64,000 nucleotides of DNA, from IMG/VR virus record IMGVR_UViG_3300008267_000006, positions 47,488 to 111,487 of that record; one strand, written 5' to 3'. The number at the start of each line of letters is the position of its first letter. Position 1 is the stretch's first letter. The notes under the pieces are model-generated. The model made no database searches. It saw only the letters and a list, made by a program, of their open reading frames with translations, and was not told the DNA's origin. The DNA comes from a virus. Made by a program: the position numbers and the translations under genes. Below, piece by piece: positions 1 through 64,000 of this stretch.

Positions 1-2676
1 ATCAACAAGATCTGGTGTTGTAGTGGTTTTATCTAAAATTACTTTAAAATCATCTAATCCAAATCTTGATTTAACACTTGCAAGGAATGGATTAGCAAGA
101 TCTGTAAATCTTTTCCAAGTAATTTCAACATTTGGATCAAATAGAACAGTCGAAGCCATACGGCTGATTTCTTTCTTAACGTAGATCATTAGACGACGAA
201 CGTTAATTCTATCAAGAGCACTTGGTGTTGCTTGTAGAGTCTTTTGACCAAATACAACAATTCCTTCGCTTGGGAAAGTTGCAATTGGGTTTACGTTTGC
301 TGCATAGAGTAGATCTCTATCTTTTGATGTTAATCTAGTGGCGGTTTGAACAACTGGTAGACCAGCAGCACCGTCGCTTAATCCACCACGATTAAATCCA
401 GCTGGAGCAAACCATAATTCAGTCTTGGCTTGTGAGCTAGAGAAAGTACCTAAAGCAGCAATAGATGGTGGTAACCATACTAGAGCACCATTTGAAGCAT
501 CTCTTGCTTGAACCCATGGGAAAAATGCACATCCGTAGCTTGTATTTAATGAACGAAGTTTTAGTTTATTTAATACATTGCTAATATTTGGTTTACGGAC
601 AGAGGCATCTTCTGTATTTGAAGCTTTTGCTTCTTCTGGTACATAATCACCAACTAGATCAACAATTGCTAGAGCATCTCCTCTTTGTTCACAAATATCT
701 AACATAGTAGAAGTTAGTGATTCGTTTTCAATACTTGGAACAGCTAAAATATTCATTTCAAGTGATTCTGGATCTGATACTGATTGAAGCGCCACTTTAA
801 CACTGTTAAAAGCAACATTGTTAAATTCAGTTTTTCCATCTAATAAATTTTTGCTAAAAGGAGTTCTTACAGTAATATCAAGACCGTCAAAGCCACCTTC
901 TAATGGAAGAGTAAACTTATTAAAGTTTGCTAATAGTATTGATCTACCATCAGATGAAGTTACGTTTGCAGCAGTTAAAGATTTACCAGCTGCTCTGTTT
1001 CCAGCGGCCCAAGTTGGAGTAACAGATTGAACAATTGATCCGCTTGAATATGAAGCAGAAACATCATCTAGAGAGAAGAAAACTGAAGCAGTGGTTGCAG
1101 TATTATATTTTGATTCAACTCTTACTAAATCTAATATATCTTGATTAAATCTTTTTGTTTGAGAAACGTTTGTTTGTAGACCAAAATAGACTGATTGTAG
1201 ATTTGAGCCATAAGAGTTTGCTGCTGAAGTTAGCATAGGTAATTGTGGATATGCAAAGCTAGCAGTATATACTTGATTACCAGTTATTGCAGTGCCGTTA
1301 ACAAATGGTAAAGTTGCTGCTGGTATATTTCCGTTGGTTGCATTAACAGTTTGTGGAGCGTATCTGTTTGCAGTATAAAAACCAAATGGTAATAATGTTG
1401 CATCAGTAATACCTAAATCAACATCTTGATTCATTTTTACTCTGATGTATTTTGAATTATTTGGATTGTTTCCATATTCAATAAATTGCTTTTTTGTATA
1501 ATCCCACTTTGAATATTTGTCACCAATAATTTTTGCAATATAATTTGGTGAAGTTGGATCAAGAGTTAAGTTTGCAAAGACTTCAAGGTATTGTGGTGCT
1601 ACATCCGAATCATTCATTGCTCTAACTGCAACGGTAAAAGTTCCGTATCTAACGTTAACATTGTTTGATTCATTGATATCTTGAATAGAAATTTTAATAT
1701 TTGAGTTAGTCCAAGAATTTTCTGTTAGTCCATAAAATTTAAATAATTTTTGTACTGGATATTCGCCATTTGTAGCAACGAAGGAGCCGGTATCTAAGTT
1801 GGTGTGTTGAGAAACAACCCAGCCAGATTCTGCATCTTGGGCTTGTAGTTCAAAATTTGATAATGCACCCTGTGTTGAAGCTAGAGGAACAAGAACCGCA
1901 GCAAAATTAGTTCCATTTACGCTATTTTTATCTAGCCAAGTTTTAAATGTTGGTCCAAGGAAATATTTCTCTGTTCTATCAGAATAATTTGAATTTGATG
2001 TTAATACTGGGCTGGTATTTAAAACTGTGCGAATATATTTTTTGCTTCCATCGTCAAAATTAACAATTTTTGTTTTTCCATCTAATACAATTTTAAATTC
2101 TGGTGAAGTGCTACCGGCAACGTTACGAACAAAAGCCCCAGTTGCAGCTGATCCTTCTGTGGATCCACTTAGTGGTTTTCCTATTAAACCAACAGTGCCG
2201 ATTCCAGAATCAGTATATATAACAGCTGCAAGAGATGCGGTTGCACCACCGGCTGCTGTTGTATACACATCAGTTGAGCTTGCCGAGATTGGCATAACAA
2301 AAAGTCCGTATGCCTTATCTTTAGACCATCCTGGTGTTCCAGAAGAAGCATTTTCATTTAGATAACCAGCTAACTTTATAAAGGTTAGTGGACCAGAATT
2401 TTTTAAGTATGCTTGTGCAGCATAAGCACCATATGTTGGAGCGGTTGGCATACCACTTCTCCAAACATCTCCATTAACAATACCAGGTGATGGTTGTCCA
2501 AAGATTTGAACGAATTCTTCATAATCTCGTACTTTTACAGCTCTCATGGATGGACCACGAACTGATGTACCAACAACAACTGGTCCAATTCCTTCTGGTT
2601 GTTTGCGTACTCCTGATTCGTCTACTTCATTGGTGAAAACACCGGGACTTACAAACTTAAATTTATCAACTGACAT
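1..2676 (-). CDS. gp18: Contractile tail sheath protein, 3' end outside window
   Basis: I translated this from the minus strand; the reading frame is open from the ATG at 2674-2676 to the left edge, giving 892 residues without a stop. The N-terminus (VSPGVFTNEVDESG) is the usual opening of phage sheath proteins. The C-terminal part carries the sheath core: a segment with NRGG, then TRLTSKDRDLLYAANVNPI, GIVVFGQKTL, and RINVRRLMIYVKKEI. In the family this subunit polymerises around the tail tube and contracts at infection. At over 892 residues it is longer than T4 gp18 (about 660), so extra surface domains probably lie in the middle. A strong AAGGAG ribosome site sits 8 nt upstream, and an ACTATTTATA box lies about 40 nt upstream. 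The extreme C-terminus is beyond the window. Confidence 0.95.
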   Translation of the reverse strand, partial: MSVDKFKFVSPGVFTNEVDESGVRKQPEGIGPVVVGTSVRGPSMRAVKVRDYEEFVQIFGQPSPGIVNGDVWRSGMPTAPTYGAYAAQAYLKNSGPLTFIKLAGYLNENASSGTPGWSKDKAYGLFVMPISASSTDVYTTAAGGATASLAAVIYTDSGIGTVGLIGKPLSGSTEGSAATGAFVRNVAGSTSPEFKIVLDGKTKIVNFDDGSKKYIRTVLNTSPVLTSNSNYSDRTEKYFLGPTFKTWLDKNSVNGTNFAAVLVPLASTQGALSNFELQAQDAESGWVVSQHTNLDTGSFVATNGEYPVQKLFKFYGLTENSWTNSNIKISIQDINESNNVNVRYGTFTVAVRAMNDSDVAPQYLEVFANLTLDPTSPNYIAKIIGDKYSKWDYTKKQFIEYGNNPNNSKYIRVKMNQDVDLGITDATLLPFGFYTANRYAPQTVNATNGNIPAATLPFVNGTAITGNQVYTASFAYPQLPMLTSAANSYGSNLQSVYFGLQTNVSQTKRFNQDILDLVRVESKYNTATTASVFFSLDDVSASYSSGSIVQSVTPTWAAGNRAAGKSLTAANVTSSDGRSILLANFNKFTLPLEGGFDGLDITVRTPFSKNLLDGKTEFNNVAFNSVKVALQSVSDPESLEMNILAVPSIENESLTSTMLDICEQRGDALAIVDLVGDYVPEEAKASNTEDASVRKPNISNVLNKLKLRSLNTSYGCAFFPWVQARDASNGALVWLPPSIAALGTFSSSQAKTELWFAPAGFNRGGLSDGAAGLPVVQTATRLTSKDRDLLYAANVNPIATFPSEGIVVFGQKTLQATPSALDRINVRRLMIYVKKEISRMASTVLFDPNVEITWKRFTDLANPFLASVKSRFGLDDFKVILDKTTTTPDLVD

Positions 2677-2683
2677 TATTATG

Positions 2684-2690
2684 TCTCCTT
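2684..2690 (-). promoter_or_regulatory. Shine-Dalgarno of tail sheath gene
   Basis: AAGGAGA on the minus strand, about 8 nt before the ATG at 2676. It fixes the start of the sheath gene, which is cut by the window edge. Confidence 0.8.
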
Positions 2691-2717
2691 AATTTCATGG
2701 GAATTACTTTTATTTAT

Positions 2718-2727
2718 TATAAATAGT
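2718..2727 (-). promoter_or_regulatory. Putative late promoter box upstream of tail sheath
   Basis: The minus strand reads ACTATTTATA, 41 nt upstream of the sheath ATG and downstream of the stop of the preceding gene. It is one of the best matches to a motif that recurs before transcription-unit heads in this window. The role is inferred from recurrence and position. Confidence 0.55.
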
Positions 2728-2750
2728 AGACTAGTGCTACAAAGTTCTTT

Positions 2751-3257
2751 TTACTTTGAATTAAATACACTTTCTCTTGCTTTAATACATTTGGCTAAAA
2801 TTTCAAATTTATGATCTATTTGCCCAAATAATCTTTTTGATTCATTTAAGGATACTATTTCATAAAACGTATCACCATACAAAACATAATCACCCTCTCT
2901 TACATATAATTCTTGATCTTCGATTAATCTACGTCTATGAAATTTAACAACTATAGAGGTTAAACGATCTATTCCATATGCTTCTGCTGTTGTTTTGCTT
3001 CCTTCCCATTCAATAAGAGCATTTATTTTTATTGGGGAAAGAAATGTTTTTTTAACTGCCTCTCCATATATTGGATGATAATTTGTATGTTCTCTGCTAA
3101 TTGGATAATATATAACAGTTTGTCCAATCACTCTTTCTATTAATTCATCATTTACTTGCTTAACAAGATTTCTCTCCTTTTCTCCAAGAAAAAGAGGAGG
3201 TGGAGGTGATTCTTGTGGAATCTCTGCTATATTTTCTGTTTTCTTTTTTCTTGCCAT
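2751..3257 (-). CDS. Neck/head-completion-like protein
   Basis: 168 residues from the ATG at 3255-3257 (MARKKKTEN). A longer reading would need a TTG codon overlapping the previous stop. After a charged, proline-rich N-terminus (residues 5-25), the protein is predicted mostly beta: residues about 45-85 and 95-150, with segments such as YYPISREHTNYHPIYGEAV and GDYVLYGDTFYEIVSLNE. Its position between the preceding neck-like gene and the tail sheath matches the neck genes (13/14) in T4-like phages, and the fold pattern suits a connector or stopper. I know no catalytic motif here. The assignment rests on context and on vague resemblance to neck proteins of marine T4-like phages. It follows the upstream gene directly (stop codon at 3262). 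Confidence 0.5.
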   Translation of the reverse strand: MARKKKTENIAEIPQESPPPPLFLGEKERNLVKQVNDELIERVIGQTVIYYPISREHTNYHPIYGEAVKKTFLSPIKINALIEWEGSKTTAEAYGIDRLTSIVVKFHRRRLIEDQELYVREGDYVLYGDTFYEIVSLNESKRLFGQIDHKFEILAKCIKARESVFNSK

Positions 3258-3261
3258 AATA

Positions 3262-4533
3262 TTATCCAACAAATATCAAGTTAGGAATAAAGCTTTGAGC
3301 TTTTGATGCTTCTTCCATCATTTTAGCACTTGTCTCGCTTACCTTAGAATAAGTCATCTCTTCTAGCTGAGTCTTTAATTCTTCTCTTAGATCTTTTTGT
3401 TCTTCCTTACCTTCAGAAATAAGTTTATCACCGTTAAGTGTAACTTGTTCTCCTGGAATAGGTATATTTGCAAATTTACTTCTTACTTGCCCAAGCATTT
3501 CTTTGCAAATTGCTAATGCAAATCTACGAATCCATTGTTTACCTATTGAATTAATTTTATCATATGGTAAATTTTGGAATGGCATAGTATTCATATTATT
3601 TATTCCATTTATAGTTGATTTAACTGTTGGATCTGAATTTTTCCAAGCATCAGATGGAATAGAGTATTCAAAAAAGAATTTAGTTGGAGTAGCTGCATTT
3701 GGAACAGGAAATATTCTTAAAATATTATTTCTTAATTGAAACGACCAATCAGAAACTCTTGTTTTAATAGCATCTTCGTATGCCATTGCTTGTAGTTTAT
3801 TTTGCCATGTCGGAACAATTTCAAATGTACTATCATCAGCATATTGTCCATATGTACTTAAATTTCCAACAACATTTAGACCACCAAAATAACCATAAAA
3901 ATTCCAGCTTGCACCAATTGTTTTATAAAATACTTTTTTAATTAATACTTTTTTATTATCAAGAGCAATATTATTAGCAGCGGCTGAAGAACTGACAGCT
4001 TTTTGTAAATCATAATCTTGTTGTCCAACAACAGTATCTATAGATGCTGAATATGTTGGCTCGTTACCATTTAAAGATACCTCGTCATTAACTGAATTTG
4101 CTATGCCTTTTATATATGTAAAACTCATTTTAGGAAATGCAAGATTTGCATTTATATTATCTAATGATCCAGTTATTTGTCCGTCACTGTTAAAAGAACT
4201 TGTTGATTGACCAAGAACAAATGGTAGTGCATTTTTTGATTGATGTAGGTTTATTAAATAGGAATATTCAAGACATGCTTCTTCGTATGCTGCGTGTACT
4301 TGATTTTCAACTAATTCAATATCTAGTACATCTCCACCAAGTTTTTTATATACATACGAAACTTGCTCTACTGAGCCTGTTTTATATTCATTGATTTGTT
4401 CATTTGTCCAATAACTTTCATTAACATATACACCAAAAGGTAAATTAAAATTATTTACATTTATTATGTTCCCTGTTATTGGTAAAATAACTTTGCTCAT
4501 TTGTGATAATGGTGAAAGTACTGGTAGGGACAT
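3262..4533 (-). CDS. Neck/connector-like structural protein (gp13-type position)
   Basis: 423 residues with a GAGGAA ribosome site before the ATG. Residues about 70-100 hold a helical segment (VENQVHAAYEEACLEYSYL) that resembles head-tail adaptor helical bundles. The middle is beta-rich. The C-terminal part (residues 330-405) is helical, with a charged coiled coil (EEQKDLREELKTQLEEM). In tailed phages such proteins sit under the portal and complete the head before tail joining. This gene heads a minus-strand unit: an ACTATTTATTTATG box lies 26 nt upstream, back to back with the only plus-strand gene. The next gene starts right at its stop. The call depends on position next to sheath and capsid genes; the exact T4 counterpart is uncertain. 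Confidence 0.5.
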   Translation of the reverse strand: MSLPVLSPLSQMSKVILPITGNIINVNNFNLPFGVYVNESYWTNEQINEYKTGSVEQVSYVYKKLGGDVLDIELVENQVHAAYEEACLEYSYLINLHQSKNALPFVLGQSTSSFNSDGQITGSLDNINANLAFPKMSFTYIKGIANSVNDEVSLNGNEPTYSASIDTVVGQQDYDLQKAVSSSAAANNIALDNKKVLIKKVFYKTIGASWNFYGYFGGLNVVGNLSTYGQYADDSTFEIVPTWQNKLQAMAYEDAIKTRVSDWSFQLRNNILRIFPVPNAATPTKFFFEYSIPSDAWKNSDPTVKSTINGINNMNTMPFQNLPYDKINSIGKQWIRRFALAICKEMLGQVRSKFANIPIPGEQVTLNGDKLISEGKEEQKDLREELKTQLEEMTYSKVSETSAKMMEEASKAQSFIPNLIFVG

Positions 4534-4555
4534 TATTTTTCCTCAAATAAAATAT

Positions 4556-4569
4556 CATAAATAAATAGT
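4556..4569 (-). promoter_or_regulatory. Putative late promoter box upstream of neck genes
   Basis: The minus strand reads ACTATTTATTTATG, about 22-26 nt upstream of the ATG at 4533. The 12-mer TATTTATTTATG recurs exactly inside the terminator hairpin at 34.12 kb. Confidence 0.55.
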
Positions 4570-4618
4570 TTTTATAATCTTTTAAAGCAATAAAACATTC
4601 CTTAACTTTATAAAGCTT

Positions 4619-4628
4619 CTATTTATAG
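4619..4628 (+). promoter_or_regulatory. Putative late promoter box of the lone plus-strand gene
   Basis: CTATTTATAG on the plus strand, only 4 nt before the ATG at 4633. It is the same motif and sense orientation as the minus-strand boxes, although its spacing implies a leaderless or later start. Confidence 0.4.
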
Positions 4629-4632
4629 TACC

Positions 4633-5190
4633 ATGAAAATAAAAATAAATGAAAAAAAGAAATCAGCAGGTAGAGAAAAATTCTGCAAAAGTAAAGCAAC
4701 AAGAGAATATGGTAAAAAAACAAGCCTATATCGCTCAATGGCGCTTTCAAAATGTAGAAAAGGCAAGATCTGGAAAGAAGCCATAGAAGCTGGTGTTCAA
4801 AGTTCAATTCTAGAAGAACAATTATTATTTGAACTAGAATCTATTAAAGATTTAGGCGACGACACAGCAACTCTTGATGATGGCACACATGTTTGCGAGG
4901 CGTGTCTATATGAGACTTTAACTACTCTTGATGAGAATGTATTAGAGGAAGCTGAATATCATGGTCGCAAGGTTACACTAAATAAACCAATGCGTGGCGA
5001 TGTTAAAAAGTTCAAAGTGTTCGTCAAGGATCCCAAAACAGGTAATGTTAAAAAAGTTAATTTTGGTGATCCTAATATGCGTATAAAGAAAAGCAATCCA
5101 AAACGTCGTAAATCATTTCGTGCTCGTCATCATTGTGAAAACCCTGGTCCTAAAACAAAAAGTAGGTACTGGAGCTGTCGCAAGTGGTAG
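4633..5190 (+). CDS. Conserved phage protein of unknown function, Cys- and Lys-rich
   Basis: 185 residues and the only gene on the plus strand. The N-terminal 50 residues are very basic with Cys18 and Cys41 (AGREKFCKSKATREYG). Residues 70-110 are acidic with a CEAC pair (88-91) that could bind zinc. The C-terminal 75 residues (from GRKVTLNKPMRGDVKKF) contain a VNFGDPNM stretch, then FRARHHC and a terminal YWSCRKW. I recall this tail module from small proteins of T4-like marine phages, where its function is unknown. It is flanked by a divergent promoter region and its own terminator at 5232-5265. No Shine-Dalgarno is visible before the ATG, so the true start is uncertain. Its basic character suggests binding to nucleic acid or the capsid; that is inference. 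Confidence 0.7.
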   Translation: MKIKINEKKKSAGREKFCKSKATREYGKKTSLYRSMALSKCRKGKIWKEAIEAGVQSSILEEQLLFELESIKDLGDDTATLDDGTHVCEACLYETLTTLDENVLEEAEYHGRKVTLNKPMRGDVKKFKVFVKDPKTGNVKKVNFGDPNMRIKKSNPKRRKSFRARHHCENPGPKTKSRYWSCRKW

Positions 5191-5231
5191 TAGTATTATA
5201 ATTTAAACACACTACATATAGTAGATAAAAG

Positions 5232-5265
5232 AAACCCGCCTGACTCGATAAAGAGGGGCGGGTTT
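5232..5265 (+). terminator. Rho-independent terminator after the plus-strand gene
   Basis: A 9-bp stem AAACCCGCC / GGCGGGTTT with a 16-nt loop, followed by TATTATTTG. It lies 42 nt after the stop at 5190. The reverse strand also has a T-rich flank, so it may act in both directions. Confidence 0.8.
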
Positions 5266-5321
5266 ATTATTTGTAAAGGGTGTTATGACACATTTTCTTC
5301 TTGGCAGTTCTTATTTAGAAC

Positions 5322-5352
5322 AAAAAAGAACCCCCGGCATTTCTGCCGGGGG
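5322..5352 (-). terminator. Rho-independent terminator after major capsid gene
   Basis: On the minus strand a 9-bp GC-rich stem (CCCCCGGCA / TGCCGGGGG) closes a GAAA tetraloop and is followed by TTCTTTTTT. It lies 34 nt after the capsid stop codon and blocks read-through into the convergent plus-strand gene. Confidence 0.9.
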
Positions 5353-5385
5353 CCTTTATTAGCAAACCGCTTGTTTTAAGCTAGT

Positions 5386-7161
5386 TTAGCCTAGTAGATC
5401 TTGAATTACTACAAGACCATACATATCTGGGCGAACCATCGTCTTACCATAACGAGTCATTACAGCCTTACGTGGAACGAAGGTGTTAGGATCGAAAATG
5501 GTTGGGGTGCTTTGTAGTGGTACGTATGGGGCATATACGTAACCGCTTTCTAGGAAGCTACCACCTTTACGACCTACTAGGATTACGTTACGTAGGAAGT
5601 ATGGGTGAACAATGATATCCCATTTCTTGTTTAGATCACCAACACGAACAGCACCTACTGAACCTTTTTCATCGGTTGCAGTTACTGATGCGCGGAAACC
5701 GCTGGTGAATTCAAGAATGTTAGCAACTTCTGGACCACATACAAGGAAGTTAGCTCCACCGCGTAGAGTTTTACGATGGATTAGAGCTGAACAATCATTG
5801 ATGGTTTCAACTAGGGTTTCATACCACATTTGAACGTTACCAGTGAAATCTGGAGGAGCAGCATAACCACCTGATAGGGTTGAACCTAGATCAGCGCCAG
5901 TATCGCGGTTAACAAATTTACCTGGACGACGTGACCAGTATTTGACACCGGCAGTTGCGCCCTTGACTAGATCGTTCATGATTTCTTGATCAATTTCTAG
6001 ACCAATTTGTTCTGATAACATTGAAGTTAGTTCTACTTCAGCATCTAGATTGTGATAAGCATTTAGATCTTGACCTAGTTCTGGAGTCCATGAAGCTTTT
6101 AGCTTACGTGAACGAGCAGTGATTGAGTATGAATCGACTTTTAGTTCGATTTCTGGAATTGCTGAAGAACCTTCCATTGTCCATGGGGTTGCACCAACAA
6201 CAGCACCTAATGCGCTATCACCAACAGCAACAACATTGTCCTTGACTGGGTATGATAGTAATACGTGTGAAGCGGTTACAACTGCGGCTAGAGCAGCATC
6301 ACCCTTAGCAGCAACTACAACTTCTAGTGATTTCGCACCAGTTGAAGGATCAACAAATACTCTTGATAGACGACGAACTAGTTTAGCACTATTTGCTAGT
6401 GAAGAACCAGCAGCATCTTGTTCACCAGCGGCTACCGCACCAGCATTTTGTGCAAATGATACTGAGAATACGTCATTTTCAGCTAGTAGTTGGCTGTTTG
6501 CAATATTAGCAAATGGTACGCGTAGTACTGAAGCTGAAACGTAGTTTGAATCAGTTAGTAGATCTGCATCCCAACGTACTGCTTTTTTATCAGCATCAGA
6601 AGCGGTTGCTAGACCAAACTTGGCTACTTCAACAACGTTTGAAGCAGTGGTTGAAGAGTGATAGCGAGCGGTGTGATAACCGTTTGCCATGTTGTAGAAA
6701 CCTTTTTCAGCATTATCTACACCTTCGATACGAACACCGCCGGTGATTTGTACACCTAGACGATCACCGAAGAATGATTCACCTTTGTTGAATACCTTGT
6801 CACCAGTGTTACCGATATCGCTTCCACGGCGGAAATCCATGAAGAATACTAGACCTGATGGTAGGCTCATTGGTTGTACTGATACTAGATCGTTAGCGAT
6901 TAGACCAGCGAATACACGACGAACGATTGGGAACGCTACTGAGGCAAAGCCTTGTACGTCACCATTTGACATAGTGTTGGTTTCTTTTAGTAGTTCTTTT
7001 GCTTGATTCTCTAGTAGAATGGACATGGTGCTTTTTTGACGAGCATCCTTTAGACCTTCTAGTAGACCGCTCTTTTCCCATTTAGAAACTAGAGCAGCAG
7101 TTTCTTTGAGAGTATTACGTTCAACGATACCCTCGGTTAATTTTTCTAATACGTTACCCAT
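5386..7161 (-). CDS. gp23: Major capsid protein (gp23-like)
   Basis: 591 residues, a little above T4 gp23 (521). It shows the family hallmarks: an N-terminal helical delta region (residues 1-60) with LLEN at 49-52 and LLKE at 57-60, possible sites for the prohead protease (which prefers L/I-x-E); then MSNGDVQGF (64-72); the SVQPMSLPSGLVFFMDF core segment; and IGLEIDQEIMNDLVKGA in the C-terminal half. It forms the hexamers of the T4-type HK97-fold shell. It follows the scaffold gene by 23 nt and ends in a strong terminator. The ribosome site is CAGGAGAA. I see no clear late promoter box directly upstream, so it is probably co-transcribed with the scaffold. Codon use is more GC-rich than in neighbouring genes, consistent with very high expression. 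Confidence 0.95.
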   Translation of the reverse strand: MGNVLEKLTEGIVERNTLKETAALVSKWEKSGLLEGLKDARQKSTMSILLENQAKELLKETNTMSNGDVQGFASVAFPIVRRVFAGLIANDLVSVQPMSLPSGLVFFMDFRRGSDIGNTGDKVFNKGESFFGDRLGVQITGGVRIEGVDNAEKGFYNMANGYHTARYHSSTTASNVVEVAKFGLATASDADKKAVRWDADLLTDSNYVSASVLRVPFANIANSQLLAENDVFSVSFAQNAGAVAAGEQDAAGSSLANSAKLVRRLSRVFVDPSTGAKSLEVVVAAKGDAALAAVVTASHVLLSYPVKDNVVAVGDSALGAVVGATPWTMEGSSAIPEIELKVDSYSITARSRKLKASWTPELGQDLNAYHNLDAEVELTSMLSEQIGLEIDQEIMNDLVKGATAGVKYWSRRPGKFVNRDTGADLGSTLSGGYAAPPDFTGNVQMWYETLVETINDCSALIHRKTLRGGANFLVCGPEVANILEFTSGFRASVTATDEKGSVGAVRVGDLNKKWDIIVHPYFLRNVILVGRKGGSFLESGYVYAPYVPLQSTPTIFDPNTFVPRKAVMTRYGKTMVRPDMYGLVVIQDLLG

Positions 7162-7184
7162 TTTATTCTCCTGTAGAATATTTG

Positions 7185-8426
7185 TTATTTTATACCTGCT
7201 AAAATTTTCATACGTTCTGATTCATATGCATCTACCGATACATTTTTTGGTCTAGAGATAAAGCCAGAACTACCACGATTTAATGCTTCGCTTAGTGATT
7301 CTTTTGGTTTCTTATTAGAAATACCTTGCACTGCGCTTTGAAGAGTACCGTAAATTGTTTTTGCTTCTAGAACCGTTTTTGCATTGGAAATGTTTTCAAC
7401 AATATTTTCTTTTTGTCGCTCATTCAGGGAGTTATTTCCAAATACTTTATTAATATATAGTAATTTAGCGTTTGAAAGACTTAATTTTTCTGTATGTTCT
7501 TTAAGAGTTATTAAATTATCTTTTAATTCTTCTACGAGAACAGACATTCTTTTATTATCTTTTATTGATTCTTCTAGTTTACATTCTAGATCTTTTACTT
7601 TTTCTTCTTCCTCTTTACGTCTTTTTTCTTCTTCTTCATCTCTAGCAGCAGCAAATTCAACATTTCTATCAATTTCTTTTTCTGCGCTAGTTTGACCTTT
7701 CCAGCCTCTTAATTGGTGTTTTGGATTTAGGTCAACTTTTAGTTCTTCTTCTAGTTCGTTAATTTCTTCTTCAGATAATTCGAACTCTTCCTCTAAGCTA
7801 GCTGCATCATCTTTTAATTCAGATACAGCATCTGGAGAGACAGTTTCTTCTACTGGGTCTGTTGTTTCGTCTAGTTCAAATTCCATTTCTTCATCAAGCT
7901 CTTCTTGCTCTTCAGTTTCTTCTTGGGAGCAATCACTTTCTTCCATTTCCTCTTTTTCTTCAAAAAGTTCTTCATCAAGCTCTAGTTCTTCTGCGATTGG
8001 AGCAGCTGGAGCTAATTCTGGAGCGGCTTGTTGTTGTTCTGGGGATGAAAGGATAGGAGAACCACCAATTTCACTAGAAAGTTGCTTTTTTAATTTATCA
8101 AAGTCTATAGTTATTAATTCATCATCGTCACCATCAAGAAATGATGATGGTACATCTTCAAATGCCTCATCTTCTTCTGGCTGTTGTGTTTGAGCAGCTG
8201 CATCAGGTACTGGTGGTGCAGCTTGTGCATCTGGAACAGCAGCAGCGGCATCTTCTGGAGTTGTTTCTGGTGTATCTGATGATTGTGGTTCATCTTGCTC
8301 TAATAATTTTAGAGTTTGAGTAAACTCATCCTTATATTTCTCTATTAAGGCTGCTTCTGCGCTTTTTAGTGCTGTTTCTCTGAGTGCAGTTGCATCTGCA
8401 ATGGCTTCTTCTAGCAAATTTGACAT
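7185..8426 (-). CDS. gp22: Prohead core scaffolding protein (gp22-like)
   Basis: 413 residues, strongly acidic. Residues 40-240 are dominated by Glu, Asp, Pro and Ala with several poly-acidic runs, followed by a long coiled coil (about 245-330) and a basic C-terminus (SRPKNVSVDAYESERMK). The helical N-terminus, acidic middle, position just before the capsid gene and lack of any enzyme motif match the T4 prohead core, which templates shell assembly and is then degraded by gp21. It is longer than T4 gp22 (269), the extra length being the acidic low-complexity region. An ACTATTTATA box lies 39 nt upstream, so this gene probably heads the scaffold-capsid unit. Confidence 0.8.
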   Translation of the reverse strand: MSNLLEEAIADATALRETALKSAEAALIEKYKDEFTQTLKLLEQDEPQSSDTPETTPEDAAAAVPDAQAAPPVPDAAAQTQQPEEDEAFEDVPSSFLDGDDDELITIDFDKLKKQLSSEIGGSPILSSPEQQQAAPELAPAAPIAEELELDEELFEEKEEMEESDCSQEETEEQEELDEEMEFELDETTDPVEETVSPDAVSELKDDAASLEEEFELSEEEINELEEELKVDLNPKHQLRGWKGQTSAEKEIDRNVEFAAARDEEEEKRRKEEEEKVKDLECKLEESIKDNKRMSVLVEELKDNLITLKEHTEKLSLSNAKLLYINKVFGNNSLNERQKENIVENISNAKTVLEAKTIYGTLQSAVQGISNKKPKESLSEALNRGSSGFISRPKNVSVDAYESERMKILAGIK

Positions 8427-8465
8427 TAATTAGTCTCCTATCAACGACTAAAAACAGTTTTTTTA

Positions 8466-8475
8466 TATAAATAGT
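8466..8475 (-). promoter_or_regulatory. Putative late promoter box upstream of scaffold and capsid
   Basis: ACTATTTATA on the minus strand in the short gap between the 8507-8809 gene and the scaffold ATG at 8426. Spacing to the start is 39 nt, as for the sheath gene. Confidence 0.55.
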
Positions 8476-8506
8476 GCTTTAATACATCAATTGACTATTA
8501 TAATAG

Positions 8507-8809
8507 CTATTGACGATTATTTATATTTTTATTTATTGTTTTTTTCTTCTTTTTTGATTTTTCTTCTACTTCTGACATTAAATCTTTGTTATGTTTTTGA
8601 GCGTTTCTCTTATATCTCTCTCTTTTTTCACGCTCTTTGACACTTTTCTTCACAAATCTTCTATTCCAAGCACAATTATCATATAAATATTGAACTAAAG
8701 ACTCTTTGCTACAAGCTTTAATAAATTTCTTAATTAACTGATCTGTGCTTTCTTCAGTTGGTCTTACATGATCTGGAAGTTTTACTTCTAAATGTACTGC
8801 TCTACCCAT
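8507..8809 (-). CDS. Small basic protein, possible bS21-like ribosomal protein
   Basis: 100 residues with a basic second half. Residues 25-75 read LIKKFIKACSKESLVQYLYD, then WNRRFVKKSVKERE and KRERYKRNAQ. This parallels the bacterial bS21 pattern (a [R/K]RF-K-x-C-x-K-x-x-[L/V] helix followed by an aromatic-basic segment and a lysine/arginine tail), with about three extra residues in the middle. Phage-encoded bS21 homologs are known in marine tailed phages, where they may bias host ribosomes. Residues 76-100 are a lysine/asparagine tail. The protein sits between the 149-residue gene (6 nt away) and the scaffold. The bS21 relation is a by-eye judgement; a small DNA- or capsid-binding protein is the alternative. 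Confidence 0.4.
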   Translation of the reverse strand: MGRAVHLEVKLPDHVRPTEESTDQLIKKFIKACSKESLVQYLYDNCAWNRRFVKKSVKEREKRERYKRNAQKHNKDLMSEVEEKSKKKKKTINKNINNRQ

Positions 8810-8815
8810 ATTGTC

Positions 8816-9265
8816 CTATTCTTTCTTGCTATTTCCCATAGCACTGTTTAATAAATTCCAAGATTGTTTATTTACATTCATTAATCTGGATATATCCACA
8901 CCAGATCCTTGAATTCCTTCATAAATTTTATTTTTATCTGTTTCTTCGTGCATTTCTGCTGATTCTTGTTCTTCGGCAGTTAAATCAACACCAGAAAACG
9001 GATCAAATCCAGGCATACGAATTTCTTCTAAAAGTTTATTTTTTCTTTCTTGAATAGAAATTTGCGGAGTTGGCGTGTTTTTTTGAATAAATTGACGCTC
9101 TTTTAATTCATAATTTTGTTTTGCTGGAGATGTATCTCTAATTGGCGCGGTATTTTGTACGTTTTCCTGTACGATCCTCATCAAACCTTCTTCATATAGA
9201 ATTTCTTTTATACATTCTTTAATGATTGGTTTCATAACTTTTTTTAATTCTTGTACTTTTGACAT
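8816..9265 (-). CDS. Unknown protein with helical N-terminus and acidic C-terminus
   Basis: 149 residues. Residues 3-35 form an amphipathic helix (LKKVMKPIIKECIKEILYEE), followed by a polar linker, a second helical stretch around residues 70-85, and an acidic region with DPFSGVDLTAEEQESAEM. I do not recognise the family. Position before the scaffold and capsid genes and the lack of catalytic motifs suggest an assembly-related virion or chaperone role, which is inference. It heads a unit with a late-type box 16 nt upstream of its start and a GAGG ribosome site. Confidence 0.6.
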   Translation of the reverse strand: MSKVQELKKVMKPIIKECIKEILYEEGLMRIVQENVQNTAPIRDTSPAKQNYELKERQFIQKNTPTPQISIQERKNKLLEEIRMPGFDPFSGVDLTAEEQESAEMHEETDKNKIYEGIQGSGVDISRLMNVNKQSWNLLNSAMGNSKKE

Positions 9266-9281
9266 CTTAACCTCGTTTTGT

Positions 9282-9291
9282 TTTAAATAGT
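9282..9291 (-). promoter_or_regulatory. Putative late promoter box, variant
   Basis: ACTATTTAAA on the minus strand, 16 nt upstream of the ATG at 9265. It departs from the consensus only in the final TA. Confidence 0.45.
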
Positions 9292-9311
9292 TTTATATTA
9301 TACAATATCCT

Positions 9312-9707
9312 TTAATATGCAGTAAAATAATAACCATATAAAGTTAATTCAAATACAAGATTTGTAGAATCAGTTGAAGCAGTTGTATTTTTCATATAGA
9401 TACTTGTACCGCGAGAAACAATAAGACTATCAGAACATTCATCTCTTCCATATCCATTTACTGTAGTTGGATATGTAATAGAAGCAATATTATTATACGT
9501 ATTAGCAACTGTTCCAAGTGTCATAATTAAACCGGTGGATATAGTGCCTGATATATGTTTTAATGTAGCATAATAAGGCATAAATGCTGATATTCCGGTA
9601 GACGGAGGTGTATAAAATATTTCTGATCTATTTAGAGTTGACATAGTGGTTACTATTCTTGAATAGCTAAATAAATTTTTATGAGTTAGACCTGCTAAAT
9701 AAGCCAT
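9312..9707 (-). CDS. Small beta-rich virion protein, paralog 3 of 3
   Basis: 131 residues, predicted almost all beta strand, ending in LVFELTLYGYYFTAY. It shares a layout with the two genes upstream (9707-10144 and 10153-10602): a central strand beginning [F]xPT/PPST, Thr/Ala-rich strands, and an aromatic C-terminal strand of the type x-G-[YF]-[YF]. Such 130-150-residue beta sandwiches commonly follow fibre genes and may act as tip or head-surface proteins. Its start overlaps the previous stop by one base (TAATG), indicating translational coupling. No enzymatic motif is present. Confidence 0.6.
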   Translation of the reverse strand: MAYLAGLTHKNLFSYSRIVTTMSTLNRSEIFYTPPSTGISAFMPYYATLKHISGTISTGLIMTLGTVANTYNNIASITYPTTVNGYGRDECSDSLIVSRGTSIYMKNTTASTDSTNLVFELTLYGYYFTAY

Positions 9708-10144
9708 TATAAATCCTCAAAAAATCCATGAATAATAAACGAACCAGTAATTTTACTAGTTCCTATAGTAAATAGAGAAATTATTAAATCTGTATTATTT
9801 GGAAGAGCAGAATTAGTTATAAATGTAGTAAAATTTTCTATTATATTTGTTTTAACACCCGTACTACCATTTTGTGTTAAACTACCAGATGAAATATATG
9901 CATTTAGATTACCAGCATATCCTAGATGGAATCTTGGTGCAGTAGCTGCTGTACCATCAGCTGTATTATAATGAAAAGTTGTTTTTGTTGGTATAAAATT
10001 TCCAAAATCATCACTACCAGAAAATATAGTATAAGTTCCAGCAGTAGAATTATTAATAATCTGTGACTTTAAATAAGCAAGTCTTGGTGGCGCAAAAGAT
10101 GATGTTAGCGAGCCAGAAATAAAAATAGAATTATTATTATACAT
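9707..10144 (-). CDS. Small beta-rich virion protein, paralog 2 of 3
   Basis: 145 residues. The segment FGNFIPTKTTFHYNTADG aligns by eye with RGRFIPTRVVHCLLSAT of the upstream gene, and the C-terminus FIIHGFFEDL matches the aromatic closing strand of the other two. The composition (Thr, Ser, Asn, aromatic) is typical of exposed phage adhesion or decoration domains. It sits in the tandem trio downstream of the giant fibre and ends in a TAATG overlap with the next gene. Function is unknown; a fibre-tip or head-fibre role is inference. Confidence 0.6.
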   Translation of the reverse strand: MYNNNSIFISGSLTSSFAPPRLAYLKSQIINNSTAGTYTIFSGSDDFGNFIPTKTTFHYNTADGTAATAPRFHLGYAGNLNAYISSGSLTQNGSTGVKTNIIENFTTFITNSALPNNTDLIISLFTIGTSKITGSFIIHGFFEDL

Positions 10145-10152
10145 TCATTGTC

Positions 10153-10602
10153 CTATACATATATTCCAAACATCCATGTTCTAACCGATACTGTGTTTGT
10201 AGTAGATCCTATAGAATAATCTAAACCAATAGATGCTCCAGCTGAAATACTTGATGTGCCAGCGGCTGTTATTAAAGTAGCCATAACATAAGAACCTGGC
10301 AAAATAGTAGTGCTGCTTATTACAACAGAAGAATTAGATATTGTTGAATCTACTGCTATGCTTGGAGTAGTAGTATATAATCCAACATTTGTTATATTTG
10401 CTGTTGCTGTAGTTGTTGCAGATAATAAACAATGAACTACTCTTGTTGGTATGAATCTTCCGCGATCACTTTTTAAATTAAATAAAAATATTGGATATAT
10501 TGAAGAAGCATTTGTTGTTTTTGTCCAATCAGCTACATAGCAATCAAATGTACTTTCTAATAAGGATAAATATTTTGCGCTTATTATGGATGAATTTATC
10601 AT
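10153..10602 (-). CDS. Small beta-rich virion protein, paralog 1 of 3
   Basis: 149 residues. Its ATG overlaps the stop of the 1956-residue fibre by one base (TAATG), so the two are translationally coupled. The middle holds GRFIPTRVVHCLL, followed by Thr/Ala-rich strands and a closing WMFGIYV. The close coupling to the fibre suggests a partner that caps or decorates it, as small proteins downstream of phage fibre genes often do. There is no family assignment beyond paralogy with its two downstream neighbours. Confidence 0.6.
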   Translation of the reverse strand: MINSSIISAKYLSLLESTFDCYVADWTKTTNASSIYPIFLFNLKSDRGRFIPTRVVHCLLSATTTATANITNVGLYTTTPSIAVDSTISNSSVVISSTTILPGSYVMATLITAAGTSSISAGASIGLDYSIGSTTNTVSVRTWMFGIYV

Positions 10603-13600
10603 TAAAATACCAACCAGTTAGTTCCATCAGATATAAAATTATATGATGTATATTGAGTATAGATTGTTAAACCGGTAGCTTGACCATCAATTGTCGCAGC
10701 TGAAGATGTAACAAATAAAGAAGAAGTATGTAAATTTTTGATAACAAACGCGCTTCCTTGAATACCAGCTGCGTTAGGCAATGTTCCAGTCAACGAGCTA
10801 CCACTAAATGCTATAATATAATCAGTAGAAGCTGTTAAGTTATAATTAGAAGTTTTTGTTGATATTGCTAACTTAACTCCACCGCCAACTTGTAATCCAT
10901 CTGATGTAATTAGACTTCCAGAAACAACAACGCTTCCAGTGTATACTTCTAATATGTTGCTTCTTGCAGCATTTGAAGTTCCATTACCAACAAGCATAAG
11001 TGCTGTTGAGCTTGTCGCATTATATTTACCTTCAACATGTTGATAAGAAGCAGAAGCAATTGTCCATAAACCTTCTGCATGTGAATAATCACCAGAAGCT
11101 GTTACCCATTGACCTTCTGCGTGCGATCCAATACCAGATGCTAAAGTTCCACTGCCCTCCGAATGCGCATAAGCGCCAGAAGTTACTGTTGAAATTCCTT
11201 CTGCGTGTGATCCTCTGTTGTTTGCAACGTTGCTGTTTCCATGAACAAGTATATATGCTTCAAGTGCTTTATTAGCATTTCCTAATGCAACAGAAGAGTT
11301 TCCACCTTGCGCCATATTGTTAGAACCAACAATTAATGAATAGGTGCTGCTGATTGAATTACCGCCGGTTATCGAACCAATAACAACTCTACCATCAGCA
11401 AAAATAGCTTGTCCCGTTCCTCTTTGTGTTATTTTTAATGCTTGCGTAGAATTATTGACTTCTATACTTGATGTAGCAGAACCTGTAATATTTAAGGATC
11501 CACTGATGTTAACTGACGCGGAAATATTTTGATTAGATGTAAATGTATTTATTGCAGCTAATCTAGCGAATGAAGAGGTAACATCAGCAGATTTAGCATA
11601 ATCAGTTAAATCTACAGTACCAGCAGATGCTGTTATAATACCTGTGTTATAATCTATTGAAATATTTTGTCCTGCAATAAATTGATTTCTTGCGTCTGTC
11701 GTAAAATTATCTATATTTGAAGCAGTAATATTTGTTATGTTTGTTCCAATACCATTAAATGAACCAGTTACGCCACCACTAGAAGAAATATTAGAAGTAA
11801 CTGTTAAAGAGCCTGTTATTATTTGATTGGCAGTAAAAGAGTTTTCATTTGATAATTTTGCATAAGGTTGTAGCGCGCTAGTTATTGCTCCAGATACTTG
11901 AACTGGGGTCGAAAACGAAGAAGAAACTCCGTCTAATGTTGCATAATTAGATAATATTAATCCACTTCCATCTCCATAGAATCCACCAGAAGATGAAATA
12001 GCGGCGGATGACGTTAAACTACCAGAAACTTTTAATCCTGGAAATATTTCTATATAATCTGTTACAAGATCGATTGGCGCATTGCCTTTTCTATACACTA
12101 TATGAGCTACAGAGTTTTGTTCGCCAGTTGTAATATCAGTACTTCCACTTCCATATAATAACCCTGCTCCATCTAAGAGTTCATGAGTATTACTTCCACT
12201 CATTATGGTTATATACTTATCACCAACAATTAATGATTGTTGATTTAATGTATTCAATAAAGCTATACTAGCAGTACCATTTACGATTATATCATTGCTG
12301 AATATGTTAGTTTGAGCAGCAAATGTATTAGCAGATCCTAATCTTGCATACGATGCAGTCAAATCTGTTTTTAGCCCAAAAGAACTGGAAACATCAGAAG
12401 ACTTAGCATATGGGTTAAGAGCACCAGTTATAGCGCCAGATACTTCAGATCTAATTGGAAAATCATTTATCGCTGATGTTATTGCGCTTGAAACTTGTGT
12501 TGGGATAACAAATGATGCAGAAACACCAGCTAATGTTGCGTAAGTTGTATTTGCTGTTGAAATTTCTAAATATGGAGTTAAAGCACCAGTTATTGCACCC
12601 GATACTTCACTTCTATTTGGTAAATTATTGATAGAGCTATTTATTGCACCAGTTACGCTTGCAGTTGTTGCATAAATTAATAATCTTTCATCAATAGCGC
12701 CAGTAACTTCTGATCTGATTGGATATTGCACTAATGAATCATTTATAGCTCCAGTTACACTAGATGTTGTTGCGTAAGGAACAAGAGCGTCATTAATTGC
12801 TCCAGTTACTTCAGATCTAATTGGAAAAGCAACTTGAGAAGCAGTTATAGCACCAGAAACTTGCATTTCAGTTGTAAATGAAGCAGAAACACCAACTAAT
12901 GTAGCGTATGTAGACTGTGCATTAGTTATCGTTAAATATGGAGTTAGCGCTCCAGTTATTGCCCCAGATACTTCGGTTCTTACTGTATAATTTTCTAATG
13001 AAGCTGTTATGGCCCCAGAAACTTGAACCGGTGTTGTGAAAGATGCAGAAACATTATCTGATATTGCATACGAATATAAACTTGATGTTATCGCTCCAGA
13101 AATTTCACTTCTTACTGCATAATTTTCCAGTGAAGCGGTTATAGCCCCAGAAGTTTGAGTGTGGGTTGTAAACGATGAAGATAGATCGGTCTTTGTAACA
13201 TAATTAATTAATGAATCATTTATTGCACCAGTTACGCTAGATGTAAGAGCATACGGAATAAGTGATTCGCTAATAGCACCAGTAATTTCTGTTCTAAGCT
13301 GATTATTAGAAGACGTAATCGTTGCACTTATTTGAGTAGGTGTTGTATAGGTTGTTTGTGCGTTTGATATAGTTAGATAAGGAGTTAAAGCACCAGTTAT
13401 TGCTCCAGATACTTCAGATCTATTTGAAAAATCTCCAATAGCGGATGTTATTGCGCTAGAGACTTGGGTTGGAATAACGAACGAAGATGAAACTCCGTCT
13501 AAAGTTGCGTAAATTATTTGTGCATTATTTATAGTTAAATATGGTGTTAATGCACCCGTTATAGCACCGGATACCTCTAATCTATTTCCAAACGAAGAAG

Positions 13601-16472
13601 ATATTTCATCTCTTGTTGCAAAATTTATTATTGCAAAGTTTATCGCCCCAGTTACACTAGATGTTGTTGCATAAGGTACTAATGCATCGTTTATAGCTCC
13701 AGTTGTTTCTATTCTGGTTGGGAAATTACTAATTGCTGAGTTTATGGCTCCAGTAACGCTTGATGTTGTTGCATATGGAGATAAATCAATATTATAATAA
13801 GACGCAGTAAGAGCAAAACTTGAAGTTCCGGCAAAACTACTTACTGTGCTTGATGTGTATTCATTAAAACTTGAAGTTAATAAGTAATTTGTTTTTTCAA
13901 ATCCTTCTAGATTTGAAGAAGTAAGAGAATTCGTTGCAAAGCTTGAAGTAAGCGGATATCCATTAACCCATTTTGTTCCATTATATACTAATGCTTCACC
14001 TGGTTGTTGTGATTGTAAAAGAACGTCGGTTAGGCTACCTAAATTTGTAATTAATGGTGTGCCAGATGAACCTCCACCGGCTCCAGAAGCTCCTCTAAAT
14101 AAACCAGCTTGATAAATTCTAGCTATTGTATTATTTGTGAAGTTAGCAGCATTTCCTCTCATAACTGCATATCCAACTAATATGGCGCTGGTTGCAGTAT
14201 TAGCTCCTTCTGTAAATTTTTCTGTATTTATGCTTGCTATCGCATCATCTAAGCTTGCATATTTTGCTTGACCATAATATGCAAATAAAGCACCATTTAC
14301 AGCTCTTGGGAACCAATAAATTCTTTGAACTGTATATTCGCTATTACCTACAGAGGATAATACAGATCCGTTTTGATATTGAGTTGGATCAAGTGAAGTA
14401 TATCCAGCATTTAAAACTCCAGTATCTATTTTTGGAGTTGAGCCGCTCATATATTGACGGTAAATCTTAGATACAGTTACCGCTTGATCATTTTCAGATG
14501 TAATTATGTTAGGAATATTTGGATTATTTGAATAATTTCTTCCTTCAACATATGAATCGCCATTTGTTTTTGTAAGAGATAAACTGGTTGATCCGCTTGC
14601 TTCTAATACGTGACCACTAATTTTTAATGGACCAAATGCTCTTATAAAATCAAGAGTATTAGAGCCTATTCCATAAGCACTTGGTGAAGTATTAAAAGCG
14701 CCATTTGTAATAGAACCGCTTTGATGTAAAACTCTTCCTAAATAAATTCTATCTTTAAATTCAGTAAAAGAAGGAGGATTAGTTGATTGTATTATTCCAC
14801 CATTAGAGCCAATGGATACATATGTTATTTCATCCGTTAAAATGTGATCAAGAGATACACCAGTTGATGTAGGCCAAGAAACAAAATTAACAGTAGGATA
14901 AGGATCGGATGAAGTTGATGCATTAAAAGAAACAATTAATCCAGAACCAGATAAAACATTAAACGTAGTGCTTCCATTTGTTGTAGATAGGATACCACCA
15001 TGTAATAGTCCTGTATTAAGTAAACCTTCTAGCCACCTCAATCTAATTGTATTTGTATATGGACCCTGGTATTGAGTAAAATATACATCGTTTGTTGAAC
15101 CCGATGTATAAATATATGAAGCTGTTGTATTAGTCGGTATGCTTGTTACTGTTACTGGTAGTAACTGTAAGTACGTATTTATTGATGCTTTATCTGTTGC
15201 AAAGAATGTTGAAGCGGTTAAGTTTGTAAAATTTCCAGTCGTGCCGCTAATAGTTGTTGCGATAACTGATGATAAAGAAATGTTATCTTTTAATCCAATT
15301 GGATCAGATAATTTGCCGCTTCCGGTTATATTTCCATTTGTTGCAGCACCAGTTATATAATTTGTTAAAGCTCCAGTAATAGCTCCAGAAACTTGTTGAG
15401 GCACAACAAAGGTTCCAGAAACTCCGGTTAAAGTAGCAAAAGAAGAGGAGACATTATCAGATATTGCATATGGATGTAGAGCAGCTGTTATAGCACCAGA
15501 TACTTGAAAGCGATCTGCAAATGAAGCAGATAGATTTTCTATAGTTACAAAAGTTCCAGATACACCACTTAGTGTAGCATATGAAGCAGTGACGCCATTT
15601 AGTGTAGCAAAAGTGCCAGAAACTCCAGATAATGTTGCATATGTTGATTGTGCGTTTGTTATCAATAAATATGGAGTTAATGCTCCAGTTATTGCTCCAG
15701 ATACTTCGGTTCTTACTGTATAATTTTCTAATGATGAAGTTATCGCCCCAGATACTTCTACTCTCTCAGCAAAATTAATTGTTGATGAAGTTATTGCACC
15801 GGAAACTTGATTTGGTGTAGCAAAAGAGCTTGAGATATTATCTGAAATTGCATAAATTTGTAATGCACCAGTTATCGCACCACTTACTTCTGATCTACTT
15901 GAAAAATTAATTATAGAAGCAGTTATAGCACCAGAAACTTGAACTGGGGTTGTGAATGAACTTGAAACATTATCTGAAACAGCATAAATCTGCAAGCTTG
16001 AAGTTATTGCACCGGAAACTTCATTTCTCGTTGAAAAATCTTGTATTGAAGAAGTAATAGCACCAGAAACACTTGATGGAATAACAAAAGTACCAGATAC
16101 GCCTGTTAAAGTAGCATAATTAACTAAATTATTTACAGCTGATTCTGGAATATTATATAATCCAGCGCCATCTCCAACAAAAGATGCGGAAACACCAGAA
16201 GCACTTATATTTGTGGATACGCTTAATGTTCCATTTATTTGTGCAGCCGATGCAGTTAATTTTTGAATACTTATATCGTCTAATAATGTAACAGGATTTC
16301 CAGAAGTTCCGCTTCCGGTTATATTTCCTGATGTTTTTACTGTTATTGAACCACCAGCACCAACATCTCCAGCAATCCATGATTGTTTTGGTTCGGACCA
16401 AACAAGAGCTTGACCATCAGAACCAGTTACATAGGGTATACCATATACTGAAAATCCGTCATTAAAAGACAT
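10602..16472 (-). CDS. Giant repetitive tail/head fibre protein (1956 aa)
   Basis: Three regions are visible. Residues about 110-400 and 850-1480 are built from repeats of the form VSGAITSSLENYTVRTE (17 residues) alternating with VSSSFTTPVQ (10 residues) and YATLSGVSGTF units; the 17- and 10-residue units differ by seven. Residues about 420-800 form a non-repetitive globular domain with the SGHVLEASGSTSLSLTK and VTVSKIYRQYMSG segments that I recall from other phage fibres. Near residues 1740-1825 are four to five SHAEGxxTxASG repeats, the pattern of YadA-type trimeric adhesin heads, before a C-terminal IDGQATGLTIYTQYTSYNFI cap. These features point to a trimeric fibre hundreds of nanometres long. 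The N-terminus (YGIPYVTGSDGQALVW) is probably the attachment end. The trio of small beta proteins follows directly. Confidence 0.85.
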   Translation of the reverse strand: MSFNDGFSVYGIPYVTGSDGQALVWSEPKQSWIAGDVGAGGSITVKTSGNITGSGTSGNPVTLLDDISIQKLTASAAQINGTLSVSTNISASGVSASFVGDGAGLYNIPESAVNNLVNYATLTGVSGTFVIPSSVSGAITSSIQDFSTRNEVSGAITSSLQIYAVSDNVSSSFTTPVQVSGAITASIINFSSRSEVSGAITGALQIYAISDNISSSFATPNQVSGAITSSTINFAERVEVSGAITSSLENYTVRTEVSGAITGALTPYLLITNAQSTYATLSGVSGTFATLNGVTASYATLSGVSGTFVTIENLSASFADRFQVSGAITAALHPYAISDNVSSSFATLTGVSGTFVVPQQVSGAITGALTNYITGAATNGNITGSGKLSDPIGLKDNISLSSVIATTISGTTGNFTNLTASTFFATDKASINTYLQLLPVTVTSIPTNTTASYIYTSGSTNDVYFTQYQGPYTNTIRLRWLEGLLNTGLLHGGILSTTNGSTTFNVLSGSGLIVSFNASTSSDPYPTVNFVSWPTSTGVSLDHILTDEITYVSIGSNGGIIQSTNPPSFTEFKDRIYLGRVLHQSGSITNGAFNTSPSAYGIGSNTLDFIRAFGPLKISGHVLEASGSTSLSLTKTNGDSYVEGRNYSNNPNIPNIITSENDQAVTVSKIYRQYMSGSTPKIDTGVLNAGYTSLDPTQYQNGSVLSSVGNSEYTVQRIYWFPRAVNGALFAYYGQAKYASLDDAIASINTEKFTEGANTATSAILVGYAVMRGNAANFTNNTIARIYQAGLFRGASGAGGGSSGTPLITNLGSLTDVLLQSQQPGEALVYNGTKWVNGYPLTSSFATNSLTSSNLEGFEKTNYLLTSSFNEYTSSTVSSFAGTSSFALTASYYNIDLSPYATTSSVTGAINSAISNFPTRIETTGAINDALVPYATTSSVTGAINFAIINFATRDEISSSFGNRLEVSGAITGALTPYLTINNAQIIYATLDGVSSSFVIPTQVSSAITSAIGDFSNRSEVSGAITGALTPYLTISNAQTTYTTPTQISATITSSNNQLRTEITGAISESLIPYALTSSVTGAINDSLINYVTKTDLSSSFTTHTQTSGAITASLENYAVRSEISGAITSSLYSYAISDNVSASFTTPVQVSGAITASLENYTVRTEVSGAITGALTPYLTITNAQSTYATLVGVSASFTTEMQVSGAITASQVAFPIRSEVTGAINDALVPYATTSSVTGAINDSLVQYPIRSEVTGAIDERLLIYATTASVTGAINSSINNLPNRSEVSGAITGALTPYLEISTANTTYATLAGVSASFVIPTQVSSAITSAINDFPIRSEVSGAITGALNPYAKSSDVSSSFGLKTDLTASYARLGSANTFAAQTNIFSNDIIVNGTASIALLNTLNQQSLIVGDKYITIMSGSNTHELLDGAGLLYGSGSTDITTGEQNSVAHIVYRKGNAPIDLVTDYIEIFPGLKVSGSLTSSAAISSSGGFYGDGSGLILSNYATLDGVSSSFSTPVQVSGAITSALQPYAKLSNENSFTANQIITGSLTVTSNISSSGGVTGSFNGIGTNITNITASNIDNFTTDARNQFIAGQNISIDYNTGIITASAGTVDLTDYAKSADVTSSFARLAAINTFTSNQNISASVNISGSLNITGSATSSIEVNNSTQALKITQRGTGQAIFADGRVVIGSITGGNSISSTYSLIVGSNNMAQGGNSSVALGNANKALEAYILVHGNSNVANNRGSHAEGISTVTSGAYAHSEGSGTLASGIGSHAEGQWVTASGDYSHAEGLWTIASASYQHVEGKYNATSSTALMLVGNGTSNAARSNILEVYTGSVVVSGSLITSDGLQVGGGVKLAISTKTSNYNLTASTDYIIAFSGSSLTGTLPNAAGIQGSAFVIKNLHTSSLFVTSSAATIDGQATGLTIYTQYTSYNFISDGTNWLVF

Positions 16473-16490
16473 TCTTTATTTTTCCTTGTA

Positions 16491-16889
16491 TTAACCAACT
16501 CCAGCAGAGCCAGACCAGTTATTTGGTAAATTAGAACTATCAATGCCAGTTAAACCAGCAATAATAGAAGCAGATACTTGTGATCCATTGTTTGAACGGA
16601 TATAGAGTTCTGTAATTCTAATGTCTGCTTGAAAAGATTCACCTTTGGATAAAAGGAAATAATGATTAGTATCTTTTAGGCCATTTGCACTAAAACCAAC
16701 CCGTAAATCAACTGAAGTTGAATTTATATTTTTTATAACTATTGATTTAGTTACATTTGGAAATTTTATTTGTAGAGGTTCAGACGAATTAACTGGGGCA
16801 ACTGAAGAAGTTACCCAAGGCATACCAGAAATTTGATAACTTCCTACGCTTCCTATACCTGGTTGTGGTGTATAATACGGATTTGCCAT
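16491..16889 (-). CDS. Small virion structural protein, beta-sandwich type
   Basis: 132 residues, predicted all beta after an extended N-terminus that contains SYQISGMPWVTSSVAP. That N-terminal pattern resembles the first residues of the fibre immediately downstream (YGIPYVTGSDG), hinting at a shared docking peptide. The body (FPNVTKSIVIKNINSTSVDLRVGFS onward) looks like a decoration or collar domain. It lies between the prohead protease and the giant fibre. No catalytic motif is visible and the exact role is unknown; a capsid decoration or fibre-anchor protein is the most plausible reading. Confidence 0.55.
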   Translation of the reverse strand: MANPYYTPQPGIGSVGSYQISGMPWVTSSVAPVNSSEPLQIKFPNVTKSIVIKNINSTSVDLRVGFSANGLKDTNHYFLLSKGESFQADIRITELYIRSNNGSQVSASIIAGLTGIDSSNLPNNWSGSAGVG

Positions 16890-16890
16890 T

Positions 16891-17496
16891 TTATTTTCTC
16901 ACTATGTCATTAAGCAAACGATTTAAACGATCTGCTTTTGTAAATATTTCTTCTTCTTTTCTTACTTTTCCTTCACTCATCATAAAAGCGCCAGGAGTAG
17001 AAGGTTCTTGTACGAAATCAAAACAAATAAGTTGAAAATCATCTTCAACAATTGTTTTACCACTTTCTTTTCTTGTTGAACCTAAACCACGGGAACTAAT
17101 ACCTAATTTAACTCCACCTTTAACAAGATTTTTTAATATATTGCCAGATGGCGTATCAAGAACTTTTACCTTGCCCATTACGTTATTGCCGTCCCACCAC
17201 ATTTTTGTAACCATGTGTGAAACATTTTTTAAATTAATAACAGAATCGTCTGGATGATCTAATTCTCCTAACGCTCTACTATCTTGAATAATTTTTTGAT
17301 AATTTTCAACTTCTCTATCTAAAATTTTTCTAGAATAAACACGACCGTTACCATTTTCTTGATCACATTTTTGCATTATGCCGGTTAACATTAAACCGCC
17401 GCCTCTAACAAAAACTTTTTCTTCTTCTGTCAAAAGATCTTGACAGACTCCACCTTCACAAAGTGAATAATATTCTCTAAGAAGCTGTTTGCTCAT
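16891..17496 (-). CDS. gp21: Prohead core protease (gp21-like, peptidase S80)
   Basis: 201 residues, close to T4 gp21 (212). The family motifs are present in order: GRVYSRKIL (51-59), ALGELDHP with the presumed catalytic His81, and LGISSRG with the presumed Ser134/135. The enzyme degrades the scaffold core and trims capsid proteins after (L/I)-x-E during maturation, inside the prohead. The gene overlaps the stop of the 84-residue proline/alanine-rich gene by one base and sits in the T4 position between portal and capsid genes, although here a large fibre block separates it from the scaffold. Confidence 0.9.
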   Translation of the reverse strand: MSKQLLREYYSLCEGGVCQDLLTEEEKVFVRGGGLMLTGIMQKCDQENGNGRVYSRKILDREVENYQKIIQDSRALGELDHPDDSVINLKNVSHMVTKMWWDGNNVMGKVKVLDTPSGNILKNLVKGGVKLGISSRGLGSTRKESGKTIVEDDFQLICFDFVQEPSTPGAFMMSEGKVRKEEEIFTKADRLNRLLNDIVRK

Positions 17497-17750
17497 TATT
17501 GTACCTGAACTCCAAAAGTTTTTAGGTATGCAACAATTTTAGCATGAGATTGCGGATTCATGGATTTAATCGCAGCTAACGCTTGTGCTAGTTCTGGTGG
17601 AGGTGGTGTTGCTGGCTTTGCTGGCTGCGCTGGAGCTGCTGCTGGCGCTGCGGGTGCTGGCGTTCCGGCTGGTGCTGGTGCTGCGGGAGCAGTTGCTTCA
17701 AGCAAATGCTTTCTTACTAATTTTTTTAATATATTTTTAGAAATTTCCAT
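17496..17750 (-). CDS. Small Pro/Ala-rich prohead core-like protein
   Basis: 84 residues: a basic amphipathic N-terminal helix (MEISKNILKKLVRKHLLE), a 30-residue Pro/Ala low-complexity linker (20-52), and a C-terminal helical domain (PPELAQALAAIKSMNPQSHA). It directly precedes the protease and overlaps it by one base, the position of the small core proteins gp67/gp68 in T4. Homology to either cannot be seen. The higher GC content here comes from the Pro/Ala codons. The leader upstream contains the 24-residue micro-ORF and a 14-bp hairpin. Confidence 0.6.
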   Translation of the reverse strand: MEISKNILKKLVRKHLLEATAPAAPAPAGTPAPAAPAAAPAQPAKPATPPPPELAQALAAIKSMNPQSHAKIVAYLKTFGVQVQ

Positions 17751-17775
17751 TTTATTTTCCTAACTTAAAATTAGT

Positions 17776-17811
17776 TATAGCCCTGTAGATTTTTTTCTCT
17801 ACAGGGCTATA
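17776..17811. other. Perfect 14-bp hairpin between micro-ORF and core gene
   Basis: Inverted repeat TATAGCCCTGTAGA (17776-17789) and its complement (17798-17811) with an 8-nt loop. On the minus-strand transcript the loop is GAAAAAAA. It starts 1 nt after the stop codon of the 24-residue micro-ORF. No U-run follows the stem in transcript sense, so it is not a standard terminator; an RNA-stability, processing or attenuation element is possible. Confidence 0.7.
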
Positions 17812-17812
17812 G

Positions 17813-17887
17813 TTAATTACCAGAACAACAATGACGTACTGGTCTTACCATGCGACGAACATAAGTAATATCTTGTTTTTCACGCAT
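17813..17887 (-). CDS. 24-residue micro-ORF with strong ribosome site
   Basis: Reading on the minus strand from the ATG at 17885-17887: MREKQDITYVRRMVRPVRHC, then CSGN and a TAA stop. It is preceded by GGAGGTGAT, the strongest Shine-Dalgarno in the window, about 5-8 nt from the start, and by an ACTATTTATA box 23 nt upstream. The peptide is basic (six Arg/Lys in the middle) with a Cys-Cys pair near the end. A 14-bp hairpin begins right after the stop. It could be a real small protein or a leader peptide controlling the 17750-16891 genes. I know no homolog. The combination of promoter box, ribosome site and hairpin argues against chance. Confidence 0.55.
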   Translation of the reverse strand: MREKQDITYVRRMVRPVRHCCSGN

Positions 17888-17910
17888 CGATAATCATCAC
17901 CTCCATTCAG

Positions 17911-17920
17911 TATAAATAGT
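17911..17920 (-). promoter_or_regulatory. Putative late promoter box upstream of micro-ORF
   Basis: ACTATTTATA on the minus strand, 23 nt before the micro-ORF start and within 4 nt of the stop codon of the upstream membrane protein gene. Confidence 0.55.
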
Positions 17921-17923
17921 GAA

Positions 17924-18217
17924 TTATTCATTCTTTTTCACTTTTATTGTTAAACCGTCGTCATCTGCCATCCTACTGATTAAATAGGATGTTCCCGACG
18001 AAATACACCCAGATAAAAAGCTACCAATGATAAAATCGTTAAAAAAATCCATATCAAGTAGTAGCATAAGTGTATTTACGAATATACCTACCCAGAAACC
18101 AACACACATCGTGCAATGAAAAAAGTGATGCTTTGGTCTTATCTTTTCAAATATCTTTGAATAGACAAGAACCATTGTCATTCCATAACATGCTAATATA
18201 AAAGCTAATAAATTCAT
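17924..18217 (-). CDS. Small three-helix membrane protein with CxxC
   Basis: 97 residues with three hydrophobic segments (about 2-21, 38-55 and 62-80) and a short charged tail. Between the first two is HCTMCVGFWVG, a CxxC next to a Gly-aromatic stretch. The pattern resembles small membrane proteins found in bacteria and phages with a C-x2-C-x-GFW motif (DUF1360-like), whose function is not established. It sits among head-assembly genes between the portal and protease, where T4 membrane-attached prohead factors would be expected, so a membrane anchor for assembly is possible but unproven. Confidence 0.55.
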   Translation of the reverse strand: MNLLAFILACYGMTMVLVYSKIFEKIRPKHHFFHCTMCVGFWVGIFVNTLMLLLDMDFFNDFIIGSFLSGCISSGTSYLISRMADDDGLTIKVKKNE

Positions 18218-18225
18218 ATTATTTC

Positions 18226-18750
18226 CTAATAATTATAACGATAAATACCGCGAGTTGGGAAGCCATATTTTGGAATACTTCCTTTAAACTCCTCTTGTGG
18301 AACTTCTCCAAGTTCAGTAGAGTCTTCTAGATCTGGCTCTAGTAGAGATTTTTCATAATCTTCTTCAAATTCTTTTTCTTTATTTAATATTGGCATCTCA
18401 TCTTCTATAAAGTTTGCAACATTATACACAACAACTTGTAAAACATCTTCTCCACCTGGAGATTTTTGTGGATATGAACCTTGTAAAGATCCGTATACAT
18501 TACCAGCAGTTACTGATTCTGGTAAAATAACGCCTTTTTTAACCATATAATTAAATAATTTTTCTTGGAGACTATAAACCTTATCTGTTTGTTCGTCTTT
18601 TGGTAATACAAGAACCTTAAATTTTTGTGGTAGCACAATAACATCTATTTCTGGATGTTCGTGTAATAAATAATCTCCAGAAAGAGTTCTTTTGATCATT
18701 AACTCTTTTTGTAGACCGGTTTTTTTATCTTTGATAGAGATTCTTAACAT
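18226..18750 (-). CDS. Unknown head-cluster protein
   Basis: 174 residues. The N-terminal 70 residues are basic and beta-rich (SIKDKKTGLQKELMIKRTL). The middle has VYGSLQGSYP (85-94), and the C-terminal third is acidic (EEDYEKSLLEPDLEDSTELG) before a YGFPTRGIYRYNY tail. It overlaps the previous stop by one base (TAATG) and lies in an uninterrupted run after the portal. No enzyme motif is visible. I recall similar proteins next to gp20 in marine T4-like phages but not a function. Confidence 0.55.
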   Translation of the reverse strand: MLRISIKDKKTGLQKELMIKRTLSGDYLLHEHPEIDVIVLPQKFKVLVLPKDEQTDKVYSLQEKLFNYMVKKGVILPESVTAGNVYGSLQGSYPQKSPGGEDVLQVVVYNVANFIEDEMPILNKEKEFEEDYEKSLLEPDLEDSTELGEVPQEEFKGSIPKYGFPTRGIYRYNY

Positions 18751-19565
18751 TAATTTGCTACCTCTTTAACAAATTGTTGAATTTTTAGAATTTTTTCAAG
18801 CATGTCTTGAGAAATATCTTTTACATCTTTAAAATTATTTAAAAAATTAAGAGTTTTTAAAGTTTTTTCTTTCATACTTGGATCTTTCTTAATATCCTCT
18901 GAATCCATAGACTCAGAGACTGCTTTTTTTAAGCGATCTAACTCTTCGTTTAGATATACTTTAAATTCTATCATGTTATTTGAGAAAGAATTAATATAAT
19001 TTGTTAATAATTCTTTCTGTTCGCTTAATAAGCCACTGTATTTCTCATTAAATTTTTTTGTGAACGTCTTTAAGAGAAAATTATCAACTGGTTGTAGGTT
19101 TTTTTGCTCTTTTTTATCGTTTACTATCTTTATTTTTTCTAAAATAACTTTTTCTAATAAAATTTTATCTTTTACTTTTGTTTTTGGATTAAAAACAAGA
19201 GAAATAGTTGCTAAATCTTTATAATTTGGAACAAAATTATTAAATACGTTCTGTCCAAGAGATTTATTTATTTTGTTAATTAGTCTGGATTGTTCATTAA
19301 ATATTTTTGTAGGATTTAAGCGAAAATATCTATTTTCAACCTCTTTTAAAAACGATTCTGCTAATTCTTCTTCAACAGTATTATCTTTTAAAGAAGAATA
19401 AAGCTCTAATTCTTTATATAATTCTGTTTTTTGAGAAAAATATTCAACAATAATAGATTTTATCTCTTTTGCTCTAGTAATATTTTTTTCTAGTGCTGCT
19501 TTTGTGCCTTCTCTTAAAAGAACTTCGTAAAGAAAAGCGGTATTTCTTTTCTTATTATGATTCAT
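18750..19565 (-). CDS. Unknown helical head-cluster protein
   Basis: 271 residues from the ATG at 19563-19565 (MNHNKKRNTAFLYEVLLREG). A longer reading to 19580 would need a TTG codon, and the GGAG ribosome site fits the ATG. The protein is highly charged and predicted almost entirely helical, with Lys/Glu-rich coiled-coil stretches, and has no catalytic motif. The opening NTAFLYEVLLREGTKA is a conserved start that I recall from proteins next to the portal in marine T4-like phages. It overlaps the portal stop by 11 bases. A scaffold or portal-associated assembly role is inference from position and composition. Confidence 0.6.
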   Translation of the reverse strand: MNHNKKRNTAFLYEVLLREGTKAALEKNITRAKEIKSIIVEYFSQKTELYKELELYSSLKDNTVEEELAESFLKEVENRYFRLNPTKIFNEQSRLINKINKSLGQNVFNNFVPNYKDLATISLVFNPKTKVKDKILLEKVILEKIKIVNDKKEQKNLQPVDNFLLKTFTKKFNEKYSGLLSEQKELLTNYINSFSNNMIEFKVYLNEELDRLKKAVSESMDSEDIKKDPSMKEKTLKTLNFLNNFKDVKDISQDMLEKILKIQQFVKEVAN

Positions 19566-22500
19566 CTTTTTTGTCTCCAATTACTTCTTTCTTTTTTGTT
19601 AAAAAGCCGCTCATAGAGCTTAATTTATCTTGCACTTCATTTAATAACTGCTCATCTTTTTCAAAAAGATCGCGTTCATAAGTTTCGCCAACAATTCCTC
19701 TTGATAGTGTTCTTAGTCCAGATGACTTAAATGTATTATTTGCTTTTGTTGTTGTTCTTAACGCAGCTAAAGCTTTAAGACTATTTGTTCTTGATCCACC
19801 AGAATAGTTTGGAGAAGCAACAGGTGTATATTCTTTACCCTTTGCACCTGGTGACGTATGAGAAGGCTTAACTGCATATGGATCTTCGCGTCTAGCTGGA
19901 GCTGCTAATAACGGATTTCCAGGTTCTCCAGGGGGAGGAGATGCTTCTGCTCCACCTTCTGCTGGTGGTGTTTCTGTTTCTGGTGCAGGCGTTTCTCCAG
20001 TTGACGCATCACCTCCAGATGGCATTCCACCACCACCGCCACTAGCGGCAGCAGCTTCTTCTTGACCAGCTGCTTCAAGTGATTTAGTAAATGCACTATC
20101 GTAATATAGATCTCTTTGAATTCTAACGAATTCATCATCATGCATCTTAAATATATTTTCATATATCCAACGCTTGCTGAATCCTTGTTCTTTTGAAGTG
20201 CCTGCTATTTCTAATTGTGCTTTAAAATGCTCAATTTCTTGCATTTCTGCTAATTTTGAAGGATTTTGTAGATTTATTTTAAATTTAATTAAATCATCAT
20301 TTCTAAATCCTAAAGTATATAAGTGAATCATACCTATTTTTTCTAATTCGCTTATAAGTGTTCTTTGAAGACGTTGTATTGTTCTAGCAAATCTCATGTC
20401 TTTTTGAGCAAGGGTTGTTTTATCTTCAGCTGCACCCTCTCCTCTAGAAAGATAAGCTTGTGGAATTTTTATAGCTGAAAACAGTTTGTCTCTTAGGTAT
20501 TTTACGTCTTCAATTGCACTAGTAAATTGACCACCAGGTAAATTTTCTATCTTTGTTCCGCTCGCTTGCCCACGAACTGGAATATAGAAATCTTCATCTA
20601 TACTCATTGGGTTATAACGTAAATCAACTCGACCAGTTGTTGGGTCAACAATTTGATTACGTTTCATTTGTGTAATAATTTTTTGAACATATTGCTCAAC
20701 ATCTGCTGGGGCAATATTACCAACATCAATATAAAACACTCTACGTTCTGGGCTTCTAACAATACGGTAAGCCATCATGGCATCTTCCATCAAATTTAAT
20801 TGACGCCAGATACGACGGGCTGGTTCTAGAACTGATGTACCGTATGGAGCATATTTATCTTGCCCAAGAATACGAAAATGTGCAATTTGCCAATTTTCAA
20901 ATGTTAATCCAGCTGTATTCCATTGAAATTGAACATAATTTGGGTTACTTTCATCTTCACCTTCTATTCTTTCTACTTCTGGGGAAGGCAATCCAAGAAC
21001 GTTTTTGATGCCTAACTTTTCATCAATATCAAGATATAGGAAAAAATCTCCAAATTTACACATTGTACGGCACCAACCATACAAATTTTGTTCTACATTA
21101 AGAATTTTATAATATAGGGTATGTAAAAGAGATCTAATTTCTTCATTTTTACAGTCAATAACAAGAAGAGGTCTAAAAAGATTAGAAGTTGTCATCTCGT
21201 CAGCATAAATATCTAATGCTGATGCAATCTCAGGTGTATTATGAGAAATAATTGAATCAGTAGCAAAATTTTTATAGCCGTCTACAGTTAAATCATAAAG
21301 ATCAATAAAGCCATAATACTCTACTGATTGAACTTTGTGATTTTGATAATTTTCTTCAAAATCCTTAAATGTTTTAAATCCATTAGATTTTATTCTATTT
21401 TTTACTTTTATTTCTGTTGTTTCTAATCTGTGAGCAATGTCGGCCATCTTCATGCCTTTTTCATAGACTGAACAAATCTTTTCAAAATTTAAACTATGGT
21501 CATACCTTGGATTTTTATTGCCAGTATTATCACAACCAGCATTTTTCCAATCAGGACTATACGCTTTTGCAAACATTTCAAAGTTTACGAAACCTTTTGC
21601 TTTTAGTTTGCGCTTGATTGTTGGAGGTTCTGTATCGAGCATTTTACAGATATTATTTTGATGGAATCCATAAATGTCGCAAAGATAGAGTATTTTCTCG
21701 AAAGTAATATCTTTACGCTCTGCCGGATTATTTTGTTTCATATATTCTGAATGCTTTTTACGGAACTCCTCCCACCAGCCACTATTTTTTCTTTGTTCGT
21801 TAATAATAGATTGATGATATGCTAAATGAGCATCATTATTCATAATCTCTAGATTATCAGGGCTATTATCATATTTGATGAAGTTTTTGTGATGTACAAC
21901 TTCATTTGTATCTATTCTACGCCCTGCAATCCATTCTGCTATTAGTATATGTTCAGCAATCCACCCCTTTTTACGACCTTCATCGTTGTGCATAGTATAA
22001 ATCCAGCGATATCCATCACCTTCATCTTTTTGTCCACGTATTAAATCTTTACGATAGAAAGGCATCATAGCATCGCCAGTCTTTAAATCAGATATGGTTC
22101 TATAAGTACCATCCCTCATCATAAGACGATGATCGGCAGTACCAATAATATATTGACCATTTTCAAAAGTTACTTTCCAAGCATGGTCGGTGCGCGTTTT
22201 TCTTGCTTGTCTACCTAGTGCTGGTACTATTTGTTGTTTTGAGTGATCAAACGAATAGACTATGAATTCTTTATCTAGTCCATATTCACTTGTTAATTCT
22301 TTTAATGTTTTGTAACCGCCAGGTACGGCAATCTTAGTATCTCCATGTAAGCAAAATTCCATTTGATCAAAGTCAGAATACCTTTCGGCACGACTTTGGT
22401 TAGCCATAATGTTACTTTGGATAGCTTCAAAGGGATTGTAGCTTTTCTTTTTAAAGCTTTGACCACTGGCGGATGTAAATTTAAAGCGATCTAGATCTCT

Positions 22501-22668
22501 TCTTTTATATCTAATTTGAGATTGTTGTCTATAAGACGTTACAGGACCAGAAAATAATCTTGTTAGGGCAACATAAAGTGCCGATTCTTTATTTTTTGGA
22601 TTCTTTTCAGAAACATCTTGACTTGGTGCGGTGTTTCTATTCATGTTAGACTGTGAATTTGTAGCCAT
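19555..22668 (-). CDS. gp20: Portal protein (gp20-like) interrupted by an HNH intein
   Basis: 1037 residues as translated. Residues 106-477 are an intein, leaving a 665-residue mature portal. The exteins join as YSDFDQMEF + TPEIASALDIYADEMT, a typical gp20 segment, and the C-extein carries further portal signatures (ILGQDKYAPYGTSVLEPARRIWRQL, and QAYLSRGEGAAEDKTTLAQ). The portal forms the dodecameric DNA-entry ring at one vertex and nucleates prohead assembly. The last 160 residues include a Gly/Pro/Ala/Glu low-complexity stretch not expected in T4 gp20 (524 residues). The gene follows the terminase by 3 nt. Splicing is required for a normal portal, so the intein is presumably active. Confidence 0.93.
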   Translation of the reverse strand: MATNSQSNMNRNTAPSQDVSEKNPKNKESALYVALTRLFSGPVTSYRQQSQIRYKRRDLDRFKFTSASGQSFKKKSYNPFEAIQSNIMANQSRAERYSDFDQMEFCLHGDTKIAVPGGYKTLKELTSEYGLDKEFIVYSFDHSKQQIVPALGRQARKTRTDHAWKVTFENGQYIIGTADHRLMMRDGTYRTISDLKTGDAMMPFYRKDLIRGQKDEGDGYRWIYTMHNDEGRKKGWIAEHILIAEWIAGRRIDTNEVVHHKNFIKYDNSPDNLEIMNNDAHLAYHQSIINEQRKNSGWWEEFRKKHSEYMKQNNPAERKDITFEKILYLCDIYGFHQNNICKMLDTEPPTIKRKLKAKGFVNFEMFAKAYSPDWKNAGCDNTGNKNPRYDHSLNFEKICSVYEKGMKMADIAHRLETTEIKVKNRIKSNGFKTFKDFEENYQNHKVQSVEYYGFIDLYDLTVDGYKNFATDSIISHNTPEIASALDIYADEMTTSNLFRPLLVIDCKNEEIRSLLHTLYYKILNVEQNLYGWCRTMCKFGDFFLYLDIDEKLGIKNVLGLPSPEVERIEGEDESNPNYVQFQWNTAGLTFENWQIAHFRILGQDKYAPYGTSVLEPARRIWRQLNLMEDAMMAYRIVRSPERRVFYIDVGNIAPADVEQYVQKIITQMKRNQIVDPTTGRVDLRYNPMSIDEDFYIPVRGQASGTKIENLPGGQFTSAIEDVKYLRDKLFSAIKIPQAYLSRGEGAAEDKTTLAQKDMRFARTIQRLQRTLISELEKIGMIHLYTLGFRNDDLIKFKINLQNPSKLAEMQEIEHFKAQLEIAGTSKEQGFSKRWIYENIFKMHDDEFVRIQRDLYYDSAFTKSLEAAGQEEAAAASGGGGGMPSGGDASTGETPAPETETPPAEGGAEASPPPGEPGNPLLAAPARREDPYAVKPSHTSPGAKGKEYTPVASPNYSGGSRTNSLKALAALRTTTKANNTFKSSGLRTLSRGIVGETYERDLFEKDEQLLNEVQDKLSSMSGFLTKKKEVIGDKKDES
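21238..22353 (-). mobile_element. Intein with HNH homing endonuclease in portal
   Basis: 372 residues. It starts with Cys1 (CLHGDTKIAVPGG, block A) and has the block B motif GTADHR (71-76), an HNH-type nuclease at about 140-180 (EVVHHKNFIKYDN, then NLEIMNNDAHLAYH), block F VEYYGFIDLYDLTVDGYKNF, and block G ISHN at the end followed by Thr as the +1 extein residue. The terminal His-Asn is intact. Between the nuclease and block F are two similar helix-turn-helix-like units (about 218-262 and 290-334), each with FEKI, a central helix and a GF-x-x-F ending, likely DNA-recognition modules. All splicing residues look intact. Confidence 0.93.
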
Positions 22669-22671
22669 ATT

Positions 22672-24249
22672 TTAACCTTTTAACAACCATAAATGTTCTT
22701 TGTATACTTCTTGTGCTTGTCTCAACTTTTGCGAATGCTCGTATTGTCTCATACCATCTATAGAACTGTTAAGATAATTCTTACTTCTAGAAATAGAGTC
22801 TAAAAATGCTTTAGAATATTCCATACCTCTTTCATTGCTGATAATAGCTGTGTCTCTAACCCAGCAAGCTATTGCCAAACTCATGATAAGATCGTCATTA
22901 TATCCTCTTTGAGCTTCTGGTCTTCCATTGACCCAGAGAAATGTTTCCATTTCATTTATTGTTCTTAAAGAATTTACTTTTAACAATTTATTTCTAATAA
23001 ATTCATCTAATTTTGCAACTATAAGTGGTCGTGTTTTCATCGTTGTAGTAAAACCAGGAACGCTATTACTATTATATTGAGCAGATGTTTGATCCATATA
23101 ATCATGAGATGCTTTTGTTGAATAATAGATATTTGAATATCTCATATCTACTAATTTAGTAATAACAGAATAACCTATGTTATTGTTTTCAACAACAACC
23201 ATGCAGCCGCCATATTCCATGCCAACATCATTTATTAATTTAGCAAAGGTGTCTGGATCTATTTTTCCTTGATATTCTGCAACTTGTTCCATTGTTTTTA
23301 CGTCAATAACGTGGAACACAGAAAAGTCTTTTCCATCACCACGCGCAACGTCTGCAACTAATAGGTAACTTCCACCATTTTCATATGGTTTCCAAACATG
23401 ATAATTTCTATCTATCCAAGTTTTATAAACTGGTTCTTTATATAATTCTCTTAATCTTAAAATGTCATCACCGTGTATAACGGTTTCACCTGACGCATTG
23501 AAATTGCATTCAAATTCTTGTGCAATCTCGCGCTTTGACATATTTTTAGTAATACTATCAAACCACTCCTGAGTATATTCAGGATGTACAGTCCAAGGTA
23601 GTTTAGTTGGTTTAAAGTTATTTGAACCGGCTTCTGCATCTACATAAGTTTTATGAAACCAGTTACCAACGCCGTTAGGAGTTGAAAGAGCAATACAGCG
23701 ACCACCAGTAGAAACCGTAGGTAATAACCCAGTCCAAAGCTCATCCATATCATCAACGAATGCAGCTTCGTCAATAATAAGTAAGGAGAGTGCTTGACCA
23801 CGGCCAGCATCTTTTGAAGTTGGAACGCCTTGTATTTTTGATCCATTACTTAATTCAAATTTTGTTCTGTTGTTTGTTGTAACAGTTGCTATTTTTAAGA
23901 AATCTGGTACACTCTCTACCATATCTCTAACTTTATCAACAATTTCAATTGCAGTATTTTGTTTTGTTGCCATGACAAGAACATTTTTTTCTTTATAGAA
24001 CAACATCATCCATGCAACATAACCAGAAACAATTGTTGAAATTCCTAATTGACGACCTTTTAAAATAACGTTATATCTAAAATCATGAAAATCTTTCAAA
24101 AGTTCTTTTTGAAATTTAAAAGTTCTAAATGGAATAACTCCTCTTTCTTGATGAATAATTTTTGCATAATTATCCAAAAAATAAGCAGGATCTCTTCCGC
24201 ATTTTAGAATTTCTTTTTTTATTTCTTCTTTTGAAAATTTATAAGACAT
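22672..24249 (-). CDS. gp17: Terminase large subunit (gp17-like)
   Basis: 525 residues (T4 gp17 has 610). The N-terminal ATPase has an adenine-side FQKELL (46-51), Walker A GRQLGIST (65-72), Walker B LLIIDE (156-161) with the catalytic Glu161, and the coupling motif ALSTPNG (187-193). The C-terminal RNase H-fold nuclease has acidic residues at LLVADVARGDGKDFS (Asp300), VVVENNN (Glu354) and YNDDLIMSLA (Asp452/453). Everything needed for translocation and headful cutting is present. The motor docks on the portal encoded 3 nt downstream. No intein or frameshift is seen. Confidence 0.96.
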   Translation of the reverse strand: MSYKFSKEEIKKEILKCGRDPAYFLDNYAKIIHQERGVIPFRTFKFQKELLKDFHDFRYNVILKGRQLGISTIVSGYVAWMMLFYKEKNVLVMATKQNTAIEIVDKVRDMVESVPDFLKIATVTTNNRTKFELSNGSKIQGVPTSKDAGRGQALSLLIIDEAAFVDDMDELWTGLLPTVSTGGRCIALSTPNGVGNWFHKTYVDAEAGSNNFKPTKLPWTVHPEYTQEWFDSITKNMSKREIAQEFECNFNASGETVIHGDDILRLRELYKEPVYKTWIDRNYHVWKPYENGGSYLLVADVARGDGKDFSVFHVIDVKTMEQVAEYQGKIDPDTFAKLINDVGMEYGGCMVVVENNNIGYSVITKLVDMRYSNIYYSTKASHDYMDQTSAQYNSNSVPGFTTTMKTRPLIVAKLDEFIRNKLLKVNSLRTINEMETFLWVNGRPEAQRGYNDDLIMSLAIACWVRDTAIISNERGMEYSKAFLDSISRSKNYLNSSIDGMRQYEHSQKLRQAQEVYKEHLWLLKG

Positions 24250-24253
24250 TGAA

Positions 24254-24763
24254 CTACTTCTTTCTTACATTCATTAACCAGCCTTTAGCCATCTCTGCAT
24301 AATGATCTCTTTGGCTATCAACTTGTTTTTTATTTATTTTTTCTTTTGGCATGTCCATATTTTCAATTTTATATGTTTGAACAGCGTTAACATAACAAGT
24401 TCTACGATTGGCTGATTGAACCATGATATTAATATCACCTTGTTCTAATAAGCTAAGTTGTGACTTGGTAACTTTTTTATATTCTGTTTTAATATGGCTA
24501 ATGATATCTTTTACAGTTTTACGAACATCTGTTTCAAAATTTTTATCATGAACTGCTGTTAATGGCATTTCACAATGATATTTTAATAATAGATTATTTC
24601 CTTGGAATTGAACACCAAATCCATCAATAATTCTTGGATCGTAAATTGATACGCCTTGTAGAAGGTTTTCACTTTCTCTTTTTAAACCAAATTCTGTTCC
24701 ACCTTCATGTTTTGCATGAATGGCTTGTTGAATTCCTGTTATTACTTCCATGACATTCGCCAT
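24254..24763 (-). CDS. Unknown protein upstream of terminase
   Basis: 169 residues with mixed alpha/beta predictions and no recognised motif. It sits directly before the large terminase, the T4 position of the small terminase gp16 (164 residues), and its length is close to that. However, I see neither the coiled-coil oligomerisation core nor a DNA-binding helix-turn-helix, and the centre is beta-rich (IIDGFGVQFQGNNLLLKYHC). It is therefore left unassigned, with gp16 as a positional guess only. The AGAGGAC ribosome site supports the ATG. Confidence 0.55.
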   Translation of the reverse strand: MANVMEVITGIQQAIHAKHEGGTEFGLKRESENLLQGVSIYDPRIIDGFGVQFQGNNLLLKYHCEMPLTAVHDKNFETDVRKTVKDIISHIKTEYKKVTKSQLSLLEQGDINIMVQSANRRTCYVNAVQTYKIENMDMPKEKINKKQVDSQRDHYAEMAKGWLMNVRKK

Positions 24764-24764
24764 T

Positions 24765-25106
24765 TTATTTGTCCTCTATGTTGCAAACATAACATTTATA
24801 ACATGTTTTAAACTTATTTAAATATAGATCATCTTTTTTATTAAATGAATATTTTTTACACAACTTACAAGTATTATTTTCATTTTTATTTAAAAGATTT
24901 TTTGGTATTAAAATACCATCTACTTCTATTTTTTCTTGCGTTTTGCTGTTTAAATATTCTTTTTTCTGTGCTTCTTTAACACTTTGTATATATTCTTTTT
25001 CTTTTTCATCATCCCAAAACTGCTTTGGATTTATAGTAGCTTCGTTGCCATATTTTTCACGAACAGCTTTTTCTAAACCTTGAATAAAATTAATATCTCT
25101 TGGCAT
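24765..25106 (-). CDS. Small zinc-ribbon-like protein
   Basis: 113 residues. The N-terminal 70 are charged and helical; the C-terminal 40 carry CKLC (80-83) and CYKC (102-105) separated by 18 residues that include KKDDLYLNKF, a layout typical of a four-cysteine zinc ribbon. It is packed 1 nt from the gene downstream. Similar small ribbon proteins occur near packaging genes in marine T4-like phages. The function is unknown; nucleic-acid or protein binding is inferred from the ribbon. Confidence 0.6.
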   Translation of the reverse strand: MPRDINFIQGLEKAVREKYGNEATINPKQFWDDEKEKEYIQSVKEAQKKEYLNSKTQEKIEVDGILIPKNLLNKNENNTCKLCKKYSFNKKDDLYLNKFKTCYKCYVCNIEDK

Positions 25107-25108
25107 TA

Positions 25109-26044
25109 TTATCTCATTTTTAATTTTATAACTTTAGCTTTTTTAGAAATTGGTGATAATCCTTCTTCTGCTCTTCCTTTTTGTCGATCAGCATCTTCTG
25201 CTGATTTCTTTTGTTCAGGAGTTCTAGTATCTGGTGCGATATCTTTTGGTTGAACTTGCGGTTGTTTACTAGCATTTGCTTGTCTTTGTTGACCAACAGC
25301 ATCTAATCTTGCAGCTTTTTCAGTATCAGATGCTGTTACTCTTTGTTCAGTTCCGTGATCTTGAGCTAGTTGAAAAATATTTGGGATATTTGCTTTCATG
25401 GTTTGATCAGTTAGTGCATCAATAACCTCTTGTGACTTGGAATATTTACCACCTTCGTACTGTGATAAGAATGTCATTACAAATTTTGAAACTTCCGCTC
25501 TCCCAGTTCCTTCTTTTACTGTGGCAGATTTTTGTTTTATAAATTCATTATAAGCATTTGCAATCATTAGTGCAGTTTTTCTATCTATTGCGTTTGCTAA
25601 ACCAACTCTTCCTTTGCTTGCAGCATTTGAAATTGCTGCCGCTACTGCATTTGCGTTAATAGAACCACCAGAAGATGATGGTGTCGCCGGTGATGCAGTT
25701 GCTTTTGCATCATCTTTTCCTTCCTCATCATCTAAACCTTTGTTAAGTATATCATCTTTAAATGCTATTTTTGTATCAGCACCAGCGCCACTTGTTCCCC
25801 AATTCTTAATTTTACCATAAAGAGCTAAAATTTCCTCTTTTGACATACCAAAAGATTTCAAAAGTTTAGCAACAGTGTCGGGAGTTGCGTTTTTATCCTC
25901 TGGCTTTTCAGCAGAATCAGCAGGTTTTTCCTGTGAAGCAGATGGATCTTGTGGTTGGGCAGCTGCTTCATCTTCAAATACTGCTCCATAACTTTCTTTT
26001 AATAAGAATTTACCGTTTTTAAATCTAAAAGTATATTTTTCCAT
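25109..26044 (-). CDS. Unknown low-complexity virion-cluster protein
   Basis: 311 residues from the ATG at 26042-26044 (MEKYTFRFKNGKFLLKESYG), which has an AAGGAA site. An open frame extends 120 nt further upstream but is a shifted reading of the preceding gene's Pro/Glu/Lys repeats. Residues 30-65 and 100-135 are Ala/Pro/Asp/Glu/Ser-rich linkers. Residues about 140-245 look globular and helical (GRVGLANAIDRKTALMIANA). The C-terminus is basic. I do not recognise a family. Neighbours on both sides are membrane or packaging genes. Confidence 0.5.
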   Translation of the reverse strand: MEKYTFRFKNGKFLLKESYGAVFEDEAAAQPQDPSASQEKPADSAEKPEDKNATPDTVAKLLKSFGMSKEEILALYGKIKNWGTSGAGADTKIAFKDDILNKGLDDEEGKDDAKATASPATPSSSGGSINANAVAAAISNAASKGRVGLANAIDRKTALMIANAYNEFIKQKSATVKEGTGRAEVSKFVMTFLSQYEGGKYSKSQEVIDALTDQTMKANIPNIFQLAQDHGTEQRVTASDTEKAARLDAVGQQRQANASKQPQVQPKDIAPDTRTPEQKKSAEDADRQKGRAEEGLSPISKKAKVIKLKMR

Positions 26045-26054
26045 TATTATTTCC

Positions 26055-26753
26055 TTAAGCTGTTTCTTCTGGTGATTCTTCTGGCTTTTCAGCTGGTGCT
26101 TCTGCTGGTTTTTCGGTTGGCGGTTTAAAAGGTGGTAACTTGCTTGCCTTACGATCAACTGCATTAGCTAGCATTGAACCAAAAGTAAATAATTGTTTTT
26201 GATCAGCAAATTTTTCTCCAACTTTTGGTTCGGCTTTTAATACTTTTTCATATAAACTATCTGGACCGCGAACAGACATAAGCATTTTAAAATCTAATAC
26301 TGATATATCATTATAAACTTCTACAAAATAAGCGTCAGCCTCGCTCATCTCTTCTATTTGAGGATATTTAGCTTTTGCTTCTCTGATAACTGCTATTACT
26401 TTTGAGAGCGCAGTTGCAATTATTGTACTTGGTCTACCACCTAATGCAGCTGCTTTTGCTTGATCTTGGCTAGCTTCTTTTAATTTTTTTGCAGTTTCAT
26501 TTAATTCTTGTTTAGCGGCATTATATTTTTCTATAAAATCTTTTTTCTCTTGCTCGTTTTCTATTTTTTCTGCACCTTCAGTTGCAGCTTTATCGGCATC
26601 TTTTAATTTTTTATCACCTTTTTGTAGGTCACTTTTCATCATAGCATAAAAAACTCCAAGTGCCATAACTAGAACAGAAAATAATGCCACAACAGCCATT
26701 GCTACGCCAACTATTTCATTTACTTGTTTTTTCTTTCCTATTTTTATTTTCAT
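26055..26753 (-). CDS. Single-pass membrane protein with coiled coil
   Basis: 232 residues. A basic N-terminus (MKIKIGKKKQ) is followed by one transmembrane helix (about 15-38) and a Lys/Glu/Ala coiled coil (41-110). A helical domain follows (about 115-205), then a Pro/Glu/Ala tail of imperfect EKPAEAP repeats. The positive-inside rule would put the N-terminus in the cytoplasm and the bulk in the periplasm. It follows the holin/spanin-like cassette and has its own late-type promoter box 25 nt upstream, inside the end of the preceding gene. An envelope role during lysis or infection is possible; no homolog is recalled. Confidence 0.6.
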   Translation of the reverse strand: MKIKIGKKKQVNEIVGVAMAVVALFSVLVMALGVFYAMMKSDLQKGDKKLKDADKAATEGAEKIENEQEKKDFIEKYNAAKQELNETAKKLKEASQDQAKAAALGGRPSTIIATALSKVIAVIREAKAKYPQIEEMSEADAYFVEVYNDISVLDFKMLMSVRGPDSLYEKVLKAEPKVGEKFADQKQLFTFGSMLANAVDRKASKLPPFKPPTEKPAEAPAEKPEESPEETA

Positions 26754-26769
26754 TAATTTTTTCCTTAAG

Positions 26770-27204
26770 TTAGTTTTTTATAAATAGTTTTCCAACTACT
26801 AAACCAGCTGTTGCGCTAATAATAATTGCAGAAATTAATTTAATATTGCTCCACATAAGTTCATTTTGATATGAATTTATGACATTTTGTTTTGCTTCTA
26901 GTTGTTTTTGATACATTTGTTTATCAGCAGAAATTTCTACATCTTTTGATTTTATAATTGACTCTAGATTTATTTTAACTCTTTTTAATTCCTCATCTTT
27001 TTCTGTTTTTAACAAATTTAATTTTGTTTGAACTTTAGCTAAAGTATTTGCCATGCCTTCATCTGAAAAAAGATAACCGTCATATGGAGCTGGTTGATCT
27101 TTTAAAACTTCTTGATAATCCCATTCCTCTTTATCTTCAGCGGATACTGTTGGGACATATAGAAATAAAACAGAAATAAGTGCTAACCATGCAGTTTTTT
27201 TCAT
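26770..27204 (-). CDS. Exported coiled-coil protein with C-terminal membrane anchor, spanin-like
   Basis: 144 residues. The N-terminus is a clear signal peptide (MKKTAWLALISVLFLYVPTVSA, cleavage predicted after residue 22). Next comes a short conserved-looking motif (DQPAPYDGYLFS, 36-47), a long coiled coil (50-115) and a C-terminal transmembrane helix (about 121-139) ending in KLFIKN. A periplasmic coiled coil tethered to the inner membrane is the architecture of spanin-type lysis proteins, although no lipobox cysteine is present for outer-membrane attachment. Its ATG overlaps the upstream stop (ATGA), and it is coupled to another membrane coiled-coil protein and a holin-like gene. The lysis role is inferred from context. 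Confidence 0.5.
   Translation of the reverse strand: MKKTAWLALISVLFLYVPTVSAEDKEEWDYQEVLKDQPAPYDGYLFSDEGMANTLAKVQTKLNLLKTEKDEELKRVKINLESIIKSKDVEISADKQMYQKQLEAKQNVINSYQNELMWSNIKLISAIIISATAGLVVGKLFIKN
26779..26788 (-). promoter_or_regulatory. Putative late promoter box inside the end of a membrane protein gene
   Basis: ACTATTTATA on the minus strand, overlapping the last codons of the 26770-27204 gene and 25 nt upstream of the ATG at 26753. Confidence 0.5.
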
Positions 27205-27563
27205 CTCTTTTTACCTTTCGCACCTATAATATTTTCTATCTCTTTTTTAAATCCTTTTTTATCATTTTTTGACATATCTTTAAATTTGTTTTTATTTTCT
27301 AGCTCTTCAAATTTTATATTGCATTTTTCTAGTTCTGTTTCTTTTGAAACAATTTCTTGTTTTAAATTTTTTTCTAGATTAATTTTTTCATTTTCTAATT
27401 TTGTTGTTATTTCTTTTATTTCTCTTGCGTGATTTTCTTGCTCTTCAAGAATTTTTTTTGAAACTTCATTTTTTATATGAGTTCTCACAAGCATAAAAAA
27501 AACAATTATACATATAATTTGTACAGCAGCTTTTATAATTGTTTTATAATTTTCGGGAATCAT
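27201..27563 (-). CDS. N-terminally anchored coiled-coil protein, Rz/i-spanin-like
   Basis: 120 residues: a short N-terminus, one transmembrane helix (about 9-26), then a continuous Lys/Glu coiled coil (30-95) and a basic C-terminus (GAKGKKR). This is the classic inner-membrane spanin layout (N-in, C-out, periplasmic coiled coil). It overlaps both neighbours by 4 bases (ATGA), lying directly after the holin-like gene. No outer-membrane lipoprotein partner is apparent, unless the signal-peptide protein downstream takes that part. The family assignment is architectural, not by sequence identity. Confidence 0.5.
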   Translation of the reverse strand: MIPENYKTIIKAAVQIICIIVFFMLVRTHIKNEVSKKILEEQENHAREIKEITTKLENEKINLEKNLKQEIVSKETELEKCNIKFEELENKNKFKDMSKNDKKGFKKEIENIIGAKGKKR

Positions 27564-27826
27564 CTACCAGCTCCCTTCCACTTTACTGCAATATCTGCAA
27601 AGCCCTCTATACCAACATAGCCAAGAGTTATAGCGGCCCACTCATCTTGAGATATTTTTCCCATAACAAGAAAAGAGGACGAAACAAGCCAAACAAGAAA
27701 TTTTCTGCTTATAATTTTTTCAGTAATTATATCCAAAAAACCTCTATCGTTTGCATCTTCTCTCATTTCGTCCTCTATTTCTTTTTCAATATCTTTTATA
27801 ACACCTTGGTTTTGTTTCTTTTGCAT
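27560..27826 (-). CDS. Holin-like small membrane protein
   Basis: 88 residues from the ATG at 27824-27826 (MQKKQNQG), chosen because the GGAGG site at 27835-27840 fits and the longer frame lies inside the nuclease gene. A charged N-terminus (1-38) precedes SRKFLVWLVSSSFLVMGKIS (transmembrane 1, about 42-57) and a second hydrophobic segment (about 62-80, DEWAAITLGYVGIEGFADIA). The SRKF...GK motif and two-helix layout match small phage holins that open the inner membrane at lysis. It directly follows the recombination-nuclease stop and is coupled to the spanin-like gene. No endolysin gene is seen in this window. Confidence 0.6.
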   Translation of the reverse strand: MQKKQNQGVIKDIEKEIEDEMREDANDRGFLDIITEKIISRKFLVWLVSSSFLVMGKISQDEWAAITLGYVGIEGFADIAVKWKGAGR

Positions 27827-27830
27827 CCAT

Positions 27831-30800
27831 TTATTCCTCCACGAATGCGTATCCATCCTTTCTATTAATAACAATTTGTTTGTCTACGCATTCTTTAAGA
27901 CTATCAAGGTGTGAAATAACAATGACAGTATCAAAGTATGTCTTAATTAGTTGTAGAATTTGAATAAAACCATGCATGTTTTCTTCGTCAAGAGCAGTAC
28001 CTGGTTCATCCATCAAAAAGATATTTCCAACGGGAAGCGAAGTAACAGATATTAGAGCTAAACGAATAGCAGTTGAGGCAAGAGTTTTTTCTGCACCGCT
28101 ACCCATTTCTAGTGGTCGTGGATCACTATTATTATGTTTAATCATGATATCAAGCTTATCGTCATCGTTCTCTAGATAAACTGAAAAATTTACAACTCCA
28201 TTAAGTATTTTACCAATCTCTTCATTGATAGCTGGTAGCTTATTTTTAATAATTTCATAAGTAATACCGCTTGGATGCATACATTTTAAATAAAGATCAT
28301 ATGCTGAGTATTCTTTTCTTGTTTTCTCAAGATTTTCTTTTTGCTCATTTAAATTTTCAATTTTTTGTTTGAGAGAGCCTTCTTTTTTATAGAAGTCTCG
28401 TAGTTCACGATCTCTTGCTTCATAAGAACCTTTTGTTAATTGAAGATTTTGCTCTAGATTTTTATTTTGTTTCTTCAATTCATCAAATTTTTCAATAAGT
28501 TCACGATTTTTTTCTTGTTCATCAAACTCTTGTTGATCTTTTTCAATTTGAGTAGTTAATTTTTCAATTAAAAGAAGATTATTGGCTATTTGTAGCTCAT
28601 TTTTTGATCTTTTGTCTTCTGATTCCTTCTTTTTCCTCGTCGCTTCACCATGCTTATTAAGACCATTAGTTGTTTTTTCATCAAGTTCATTAAAACGACT
28701 ATCAAGGTTGTCGTAACTATGCTTATGACCCAACAATATTCCTTCATCAATAGCCATTTTTTCTTTAGCTTCGAAGGCATCCTTAATGAATTTGCAACTG
28801 GTGAATTGATTGCCACAGGGAATATCCTCTAGAAGTTTTAGTTTGTGTGTATATCCTTTAATATTCTTTTCTAGAGATTCAATTTCTTTCTCTAGTGGAA
28901 TCATTTCGCTTCTAATTTTATCTAATTCTGCATTATCTTTTATTAATTGTTCATAATTAACTAGTTTTATAAATTCTTCAAGTTTAGAGATTAATGTATT
29001 TAATTTAGAATTTTCTTCTTTTATAGAAGAATTGCTATTTTTTAGTGTTTCAAGCTTATTTTTATTTAAAGTTAACAAATTGTGCAAATTAAAATAAGCA
29101 GTCACATCAATAGGAGTAGCATTAAGCTGATCTTTTATGTTTTTTATCTGTTCGTTAAAGTTTTCTATTTTTTGTTTAAATTCATCTAGTTCTTTTTGAT
29201 TCTGAAGTATGTTTGCGTGTGTTTGAGATAGTTCTAGCTCTGTATTAATAATATCTCTATCAAAATTGTTTCCCTCTAGCTTCTTTAGAAGTGCTTTTAG
29301 CTCTGCACTTTCTTCCTTAGCAAGCTTAAATTTCTTCTCAAACATCTCTAAATCTAGGAATTTAGCTAGAATCTCCTTACGTTTAGTTGAACCTTCTGAA
29401 ATAAATGAAAGATAGCCAAATTGACTTGCCATAGAGGTCAAAAAGAAGTCATCTACTGTGCCAAAATACTTACGAATAGTGTTATCGGTATCGTTACGCG
29501 CTAATCCATTAAGAGAACCAGCATCAGAAGTAAACTCTACATCTGTTTTGGCTTCTGTTGTTAGTACACCCTTTAGTTTTTTAGTATATTTTTCAGAGGC
29601 TCTATCAATAACGTAATTTTCTCCATCAATTTCAATTTCTACACGTCCAGAACCTTTATCTTTAGCTTGATTAATAACATTTAGGTTCTTTCTGTTGTTC
29701 TTTGATGTAGTATTATAGATTGTATAGAGCAGTGAATCTACAACTGATGATTTTCCACTATAATTTTTACCAAAAACACCAATAATACCTCTTAAATTAT
29801 CAAAATTAATAGAATTACCCTCTCCATAATTAAAAAGGTTATCCCATTGCAGATTTTTTAGCTTCCACTTGACATTTCTCTTGGTTTCATCTGCATCTTC
29901 AACCATAGAGGAGTATCTTTCGTTTAATTTAACTACATTTTGCATAACCTCTTCTTCAGTTTTATAGTCTTTTAAGAAATCGGTAATTAATTTCTCTTGA
30001 ACTTTGCCATCTCGTAGATTTTCATTGTTTAAAACGATTTCTGAAACATGGTTTTCATCAGAACTGCTTGCCAAAGCCTTATTTACGAAGATTACTGATT
30101 CTGGATTGAAACGATTCTTGATAATTTCAGTTGCACGCTTAGTTTTTTCAAGAGAAACATTCTTGGAAGTCATAATTCTGACTCTTGAACCATCTTTTAT
30201 ATCAATATCTGGTAGATTTCCATACTCATCCAGATCAATTGTAAGATACGGCTTAGGGTTTGGAATAGTAAAGTGCTCGCAAGAGAAGTCATCCTTTGAC
30301 TTGATATCCCAAATAAGGAAACCTTTGTCATCGAATTCACCAAAGTTACCTTGAACAGTAGATCCTGGATATCTGACACGGCCTTCGCTATCAACAATTT
30401 GATTTGTTTTATGAATATCGCCTAAAAATGCGTAATCGTGTCCTTCAAGAGCAGCAATATTATGCTCCCCGTTCTCTAAAGTATATCCACCATCAGTTTT
30501 TACACCAGAAATAGCTCCATGATATAGAGCAATATTAATTTTTGATGGATCTGACGGTTTTTTCCAGTTTTCTTCATCAGTTCTGCTAAGAACATTAAAA
30601 GTTAATTCATTATTTACAATTTTTTCATCTGAATACTTTAGTAATTTTAAGTTTGATGAGTTAATAGCGTTAACAATAGGAGAAATAGCGTCAGTTCTTG
30701 TATCATTTTTTAAATTACAATCATGATTACCAAGAATAACATAAGTTGGAGCAATTTCTGACAATGAACGTAGAAATTTTGTAGCCATTTCTACAAATTC

Positions 30801-30962
30801 TGGACTAATTTGTGTTTTTGTGTGAGCAATATCTCCGCAGTGAACAATATAGTCTACCTTTTGTTCGCGTAGTATAGAATAAATCTGATCAAATACCTGA
30901 TTAAACTCATCGTGACGCTTTAGGTTTAATATGTGGGTATCTGCAATATGTCCAATTTTCAT
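27831..30962 (-). CDS. Single-chain Mre11-Rad50 (gp47-gp46 fusion) recombination nuclease
   Basis: 1043 residues. Residues 1-340 are an Mre11/SbcD-type phosphoesterase: ADTH (7-10), GD (43-44), GNHD (78-81), YHGA with His148, and GDIH (181-184). Residues 365-1043 are a Rad50/SbcC ATPase: Walker A GKNYSGKSS (398-406), a long coiled coil (about 545-885) with a hook CGNQFTSC (716-723), signature GSGAEK (954-959), Walker B IFLMDEP (981-987) and switch His ISHLD (1016-1020). In T4 these are two genes (47, 339 aa, and 46, 560 aa). Here there is no stop or restart between them. The enzyme resects DNA ends for recombination-dependent replication. A sigma70-like promoter precedes it. Confidence 0.94.
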   Translation of the reverse strand: MKIGHIADTHILNLKRHDEFNQVFDQIYSILREQKVDYIVHCGDIAHTKTQISPEFVEMATKFLRSLSEIAPTYVILGNHDCNLKNDTRTDAISPIVNAINSSNLKLLKYSDEKIVNNELTFNVLSRTDEENWKKPSDPSKINIALYHGAISGVKTDGGYTLENGEHNIAALEGHDYAFLGDIHKTNQIVDSEGRVRYPGSTVQGNFGEFDDKGFLIWDIKSKDDFSCEHFTIPNPKPYLTIDLDEYGNLPDIDIKDGSRVRIMTSKNVSLEKTKRATEIIKNRFNPESVIFVNKALASSSDENHVSEIVLNNENLRDGKVQEKLITDFLKDYKTEEEVMQNVVKLNERYSSMVEDADETKRNVKWKLKNLQWDNLFNYGEGNSINFDNLRGIIGVFGKNYSGKSSVVDSLLYTIYNTTSKNNRKNLNVINQAKDKGSGRVEIEIDGENYVIDRASEKYTKKLKGVLTTEAKTDVEFTSDAGSLNGLARNDTDNTIRKYFGTVDDFFLTSMASQFGYLSFISEGSTKRKEILAKFLDLEMFEKKFKLAKEESAELKALLKKLEGNNFDRDIINTELELSQTHANILQNQKELDEFKQKIENFNEQIKNIKDQLNATPIDVTAYFNLHNLLTLNKNKLETLKNSNSSIKEENSKLNTLISKLEEFIKLVNYEQLIKDNAELDKIRSEMIPLEKEIESLEKNIKGYTHKLKLLEDIPCGNQFTSCKFIKDAFEAKEKMAIDEGILLGHKHSYDNLDSRFNELDEKTTNGLNKHGEATRKKKESEDKRSKNELQIANNLLLIEKLTTQIEKDQQEFDEQEKNRELIEKFDELKKQNKNLEQNLQLTKGSYEARDRELRDFYKKEGSLKQKIENLNEQKENLEKTRKEYSAYDLYLKCMHPSGITYEIIKNKLPAINEEIGKILNGVVNFSVYLENDDDKLDIMIKHNNSDPRPLEMGSGAEKTLASTAIRLALISVTSLPVGNIFLMDEPGTALDEENMHGFIQILQLIKTYFDTVIVISHLDSLKECVDKQIVINRKDGYAFVEE

Positions 30963-30972
30963 ATTTTCTCCA

Positions 30973-31002
30973 ATAAAAAATCCCGCTATGGTTAGCAGCG
31001 GG
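30973..31002 (-). terminator. Hairpin terminator overlapping the leader of the nuclease gene
   Basis: Minus strand: CCCGCT, 9-nt loop, AGCGGG, then ATTTTTTATTG. It ends 11 nt before the ATG of the nuclease gene and lies 29 nt after the stop of the 31031-31663 gene. It is GC-rich with a U-run, so it is probably a terminator for the upstream unit. Confidence 0.7.
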
Positions 31003-31005
31003 ACC

Positions 31006-31034
31006 AGTATACACTACCCTTGGTAGGATTTCAA
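31006..31034 (-). promoter_or_regulatory. Sigma70-like promoter for the Mre11-Rad50 gene
   Basis: Minus strand: TTGAAA (31029-31034), exactly 17 nt, TATACT (31006-31011). The -35 overlaps the TGA of the upstream gene. Predicted transcription would start at the hairpin at 30982-31002. This is unlike the ACTATTTATA boxes and suggests early or middle expression by host polymerase. Confidence 0.6.
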
Positions 31035-31663
31035 CCCTCTTCTTTATCTTCAACGTCTTCTGGCTCTATGTCTTTTCCTTTTGGCCATTTTTGGAACTCT
31101 TCCGTATCTTCATCCCACTCTTCGTCTTTTTCTTCTTGGTCTTCGCCTTCTAATACTTTTTGGATCTCTTCCATGATTATTTGTTTTATTTTTTCTCTAG
31201 TAAAAGTCATTTTATCCTCTGATATTCCACCTTTTAGGTTTTTAACTTGTTTTCCACGTACATCCATTTGTTTATCAAGTGATCTTGTTTCTTCATCTTC
31301 CGCTTTATTTCCACTTGGTACTTGATATGGATCGTGTCCTATCGACGGAAACCTCTCAAATGCATCGACTGAAATTTCTTGTTCTGAATTTCCAAGAAAT
31401 TTTGCCATTGCATTATGTAATTGCACTGAATCCATATAAAATCTTGAATCGACTTCATCTGCTGTTATCTGCTTTATTGCATCAAGTGGCTGAATATTTA
31501 ATTGTTTAAAAGAGTCAATTAAATTTTTAATTGCAACATCTCCATCCAAATTAGATGTTTCTTTTTCGTCCCTAGCTTTAATAAAAGCTCTTATAATCTC
31601 TTGTTTAGTATTAGTTATTTCTTCAAAAATTAATTTATTATTCTTTTTTTTAACGGAAATCAT
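31031..31663 (-). CDS. Unknown acidic protein
   Basis: 210 residues, helical and strongly acidic toward the C-terminus (about 165-210 contains many Glu/Asp with interspersed Trp). Residues 80-105 contain a conserved-looking RFYMDSVQLHNAMAKFLG. No enzymatic motif is visible. It is packed 1 nt after the primase and ends in the promoter/terminator region of the nuclease gene, so it belongs to the resolvase-primase unit. An accessory role in DNA metabolism is inferred only from neighbours. Confidence 0.55.
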   Translation of the reverse strand: MISVKKKNNKLIFEEITNTKQEIIRAFIKARDEKETSNLDGDVAIKNLIDSFKQLNIQPLDAIKQITADEVDSRFYMDSVQLHNAMAKFLGNSEQEISVDAFERFPSIGHDPYQVPSGNKAEDEETRSLDKQMDVRGKQVKNLKGGISEDKMTFTREKIKQIIMEEIQKVLEGEDQEEKDEEWDEDTEEFQKWPKGKDIEPEDVEDKEEG

Positions 31664-31664
31664 A

Positions 31665-32609
31665 TTATATGCTCATTATTTTATTTAATAAAAAGTAATC
31701 TGTGTCTTTAATTAGTCTTGCATTCTTTTTACATTCTAAAAATTCTTCATGAGACATATCACCAACATCTTTATTAAGTGGAATTGGTATTTTGTATACT
31801 TCTGCATTATAAGTTAGTAAATCTTTTACTAAATTTTCTGCTTTTTTTTCTGCATCTGGATCTAATGCAAGATAAATCGCTGGGTCGTTTTTTATAATTT
31901 CTTTAAAAATTTTTGAATTTTCTCTTAGAGTGCTACCCAATAGAGGTATTGCGTTTTTTGCTTTTATCGCATCAAACACACCTTCAACAATAGTTATATC
32001 AGAAGACCAATCAAGGTATAATTCATTAAAAATTATATCTTTCTTTGCTTCTGGATTCATATATCTTTTCCAGTTATTTTCATATGTTCTTGCAATAAAA
32101 TAATTTATCTTTCCATCATTATTAAATGATGGAATAATTACTCTTCCCTCATATGGACCAGAAGTAGCATAACCAATTTTCCAAAATTTTATGTCTTGAT
32201 CAGATAATCCTCTATTTTTTAGATATTTTCTTGCTTTTATAGAAGTATAGGATCTATCTTTATTACATAGAGATTGAAATTCTTCTGGTAGAGTTAATAT
32301 TGTCTCTGTTTCTTCTTGAAACTTATTATCACTTAAAAAGATTTTTTCATATTCAATAATATCAATAACACCAGATAGTTCATTCCATTCTTGTATTTGT
32401 GACCATGAGCCAAATCTTTTGACAATTCTTGTCAAATTTGGAGTTGACCAATCACAAATCCAGCATTTGGCTGCATTTTTATTTATATTTAAGCTAAATT
32501 TTTTCTTGTGATGGTTACAAAAGGGACACTTAAAAAGAAGTTCTTGACCAGATGTATAATATGCACCAAGAATATTATTTAGTATTTCTATCTTTTTTGC
32601 TTCTGACAC
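31665..32609 (-). CDS. DNA primase, DnaG-like (zinc-binding + Toprim)
   Basis: 314 residues, close to T4 gp61 (342). A CHC2-type zinc domain is visible: CPFC (28-31), then CWIC (49-52). The core has the RNA polymerase segment KIGYATSGPYEGRVIIP (144-160), and the Toprim motifs IVEGVFDAI (207-215) with Glu209 and YLALDPDAE (246-254) with Asp250/252. It synthesises RNA primers for the lagging strand with a replicative helicase not found in this window. The start is a GTG codon overlapping the resolvase stop by 22 nt, with a weak AGG ribosome site; a later start would cut into the N-terminal helix. Confidence 0.9.
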   Translation of the reverse strand: MSEAKKIEILNNILGAYYTSGQELLFKCPFCNHHKKKFSLNINKNAAKCWICDWSTPNLTRIVKRFGSWSQIQEWNELSGVIDIIEYEKIFLSDNKFQEETETILTLPEEFQSLCNKDRSYTSIKARKYLKNRGLSDQDIKFWKIGYATSGPYEGRVIIPSFNNDGKINYFIARTYENNWKRYMNPEAKKDIIFNELYLDWSSDITIVEGVFDAIKAKNAIPLLGSTLRENSKIFKEIIKNDPAIYLALDPDAEKKAENLVKDLLTYNAEVYKIPIPLNKDVGDMSHEEFLECKKNARLIKDTDYFLLNKIMSI

Positions 32610-33118
32610 TGTATGTAACCTGCTTTAGCAATAACATATGAATCTGCGCGATCATATGTTCCCTTCTTTGGGTTGTTGTGAGCAGTATACTCCACCTTAA
32701 AAGTTGGTTCAAGCGTCAAGATATTTTTTAAAACAATTTCTTTAGCGTTCTGTCCTTTTTCTATTTTTATTCCAAGAGCTTTACGAGCTGTAGATGCTCC
32801 TATATACTGTGGCTCTTTATTGAAAACTTCATGACAGATCCAGCTTACAATACCATTAAATTTACCAAGAGTCAAGATAACTTGAGCGCTAGATAACCCA
32901 GGTCTAAAAGCATTTAAAGATTGTTCTATAAATATATCTTTAATATTATATAAATATTTTAGCTGAGTTAGTCTTTCTTTAACAGCTGTTGCTTTTTTAA
33001 ATACATTATCTAGTTTTTTACTTGTTAAATCTATAGCTTCATTATGAATAACTGTGCCGTCTTCATTTAAAACAGTCACTCCTGTTATTGAAGTACTTAT
33101 ATCTAATCCTATAACCAT
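32588..33118 (-). CDS. RuvC-like Holliday junction resolvase
   Basis: 176 residues with an RNase H fold. It opens with VIGLDISTSITGVTV (Asp6), and the second strand ends FIEQ (Glu65). The C-terminal helix has TYDRADSYVIA (Asp156 and Asp159), completing the four-acid RuvC site. Length matches bacterial RuvC (about 173). It resolves or debranches replication and recombination junctions before packaging, the role of endonuclease VII (gp49) in T4. It overlaps the primase start and abuts the upstream gene, forming a small DNA-metabolism operon inside the structural region. Confidence 0.9.
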   Translation of the reverse strand: MVIGLDISTSITGVTVLNEDGTVIHNEAIDLTSKKLDNVFKKATAVKERLTQLKYLYNIKDIFIEQSLNAFRPGLSSAQVILTLGKFNGIVSWICHEVFNKEPQYIGASTARKALGIKIEKGQNAKEIVLKNILTLEPTFKVEYTAHNNPKKGTYDRADSYVIAKAGYIQCQKQKR

Positions 33119-33465
33119 TATTGACCTTCTTCTGTTAGTTCCGTTGGAATTATTTCTGGAACTGGTTCTGGAACTGGTTCTGGTTCTGGAACTGGTTCTG
33201 GTTCTGGAACTGGTTCTGGTTCTGGAACTGGTTCTATAGTATTTGATATTTGTTCAGATGTTAAAAATTTTTCAGACCAGATAGCTTTTGCTACTGCAAA
33301 TATTTTAGGATCTTCATTTGTAAGATCATCATTTTTATCATAAGCTCTTCTATGATAATTTGATGCAATCTCTACTCCATCTTTTAAAATACATATTTTT
33401 TCTCTTACTTGTATAACATCTCCAAGTATTTCAATTTTATCAATTATTTTTTTTTCTTCTAACAT
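33118..33465 (-). CDS. Small fibre-associated-type protein with PEPVPE tail
   Basis: 115 residues. Residues 8-70 (GDVIQVREKICILKDGVEIA, then YHRRAYDKNDDLTNEDPKIF) match a small phage protein type often encoded next to tail fibre genes, with the pattern R-x-x-x-I-x-x-DGVEI-x-x-x-HRR and D-D after it. The C-terminal third is a repeat of PEPVPE units from a tandem DNA repeat. Function is unknown; it is not a known enzyme. It overlaps the RuvC start by one base and lies next to the last fibre gene of the upstream block. Confidence 0.65.
   Translation of the reverse strand: MLEEKKIIDKIEILGDVIQVREKICILKDGVEIASNYHRRAYDKNDDLTNEDPKIFAVAKAIWSEKFLTSEQISNTIEPVPEPEPVPEPEPVPEPEPVPEPVPEIIPTELTEEGQ
33156..33235. 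repeat. 18-bp tandem repeat encoding PEPVPE
   Basis: About four copies of an 18-bp unit (ggaactggttctggttct on the plus strand) with one shortened copy at the left end. It encodes the Pro/Glu tail of the 33118-33465 gene. Copy number is likely variable, since the length is a multiple of 3 and the frame is kept. Confidence 0.9.
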
Positions 33466-33475
33466 AATTTATTCC

Positions 33476-34096
33476 TTATTGAGCTGTTTTATAGGTTAAA
33501 GAAAAACCAATTATACTCCAATTAATTAAATTACTAACCGGAACAGCTAAATCATATGAATATCTAAGAATTAATTTTGTGGGAACCGCAGACGAAGTTT
33601 GAACTCTAAATTCATATGGAGCTTGCGCTCCAGCTGGTAGATTTCCTATATCTAGATAAAAAGCGGCTAAACCACTAAAAGAATAACCAAGATCAGTAGA
33701 AGAATCTACACCATAAGGTAGACCTCCTATCATAATATTTCCAGTACCAGTAGAAGTTAAAGTTTTTATTTGAAGATGACAGCAGATAGTAACTAAATTT
33801 CCTATTTTAATATAAGATCCTAGTCGAGAATTGTATTCAGCTATAGTTGGTTGTGTTGCATCAGAAGCAAAAACTGGAGTCCAACTTCCTTCCTCATAAT
33901 CATTTAAAAGCTGAGAAGTAACTATTCCTGAGTCTGTTGGAGAAGAAGAAAAATCTATACCTTTGCCAGAAGAAAACTTTATATTTCCAGTTGTAGTTAA
34001 GCCTCCATCAAGACTTATGCCATCGCCAGCATCATTTTCATTTAATAGTCTAACTTTATTTCTTATTCTTGAGAATTCAGAGTATTCAACTGCCAT
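33476..34096 (-). CDS. Tail fibre / receptor-binding-type protein with DYEEGSWTP domain
   Basis: 206 residues from the ATG at 34094-34096 (MAVEYSEFSRIRNKVRLLNE). The annotated-looking longer frame starts at TTG inside the terminator. The first 60 residues are a fibre-like stem (GLTTTGNIKFSSGKGI). Residues 65-130 have LLNDYEEGSWTPVF, then SRLGSYIKIGNLVTI, the widespread phage fibre domain built on DYEEG-x-WTP and YxKIGN. The end is a beta strand. It lies immediately after the 34116-34141 terminator, so a promoter embedded in that hairpin may drive it. Confidence 0.75.
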   Translation of the reverse strand: MAVEYSEFSRIRNKVRLLNENDAGDGISLDGGLTTTGNIKFSSGKGIDFSSSPTDSGIVTSQLLNDYEEGSWTPVFASDATQPTIAEYNSRLGSYIKIGNLVTICCHLQIKTLTSTGTGNIMIGGLPYGVDSSTDLGYSFSGLAAFYLDIGNLPAGAQAPYEFRVQTSSAVPTKLILRYSYDLAVPVSNLINWSIIGFSLTYKTAQ

Positions 34097-34109
34097 AATT
34101 TTACCCAAT

Positions 34110-34141
34110 AAAAAACCTAGCCATAAATAAATATGGCTAGG
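34110..34141 (-). terminator. Terminator hairpin with an embedded promoter-like box
   Basis: Minus strand: 10-bp stem CCTAGCCATA / TATGGCTAGG with a TTTATT loop, followed by TTTTTT. It sits 18 nt after the stop of the 34160-34939 gene. Its apex contains TATTTATTTATG (34122-34133), identical to the box upstream of the 4533 gene. Confidence 0.85.
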
Positions 34142-34159
34142 TCTAAAATTTTGTATATA

Positions 34160-34939
34160 TTATTTAATTATATACATACTTGGATCTTCATTTACGGCCA
34201 GTACACGATATTTAATGACTGTATCGTCGCTTCCAGCTAAATCTGGTGCCCACATACGAACCCATAATTCATCAGTAGCCCCAGCTGTACCGCTAACAAC
34301 AAGATTTACAGCAAGAATATCATTACACCAGGTTGCTTCTGTGTCATCCGCATCTTTAACCATAACATCTAATAAGATATAGTCTTTTGAGGAAACTGGG
34401 AAAGATTGATAATTTGGATCATCGAGTTCACCTCCAGCATCAATAGTTCCTACTCCGTTTTCGAAAACTGGAGCTGTTGCGAAACCGTTTGCATCTGGGC
34501 TTCCAACTAATGTTGGATAATCATATTGTGCATAATTTGCTGGTAGTTTAAATTCAGCATAACCTTCTGCATTAAATGCACCAGTTTTTTGGTATCTTAA
34601 GCGTTTATATGCATTTTCTGCTTCTTTTGCACGTACAGCATCAAGAGCACCAACGTTATAAAGAGCATCTTCTAGTTTATGTAAAACTCCGTCAACGTTA
34701 TATCTGCTATCTACAACTAGATCTTGAACATTTTGTGATCTAAAGTTGCTAGACGCAGAGATATTTAACTCTGGTGTATATACGCTTGACGCAGTTAATG
34801 GTAGAGAAGAACTAACGTGACCAGCAGCAAGAGTTCCTGAAACAACGAATAATTCAGTATTACCGTCTTTCTTTATAATTTGCTTTTTTGTGACTAAATC
34901 AGCTAAAACTTTAACTGATTTATTGCTTGGAGCAGCCAT
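34160..34939 (-). CDS. Fibre-locus structural protein with shared C-terminal module A
   Basis: 259 residues. The N-terminus (NKSVKVLADLVTKKQIIKKD) is followed by a short GTLAAGHVSSS region. The C-terminal ~150 residues carry module A: a helix around RAKEAENAYKRLRYQK, then beta strands with KDYILLDVMVKDAD, WCNDILAVNL and KYRVLAVNE. The same order (aromatic-rich helix, VDVMV, WTNDLxSV, R-x-I-[AV]-x-E) appears in the 35504, 45896 and 54122 genes. It ends with a terminator and has a promoter-like ACTAGTTAT box about 36 nt upstream. Its start has a strong AAGGAAAA site. It is likely one of a set of related fibre subunits. Confidence 0.65.
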   Translation of the reverse strand: MAAPSNKSVKVLADLVTKKQIIKKDGNTELFVVSGTLAAGHVSSSLPLTASSVYTPELNISASSNFRSQNVQDLVVDSRYNVDGVLHKLEDALYNVGALDAVRAKEAENAYKRLRYQKTGAFNAEGYAEFKLPANYAQYDYPTLVGSPDANGFATAPVFENGVGTIDAGGELDDPNYQSFPVSSKDYILLDVMVKDADDTEATWCNDILAVNLVVSGTAGATDELWVRMWAPDLAGSDDTVIKYRVLAVNEDPSMYIIK

Positions 34940-34979
34940 TTATTTATTTTCCTTGACATAAAGTCTGATGTTAATATAA

Positions 34980-35234
34980 CTAGTCTTCTATACCGTATTC
35001 TTTCTTGATCTCTTTTAAGTTTTTTAAAAAATCATGCTGTATACCATGAAGACGTATCTTTCTATGTAAGATATCTTTTAGTTTTGTTACTTTATTACGC
35101 TCAGAGGTAAGTAATTGTATTGCTTTTTCTTTACTTATTTCCTCTTTTATGACTAATTCTTTGATTTTTTTGATATTTTCTCTACAAATCAGCAGCCAAT
35201 TAGTAACTTGCAAGAAGTTAAAGCTATATTTCAT
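34980..35234 (-). CDS. Small basic helical protein
   Basis: 84 residues, Lys/Glu/Ile-rich and predicted helical from residue 15 onward (coiled-coil-like, KEKAIQLLTSERNKVTKLKD). It overlaps the upstream 69-residue gene by 11 nt; the ATG lies inside its last codons. No family is recognised. With its neighbour it forms a two-gene insert between structural genes, so these may be regulatory or chaperone-like small proteins. That is speculative. Confidence 0.5.
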   Translation of the reverse strand: MKYSFNFLQVTNWLLICRENIKKIKELVIKEEISKEKAIQLLTSERNKVTKLKDILHRKIRLHGIQHDFLKNLKEIKKEYGIED

Positions 35235-35433
35235 CTTCTGATTCCTCTTCTATATCTTCTTGTATATCTTTTATGATATTATCGTATTTTTTTTCTAATT
35301 TTTCGACATTTTCTATTAAATATTGACGATTTTTAAGTAATTGTGCTTGGCTTTTCATATCTTTTGTATGAATTAATATCTCTTTTATCATTTCATCCAT
35401 ATATTTGACCAAATAAGTTACTTTTCTCTTCAT
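35224..35433 (-). CDS. Small coiled-coil protein with acidic tail
   Basis: 69 residues from the ATG at 35431-35433 (MKRKVTYLVKYMDEM), chosen for its GGAGATATT site. The open frame upstream of it overlaps the terminator at 35442-35477. A helix with heptad character (LLKNRQYLIENVEKLEKKYD) ends in an acidic run (EDIEEESEDEI). It overlaps the following 84-residue gene by 11 nt. Function is unknown. Confidence 0.5.
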   Translation of the reverse strand: MKRKVTYLVKYMDEMIKEILIHTKDMKSQAQLLKNRQYLIENVEKLEKKYDNIIKDIQEDIEEESEDEI

Positions 35434-35441
35434 AATATCTC

Positions 35442-35477
35442 CAAAAACTAAGGGAAGCGAGATCAACCCGCTTCCCC
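35442..35477 (-). terminator. Rho-independent terminator after the 35504-36790 fibre gene
   Basis: Minus strand: GGGAAGCG, 9-nt loop, CGCTTCCC, then TTAGTTTTT. It lies 27 nt beyond the stop of the fibre gene and runs up to the start of the small coiled-coil gene. Confidence 0.85.
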
Positions 35478-35503
35478 TAATTATATCTTAACTTACAAAT
35501 ATA

Positions 35504-36790
35504 CTAAAGAAACATTTGGCCATTCTCATTAACAACTATTAAACGGTATTCCCAACCAGTATCGGCGGCTGGAACGCTGATTTCAACCTTTATTTTAGAG
35601 CTTGCTTCATATATTTGTATAGAAGTTAAGTCATTTGTCCATGGAGCGTTAAATGCTGTACGAATCATAACGTCAGCAACGATATAATCTTTTTGATCTA
35701 CAGCAAAGAACACTGAATCTGCCCCTAAATCAACAAGATCTAGTGTTATAGTATCTCCTGAGATAGAACCGGTCTTCATAAATCTCATTTGACCATAATT
35801 TCTATCTTCTGTATTGATAGCATTATCTAGAGCAGCAATAGCTGAAGCTACATCATATAAGCCATTTGCATCTCTTGTTACTGATGATATGTTTTTAAAG
35901 TTAGCACTACCAGATAATTTTAGATCTTTTTCGGCTATTAGGCTGCTTTCTGCATAAATTGCAGTAGAACCACTTAAAAGTACATCTCCTCCAGTACTGT
36001 ATAGCTTAGAAGCTGAATTATCTATATCTAATTGTACAGCACCAACGTCTGATAACTTAATAAAAGTTCTTGGAGATATAGCTGCAAAAGCATCTTTTGC
36101 TGAAACTTTAACGCCTTCTTGGCCGGTCATAGAACCGCCATAACCAAGATTACCAACAGATATTTTATTTAATGAACTAGATTGTAAGGTTACAATACCA
36201 GAAGCTGATTTTAATGCTTCTGTGCCATGTAATTTATATCCAGTTCCATTTGCTGCATTAAAGCCGTTTGTAGAGGCTTCTATACCGTTAGAAGCAGTAA
36301 ATTGAGCTACTGATGTAACTATAGAGAGTGAATTTTGACCAAGAGTTGTACTTCCGGAAACACCTAAGTTTCCTGGTAGGTAAAGAGAATTTAAATTTAA
36401 TGTATTTGCAGTTAAAGTTGCAAAATGACCAGTACTTGAAGAAACATCTCCGCTTGATTTTAGATCAAATGCTCCACTTATATCGCCATCTACTGTTATT
36501 GTTCCACCATTTACAGATAGATCGCCGCTTAATATTTGTGAGCCGGTAACAATTAAATTTCCACTTAAATTTGTTATACCTTCAACAACAAGAGCACCAA
36601 TTTGTGCATATCCACGGTTAACAACTTGACCGCCGATATATAATTCTCCATCTACTCTTGCATCTTCTTTAACGTGTAGGCCGGTGCTACCACTGTAAGT
36701 ACCAGAAACAATAAGACCGGTCTTCATTGTTGCTGTATTTTTAACTTCTAGATCTGTTAAAACTTTGATATTGTTAAAGATGTTCGACAT
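35504..36790 (-). CDS. Fibre protein with beta-repeat shaft and C-terminal module A
   Basis: 428 residues. Residues 1-50 include the shared opening (NIKVLTDLEVKNTATMKTGL) and a long beta-helix-like shaft with LNLSG/ITNLSGNLIVTGSQ-type repeats (about 50-290). The C-terminal 130 residues are module A: NYGQMRFMKTGSISGDT, VADVMIRTAFNAPWTNDLTS, EISVPAADTGWEYRLIVVNE. The upstream untranslated region has a stem (TGCC/GGCA) abutting the AAGGAAA ribosome site, and an ACTAATTAT box about 78 nt upstream. It ends in a strong terminator, so it is probably a separately expressed structural gene. Confidence 0.7.
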   Translation of the reverse strand: MSNIFNNIKVLTDLEVKNTATMKTGLIVSGTYSGSTGLHVKEDARVDGELYIGGQVVNRGYAQIGALVVEGITNLSGNLIVTGSQILSGDLSVNGGTITVDGDISGAFDLKSSGDVSSSTGHFATLTANTLNLNSLYLPGNLGVSGSTTLGQNSLSIVTSVAQFTASNGIEASTNGFNAANGTGYKLHGTEALKSASGIVTLQSSSLNKISVGNLGYGGSMTGQEGVKVSAKDAFAAISPRTFIKLSDVGAVQLDIDNSASKLYSTGGDVLLSGSTAIYAESSLIAEKDLKLSGSANFKNISSVTRDANGLYDVASAIAALDNAINTEDRNYGQMRFMKTGSISGDTITLDLVDLGADSVFFAVDQKDYIVADVMIRTAFNAPWTNDLTSIQIYEASSKIKVEISVPAADTGWEYRLIVVNENGQMFL

Positions 36791-36884
36791 CTTTTAAGTT
36801 TTCCTTGCCACTACGGGCAGTTAGTTATTATTATCACCTTCTCTCTAATTTAAAATATTCCCATTATATAATTAGTTCTGAAAA

Positions 36885-38318
36885 TTACGAACAGATGATG
36901 AGAACGTAGCCTTTGCCACCGTCGCCGCCATTACCACCATTTGCGGTGTATGGGCCATCATATATTGAACCACCACCGCCGCCACTTCCCCACATTCCAG
37001 AAGAACTATCACCAGCTTTCACTGGAAGAGTGAGTCCTGTCAGTGAAGTAGTCCTTCTTCCACCACCAGAGGCTCCACCTCCTCCAACAAGATCGGGCAT
37101 ATTTTCACTTAATACATTATTTATAAATAATTTATAGAATAAAAAACTTTTTCCTGTTTGCGGCGGACCGCCATCTGTAGCTAATACGGTATTACTACCG
37201 ACAGTTCCTCCTGTTGCGGCAACAGTTAATACGCTTGTAACAAGACCACCAGCTAGGCCGTTTGAAGTTCTTCCAACGCCTCCAGCACCGCCAGCGCCTC
37301 CTAAATACACATTAGCGCCAGCTACATTTAATCCTCCACCGGCACCGCCATTATAAGAATATCCAATACCTCCCGCGCCGCCTGCTCCGTTAACTGGGGA
37401 AGGTGAACCAATGCCTCGCCCACCCGCTGTGCCTCCAAGAGAATAAACATAATTTCCAAAAGAAGAAGAGCCGCCATGATAACCATCCTCGCCCTGGCCA
37501 CTAATGTAACCAGCTCTACCTAATGATCCGCCATTTCCAGCCGTAATTGTTACGTAAGAGTTTATTAAAAGTGCGTTAATGGTAACATCAGAATAGCCTC
37601 CACCACCGCCTCCACCACCAGCACCGGGAAGTATTGCACCATTATCCATACTTGCACCACCGCCCCCGCCGCCGCCGCCTTGGCATATGACCCTTATAAA
37701 TTTACACCCAGCCGGTGGCAACCAATTATTAATAACGGTCGAAGAAGCACTTGAAGTTCCAATTGATCCGGTAAATAAATAAACAACAATTCCGGTCATA
37801 GGAGTAAAACTTGGTTCTAATATACTTTTATCAGCTAAATCCCACGTTCCGTTATTATCAATAACTGCAACAATTTTATCGCTTTGGCCATATGCTGGTC
37901 CACTGCCAGTTGTTGTTATTAGTGAATTTTGCGTATATGTAGTATTTGACGTACCGCCATATAATGAAGATAATACGCCACCAGTTACATTTGATACTGA
38001 TCTTACTTTAACGCCGCTTAACAAGCTTCCCGTTATATCACCAGCAAATTGTGCTAGTTCTGTACGGAACGGTCCAAATCCTTCATCGCTATCATATGTA
38101 AGTACAGACCCGCTATAATTTGACTGTGGATTAACTATACTGCTTGTTGCAACTGGTATTAGCTGACCGTTGCGTATTTGCATTATACTATTACCGCCAA
38201 CATATGAAGCAGTATTAATTGTTAATTTATATGATGATGAAAGTGCATTATTGTCATCAAAGGCAGCAGAGATCTCTTGATAGCTACCTGAATTTGATAC
38301 TAATATTTTTTTAGCCAT
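36885..38318 (-). CDS. Polyglycine-rich adhesin without LamG insertions
   Basis: 477 residues. The N-terminal ~150 residues share the fibre-module pattern (SGSYQEISAAFDDN, GNSIMQIRNGQ, SVSNVTGG). Residues about 215-477 form a glycine-rich region with many GGGGG runs (GAGGAGGIGYSYNGGAGGG) closed by GGNGGDGGKGYVLIICS. Polyglycine-II sandwiches of this type are found in phage receptor-binding adhesins (such as gp38 of S16), where loops confer specificity. The first of three related genes on the downstream side, it lacks the LamG-like domains of the other two. It probably binds a surface receptor. Confidence 0.75.
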   Translation of the reverse strand: MAKKILVSNSGSYQEISAAFDDNNALSSSYKLTINTASYVGGNSIMQIRNGQLIPVATSSIVNPQSNYSGSVLTYDSDEGFGPFRTELAQFAGDITGSLLSGVKVRSVSNVTGGVLSSLYGGTSNTTYTQNSLITTTGSGPAYGQSDKIVAVIDNNGTWDLADKSILEPSFTPMTGIVVYLFTGSIGTSSASSTVINNWLPPAGCKFIRVICQGGGGGGGGASMDNGAILPGAGGGGGGGGYSDVTINALLINSYVTITAGNGGSLGRAGYISGQGEDGYHGGSSSFGNYVYSLGGTAGGRGIGSPSPVNGAGGAGGIGYSYNGGAGGGLNVAGANVYLGGAGGAGGVGRTSNGLAGGLVTSVLTVAATGGTVGSNTVLATDGGPPQTGKSFLFYKLFINNVLSENMPDLVGGGGASGGGRRTTSLTGLTLPVKAGDSSSGMWGSGGGGGSIYDGPYTANGGNGGDGGKGYVLIICS

Positions 38319-38338
38319 TTAAGTTAAATCTCCCATTT

Positions 38339-41242
38339 TTAATATTTATAACTTATAACGGCGACATAACCATCGCCACCGTTACCGCCTTGACGAGTAC
38401 CAACGAGCGAACCAGTGTAATTTGTTGAAGCACCGCCGCCGCCGCCACTTCCCCAAGCACCGTTGCCACCTATGCCGCCAGCATAAGATCCTTGTATAGG
38501 TGTAGGGTCTGTATAAGATCCCGAACTATTAGCGATAACTGCATTATAATATGACAATATTTCTGCCGCGGATCGTGCTCTATTTATAACTCTAAATTCT
38601 TTGGCATAGCCATTAAAGTTATAAGTACCGTGATTTACAGCTGTTGAATCTCCTAAACTATATCCAAAAGTTCCGTTTACTATTGGTGTTACAGGTGTTG
38701 TGACATATAAAACACCATTCACATAAGCTTGTAAAGCACTACCAGATTTTTGTAGAACAAAGTGATTCCAAGTGTTTAAAGAAAAAGAGTTTGTTGAAAC
38801 TGAACCAACCAAAGCAGCAGGAGTTACTCCATTATTAGCGTACAAACGTACCCTTGGAGTACCAGCTGAAGACGTTACGCCAAGTATTGCTCCAATTGAA
38901 CTTCCGTGATAGCCAGCATTTAAAAGATAACTTGTGACAGTATTTGCACCAGCGACATTACCTATATTTCTTAAATACATCCATGATTCTACAGAAAAAT
39001 CACTTGTTCCAAAATCACGCCCAGGAGAAAAATATAGACTAGAGGCCGTACCAGCGGTATTATTCCACGCAGAACTTGAAACAAATCCGTCTAGAAAAGT
39101 CCCACTAATATTCGCAGGAAGAGAAGAGGAGGATATAATTTTTATTCCAGAAGCTGAACTAGAAAAAATACTGTTGTTATGTGCAGAGTTATCTTTTAGT
39201 GGATCAGTTAAATTAAAATGCCCAAGCGCAATAGTTTCGCTATCAAAAGCTTCTGTTACGGCAGCACTTGCCCCACCACCACCACCAGAAGCTAAATATA
39301 TATCATTAGTCTGAGAATTACCGGCTATATCGGTATCTGAGGGCGGAAAAGTTGAAAATACATCATTTTTTATAGATTCTGTATAAGCGTTACCGGCGTT
39401 TAAATTTGATAAACTTCCACTGTTTGTAAAACTTTTATCTACATAATCAGAAGTAGGTACAGAAAAATCTCCATCATATAACGCCTTTCTTGTTATTCTA
39501 AATGATTTTTTATAGCCTACTAAACAATACATATTATACGCACCGCTAGGAAGCCCAAATATGTTAAAACCTTGATCTAAACGAAGGGGATTATAGTGTA
39601 CTACCCCATTTCCTGAAATATTTTTCCCGTTAAGATAAAATTTCCATACATAATTTTTTTTAACTGCCGCAATATGATTCCATGTATTTAAAGAAACGGT
39701 TTCTGTTGAAGTATAACCAGCATAGGAGACAGATCCATTATAGGACGATAAAAAAACAGTTTGTGTTGTAGTGTTTATTCCACATAAAATTCCATCACCA
39801 GTCCCATAATTGTTTTGACATCTTATTAATGTAGCATAAGCTGATGATATTGCGTCTTGTTTAAATACCCATTCAAGAGTAACTTCATCTGTGGCAGCAA
39901 GATTTGGTCCGACACCAGTAAAAAATTTATATGAAGTACTGGTAGTGTTATTATCATACATGCTATAACCATTATCGTTATATGGAGTAGTTTGTATATA
40001 CGTATTTGGTGCATAATTAGGCCCTGCCGCTATTGAAAATATTCCTCCTTTTAGGTAATCTGGTCCAGAAGAGTTAAAAGAAATATTTTCAATTATATTG
40101 GAAGAGATAACCGCAGCGTTTCCGCCATCGTAATTAGATATATAATTACCAAATATTAAACCGGCACCTGATGCACCATTATTACTTATATTGGTACCAT
40201 TGCTTGTTTTGCAATATTCCGAATTAATTCCTGCGTCTATACCTCCGGCGCTACCTAAAGCAGATTTCTTAATAGAAGTTACATTATATATATCATTATT
40301 ATAATAATTATAGAATAAGCCGTTGCCAGTTCTACCAGAATATTGCGTATTATTGTTATGTTTCCCACCAGCACCACCAACACCACCACTCGCAATAAGA
40401 AAGGCACCAAAGGAACTACTGCCTCCAGATGATCCCGCATCCCCAGCACCACCAGTTGCTGGATAGCTACCACCGGCACCACCAGAGCCAACCACTATAT
40501 ACTCTGGACCTGCTATATTAATTATTTCAGATTTAATATAACTTCCTGCTGCACCCCCACATCCACCAAATGCCGCAACAGAACTTGTTCTATTAGCGCC
40601 AGCGGCACCTCCACCTCCTGCGCCTTGTAATATGATTGTTGCTTTTTTTGTATTAAGTGGTGGAGTCCAAAGATACGTTCCTGGAACATTAAATATTTGA
40701 ACTTCAATTCCTTTATCATATGACTGTGTTATATATGACCAACCATTTGGTGTTGAAACTAATACTGGATTATTTGAAGAAACAGATGCGGTCAAAAGTT
40801 GCATTGGATTCGCGCCATTACCAACTAATAACGATTCTCCAGCTGGATACGAAGAGGTATTTAAGCCAGTGCCTCCGTTAGCAACTGGTAAAGAGTTACC
40901 ACGATTAACATTTGATAAACTTTTTACTTTTATATCCGCAAATGAACCAAATAAATCAGATCCATCTGGTGCAATGGTGTTGCTGGCAACTATATCTACT
41001 ATTGCAGAATTTGATTTCCATAGTTTACCTGAGTTATCCCAACTCATCACCTGTAAATCTGTAGCGTTTGATGATGATATTTGTGATCCGCTAACAAATG
41101 CCATGCCATCTGGAAGATTAATGGACATTGTATTGAATGTAACGTTTTTAAGAACAAGACTATTAGCGGAATCATCATAATAATTTCCTGTTGATTCTTT
41201 TACTTTGCCATTTATATCATATATTATTTTCTTTTGTGCCAT
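38339..41242 (-). CDS. Polyglycine adhesin with two LamG-like domain insertions
   Basis: 967 residues. An N-terminal GGTG module (NRGNSLPVANGGTGLN) precedes a lead-in strand (VPGTYLWTPPLN) and a glycine-rich region from about residue 205. Two LamG-like jelly rolls (about 450-600 and 745-900) show the family marks W-N-H-[IF] followed by FYLNG or AYVNG and a closing G-x-x-K-x-F-R-[IV] motif. A GGGGG patch separates them (about 640-660), and the polyglycine closes at the C-terminus (GSGGGGGASTN, then GGNGGDGYVAVISY). The LamG domains therefore interrupt the polyglycine scaffold. It likely contacts glycans or another host surface. Confidence 0.85.
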   Translation of the reverse strand: MAQKKIIYDINGKVKESTGNYYDDSANSLVLKNVTFNTMSINLPDGMAFVSGSQISSSNATDLQVMSWDNSGKLWKSNSAIVDIVASNTIAPDGSDLFGSFADIKVKSLSNVNRGNSLPVANGGTGLNTSSYPAGESLLVGNGANPMQLLTASVSSNNPVLVSTPNGWSYITQSYDKGIEVQIFNVPGTYLWTPPLNTKKATIILQGAGGGGAAGANRTSSVAAFGGCGGAAGSYIKSEIINIAGPEYIVVGSGGAGGSYPATGGAGDAGSSGGSSSFGAFLIASGGVGGAGGKHNNNTQYSGRTGNGLFYNYYNNDIYNVTSIKKSALGSAGGIDAGINSEYCKTSNGTNISNNGASGAGLIFGNYISNYDGGNAAVISSNIIENISFNSSGPDYLKGGIFSIAAGPNYAPNTYIQTTPYNDNGYSMYDNNTTSTSYKFFTGVGPNLAATDEVTLEWVFKQDAISSAYATLIRCQNNYGTGDGILCGINTTTQTVFLSSYNGSVSYAGYTSTETVSLNTWNHIAAVKKNYVWKFYLNGKNISGNGVVHYNPLRLDQGFNIFGLPSGAYNMYCLVGYKKSFRITRKALYDGDFSVPTSDYVDKSFTNSGSLSNLNAGNAYTESIKNDVFSTFPPSDTDIAGNSQTNDIYLASGGGGGASAAVTEAFDSETIALGHFNLTDPLKDNSAHNNSIFSSSASGIKIISSSSLPANISGTFLDGFVSSSAWNNTAGTASSLYFSPGRDFGTSDFSVESWMYLRNIGNVAGANTVTSYLLNAGYHGSSIGAILGVTSSAGTPRVRLYANNGVTPAALVGSVSTNSFSLNTWNHFVLQKSGSALQAYVNGVLYVTTPVTPIVNGTFGYSLGDSTAVNHGTYNFNGYAKEFRVINRARSAAEILSYYNAVIANSSGSYTDPTPIQGSYAGGIGGNGAWGSGGGGGASTNYTGSLVGTRQGGNGGDGYVAVISYKY

Positions 41243-41259
41243 TTATTTTGTCCTCAGAG

Positions 41260-44200
41260 TTACCAAGAAATTACAGCAACATAACCGTCGCCACCTTTAC
41301 CAGCTAAATAACCTCTATTTAATTCTTGTGAATGTCCTATTGTGCTTCCACCACCTCCACCGCCGCTTCCATAAATACCATCTGAACCCTCTCCTGGGAA
41401 TGTATATGAGAAACCTGTTGGATCTGGGAATGGAGCGGTTGGAACTGTTATGGTAGAACCTGTGTATAGAACAGCTTTGGATAAACGTATTTCATCTAAA
41501 TATCCATAAGTTGTATAACCTTGAGTGACAATAGAAGATCCTAATACCATTCTTGTATCAACGAGATTATAAGTTGATGATATGGTGAAATTTTTTGTAT
41601 CTCTTATACCATCTATATAAAAACAAGAATTTCCGTTCACGCCATTTCTTACGATAGCAATATGTGTCCATCTTCTAAGTGGGACAGATAAATTGGAAGT
41701 TATAAAGTAAGCATTATTAGAATAAAGTTTTATTTGCCCAGATAGACTAAGAGCAGCATAAATACCACCAGCAGATGCTTGAGTTGCTCTAGTATCAAAT
41801 ATACAAGAATCGATAGCGTTTGCATTATCTTTTCTATAAACCCAACACTCAAATGTGAATGGTTCTGTTCTGGTTACTGGAGCACCAACAACTGTTAATG
41901 CAGGAGATGATGTAGCGCTGCCAGATAGTAATATTGAATTACCGCTATTGCTAAATGGACTTCCAACTGTATTTGTTATTGTTGGAGTTGTTGCTTGACT
42001 TTGCACGCCTTGGAAGTAAATATTGCTTTTTAACTTTGAACTATCCGCTGTTGCAGTATAACTTCCACTTGGTTCCATGTGCATTAATAATAATGGATTA
42101 TATGGATCACTAAATCTGGTTGTTGATGGAGTGAATGAAGCTGTATATAATGCTTTTGGTGTTATGCGGAATTCGTCTATGTAACCGTCAATTGTAAAAT
42201 TAGTTGTTCCGATTGCATGACTACCAATTGTCATTCCATTCACGGTGTTGTTTAAAGAAGAAGCCCAGCTTGCAGAAGCAATATCTTTTTGTCCATTAAT
42301 ATAAAAATTAGCAATACCATCCTTCCTTACTAAACTAATATGTGACCACTGGTTTAGTGATATAGATAAACTACTCGTAGCCGACATAGTTGCAGATCCA
42401 CCAATATATAATCCAATTTTAGCATTATCATGTAAGGTGAATGCATATCTTGTACTGTTATTTACAGAGCCTACTCTTGTATCGACAAAATAACCTCTCA
42501 TGCCATTAGGCAAATTAATATCTTTATTACTACCGCTGCTGTTCAAATACACCCAGCTTTCAACAGTAAAATCTCTTGTTCCGATATCATCTCCCGACGA
42601 GACTGTTATAGAGCCAGTTTTATTTGTAGCAGACATTGGTGATAACACATAAGCAGTATCACCAAAAGCAGTTAAGCTTTGTGTTAAGTTTGCTGCACCA
42701 TTAAATGTTACTTGTCTGCCATAATATGAAGAATCTACAGTTTGATTTGATATTGCGTTGCTGTATTGTGGTCCATTAATTAAAAGTATAGTGTTTGAAT
42801 CATTACTAAATGATTCGGTTGGAATAGTGTAATTTCCGGAATATCTTGCAGTGTTACTTAAGCGAATATTACTCATATAACCATCAAGAGAAAGTTGTTG
42901 AGCGACGGCAAGAGTACTATTACCAAAAGTTATATTTGTAGCATCAGTTAGACTCCAAGCAGCAGTATAAGTATTTGCATCTTGAGTACCGTTTATATAA
43001 AATCTAAATGAACCAGCACTTCTAACTAATGCAATATGTTGCCAAGATCCAGTCGGAACAGCAGCAGAACTTGTTAATAGTGAAGATGCACCAGTTCCAG
43101 CATAAAAACCTAACTTTCCACCAGTTGCTGTATAAATAGCATATTTATTTGCACTACTTACAGCATTTCTACTATCAATAAGGTACATCCTATCACCAGC
43201 ACCACCAGCATTACTACCCGTGCTGTTTAGATATATCCAGCTTTCCCAAGTAAAATTACTACTAGTTAAATTATACCCAGGTGTTATTGTGATAGAACCA
43301 GTATCATATGTATTATTGATGCTGTATAGCCTTGGAGCAAGCGATGTTCCACCAGCAAAAGGAGCAGAAGCTGTTGTCCATCCGGCACTTCCAGTATAAG
43401 CCATTGCGGGAGAATATGATGATGTTGATACTATATCTACTTTATTTTCATAAAATGGTTTCATATGTAATAAAACATATGGATCATCATATATATTTGA
43501 TTGATTAACTGTAGGATTGCCTCCTACTCCACCAGTAACAGACATAGTTGGTACTGTATTAGCTATTAAATTATAATCGTATCCATATACGCCGTTAATA
43601 TTAAGAATTTTTGTTATTGTTGGAGCGCTGGAATAAGAGGATGTCCCAGTATAAGCACCGCCAACACCGCCACCTCCAACAACGTCATTTGTAGAATTTA
43701 TAGTATTATATGAATTGCTGCTTCCACCGGTTTTTAATGTTGAACCACCACCAGAAGTACCACCAACGGCAGCAGCAACAGTTGCCGAGCCAACTGGGCC
43801 AGCAGCGCCACCATTTCCATAAATAGATATGCCGGTAGCTGTAAAAGAACTTTGTCCACCAGCGTTTCCAGCAATATATGTTCCAGCAGCTATAGTACCA
43901 GAAGGTTGTGCTCCACCAGCACCAACTGTAACGATTGCAGAAGATATATTAGATACATCAAAAGTTGCTTCTGCAAGTCCACCACCAGCACCTCCACCAC
44001 CAATTAATAAACCAGTTAGTTGTCTTGTGCCGTTTCCACCGCTTCCACCACCACCTTGAGTTATAACACGCGCAAAACGTGCATTTTGTGGTTTTTTCCA
44101 AGTAAAAGATCCTGGTGTTGTAAATATTTGGACATTTGGTTTCCATGCTGGGGTATTGACTTCAAAAACACCATTTGTTGAAGTTAAGATACTACCAGAA

Positions 44201-44658
44201 GCAAAACCACCAAGTCCAGATATTGTAGACCCAGATGCTTTTAAGATATAATTTCCTACTGGTATTGATGTTCCGGTTCCGCCGTAATTAACAGGCAGCG
44301 CACCAGAGTTAACATTGCTTATGTTTTTTACTTGAACATAGCCCGAGTAATTACCACTTAAGTCACCTACAGCTTCGCCAGTATAGTCATTAACTTGTAA
44401 ACCAGAAGCAATCCATTTTGTACCATCCCACGCAATAGCACCAGACATAACAGTTCCCGCTGGAAATGTTGTTAAAGCACCATTTGATGCGCTAAGTATA
44501 CCTATTGAAGTTGGCGCAACAGAAGAAAATGCCACTGCGCTAGCTGAAATATATGAAGCACTTATATTATTTGTTACATCATCCACAGAAAGTGAAGATG
44601 TACTGTTAAGAATAACTTTACCATCTCCATTTGAGAGTACAATTTTTTGTTTAGCCAT
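41260..44658 (-). CDS. Polyglycine adhesin with three LamG-like domain insertions
   Basis: 1132 residues, the largest of the three polyglycine proteins. The N-terminus has the GGTG module (VNYGGTGTSIP) and the strand lead-in (TPGSFTWKKPQNARFARVI). Polyglycine segments lie at about 195-395 and at 1095-1132 (GSGGGGGGS, then GKGGDGYVAVISW). Between them are three LamG-like domains (about 460-615, 685-850, 925-1080), each with WxHI[AS]xVR followed by FYI[ND]G and then [DG]GY[ML][DS][EN][IF]R[LI]. This is a receptor-binding adhesin in architecture. The other two paralogs have two and zero inserts, suggesting gain or loss of LamG modules. Confidence 0.85.
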   Translation of the reverse strand: MAKQKIVLSNGDGKVILNSTSSLSVDDVTNNISASYISASAVAFSSVAPTSIGILSASNGALTTFPAGTVMSGAIAWDGTKWIASGLQVNDYTGEAVGDLSGNYSGYVQVKNISNVNSGALPVNYGGTGTSIPVGNYILKASGSTISGLGGFASGSILTSTNGVFEVNTPAWKPNVQIFTTPGSFTWKKPQNARFARVITQGGGGSGGNGTRQLTGLLIGGGGAGGGLAEATFDVSNISSAIVTVGAGGAQPSGTIAAGTYIAGNAGGQSSFTATGISIYGNGGAAGPVGSATVAAAVGGTSGGGSTLKTGGSSNSYNTINSTNDVVGGGGVGGAYTGTSSYSSAPTITKILNINGVYGYDYNLIANTVPTMSVTGGVGGNPTVNQSNIYDDPYVLLHMKPFYENKVDIVSTSSYSPAMAYTGSAGWTTASAPFAGGTSLAPRLYSINNTYDTGSITITPGYNLTSSNFTWESWIYLNSTGSNAGGAGDRMYLIDSRNAVSSANKYAIYTATGGKLGFYAGTGASSLLTSSAAVPTGSWQHIALVRSAGSFRFYINGTQDANTYTAAWSLTDATNITFGNSTLAVAQQLSLDGYMSNIRLSNTARYSGNYTIPTESFSNDSNTILLINGPQYSNAISNQTVDSSYYGRQVTFNGAANLTQSLTAFGDTAYVLSPMSATNKTGSITVSSGDDIGTRDFTVESWVYLNSSGSNKDINLPNGMRGYFVDTRVGSVNNSTRYAFTLHDNAKIGLYIGGSATMSATSSLSISLNQWSHISLVRKDGIANFYINGQKDIASASWASSLNNTVNGMTIGSHAIGTTNFTIDGYIDEFRITPKALYTASFTPSTTRFSDPYNPLLLMHMEPSGSYTATADSSKLKSNIYFQGVQSQATTPTITNTVGSPFSNSGNSILLSGSATSSPALTVVGAPVTRTEPFTFECWVYRKDNANAIDSCIFDTRATQASAGGIYAALSLSGQIKLYSNNAYFITSNLSVPLRRWTHIAIVRNGVNGNSCFYIDGIRDTKNFTISSTYNLVDTRMVLGSSIVTQGYTTYGYLDEIRLSKAVLYTGSTITVPTAPFPDPTGFSYTFPGEGSDGIYGSGGGGGGSTIGHSQELNRGYLAGKGGDGYVAVISW

Positions 44659-44676
44659 GTTATATGTCCTATAAAA

Positions 44677-45801
44677 TTAAGCCATTTGTCCGAATGTTTT
44701 TAGTTGTAATATAACTTTTCCGGAAGTTGGACTGATATAACCTACTTGTGTAATATATTTTCCACTTGGTATGCTGCTATATTGAACAACACTACCATTT
44801 GGACCAACATATACTGGCGTTCCAATGCCACTAACAAGTGAAGCACTGGTTACGGTTACTTCACCAAGTATCTTAACAGATATATCGTTTCCATCAGCTG
44901 CGTAGACTATTCCGATTGCATTACTTTTTAGATTATCTGAATAATCAGCTTTAACAACAGAACCACTTAAGGCAACAACGTTACCAACTGCAAATCCAGA
45001 TCCTGTTAAATATAAAACACTATAATCTTGTCCTTGGGCAGAAAGAGTACTAGATTGAGTTGGCGCAAGGCTTATAATTCCAGTTGAACTATCATATACT
45101 AAACTACCGCCATCAACACTTATTTGTTTTCTAACATCAGAAGAGAAATTAGATAATTGTGACGCTGATAAATTTGTTAGTTTTGCACCGCTTCCACTAA
45201 ACGAAGCAGTCACACTTGTTAGTGATATATTATCTTTTAATGTTAGTTCACTTCCGCTTGTTCCATCGCCTTGTAGATTTCCACTTGAAGAAACAGCTGA
45301 AATACCGCCATCAGCAGATATTGTTGCACTGCCGCCTAAAGAAACTGCTTGACCATTTATTGTTATCGAGCTATTCTGTAATGAAGCATTAGGAATATTA
45401 GTGATTCTTGCATCTATTGCACCATCTAAACCACCAATTTGTGAAGCAGTTAAGTTAGTTATAGCAGAACCATTACCACTAAATGAAGCAGTTACATCTG
45501 TTAATGATATACTTGCTTTCATTGTAACAGGAGAGCCGCTACTTCCATCTCCTTGTAAATTACCACTTGTGTTCACGGTTGATAGACCACCAGATCCACC
45601 ACCGTTATTTGTTGGTTGAGCACCAACCCAAGTACCACTTATAAATGTTAATACTTCGCCTTCTGAACCGACAACTACGTTAACTGCATCAGTACCTTGA
45701 CCGATTAATACACCACCTACAGGTAAACTTGATACACCAGTACCGCCTTGTGGAACCAAAATAGCTGAGTTACTCTTTAATCCTGAGAATGTTACAGACA
45801 T
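44677..45801 (-). CDS. Fibre protein with GGTG N-terminal and module B C-terminal domain
   Basis: 374 residues from the ATG at 45799-45801 (MSVTFSGLKSNS); the upstream codons that would add MGRRPRK lack a ribosome site, while AAGGAAA fits this ATG. The N-terminal GGTG module (ILVPQGGTGVSSLPVGG) is followed by two repeated SVTASFSGxGxxxTNLxASQ shaft units. The C-terminal ~100 residues are module B (VGNVVALSGSVVKA, GIVYAADGNDISVKILGE, YITQVGYISPTSGKVI), also found in the 46600 and 50936 genes. The leader has a GGGC/GCCC hairpin abutting the ribosome site. Confidence 0.7.
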   Translation of the reverse strand: MSVTFSGLKSNSAILVPQGGTGVSSLPVGGVLIGQGTDAVNVVVGSEGEVLTFISGTWVGAQPTNNGGGSGGLSTVNTSGNLQGDGSSGSPVTMKASISLTDVTASFSGNGSAITNLTASQIGGLDGAIDARITNIPNASLQNSSITINGQAVSLGGSATISADGGISAVSSSGNLQGDGTSGSELTLKDNISLTSVTASFSGSGAKLTNLSASQLSNFSSDVRKQISVDGGSLVYDSSTGIISLAPTQSSTLSAQGQDYSVLYLTGSGFAVGNVVALSGSVVKADYSDNLKSNAIGIVYAADGNDISVKILGEVTVTSASLVSGIGTPVYVGPNGSVVQYSSIPSGKYITQVGYISPTSGKVILQLKTFGQMA

Positions 45802-45850
45802 GAAAAGTTTCCTTGGGCGTCTGCCCATGAAAAAAATAAAAAAACTACTA

Positions 45851-45893
45851 TTAATAATTAGTCTTAAAAAACAATAAATGGACTAAGTATTAA
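45851..45893. repeat. Inverted repeat upstream of the 45801 fibre gene
   Basis: Arms TTAATAATTAGTC (45851-45863) and GACTAAGTATTAA (45881-45893) pair in 12 of 13 positions around a 17-nt loop. The arm nearer the gene contains an ACTAATTAT box in the sense direction. It may be a terminator-like or operator-like structure over a promoter. Confidence 0.5.
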
Positions 45894-45895
45894 CT

Positions 45896-46585
45896 TTAAA
45901 AGTTTATGTCTGTTTGTCGCGTTGCTATAAGACGAACTTTTGTTCCTATAACAACTCCTGGATCAGTTGAAAGTGGGGTTGTAAGCAGAAATTTAACATT
46001 GTTTGAGCTATTTTCTTGCATCTCAACTGATATAAGGTCATTCGACCATGAATTTCTAGACGGATTATAGATCATAATATCAACTGATATATACTCTACG
46101 TCTGTCCACGGGAATTGGCTATCGAATTCTGCAAGACCATTTGATGTTAAACCGGATTCAAATTTTTGTTTGTTGTTGTTTAGCTTGTTTTTTAGTTCAA
46201 ATAATTTTGAATCTAGTGAATGTATTGCATTATCAACAAAATATAAGCCTTCACTATTTCTTGTTACGTCTGTAATTGTTTGAAAATTAGAGCTACCAGA
46301 TAATTCTAGACTTCCTGTTACAAGTAAATGACCACTTACCTGTAATAATCCATTTACATCAAGAACTCCAACTTGTGAAAAACCAACCGCATAAGTTTTA
46401 TCTGCTACATATAGGTCTTTTTCGAAATATACGCCCTCTTCTACCTTTAAACCTATCTGTTCTTCTGGGTTACAAGGGCTACTTTCACCTATGCTACCAG
46501 ATACAACCAGTCCTTTTTTAGCTACAGCGTCTTGTTTTGCCGTTATTCCAGTTAGAACTTTTATTGATTTTATTGGATTTGCCAT
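45896..46585 (-). CDS. Fibre-locus protein with C-terminal module A
   Basis: 229 residues. The N-terminus (IKSIKVLTGITAKQDAVAKK) matches the opening of the 34160 and 35504 proteins. A short shaft (LLQVSGHLLVTGSLELSGSSN) leads into module A: NKLNNNKQKFESGLTSNG, VEYISVDIMIYNPSRNSW, SNDLISVEMQ and KVRLIATRQ. It is the shortest member of the module A set, with the smallest shaft. A fibre subunit with the same tip domain is the most likely role; the module itself has no assigned function. Confidence 0.65.
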   Translation of the reverse strand: MANPIKSIKVLTGITAKQDAVAKKGLVVSGSIGESSPCNPEEQIGLKVEEGVYFEKDLYVADKTYAVGFSQVGVLDVNGLLQVSGHLLVTGSLELSGSSNFQTITDVTRNSEGLYFVDNAIHSLDSKLFELKNKLNNNKQKFESGLTSNGLAEFDSQFPWTDVEYISVDIMIYNPSRNSWSNDLISVEMQENSSNNVKFLLTTPLSTDPGVVIGTKVRLIATRQTDINF

Positions 46586-46599
46586 TATAAAGACCTAAA

Positions 46600-47322
46600 T
46601 TATGCTAACTGACCAAAAACTCTTGGTTGAATGATTATTTTTGAATCATTGCTAAGATAACCAACTTGAGTAGCATAATTTCCTGCAACTAAATAGGAAT
46701 ATGTGCATAAATTACCGCCTGTATATGCCCAAAAAACAGTTCCAGTTGTTAATGTATCAAAAAATAATGATTTAGGAGTTGCTTCTCCACTTGTCTGAAC
46801 GTATACTCCATCAGAACCAGAGGAAACAACTATGCCTATAACATTTGAAAGCGTATTACTTGTATTGTTACACCTTGACAAACCAGTTGAAGATAGTGCA
46901 ACTGCATCTCCAACACTTATACTGCCTGAAGCTTTTGTAAATTTAACTGTTGGAAATGCACTTACGTTTGTTAATCTAGAGCCATCTCCACTAAAAGAAG
47001 CTGTTACGCTTGTTAGAGAGATATTATCTTTTAATCTTATCTCATCGCCACTTAAGCCACTGCCAGTTATATTACCACTAGATGAAACAGACGATATTCC
47101 AGAAGAATTACTGCTGCCACCAGTTGAACTACCGCTAAGACTTCCAGTTAAATTACCATATATGCTACCAGATATATAGAGATTGCCAATCACATAAGCA
47201 TTTGATAGCTGTACTCTTTGTGATACGTCATCATATCCAATGGTGCGAACTCCAGAAGAGTCTAATTCACTCTCCTCTAGATCACCATCACCACTTGATA
47301 TGATAAATTTTTTGATTGACAT
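46600..47322 (-). CDS. Short fibre protein with module B C-terminal domain
   Basis: 240 residues. A short N-terminus (FIISSGDGDLEESELDSSG) precedes the SGSIYGNLTGSLSGSS low-complexity shaft and SLTSVTASFSGDGSRLTNV, nearly identical in pattern to the 44677 protein. The C-terminal ~110 residues are module B: VGDAVALSSTGLSRCNN, VIGIVVSSGSDGVYVQTSGEA, YATQVGYLSNDSKIIIQPRV. The end FGQLA matches FGQMA of the 44677 protein. It is therefore a close paralog of that gene with a shorter stalk. Confidence 0.7.
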   Translation of the reverse strand: MSIKKFIISSGDGDLEESELDSSGVRTIGYDDVSQRVQLSNAYVIGNLYISGSIYGNLTGSLSGSSTGGSSNSSGISSVSSSGNITGSGLSGDEIRLKDNISLTSVTASFSGDGSRLTNVSAFPTVKFTKASGSISVGDAVALSSTGLSRCNNTSNTLSNVIGIVVSSGSDGVYVQTSGEATPKSLFFDTLTTGTVFWAYTGGNLCTYSYLVAGNYATQVGYLSNDSKIIIQPRVFGQLA

Positions 47323-47332
47323 ACGTAGAACC

Positions 47333-47806
47333 TTATAATGCGCTAGAATCTAATTCAATTAATCCAACTTGAATATAAATTTTTCCATTTGGACCTTTAG
47401 AATTTAAATTTGTATCATACCATGTTTCTATTTGAAAATTTTCTGGATTAATACCGGAAAAAAGATATGTTTTTGGTATAGTTTCTATTGGTTTTATAGA
47501 CGGAGAAGGCGTTATTGGAGTTGGCGCTGGAGTTACTATTTTTTCTGAACAATCATATAAATTAAAATTAAAATTTGTAGAGTTTACCGGTTTAACAATT
47601 TTATTTACATCTAATGATGAGTAATGTACGTCTGATACAGAACCAACCGTTCTAGAAATAGATAGTTTTTCTAATTTAATATTATTATTAGCTAAAGCTT
47701 TTTTTATTATATTTTCACTTAAAGAAAACATAGAAAAATAATCTATAGAAAAATTATTAAATTTATATTCATTAAACTCCAAACTTGTAATCTCTTGTGC
47801 CATCAT
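47333..47806 (-). CDS. Unknown fibre-cluster protein
   Basis: 157 residues. The N-terminal half is mixed helical/beta (TSLEFNEYKFNNFSIDYFSM), followed by a Pro/Thr-rich linker (about 90-110, TPAPTPITPSPSIKPIE) and a C-terminal beta strand region (GKIYIQVGLIEL). The C-terminal IQVGLIEL could relate weakly to module B endings (TQVGYIS), but I would not assign it. It lies between an 880-residue unknown protein and the fibre block. Confidence 0.5.
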   Translation of the reverse strand: MMAQEITSLEFNEYKFNNFSIDYFSMFSLSENIIKKALANNNIKLEKLSISRTVGSVSDVHYSSLDVNKIVKPVNSTNFNFNLYDCSEKIVTPAPTPITPSPSIKPIETIPKTYLFSGINPENFQIETWYDTNLNSKGPNGKIYIQVGLIELDSSAL

Positions 47807-47812
47807 ATTTTC

Positions 47813-50455
47813 CTAAATTTCAGGAGCATCATCCGACACCCATGGAAACCAACAACCGCCCCAGTAAACTTTTTTATAGTTTTTTGGACCAATAGTGTCA
47901 GCGACCACAGATCCTTCTTGAATAGAAGTTGGCGCCCACATTATGTCTGTAACATATCCCTTAAAAAGTTGTCTATCTTTATTAATAGAAAATAAAAACA
48001 TTGGTAATTCTAAATAAGAATTTGTAACATCTTTCTGCTTAAGAAAAATAGATGTATTTGAGTTACTTTCATTAATTGTGCCAAATATAGATTTATCTGT
48101 TACGTTTTTAGAATTTTCAGAAAAACTATAAATAGTTGAAACTAAAGGTGTTTGCTGATCTGCATAAGCAGATTTAAATACTGAAAAATAATTTGCACCT
48201 AAATGTTGGCTAATACTTGATGGCACTGTCGACTCAAGATTAGTATCAAAATCACCTTTTTCAGTTGTTTCTGTTGGGTTTCCATCTAAATCACAAAAAA
48301 TTATTTTTGTCAAATCATAAATATCAGTTATTGGAACATCAATATACCATTTATTAAGAGCCGTTTGTTGAATTGATCTTGAACCATTACCAACTTGTGA
48401 ACTTTTTAAAGTTTCTACAATAGCAAGATAGTCTATAGCGTTTGCTGTAGTAATTGTATCATCTGGATTTAACTGTTTAACAGCATTTATAAAGGTAATT
48501 GTAAATGATGCATTTTTCCAAAGTGTTGTTAGACCGGAAGAAAATGTAACATTTGCTCCACTATTAGTTCTAGTTGTAGGTAGAAAGGCTTGTTGGAGTC
48601 CAACATAAAGTCTAACGTATTTATTATTTGATGAATCTGTTTTTTCAAAAATATTTGTATTAAAAAGTGAATGAAAAACTTCTTTTGTTATTACAAGTTT
48701 ATCTCCTTCTATTGTTGTTTTAATTGTCTTAAAAACATCAGCTACTTTTGTTGTATTATTAGTCAACGCATAAAAACAATGTTTTAAAAGTTCTTCTGGG
48801 GCTGTAGTAGTGGCTATGCTCGATAAAGGCACTTGTAAAATTGAACCATTAGAAGTAAATGCTACTCTTTTTTTATCAGTATCGTTTTCTTGATAATAAG
48901 CTGTATATTGTTTACCAGTATTTAAATATTTTATTGAAACCAAGTTTTGATTTTTTGTTCTTTTAGAAAAATTTGATGCAGGTTCTAAAACTTGATTAGA
49001 TTGAATAGAGATAGAATTATTTTCAGTTTCTGATGTAAAACGTTGTGGTGAAGTAATTGTAATCTGGGATGGCATTAGAGAAGTAGGTAAAATATTAGTT
49101 GATTTACATTGCGATAAACTATCTAAAAACAAAGAAGCATCTTTAGGAGAAATGGGGGAATAAATTGGAAAATTCATATACTTTCCTATTTCACCAGAAA
49201 CACCAGCTCTTATTGAAGATATACCATCACTAAAATTATAATTTCTATAGCAAGTATTAAAAAAATTATTTACTGTTGTTTTATTGTTTTTAAAATTACT
49301 TAATTTACTTGTTATATTATTTAAAAATGCGGTATCGGTTGATCCAGATATTAATTCTACTTCATTTCCTAAAGTATTAAAATTAATTGATTTATTGTCA
49401 TATTCATTGCTAGGATCGGAATTAACACAAAAAGTTATTTTAGAAAATTGGTCTGATGGGTTGTTGTTTTGTACTGGTAGCAGACCGAAGCCACTTTTAA
49501 ATTTATTATCTCCAACTTTATATATTTGATATATAAAGTTCCCAAGGTTATCATGATGAAATGCATATTTATACTTTTCTAAATCTACATAATCTATTAT
49601 TTTTTTATTTTTTTCTAGAAAATCAAAGCCCCAACAAACATACCAAGATTTTTCATCATCTTTTCCATTCTTTGGCCTAACTCTTGTAGTAGATGAAGAA
49701 TATTCTGTGCTATTTGTAACTTTTTTTATTTCAGTTCCGTTACTATTACTTGATTTATGAATTGCTATATCAACAAATGATACACATCTTGAAATGTAAT
49801 CTTGTCCATATTTAATAGAATCAGCATCCATATTAAATAAAATATTTTCTGAATCTGTTAAACAAACGCCATCTAATTTAGATATATTTTGTTTATTTTT
49901 CCAAACTTGCGCAGTAGTATTGTCTGGTTTAATTGCATTTGAAATTTTTTCTATAGAAGTGGCTCCTATAAATAATTTCAATTCATTTTGATATTCTACT
50001 TCATCGTAACTAACGACTCCATCGCTTGTTTTTAAATCAACAATCAATCCAGTATTTTTTTTATGAGGAGGTAATGGATATCTACAATCTATTGTTAGAT
50101 AATAAATTTCTGATGTACTAAAATTTCTTTGAAGAGTGACCCAACAATGCTCAGAAGGAGTATATACAAGGCTATCATTAATAAATAATTCTTGTTGAGT
50201 TAAATTATCTGCCATGCTTTTAGGAAATTCTAGGACAGCTGGAGAGGACCAACTTTGAGCAGTATAATATCCATCACTTGCAGAATAAGAAGAGGAAACT
50301 GGTACCCAACCGCTTGATGTTAACTCAGCGTATAGATTCCAAACGTGATATTTCATAAGATCTTTATAACTATAAGTATCAGTATAATTTTCTTGTGCTA
50401 TATTAATTCTTGATAAGGAATCTTTATTAACACTACTTGTCCACTGTAAAATCAT
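47813..50455 (-). CDS. Large unknown virion protein (880 aa)
   Basis: 880 residues, Asn/Ser/Thr-rich and predicted beta-dominant with short helices. No repeat structure, glycine runs or catalytic motif is apparent. Notable segments are SSGWVPVSSSYSASDGYYTAQ near the N-terminus, a central FLEKNKKIIDYVDLEKYKYA, and a C-terminal MWAPTSIQEGSVVADTIG with a terminal WGGCWFPW. The size, lack of signal peptide and position in the fibre locus suggest a baseplate or fibre-connecting structural protein. No homolog is recognised. Confidence 0.55.
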   Translation of the reverse strand: MILQWTSSVNKDSLSRINIAQENYTDTYSYKDLMKYHVWNLYAELTSSGWVPVSSSYSASDGYYTAQSWSSPAVLEFPKSMADNLTQQELFINDSLVYTPSEHCWVTLQRNFSTSEIYYLTIDCRYPLPPHKKNTGLIVDLKTSDGVVSYDEVEYQNELKLFIGATSIEKISNAIKPDNTTAQVWKNKQNISKLDGVCLTDSENILFNMDADSIKYGQDYISRCVSFVDIAIHKSSNSNGTEIKKVTNSTEYSSSTTRVRPKNGKDDEKSWYVCWGFDFLEKNKKIIDYVDLEKYKYAFHHDNLGNFIYQIYKVGDNKFKSGFGLLPVQNNNPSDQFSKITFCVNSDPSNEYDNKSINFNTLGNEVELISGSTDTAFLNNITSKLSNFKNNKTTVNNFFNTCYRNYNFSDGISSIRAGVSGEIGKYMNFPIYSPISPKDASLFLDSLSQCKSTNILPTSLMPSQITITSPQRFTSETENNSISIQSNQVLEPASNFSKRTKNQNLVSIKYLNTGKQYTAYYQENDTDKKRVAFTSNGSILQVPLSSIATTTAPEELLKHCFYALTNNTTKVADVFKTIKTTIEGDKLVITKEVFHSLFNTNIFEKTDSSNNKYVRLYVGLQQAFLPTTRTNSGANVTFSSGLTTLWKNASFTITFINAVKQLNPDDTITTANAIDYLAIVETLKSSQVGNGSRSIQQTALNKWYIDVPITDIYDLTKIIFCDLDGNPTETTEKGDFDTNLESTVPSSISQHLGANYFSVFKSAYADQQTPLVSTIYSFSENSKNVTDKSIFGTINESNSNTSIFLKQKDVTNSYLELPMFLFSINKDRQLFKGYVTDIMWAPTSIQEGSVVADTIGPKNYKKVYWGGCWFPWVSDDAPEI

Positions 50456-50457
50456 TT

Positions 50458-50919
50458 TTATTCCTCTTTTTTCTCTAAATAAACTAAATTTATATTATTT
50501 GGAACAGTTATACTGCTCTCATTTATAGCATACGCAGTTATTAATATTTCTGTATTGTCATAAGTATTAGCAAAATATAACTCTTTTGTAAATAAATCAT
50601 TAAAACCTTTTTCTAAAATACCTTCATAAATATCATCACTAACTATAACTGTTCCGCCTTTCAATTTTGCTTCATATTTTATTTTTAATCTACTAGTTGT
50701 AATTGCTGTTGATGAGTTAACAGAACATTGAAAATTTATATTTGCTTTAAATTCTTTATTTTGCTCAAGTTTTCTAATTAATCTACCTATTACAATATAC
50801 GAACTTTTATCCAAGCCAGAAGATATTTTTTTATCATTAACAAATGGATAAACTGTTTTTGAAACTATTGGTATTATTAAATTAGTCTTAGGGTTTGGTA
50901 TATATCTACTTTTTGACAT
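50458..50919 (-). CDS. Small unknown beta-rich virion-cluster protein
   Basis: 153 residues. After a basic N-terminus (MSKSRYIPNPKTN), the sequence is predicted beta strand throughout, with FKANINFQCSVNSSTAITTS and NTEILITAYAINESS as clear strands. No motif is recognised. It sits 2 nt from the 880-residue gene, suggesting co-translation and perhaps a complex. The fold is probably a beta sandwich. Confidence 0.5.
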   Translation of the reverse strand: MSKSRYIPNPKTNLIIPIVSKTVYPFVNDKKISSGLDKSSYIVIGRLIRKLEQNKEFKANINFQCSVNSSTAITTSRLKIKYEAKLKGGTVIVSDDIYEGILEKGFNDLFTKELYFANTYDNTEILITAYAINESSITVPNNINLVYLEKKEE

Positions 50920-50935
50920 TTTTATTAATTAGTGT

Positions 50936-52849
50936 TTATTTAAGTTTCCACAACTTCCGGAAATTAATTTCTAATTTATTTTGTTCTGATATTTTTCCTA
51001 TTTCAACAACAAATGAATTTATTGGAATAGAAGAATATAATACACCATCTCCATCTTGTCCTAAATATATTATAGTACCACTTGTTTGCGATATTAAAGA
51101 ATTTGAAAAAAATGTATTTCCATTAACTTGGACAAAAATAGAATTATTGTTGACACTAGAAACTACTCCAATCGGAACTGACGTACTTTTTAATAAATTA
51201 CTTGCTTTTTGTATGCCATCCGTTGTCATACATACGATATCTCCAACATTAAAAGAAGCTGTTGTTGAATAATTACGAATTGGGCTTGCTGGTATTTCTG
51301 AAGCGATTTTACTAATAAGCGAGGCTGTATTTATTAATTTATTAGCATCAATGTCTATCAGACCAGTACCACTACCAGAAATTGAATAAACATCTAGCTC
51401 TACAATATAAGCTTTCGGAGAATATATATTTTGAACATTTATACTTTCTGTAAGAGACAAGACTCCATTGTTAAAAATAATATTTTGTTCATCTACTGGA
51501 ATTAAATTAGAAATACTTGCAATATTTGAAATATTAATATTTGTTAATCCACTTCCATCTCCAACTATCTGCGAAGAACTAAGATAATCTGTTGTTAAAT
51601 ACGGAATATCTAAAACAGTGTTTAAATTAACAGTAACAGTATCGCCAGAAAGAGATGTTAATATTTTATTATCAGAAGAAGTTACATTTGATATTCCGCT
51701 TACTTGTATGGATTGCCCCAATTCAACTCTATTATTATTTATATTTATAAAATTATTTTTTAAAGAGCTATTTTCTATTGAATTAGAATCAATATTTGTT
51801 CCTGGTCCTGTGTAAATACCGTTAAAATTGCCATAAATATTTCCACTTAAAATATTTGAATATATATTATTTGATGAAATATTAACTAGATTTGCTGTAC
51901 TGGCAGAAATAGAATTAATAGATACATTTTCGTTTAATGAAAAAATTTTATAATTTCCAGAATTTAAAATATTAACATTTATATCTGAAGAAGTTATCTG
52001 GACAATTTCAGAATCAACAGATATTGTTCCTGAATTTATTGTTACACCATTCCCTCCAGAAAAAAAAGTTTCTATATAATCATATAAACCACTAATTGAA
52101 TTAATTGATAAATTTTCTATTTCGGAACCATCGCCAATTAATGTTCCACTAACAGTTCCATAAAAAGTGCCGTTATTTATAACTGCATTTTGGATTGTGC
52201 CAGTTAATATATCTATGTTATTAAAAGTAAGTTCTTCATTAAGTAATATATCTTGAACTCGATTTTCAAAATCATTTACTTGAGAGCTAGATAAGTTATA
52301 TAAGTTAGACCCATCTCCATAAAGACTCTCAGCATAAATACTACCAGTAAATGTTCCACTTAAAAAAGAATTAAATAAATTTTTATTATATAAATTATCT
52401 GGTAAATCAGAAGAATATATTGCTCTAAAACTAGCAGTTCCATCGTTATTTTCTGGGGATCCTAAAAATAACGATTTTTCTACTGTATTATATACAATAT
52501 TATATGTTTTTGTACTTCCACTAGAATTATCAATTAAAGAGAATAATTGATTGTTATCTAAAAAAATATTTAAAGATTTAATATTATCTGTTTTTTTTGA
52601 TATCCAAGAACTAGAATCACTAGACCAAGATAAAAAATCTCCATCGCTACCAGATAAAAATACAGGTGGAAGTATTCCATTTCCAAGAAGTAATCGTCCC
52701 GATGGTAATGAATAAGTGCCTAAACCACCATTTTCAACACCTAATATACCAAATTTAACATTTGAAATCGAAACAACATATGGGTTATCAAGAGTTCCTG
52801 ATAAATCATTATCTAATAATATGTTTGATATATTAATTGTAGATGGCAT
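50936..52849 (-). CDS. Long fibre protein with GGTG-like N-terminus and module B C-terminus
   Basis: 637 residues. The N-terminus has a diverged GGTG module (GILGVENGGLGTYSLPSGRLL, GSDGDFLSWSSDSSSWISKK). The middle is a long shaft of imperfect repeats such as YAESLYGDGSNLYNLSSSQ and GDGSGLTNINISNI. The C-terminal ~100 residues are a diverged module B (VGDIVCMTTDGIQKAS, PIGVVSSVNNNSIFVQVNG, FVVEIGKISEQNK). It is probably a trimeric fibre. It shares its N-terminal module with the next gene (52851) and its C-terminal module with the 44677 and 46600 genes. Confidence 0.7.
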   Translation of the reverse strand: MPSTINISNILLDNDLSGTLDNPYVVSISNVKFGILGVENGGLGTYSLPSGRLLLGNGILPPVFLSGSDGDFLSWSSDSSSWISKKTDNIKSLNIFLDNNQLFSLIDNSSGSTKTYNIVYNTVEKSLFLGSPENNDGTASFRAIYSSDLPDNLYNKNLFNSFLSGTFTGSIYAESLYGDGSNLYNLSSSQVNDFENRVQDILLNEELTFNNIDILTGTIQNAVINNGTFYGTVSGTLIGDGSEIENLSINSISGLYDYIETFFSGGNGVTINSGTISVDSEIVQITSSDINVNILNSGNYKIFSLNENVSINSISASTANLVNISSNNIYSNILSGNIYGNFNGIYTGPGTNIDSNSIENSSLKNNFININNNRVELGQSIQVSGISNVTSSDNKILTSLSGDTVTVNLNTVLDIPYLTTDYLSSSQIVGDGSGLTNINISNIASISNLIPVDEQNIIFNNGVLSLTESINVQNIYSPKAYIVELDVYSISGSGTGLIDIDANKLINTASLISKIASEIPASPIRNYSTTASFNVGDIVCMTTDGIQKASNLLKSTSVPIGVVSSVNNNSIFVQVNGNTFFSNSLISQTSGTIIYLGQDGDGVLYSSIPINSFVVEIGKISEQNKLEINFRKLWKLK

Positions 52850-52850
52850 T

Positions 52851-53954
52851 TTACTTTGTTTCTGTCACTCTAACAGTTAACAACTTATTATCGCTTGATG
52901 GTTTTATAAAATATCCAAACATAGCTAAAGTTGCTTCAGAGTCAGTTATCGTTAAACTATCTTGAGAATAAACTATATAAGAAAATTCTTCAGGAGCTAT
53001 ATTTTCTTTATCTTCGCTAGCATCGCTTAAATTAAAGCCATTTATTAGCAAATATGGATCTTTATATGATAAACTATTGCTTATAAAAGTACTTGAAGAA
53101 ACTCTTGTATAGATATTATATTCTCTTGATATATAATCAACAGACGAACTAATATTAAAAATAACAGGCGTCGTTTTTCCAGACGAGCTAGAGAGAGAAA
53201 TAAAAAAAGAACCAGAATCTTTTGTATTATATTGATTTATTTTTTCAGAAAAATAGTCTGGTGTTAGATATAAAGTAAAAACAGAGCTAGTTCCGCATGT
53301 TATTAAGGAGTAGTTTTTTCCATATCCAATTTTTGGTTTAATTGCTGCGGGATCATCGCTGCATGTATGATATGAGTGAAAATCTATTAAATCTTTGTAT
53401 TTATAATCAAATAAAGTATAAATAGAAGAATTTTTTTCATATTTATATTCTATATTTAAATCTTTTAGATCTTTTGAATCATCAAATTTTATAGTAATTT
53501 TTGGATTTTCATCATTAGCAACAGAAATATATAAATCTTGTTCAGAATCATTAAAAATAGTTAGATGTTTTTTTGATGGATCATAATTACTAATTCTGAA
53601 AGATCCAAGAGAACTATTATCCCAATCTATATTTTTATATTTTGCATTTGCAAAATCTTTATTTGATATTCTTCTTTTAAAAACTTCTTTAGGTGTATTG
53701 TCTGCTGGGGCTAAAACTATATCTGGAACATCTCCAACTCCAGTGCCTGTTCCACCAGTTGGATCTTTTGCAATCCATGTTTTTAATGTATTATCCCAAG
53801 TCAATACTTGACCTTCAGAACCAGTAATGCATCTTACTGCATCTGTTCCGTTCCCTAAAACTACACCGCCATTTTCTAGAGATGTTTGTCCGGTCCCGCC
53901 ATAATATACCTTAAAAACTGAAGTACTTCTAAGGTTCGGTAAACATATTGACAT
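52851..53954 (-). CDS. Fibre-locus protein with GGTG N-terminus and unique C-terminal domain
   Basis: 367 residues. The first 70 residues are the GGTG module (KVYYGGTGQTSLENGGVVLG, GSEGQVLTWDNTLKTWIAK). The remaining ~290 residues are not shared with the other fibre genes: a beta-rich domain with many Asp/Lys/Ser and no repeats (FRISNYDPSKKHLTIFND). A late-type promoter box lies 87 nt upstream, after a terminator. It may be an adaptor or tip protein; function unknown. Confidence 0.6.
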   Translation of the reverse strand: MSICLPNLRSTSVFKVYYGGTGQTSLENGGVVLGNGTDAVRCITGSEGQVLTWDNTLKTWIAKDPTGGTGTGVGDVPDIVLAPADNTPKEVFKRRISNKDFANAKYKNIDWDNSSLGSFRISNYDPSKKHLTIFNDSEQDLYISVANDENPKITIKFDDSKDLKDLNIEYKYEKNSSIYTLFDYKYKDLIDFHSYHTCSDDPAAIKPKIGYGKNYSLITCGTSSVFTLYLTPDYFSEKINQYNTKDSGSFFISLSSSSGKTTPVIFNISSSVDYISREYNIYTRVSSSTFISNSLSYKDPYLLINGFNLSDASEDKENIAPEEFSYIVYSQDSLTITDSEATLAMFGYFIKPSSDNKLLTVRVTETK

Positions 53955-54041
53955 TAAGTATTTCTCTTTCTATACCATTTTATGTTTTTTCTTTAAATGT
54001 ACCAATTATAATATATATATGAATACTTTTAAAATTCTACG

Positions 54042-54051
54042 AATAAATAGT
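54042..54051 (-). promoter_or_regulatory. Putative late promoter box upstream of the 53954 gene
   Basis: ACTATTTATT on the minus strand, 87 nt before the ATG at 53954 and just downstream of the 54061-54100 terminator. Confidence 0.5.
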
Positions 54052-54060
54052 CATATAATA

Positions 54061-54100
54061 AGAAAAAGCGACAAGGCATTTCTGCCTTGCCGCTTTTTTT
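54061..54100 (-). terminator. Rho-independent terminator after the 54122-56110 gene
   Basis: Minus strand: stem AAAAAGCGGCAAGGCA against TGCCTTGTCGCTTTTT with one mismatch and a GAAA loop, followed by CTTATT. It lies 22 nt after the stop. The GGCA-GAAA-TGCC core is the same as in the capsid terminator. The plus strand also has a T-run, so it may act in both directions. Confidence 0.85.
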
Positions 54101-54121
54101 GGCTTTAATTAAACTAAATTA

Positions 54122-56110
54122 TTAGTTAACTAGTGAACCGCTTTCTTTAACAGCAATTATACGTACTTTATCAGCGTTGCTCATTGCTGGAGCACTTATT
54201 TCAAATGCTACAACACCAGCAACAGCTTTAACTTGTACTGAAACTAGATCATTGGTCCATGGACCAGTGCTTCCAGCTTGTACTAGTACGTCAACAGTTA
54301 CTTGGTGAATTGCTGAATCAGCAAAGCTTGAAGTAAATGAAGCCATACCATTGTTATCAAAGCTACCTGATGCTAGGTAACGTAGAGCAGCATATGAGCT
54401 ATTGATGTCGCTTGCTTGTTGACCAGCTTTTGCATCTAGGGCACGAATAGCGTCATTGACGTTATATTTGCCAGAAACAATTGGAGTTCCGATATTAAGG
54501 AAGGTTGAACCGCTTAGATTTAAAGCAGCATCCATTCCAACGTCGGCGTGGAAGCCAGCGTCATCTTGGAAATCAGCAACACCGTCAACATTTAGAGTTG
54601 AATCGAAATCAACACCTTGTGCTACGTGCATTGCACCAGCAACATCAACACCTGCTGAAGCGGTAATAGCAGCTCCGAAAGTTGCAATACCGTCTACTGC
54701 TAAGGTGCTGTTCATATCAACTGCACCATCGAAGTTTGCAGCTTGATCAACATCTATTTGACCAGCGATATGAGCATTACCAGTTAGATCTAGACCAGCT
54801 GAAGCTGTTATTGCGCTTGCAAATGAAGCGACACCAGCGATTTGTAGTTGTGCTGAACCACTGATATTGCCTACTGCCTTAACATAACCAGCAGCATCAA
54901 TTGAGCTTTGGAAGTTTGCTGCACCTTGAACGTCTAATTGACCGTTTAGATCTGCATTTCCAGCAACTTTTAATTCAGCTGAACCGCTGATGTCACCAAT
55001 AGCTTTGACATAACCAGCTGCATCAATTGAGCTTTGGAAATTAGCAGCACCTTGAACATCTAATTGTCCATTTAGATCTGCATTTCCAGCGATCTTTAGT
55101 TCGCCTGAGCCACTGATTTCGCCTACTGCTTTAACATAACCAGCTACATCTAGGTCATCAGCTAATGCTAAGTCACCTTTGATGGATACTGCGCTTGAAG
55201 AAACGGCAACAAATGCTGTACCAGCACCTTTTGACATAACAAATGCATCGCCAGCACCATTTTCAGCAAGTACTTTTTCGTTATCTAAACGATATTCTTT
55301 GCCACTTGCTAGATCCATATGTTCGCTTGAGGTCCAAGCAGCAGTAGCTTTTAGCCATTTTAGTTCTTTATCGGTTGCACCCATAACAGTGATACCGGCA
55401 CCATCTGCGGTATCATTGCTTGGCATTGAAGAACTAGCGATTAGAACATTCTTATCTTCTACTCTTAGTTCTTCGGTGTTTAAAAAGGTTCTCTTGCCTT
55501 CTACGAATAGATCGCCGTAGACGGTTAGATCACCAGCGATAGAAGCAGATGCTTGCATGGTAACATTACCAGCAACATCTAGAGTGCTATCGAAGTCTAC
55601 AGCACCATCAACATCTAGAGTTGAATCTAGTTGTGCACCACCTTTTAGATGGGTAAGACCACCGATATTTAGGTTGTCTGAACCGCTGATTTCGCCTACA
55701 GCTTTTACATAACCACCAAAGTCAGCATCGCTAACAACTTGTAGTTTTGCATCTAATTTTGCATCACCAACAACTTCTGCTTTGCCAGCAACACGTAAAC
55801 CAGCTGAAGCAGAAACATCTGAAACAAATGTTGCAACTCCGTCTACATTTAGTGTGCTGTTTAGATCAGCAGCTTGATCTACTGATAATTGACCATTGAT
55901 TGTAGCATTTCCAGCTACGCCTAATGTTGAACCTAGTGTTGCAGCACCGGCGTTCTTGAAAGCACCTGAACCGCTAATTTCACCACCGCCCATTACTTTA
56001 AGATCAGCTCCATCAGTAATAGATACGGCTTTCTTTAGTTGGACCGCCTCTGAGAATTGAGCTTCTCTAGAAGCACTTAATTGCGTTAAAATCTTTAATG
56101 GGTTAGCCAT
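54122..56110 (-). CDS. Long repeat fibre protein with C-terminal module A
   Basis: 662 residues. Residues 1-530 are a beta-repeat shaft of imperfect units such as GYVKAVGEISGSGELKIAG and ADLNGQLDVQGAANFQSSID; two adjacent 42-residue copies (126 bp each, at 54883-55134) are nearly identical. A central segment (about 195-310, including FVEGKRTFLNTEELRVEDKN) breaks the repeat. The C-terminal ~130 residues are module A: NSSYAALRYLASGSFDNNG, VTVDVLVQAGSTGPWTNDLV, KVRIIAVKE. Higher GC codons and near-perfect repeats suggest strong expression. The leader has a GCCC/GGGC hairpin abutting the AAGGAGAA ribosome site. It is likely a major fibre. Confidence 0.75.
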   Translation of the reverse strand: MANPLKILTQLSASREAQFSEAVQLKKAVSITDGADLKVMGGGEISGSGAFKNAGAATLGSTLGVAGNATINGQLSVDQAADLNSTLNVDGVATFVSDVSASAGLRVAGKAEVVGDAKLDAKLQVVSDADFGGYVKAVGEISGSDNLNIGGLTHLKGGAQLDSTLDVDGAVDFDSTLDVAGNVTMQASASIAGDLTVYGDLFVEGKRTFLNTEELRVEDKNVLIASSSMPSNDTADGAGITVMGATDKELKWLKATAAWTSSEHMDLASGKEYRLDNEKVLAENGAGDAFVMSKGAGTAFVAVSSSAVSIKGDLALADDLDVAGYVKAVGEISGSGELKIAGNADLNGQLDVQGAANFQSSIDAAGYVKAIGDISGSAELKVAGNADLNGQLDVQGAANFQSSIDAAGYVKAVGNISGSAQLQIAGVASFASAITASAGLDLTGNAHIAGQIDVDQAANFDGAVDMNSTLAVDGIATFGAAITASAGVDVAGAMHVAQGVDFDSTLNVDGVADFQDDAGFHADVGMDAALNLSGSTFLNIGTPIVSGKYNVNDAIRALDAKAGQQASDINSSYAALRYLASGSFDNNGMASFTSSFADSAIHQVTVDVLVQAGSTGPWTNDLVSVQVKAVAGVVAFEISAPAMSNADKVRIIAVKESGSLVN
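54883..55134. repeat. Two near-identical 126-bp direct repeats
   Basis: Adjacent copies at 54883-55008 and 55009-55134, differing at few positions, each encoding a 42-residue shaft unit. A diverged third copy is adjacent. In-frame unequal recombination could change shaft length. Confidence 0.85.
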
Positions 56111-56147
56111 TAAATAATTCTCCTTGCCCCACGGGCTGTTATAATTC

Positions 56148-56182
56148 TATAAAAAATATGATTTTGCCGCAAAACAAAATCA
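56148..56182 (-). terminator. Rho-independent terminator after the 56227-57282 gene
   Basis: Minus strand: 8-bp stem TGATTTTG / CAAAATCA with an 8-nt loop, followed by TATTTTTTATAG. It lies 44 nt after the stop of the gp15-like candidate and before the leader of the 56110 gene. The stem is AT-rich, so it is weaker than the others. Confidence 0.65.
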
Positions 56183-56226
56183 CGCTTTAAATAATTAGTT
56201 TTTTTATTATAAAAAAGCAAATATTT

Positions 56227-57282
56227 TTAGCCAAGGATCATAACGGAGTATTGCCCCTCTTCTATAACCTCACCCATATCGATATCAATATGTTCAGCAT
56301 CACCATAATCAATAGCTACTTCTACCTGATCATAATTACCAAAATTTTCTCTAACTATAACCATGATATCTCTTGAGTTAAAAGAATGTTGCACACTGTA
56401 TTGACTATTAATGCCGTCGCCTATTAAATATACTTCTTTACGTAAAATACTACTTTTTACAAAAGTACCTTGATTTGATTGTTTTTTAACTGGTAGATTT
56501 TTCTTTTCTGCTACAAGAAATACGTTTTCTCTTGGAAATTTTACTTCTACAGCATTTTCTACTTCTTCTATTTGCTTTTTCTCTTGATTTAAACCTTCAC
56601 CTATTAAATAACCAAGAACTTTTACAGTTATTGTAGATTTATATTTTCGCTCTTCTTCATTTAGGCCAGCAATGCTATCTTGTTGAAAATTTTGGTCCAT
56701 AAAACACTCATATCTATGACCATCTTTTTTTATTAAAAAGTAATTTTGTGCCACTCTTGACATAAAAGGCTGAACAATCTCATTCATCTGGGATTGGTAG
56801 TTTGTCAATATGTTTATTTTATATTCAACTGTTACATATATTGGTATAAGAACAGCTTGGTGTTTATAAACTACTTTTTGTTTTTTTCTATTGTTTACAA
56901 AGTTGATTTGACCAGTGTTTCTAAGCGAATCTGCGTTTTCAAAAGTGGAGGTCTTATCTTGATTTAGTATTTTTGTGATAAAAACTCTATCATTTCGTGG
57001 TGATAGGTTTGCTTGCCAAATTCCCTTTTTTTGTGGGTCTTTATTTGTGCTAACTCTATCTATAGAAATAATTGGAGGTATTAGAGATCCATTTTTATCT
57101 CTAATTTCTTTGTTATTTTTTATCTGATATGATCTTTCAGCAGAAGCCCATATAACTGGTACTTTTTGTATACCATTAATTGTATTGCATTCTAAATTTA
57201 AGCCCTCAACATAATCAAGAAATGCTCCATCAATTGTTTCTATGGAGCTAGGAGCGATATTTATAGAGGGATTATTATCCAT
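56227..57282 (-). CDS. Tail completion/sheath-stabiliser-like protein (gp15-type candidate)
   Basis: 351 residues. The segment KVPVIWASAERSYQIKNNKE (40-59), followed by IPPIISIDR, resembles the VPITYASKE...LPRI pattern of T4 gp15-type tail terminator proteins. The middle has a conserved-looking YKHQAVLIPIYVTVEYKINI and QMNEIVQPFMSRVAQNYFL (about 135-185), then an HRYECFMDQNF region and a C-terminal beta domain. In that family the protein caps the sheath and tube at the head-proximal end. It is transcribed with the 57-60 kb structural genes. The match is by eye and could be wrong; another baseplate or tail structural protein is the alternative. Confidence 0.45.
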   Translation of the reverse strand: MDNNPSINIAPSSIETIDGAFLDYVEGLNLECNTINGIQKVPVIWASAERSYQIKNNKEIRDKNGSLIPPIISIDRVSTNKDPQKKGIWQANLSPRNDRVFITKILNQDKTSTFENADSLRNTGQINFVNNRKKQKVVYKHQAVLIPIYVTVEYKINILTNYQSQMNEIVQPFMSRVAQNYFLIKKDGHRYECFMDQNFQQDSIAGLNEEERKYKSTITVKVLGYLIGEGLNQEKKQIEEVENAVEVKFPRENVFLVAEKKNLPVKKQSNQGTFVKSSILRKEVYLIGDGINSQYSVQHSFNSRDIMVIVRENFGNYDQVEVAIDYGDAEHIDIDMGEVIEEGQYSVMILG

Positions 57283-57283
57283 T

Positions 57284-58369
57284 TTATATATCCAACTTAA
57301 GTTTAAAAGTAAAGCTTCTATTTTCTGTTTTTCTTACTGGTTTTGCTAATTTAGCTATTGCTATAAGGTTTTTTTGATCATCATATATACCAATTTTAGA
57401 TATATATGTTTGTTTTTCTAAACTACCGCTATAGTTTTCATATGGATATTTTGTTATATTTTTAATTTTTACTACATCTGATTCAAAATATCTATCTGAA
57501 GAGGTCAATGGTGAAAGTGATATACGATCTGAATAATCAATATACGTTGGATTATTAGAATGATTTAGCTCTCCTTTGTCGGCATGGGCTAAAATCATTA
57601 AATTTTGTATATAATTTACGCCATTATAGCTTAAATCATAGCTTCCACTGTTAACGAGCAAACTTGAACCATTTCCAGATACTCCAGCAGACCAGTTTTT
57701 CCATGTAGCGGAAACACTTGGGATGTTTAGATCCCAAGATCCAGTTAAAACTATGACTCCATAGTTATATAGAACAACGCCAGCTACATTCCCAGCCGCC
57801 GATCCAGTTGTTTCTATTAATTCTCCATTTAATTTATTGTCCTCTAGTTTTGCAATAAGAGAGCCACTATAGTTAAATGATAGTTCAACTGATCCTTTTT
57901 CTATTTTTGAACCAAAAAGAACGGATGGGATGCTGACAATTGTTAATTCTTGATTCTCTTTGTTGCCATAACTTGAACTATATGAAAAATGCGGACTTAA
58001 TATTTGATTATATTCAAGAGCATTTCTTAAAGCATAAATTCTTTTTCTATTTGAAGTTATAAAAGAGGAATATGGCAAATATTCCACAGCTATTGATGCT
58101 GTTTGAGAGTAATTAAGTGTTACAGCATCCCCAAATTCAACAACATTTCTTTGTAAATTTGTTGTTGTCCTAAAGAATTCATCTCCGCTTTTTATTTTAT
58201 AAGCATAATAGCTGGAAGTGTCCGGAATATTTAAATAATTTAATCTTGCTTGTGGTTCATATGAATTATTTAAATAAATATTTTTCCCATATATTTTATA
58301 TTCAAAATTAGGGGTTGTTTTTATAGTATTTTTAAAAATATCATTTTTTTCAAATTTTTTCAAAGACAT
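57284..58369 (-). CDS. Virion structural protein, paralog of the 58372 gene
   Basis: 361 residues, Ser/Tyr/Asn-rich and beta-dominant. The C-terminal segment LNHSNNPTYIDYSDRISLSP, YISKIGIYDDQKNLIAIAKL and AKPVRKTENRSFTFKLKLDI aligns residue for residue with EFNYSSNPTYLTGSRIRV, YITTVGLYSPDNELLAVAKL and SEPIKKDPTQEMILRVRLDY in the next gene upstream, so the two are diverged duplicates. I recall this SNPTY protein type from tail or baseplate clusters of marine T4-like phages, with no assigned function. The stop and next start are adjacent to each other in both pairs. Confidence 0.65.
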   Translation of the reverse strand: MSLKKFEKNDIFKNTIKTTPNFEYKIYGKNIYLNNSYEPQARLNYLNIPDTSSYYAYKIKSGDEFFRTTTNLQRNVVEFGDAVTLNYSQTASIAVEYLPYSSFITSNRKRIYALRNALEYNQILSPHFSYSSSYGNKENQELTIVSIPSVLFGSKIEKGSVELSFNYSGSLIAKLEDNKLNGELIETTGSAAGNVAGVVLYNYGVIVLTGSWDLNIPSVSATWKNWSAGVSGNGSSLLVNSGSYDLSYNGVNYIQNLMILAHADKGELNHSNNPTYIDYSDRISLSPLTSSDRYFESDVVKIKNITKYPYENYSGSLEKQTYISKIGIYDDQKNLIAIAKLAKPVRKTENRSFTFKLKLDI

Positions 58370-58371
58370 TT

Positions 58372-59508
58372 TTAATAATCTAATCTAACTCTTAATATCA
58401 TTTCCTGGGTTGGATCTTTTTTGATTGGTTCTGATAATTTAGCAACTGCTAATAGTTCATTATCTGGTGAATATAGACCAACTGTAGTTATGTATGAACA
58501 AGGAGCATCTGCAACATTATTTTTGACTCTTATTCTGCTACCAGTCAAATAAGTTGGATTAGAACTATAATTAAACTCATTGTGACCAACGCGGCAGAAA
58601 TATATAGTTGAATTAAGTTCTGTTGTATTGTTTAGAGTTAGATTCTGAATTCTGTTACGGAACGCAGAAGCTGCATCATCAATACTACCAGTTTCAAATA
58701 GTTTTTGAACATTAGTATATACTGAACCTGTTCCTCTCATATCAACAGCATAATTTGCTGCTAATTTACCTTGTACGTTTCCTGATATAGATGACGTAAC
58801 AGCGTTTGAGCTAGTCATGGCAAAGATTGCTGTTGAGATAGCTGCAACACCAGCTTGATAGAAAATTAAGCCCACAGCCCTATCTGCTGGAGTTCCAGTT
58901 CCACCATTGTTTGATGCGCTGGTAAAGGAGCTAGCATATAGAACTCCATATTCGCCAGTTGGAGAATTAATTTTATAATTGGAACTACCGTTTGAATCAT
59001 TTATTAGACAGGTTGCATTAAATGGAGCAGCACTTGAAGAATTTATACCAAGAGTTAATTTAAAACTACCCTTTTTAATTTCATCTTTTGCGAGTAATCT
59101 ATTGAAATTAAGGAAGAATACTGAATTAAACTTATCATTTACTCCTCCTGTGGCTTGATCCCCGTCTTTGTCAAAGGCCATAATTGATCCAGTTGTATCA
59201 AAACCAACAAGAATTTGAGCCATTTGATTATATATATTTACTTTTTTAGATGCAAAAGAGTTAGAAGAGTTATAGCCAGGACTTCCGCTAACTACTCCAA
59301 TTGTCATATCCATTAATTGATTTGCCGATGAGCTTAAATATGGATAATCATAAACACTTTGAAACATTCCGTGTGCATATGATTTTACACTACTTGTTCC
59401 ATAAGTAGAACTAGAAAGAACAGAGCCAGTTAATGGTATGTTTTCGTAAAGAAGTGTCTTAGTTGTAACAACGTCGTCATCTAAAAAAGTCTTATAGGTA
59501 GTAGCCAT
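58372..59508 (-). CDS. Virion structural protein, paralog of the 57284 gene
   Basis: 378 residues. The N-terminus contains TSSVKSYAHGMFQSVYDYPY and a long Ser/Ala/Gly-rich beta region; the C-terminus has the SNPTY and GLYSPDNELLAVAKL motifs shared with the downstream gene. The pairwise similarity is concentrated in the last ~110 residues. It lies 17 nt after the 333-residue conserved gene, in the same unit. It is likely to form part of the baseplate or tail fibre attachment, inferred from neighbours. Confidence 0.65.
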   Translation of the reverse strand: MATTYKTFLDDDVVTTKTLLYENIPLTGSVLSSSTYGTSSVKSYAHGMFQSVYDYPYLSSSANQLMDMTIGVVSGSPGYNSSNSFASKKVNIYNQMAQILVGFDTTGSIMAFDKDGDQATGGVNDKFNSVFFLNFNRLLAKDEIKKGSFKLTLGINSSSAAPFNATCLINDSNGSSNYKINSPTGEYGVLYASSFTSASNNGGTGTPADRAVGLIFYQAGVAAISTAIFAMTSSNAVTSSISGNVQGKLAANYAVDMRGTGSVYTNVQKLFETGSIDDAASAFRNRIQNLTLNNTTELNSTIYFCRVGHNEFNYSSNPTYLTGSRIRVKNNVADAPCSYITTVGLYSPDNELLAVAKLSEPIKKDPTQEMILRVRLDY

Positions 59509-59525
59509 TATATATAACCTCTATT

Positions 59526-60527
59526 TTAAGCAATGTGTTTGAAGATTACTACTGGGACTTCTAATGAATAACCAGTAGTTAAGCCAGTAATTCTTACTGT
59601 TGTGTTTATTGTTCTTAAGTTTGTAAATGGTGAACCATTATATAAATAATTTTGTGATACGTTATTTCCTATTTGTTGAAATAAATAATCGCTTAAAATT
59701 ATATCGTCTTTAGAAGTCAAAGAAAACTCTAAAGAAGTACCTCTGGCTCCCTTAATTATATCTGTATTAGAGTTAACGCTGGTTGAATTATCTGGATCTA
59801 GGTTTTTTACAAATGAATTACTACCATCTAAAGAAAAGAAATAAGCAGCAATATTGTCATCGTCTACATATGAATATTGAGCGTCAGTAACTGTTGAATT
59901 ATCACTTTGTATAATTCTAACTAATCTATTATCTACTTCAACAAGATATTGAGTTTCTTTTAGTTCTGGATCTATTGGTTTGGTTGCTGGAACATTTGTA
60001 TTATCTATGCCTTGATCAACTCTAATCCAAGTATTAGGATAAAGCGACCAACTTCCATTAATCATACCAACTCCTGATACTGGAGTTCCATCTACAGTCT
60101 TTATATTTCCAGCCTGTGCAACTGGGTCTGTAAAAAAAGTATATGCAGTTTTAGCATCTGCTGTTAATAAAAATCCATTTGTAACAACTGATTTATTTGA
60201 AAGGGTATTATTTTTTGCCTGTAGGTTGTTTAATTTTAAAATAGGTAGATACATATGAGTGTTGCTGGCAATAGTCATAAGTCTACTGTTAAGAGAGGAG
60301 ATGTTATTTGTAAACGCTTCAAATACTGGTGTTGTTAATATATCTAGATCAAAATAAGCACTGCCTCTAGAATCATCTCTATTGTAGAGAGCATAATTTA
60401 TTTCGTCATCTCCAAGAGCATATTTACTGATTCTAAAAGATCCATCGCCTTTCGCTAAACGCATTCTGCCGGTATCAGTTAAAACTGCATCTAATATTAT
60501 ATCTCCGCTATTATCTAAAAACGCCAT
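59526..60527 (-). CDS. Conserved structural protein of marine myoviruses
   Basis: 333 residues. The opening MAFLDNSGDIILDAVLTDTG, followed by GDDEINYALYNRDDSRGSAY (38-57), is a strongly conserved signature that I recall from structural clusters of marine T4-like phages. The rest is mixed, with a large insert between residues 110 and 260 and a C-terminal beta strand (SLEVPVVIFKHIA). It heads a unit: a late-type box lies 26 nt upstream and an AGGAGA site precedes the ATG. A virion role is well supported by context; the precise position in the particle is unknown. Confidence 0.7.
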   Translation of the reverse strand: MAFLDNSGDIILDAVLTDTGRMRLAKGDGSFRISKYALGDDEINYALYNRDDSRGSAYFDLDILTTPVFEAFTNNISSLNSRLMTIASNTHMYLPILKLNNLQAKNNTLSNKSVVTNGFLLTADAKTAYTFFTDPVAQAGNIKTVDGTPVSGVGMINGSWSLYPNTWIRVDQGIDNTNVPATKPIDPELKETQYLVEVDNRLVRIIQSDNSTVTDAQYSYVDDDNIAAYFFSLDGSNSFVKNLDPDNSTSVNSNTDIIKGARGTSLEFSLTSKDDIILSDYLFQQIGNNVSQNYLYNGSPFTNLRTINTTVRITGLTTGYSLEVPVVIFKHIA

Positions 60528-60553
60528 TTATAATCTCCTATTTCTATATCTTC

Positions 60554-60563
60554 CTTAAATAGT
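60554..60563 (-). promoter_or_regulatory. Putative late promoter box upstream of the 60527 gene
   Basis: ACTATTTAAG on the minus strand, 26 nt upstream of the ATG at 60527 and between two structural genes. Confidence 0.5.
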
Positions 60564-60576
60564 ATTAAAAATTAAT

Positions 60577-62457
60577 TTATCCTTTATTTACGTCAAATTT
60601 AACATTTAAGTCAATTTTTTTACCAGTTGAAATAGATGTTATTCTTATTTTAAAATTTTTGCCCCAGACAGAAGGTGTATAAGCTCCTACGTTTATTTTT
60701 TGCAATAAAGCTTGTCTATTTTGTCCCATAGGCTGATCTTCTAAAATTAGATGAGGCATTGATGGTTGGATAAAAAGATTTTTTTTAAGTTTTTTTGTTG
60801 ACTCTCTTAAAGAAGTTGGATCTTTAACAAAATCATATTCTCCTATTAAATGATAAATAACTCCACCATTATTAACTATCTCAAGAGTTAAAACTTTAGA
60901 AGGATTAGAGAAATGACCATGATAATCTATACCTCTAAATGCATAATAATATTTAACATTTGGTCTTAAATCGTTTTCTTCCCATGAAGCTCCAGAGCTT
61001 CCATTAGTTTCAACGGTAACTTTTTTACCTAAAACAAAGCTTTGATAATCATCTGGAGGCTGCTGTAATCTGTATATCTCAAATGTTTTATTTGGCTCAT
61101 CGTTAGAAAAAAGAACTTCTGGCTCTCCTCTATCAGCAGTTAAGCTTTGAGCTGAAAAAATTTTATCTCTTATTGACAATTCAGCTGGTGATAGAGTTAA
61201 TAAATTCTCTTTTGTTGTACCAGCGCCAGTATTTAAAAAAATCTTTACTTTTTTATCTTCATTTGCATAAGGAATAATTTCGACACCTGGTGGAACTGGT
61301 GGTGTATCGTATATAATACCAGCATATTCTGGTCCGTCTACTAAACGTAGATCAATAAAATTAGATGTAGAAAATTTTAATTTTGTAAGATCGGTATCTA
61401 TTTTATCTACAAAACATTTAACTCCAACACTAAGAACAATTAAAGATATTTTATATCTATATGTTTTATCATATTTTACTTGAGTGTCAACAAAATTCAT
61501 TATTGATTCTTGCGTGTTTGGTATATACCATTCTTGTAGTGAAGTGACACCAGATAATGTATCGTATTTTGTTATTTTATATGCTATAACTTCAGAATAT
61601 GTTTTTTTATTTTCTAAAACAATATCTTTATATGATAAACTTAAATTTTTTATAATATTATTTATTTTATGACTAAATTGTAAAAAGTTTTTTATATTTT
61701 TTTGATTTTCTTGATTTAATATCCAATTATCAAAACGAATTACATTATTATTAGTTAAACTTTTTTTACAAACATCTAAAACTTGGTCATATATTAAATG
61801 TTCTGTAAATAAATCATAAAAATGAGATAATTGTGAATCATTTTGCCAAGTAATATCAACATACATTGGAAATAAAATTTTATAATTATTTGTCTTCTTA
61901 AAAAATTCTTTTAAGTTTTGTATGTTTTCTGCTGCTATATTAATTGAATTACTAAAAATTTTTATTTTATCAGATGGGCTGACATTAAATGTCATATTTT
62001 CAAATATATCGTTATTGATGATATTTTTTGAATTTACTCCACCATAAATATCTTTAAACATTTCATATACTGATGGAAGGTTTGTCTCATGAACATTTTT
62101 AATGTTTTCTTCATATTTTTTTATTAAAAAATTATATATAAAATTAAAATTAGCAGTATAATAATCACCAGTGTCGATATCTAAATTCTTTATTTCTCCA
62201 TAAACCTCAGTAGAACTATCCGCAAGTGCTGCTATTTGCTCTGGTAATTCTTTTTTTGCTTCATATGGCACATTAACACTTGAATTTAAGTATTCAAAAC
62301 TTTTTGTCTGCTCAAAAAAGGACTGTTCATATCCAATATTATTTATTGTCCATTCATTATATTTTATTTTATCCCAAGAAGAATTATACCCATAAAAAAT
62401 TTTTGAAAAAATATCTTTTGAAGCTTCTGAGATAAAATCTATTTTTTTACCTGCCAT
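60577..62457 (-). CDS. Large unknown virion protein with Fn3-like C-terminal region
   Basis: 626 residues. The N-terminal ~320 residues are helical and polar with no recognised motif. Residues about 430-540 look like a fibronectin-III-type sandwich: FEIYRLQQPPDDYQSFVLGK, then NDLRPNVKYYYAFRGIDYHG and SNPSKVLTLEI, the usual P-x-x-x-Y-Y-Y-x-[FV]-R-x-x-D pattern before a final strand. The C-terminal ~85 residues form another beta segment ending in DLNVKFDVNKG. Fn3-like domains are common on phage tails. Neighbours are structural, so this is probably a tail-associated protein. Confidence 0.55.
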   Translation of the reverse strand: MAGKKIDFISEASKDIFSKIFYGYNSSWDKIKYNEWTINNIGYEQSFFEQTKSFEYLNSSVNVPYEAKKELPEQIAALADSSTEVYGEIKNLDIDTGDYYTANFNFIYNFLIKKYEENIKNVHETNLPSVYEMFKDIYGGVNSKNIINNDIFENMTFNVSPSDKIKIFSNSINIAAENIQNLKEFFKKTNNYKILFPMYVDITWQNDSQLSHFYDLFTEHLIYDQVLDVCKKSLTNNNVIRFDNWILNQENQKNIKNFLQFSHKINNIIKNLSLSYKDIVLENKKTYSEVIAYKITKYDTLSGVTSLQEWYIPNTQESIMNFVDTQVKYDKTYRYKISLIVLSVGVKCFVDKIDTDLTKLKFSTSNFIDLRLVDGPEYAGIIYDTPPVPPGVEIIPYANEDKKVKIFLNTGAGTTKENLLTLSPAELSIRDKIFSAQSLTADRGEPEVLFSNDEPNKTFEIYRLQQPPDDYQSFVLGKKVTVETNGSSGASWEENDLRPNVKYYYAFRGIDYHGHFSNPSKVLTLEIVNNGGVIYHLIGEYDFVKDPTSLRESTKKLKKNLFIQPSMPHLILEDQPMGQNRQALLQKINVGAYTPSVWGKNFKIRITSISTGKKIDLNVKFDVNKG

Positions 62458-62468
62458 ATTTTATACCT

Positions 62469-64000
62469 TTAATATTGATCTCTTGTGCTTTTAATATTAT
62501 TTACTTTTCGTAATTTATAAGATCGAATTTGTTGCTCGTTTCTTATTTTTTGAAGTGTCGTTAACGATGCATTTTGTGGAGCAGTTAACGATGGAGCATT
62601 TGGAATAACAACGGAAGCAGCCCGAGGAGGAGAAGTTGTCTGCGACGGAATAAATGAAGCAGATCCTTGAGAAACAGGTATACTATCTTTTAAAAAGATA
62701 AAATATTGTCCATAAATTGGAAGTTGAATATTATGAAAACTATCAGTTTTAAAATGTATTGATGTAGTATACTTGGTTAATCTACAAAATATTTTTTCTC
62801 CATCAGACATATTAATGCTTTTTTCTTTTGAAAACATTTTCCATGAATTATCTTGCTGATCAAAAAACTCTATCATATGTATTGAATCATAATAAAATAA
62901 AAAATTACATGTTTTATCTAGATTTGTTCTTGGATCTAAATTATTTTTATTAATAAAGCTTGTTGATGCTTCTGATACATCAAAGTACGATTTTCCAATT
63001 GATATTTTATTATTATTTGTTGTTCTTGGAATAGGAATATTTGATATTTCATTATAGTTTTTAATAAATGATTTTATTTGATAAGGAGCAGTTTCCGCTA
63101 CTTGTTTTGGTATCTCTATATCTAAATTTACTTTTAATAATGTGTGAAGATTTGTTAAATCTATTTTATCGTTTATTTCATAAGAAGTAACTGATGCCTC
63201 TTGCTTAACTGTAGAGTTAGGTTGATTAAATGAAGATATAGCAGAATCAAAAGTTCTTTCTGGGATATAAATTGGATCGTTTTTTACTGACTTTTTTCTA
63301 TAATTTTCAATTGATACATTATAAGATGATAAATTTTCTAAAAATATATTATTTTTTATATTTGTTTCAGATAGTTCTTTTTTTGAATTATATTCTTTTA
63401 TTCTAGAAAAAATAGATTTTAAATCTATATCAAATCTTGAAGTAAGACTTGTTTTTTTTCCTTTTAAAGAAACATGAGTAGGAGTTTGAAATGTAATGTC
63501 TACTCCTCTCGATTTACTAGTGTCATATCTATCATCATAGTGATTTATATTTGTATTAAATAAGTCAGCTAATCTTGAATATCTAACAATTCCTTTTGGA
63601 TCGTCTTTATCTGTGCGATATCTTCCCGCTTCGTCTACAAAAAATGTATACCCGTAAGATAAGTCTTCTATTGAAACTATATCATTAAACCAATAAGTAT
63701 ATGTAAAGTTGCTTGATTTTATTGTTTTTATTGTTTTTTCTAATTCTAGACAACATTTTTGTAAAAATGAAACAAATAAATACATATCATCAATTGACGA
63801 GCCTGACGCATATGGATCATATATTGCTACATACATCCTAAATATTTCATCAACATCTCGTATATTATTTCCAGTATTTAATTTTTTTAAATTTTCAAAA
63901 GTTATTCTTAGGTTTTCAAAAAATTCTTCATTATTTTTATTGTATGTACTTTGATTAATATCAGTTGTTTTATTGCTACTATTAATAATATTATAATATA
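62469..64000 (-). CDS. Unknown virion-cluster protein, 5' end outside window
   Basis: The frame is open past the first in-frame ATG (63836) to the right edge, reading EEFFENLRITFENLKKLNTG and NNIRDVDEIFRMYVAIYDPY, with no stop and no ribosome site at that ATG. The gene therefore starts beyond the window; 510 residues are visible. The protein has a helical N-terminal part (DMYLFVSFLQKCCLELEKTI), a Ser/Thr/Asn-rich middle, a C-terminal beta region and a Pro/Ala/Ser-rich linker near the end (QGSASFIPSQTTSPPRAASV). I do not recognise the family. Its position next to tail structural genes suggests a virion component. Confidence 0.6.
   Translation of the reverse strand, partial: YYNIINSSNKTTDINQSTYNKNNEEFFENLRITFENLKKLNTGNNIRDVDEIFRMYVAIYDPYASGSSIDDMYLFVSFLQKCCLELEKTIKTIKSSNFTYTYWFNDIVSIEDLSYGYTFFVDEAGRYRTDKDDPKGIVRYSRLADLFNTNINHYDDRYDTSKSRGVDITFQTPTHVSLKGKKTSLTSRFDIDLKSIFSRIKEYNSKKELSETNIKNNIFLENLSSYNVSIENYRKKSVKNDPIYIPERTFDSAISSFNQPNSTVKQEASVTSYEINDKIDLTNLHTLLKVNLDIEIPKQVAETAPYQIKSFIKNYNEISNIPIPRTTNNNKISIGKSYFDVSEASTSFINKNNLDPRTNLDKTCNFLFYYDSIHMIEFFDQQDNSWKMFSKEKSINMSDGEKIFCRLTKYTTSIHFKTDSFHNIQLPIYGQYFIFLKDSIPVSQGSASFIPSQTTSPPRAASVVIPNAPSLTAPQNASLTTLQKIRNEQQIRSYKLRKVNNIKSTRDQY

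Follow-up and report, generated by a model that had tools for sequence, protein, structure and literature searches.

In the portal gene of this uncultured T4-like phage, Phe105 of a T4-type portal protein is very probably followed by a mobile intein of class 1 that carries an HNH homing endonuclease (probability about 0.86), in which splicing, homing and contact with DNA through helix-turn-helix (HTH)-like units are predicted properties. All parts of such an element are present and intact in the window (the whole stretch of 64,000 nucleotides that was analysed), portal alleles exactly empty at the same site were recovered, the HTH-like unit has been duplicated, and the intein has been gained or lost many times among related phages.

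Under the proposed mechanism, a precursor of 1037 amino acids would be translated and the Hint fold would cut out the intein to leave a portal of 665 amino acids. The chemistry would proceed through an acyl shift at Cys1, transfer to the +1 Thr and cyclisation of Asn372. During co-infection by two phages, the free intein would cleave any portal allele that lacks it, at the codons of the junction, and repair from the intein-bearing allele would copy the intein together with some flanking codons, including that of the +1 Thr. The HTH-like units, arranged in tandem after the HNH domain and before the C-terminal strand of Hint, would grip the DNA beside the cut; family members have 0 to 3 of them, and duplicating or losing a unit would alter the length of DNA that is read.

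The interrupted portal gene

The portal ORF (window 22668..19555, minus strand) encodes 1037 aa, predicted to become 665 aa once spliced. The flanks of the insert identify the protein as a T4-type portal, gp20 (PF07230 Portal_T4, E 1.3e-74; phrog_213, E 7e-69), and a large terminase (phrog_2, E 6e-59) lies 5' of the gene, giving the expected terL-portal order. Portal residues 106-477 constitute the intein, which opens with CLHGDTKI and closes with SIISHN, followed by Thr. From the N- to the C-terminus, the features are:

22354..22668, minus strand: N-extein of the portal, residues 1-105, ending ERYSDFDQMEF; joins the C-extein directly in intein-free relatives
21238..22353, minus strand: intein, 372 aa, from Cys1 to His371-Asn372 (PF14890, TIGR01445, TIGR01443); exactly missing from 124 fetched portals
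22045..22353, minus strand: N-terminal part of Hint, intein residues 1-103, with Cys1 and with TADH at 72-75 (TIGR01445; Foldseek to NpuDnaB intein 4o1r, E 9e-6)
21784..22017, minus strand: HNH endonuclease domain, about residues 113-190, with the HNH_3 core at 135-175 (PF13392)
21544..21741, minus strand: HTH-like unit 1, about residues 205-270, NNPAERKDITFEKI...GFVNFEMFAKAY; four modelled helices within 218-265; homologous to unit 2
21343..21528, minus strand: HTH-like unit 2, about residues 276-337, NKNPRYDHSLNFEKI...GFKTFKDFEENY; four modelled helices within 290-335; weak Sigma70_r4_2 match at 297-321
21238..21342, minus strand: C-terminal part of Hint, residues 338-372, LYDLTVDGYKNFATDSIISHN (TIGR01443)
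19555..21237, minus strand: C-extein of the portal, residues 478-1037, from the +1 Thr, TPEIASALDI (PF07230 Portal_T4, E 1.3e-74)

An earlier note, made from the sequence alone, had placed an intein at 21238-22353, splitting YSDFDQMEF from TPEIASALD and retaining Cys1, TADH, ISHN and a +1 Thr. These boundaries are exact to the residue (the sister portal L016 joins YSDFDQMEF to TPEIASAL), and each of the splicing motifs was located where that note had put it. The Hint blocks are present in domain searches of the segment, with all three models over their cut-offs: intein_Nterm TIGR01445 at 40.7 bits against 24.5 (intein residues 1-78), intein_Cterm TIGR01443 at 22.1 bits against 15.6 (residues 352-372) and Intein_splicing PF14890 at 57.2 bits against 35.8. 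An AlphaFold2 model based on the modest alignment of 68 sequences (mean pLDDT 81, pTM 0.59), which superseded one from 11 sequences (pLDDT 61.5), contains a Hint fold that Foldseek recognises, the best match being the NpuDnaB intein 4o1r. In the alignment of 68 relatives, composed of 62 inteins at the window's portal site and six GyrB inteins, H75, H371 and N372 show no variation, and C1 almost none. The class 1 residue set of the window's copy is complete (C1, TADH at 72-75, H371, N372 and +1 T), and by these defining sequence features the element is a class 1 intein. Ser is the first residue in five of the 72 distinct inserts; the same-site inteins with Ser instead of Cys1 are L174, L177, L179, L171 and L260, which are 440-449 aa in length and have a longer unit region.

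A search of the full 111-kb record with the TIGR01445, TIGR01443 and HNH_3 models found no second intein. Elsewhere in the window, a protein of 1043 aa (27831-30962, minus strand) with a metallophosphatase N-terminal region and an SMC/AAA C-terminal region in Pfam is a fused SbcD-SbcC (gp47-gp46 like); in T4, gp47 and gp46 are encoded by two genes. Large or conserved-looking ORFs at 50936-52849, 35504-36790 and 18750-19580 (minus strand) had no PHROGs match at 1e-4.

The HNH domain and the tandem HTH-like units

The HNH nuclease that had been read within the intein is supported by a match to HNH_3 PF13392 at 26.3 bits, over the cut-off of 24.8, across intein residues 135-175. Residues H154, H155, N163, N167, H176 and H180 are nearly invariant across the family, and the window's domain keeps all of the nearly invariant residues. 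By pattern, 69 of the 72 distinct inserts have an intact HNH motif, the exceptions being L018, which is without the domain, one insert spelled IHH, and L163, with RH for HH.

The proposal of two similar HTH-like units in tandem also stands, as a true duplication. The family profiles of the two units align with a probability of 98.8 in hhalign (P 8.4e-17, 29% identity, 59 columns) and have in common the motif NNPxxRxxxTFxxI...GYxNFxxFxxxY, while the profile of either unit finds both in 102/102 standard-length inserts. In the AlphaFold2 model both units follow the HNH domain and precede the last Hint strands, with helices at 218-228, 232-238, 243-251 and 258-265 for unit 1 and at 290-296, 303-309, 314-323 and 329-335 for unit 2. 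This helical pattern is compatible with a tri-helical HTH, which has its turn between helices 2 and 3. Pfam HTH families match some of the homologues (HTH_50 1.9e-7, Sigma70_r4_2 4e-7); in the window's own intein no HTH Pfam model reaches its cut-off, and Sigma70_r4_2 matches weakly at 297-321. Membership of the units in the NUMOD group was rejected, as no NUMOD Pfam model matches the window's intein or the 68 alignment members. Conservation within the intein is lowest in the units, where the mean major-residue frequencies are 0.72 and 0.60; the two parts of Hint reach 0.78 and 0.87. From the precedents of the accessory domain in TliVMA (PMC8966425) and the add-on regions of phage HNH endonucleases (PMC3943268), we infer that the units extend recognition of the DNA target.

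The number of HTH-like units varies from 0 to 3 across related inteins. Inserts of 438-449 aa have a longer stretch separating unit 1 from the last one, and some of them weakly match a further unit. The same-site intein of L018 (the same as L167, IMGVR_UViG_3300036985_006248; intein at L018:4122-5000, plus strand, 293 aa, on a 174-kb contig) has the HNH domain exactly missing and both HTH-like units kept. In these units pN is well below pS, a constraint like that in nuclease-bearing relatives; synonymous sites are near saturation, so the part of this constraint that postdates the loss of the HNH domain cannot be isolated.

Gain, loss and neighbouring insertion sites

Inteins at the window's portal site form a family that is widespread in the environment. 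When the C-extein was used to search IMG/VR, 80 portals were returned, 77 of them exactly empty and 2 with the intein, and when the L012 portal from another clade was the query, 28 of 79 had the intein and 47 were exactly empty. Among the best 80 of 138 matches to the intein itself, the full-length ones in viral contigs all occur at the window's portal site. Combined, the fetched loci provide 118 portal ORFs with an insert (72 distinct insert sequences) and 124 that are exactly empty, counts that include repeats because some contigs were fetched more than once; as the set was partly gathered with the intein as query, the ratio of occupied to empty alleles is no estimate of frequency. The exactly empty site in 124 fetched portal ORFs, including the 87% identical sister L016, indicates that the segment is no chance feature.

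With inserts stripped, an empty portal is the nearest relative for 24 of 54 intein portals, and in two pairs (L097/L046 and L217/L237) the C-exteins are 100% identical with the intein in one and not the other. A tree of 169 C-exteins, on which the empty L016 is the sister of the window's portal (97% SH-aLRT), implies 38 presence/absence changes in its best form, at least 16 of which are forced by strongly supported branches. Shuffled labels need a mean of 51.5 changes, and thus intein presence is also clustered by descent. Intein and extein identities are correlated (r 0.86, inserts stripped), such that long-range transfer between distant portal clades is unneeded and exchange would occur mostly among close relatives. 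An apparent distant-clade transfer, L117/L118 (intein 92%, extein 36%), was rejected, since the L117 extein contains a second intein that had distorted the comparison. Silent DNA differences are bunched at the junction in two pairs of intein-bearing and empty alleles, as co-conversion would leave, and over all such close pairs the drop in identity near the site did not reach significance (5 pairs; permutation test, p 0.24). The C-extein tree alone cannot separate gain from loss of the intein. The pattern of presence and absence supports homing, and judged by that pattern the intein moves frequently in and out of the portals of environmental phages, in the manner of homing elements.

The residue at +1 is Thr in 116 of the 116 readable intein alleles, and in the 124 empty alleles it is T (77), M (40), E (3), S (2), V (1) or Y (1); this association is not significant once corrected for the tree, with too few informative pairs. 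Two alleles differ from their nearest empty relatives in having Thr at +1: for L018 those relatives have Met, and for L099 they have Ser. The pattern fits the need for a +1 nucleophile, through either target selection or co-conversion. Met is a residue unable to act as a splicing nucleophile, and the fetched empty portals that have it at +1 (40 of 124, e.g., L017 and L019-L027) are possibly resistant or yet-unconverted alleles.

Related inteins also occupy neighbouring codons. L244 and L265 have a related HNH intein four residues upstream of the window's site (YxDF/C...HN/CEMEY, with slashes at the junctions), accompanied by one unit in L244 and no unit in L265. The portal of L125 (IMGVR_UViG_3300008255_000136; ORF 3012-7931, plus strand, 1640 aa) is interrupted by three successive inteins, arranged as ...YGQYDRL/149 aa/SRYSDF/438 aa/SEMEY/367 aa/TPEIAS..., with only 6 (SRYSDF) and 5 (SEMEY) extein residues between them. 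The middle intein of 438 aa has an HNH domain, three unit matches and Gln, not Asn, as its last residue. In L168, from the contig that also gave L119, the first and third sites are occupied by inteins. Inteins at the three sites are mutual best matches (33-71% identity), ahead of portal inteins at other positions and GyrB inteins. The segment YGQYDR/xRYxDF/xEMEY/TPEIA, with three sites within about 12 residues that hold mutually closest inteins and are all occupied in one portal, may be a nursery of sites, in which one HNH-intein lineage moved between neighbouring codons and was retargeted by gain and loss of HTH-like units; this suggestion is tentative and given less than an even chance. If true, the segment would be a natural series showing the steps by which an intein comes to use a new site.

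More inteins occur elsewhere in the portals of L008, L117, L171 and the huge-phage record LR756508, and on sequence evidence the portal is an intein hotspot in these environmental phages. The L008 portal ORF (2736-8036, plus strand, 1767 aa) has three inteins, of which the third starts PVSYLTKIP and has no Cys1, and the intein s4_L171 starts PVRRGTVIP, likewise with no Cys1; boundaries are provisional in both. In L002 (LR756508.1, the unannotated record of a 484-kb uncultured phage), the portal ORF at 5737-9897 (plus strand, 1387 aa) is interrupted at three other sites, by one intein with HNH and two mini-inteins of about 140-150 aa.

These observations bear on several alternatives to a mobile intein. 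An ordinary domain of the portal family, with no intein involved, would agree with a segment that is in frame in an open ORF, but this reading is refuted by the 124 exactly empty alleles, the matches to Hint and splice-junction models, the invariant terminal HN and the +1 Thr; intein-free relatives lack precisely this segment, which is therefore not ordinary portal structure. It is also very unlikely that the element is a splicing-competent intein with a dead endonuclease or one inherited vertically, for which absences would be losses via recombination with empty alleles. The correlation between intein and extein identity, the same-site L018 allele without the whole HNH domain and a tree that does not separate loss from gain are in keeping with such a history, but the window's HNH domain retains every nearly invariant residue, and a useless nuclease would be expected to decay over so many lineages, not to keep its motif in 69 of 72 distinct inserts.

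With the mobile intein as the preferred reading, the HTH-like units could still act as a structural linker or in regulation (e.g., binding the phage's own DNA after excision) and not in DNA recognition, which is considered unlikely. The L018 allele, where both constrained units persist without HNH, and the neighbouring-site intein of L265, with HNH and without units, both point in this direction. However, L018 is a single case for which the loss of HNH may be recent and for which synonymous sites are near saturation, and a DNA role has been demonstrated for HTH add-on domains in homing endonucleases (PMC8966425, PMC3943268).

Relation to known inteins

It should be noted that portal inteins (PORT) were already known from cluster C1 mycobacteriophages (Kelley et al. 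2016, PMC5050341). The earlier note's view of the portal as a less usual insertion site therefore needs qualification, both from these published examples and from the hotspot seen among the environmental phages. The C1 mycobacteriophages likewise have inteins in a phage portal gene and illustrate phages as intein reservoirs, whereas the portal family there is POG1190 and HTH units are unmentioned in that text (PMC5050341). No T4-type portal intein was found in the literature searched, which was composed of open-licence papers, and for this reason priority is not claimed.

Several other systems share individual features with the portal intein. The TliVMA intein (PMC8966425) similarly combines a homing endonuclease with an HTH-like accessory domain that modulates DNA recognition, but its nuclease is LAGLIDADG-type with one accessory domain in an archaeal ATPase, unlike the HNH and 0 to 3 tandem units of the portal family. 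I-HmuI and NUMOD-bearing phage HNH homing endonucleases (PMC3943268) also tether HNH to small DNA-binding add-ons, HTH included; those reviewed are intron-encoded or free-standing, while the portal-intein units have no NUMOD Pfam match. In the collections searched, the closest relatives from outside phage portals are Actinobacteria GyrB HNH inteins (L180-L205) and RtcB-type inteins (NF052663), which have the same order of Hint and HNH and are 23-32% identical over the match, but reside in other host proteins, and the tested GyrB inteins had no match to the HTH-like units. The haloarchaeal MCM inteins (PMC10643990) offer a parallel for clustered sites in one gene, mutual interference and a +1 residue changed by invasion, where Pro-to-Ser at +1 accompanies intein invasion; they differ in protein and domain of life, and the portal inteins are mutually related and only 5-6 residues apart.

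The element is ordinary in kind. What is unusual is the tandem array of variable copy number, the retention of that array once without the nuclease, and the three related inteins within about 12 residues. Portal genes of such phages are 2-3 times the usual length and easily misannotated, which matters because the portal gene (gp20) is often used as a marker for T4-like phages. More broadly, the family bears on how homing endonucleases change target. Its arrays have 0-3 units, empty and occupied alleles occur in near-identical backgrounds, one allele has the array without the nuclease, and neighbouring codons hold related inteins, so that it can be tested directly how the number of modules relates to target site and mobility.
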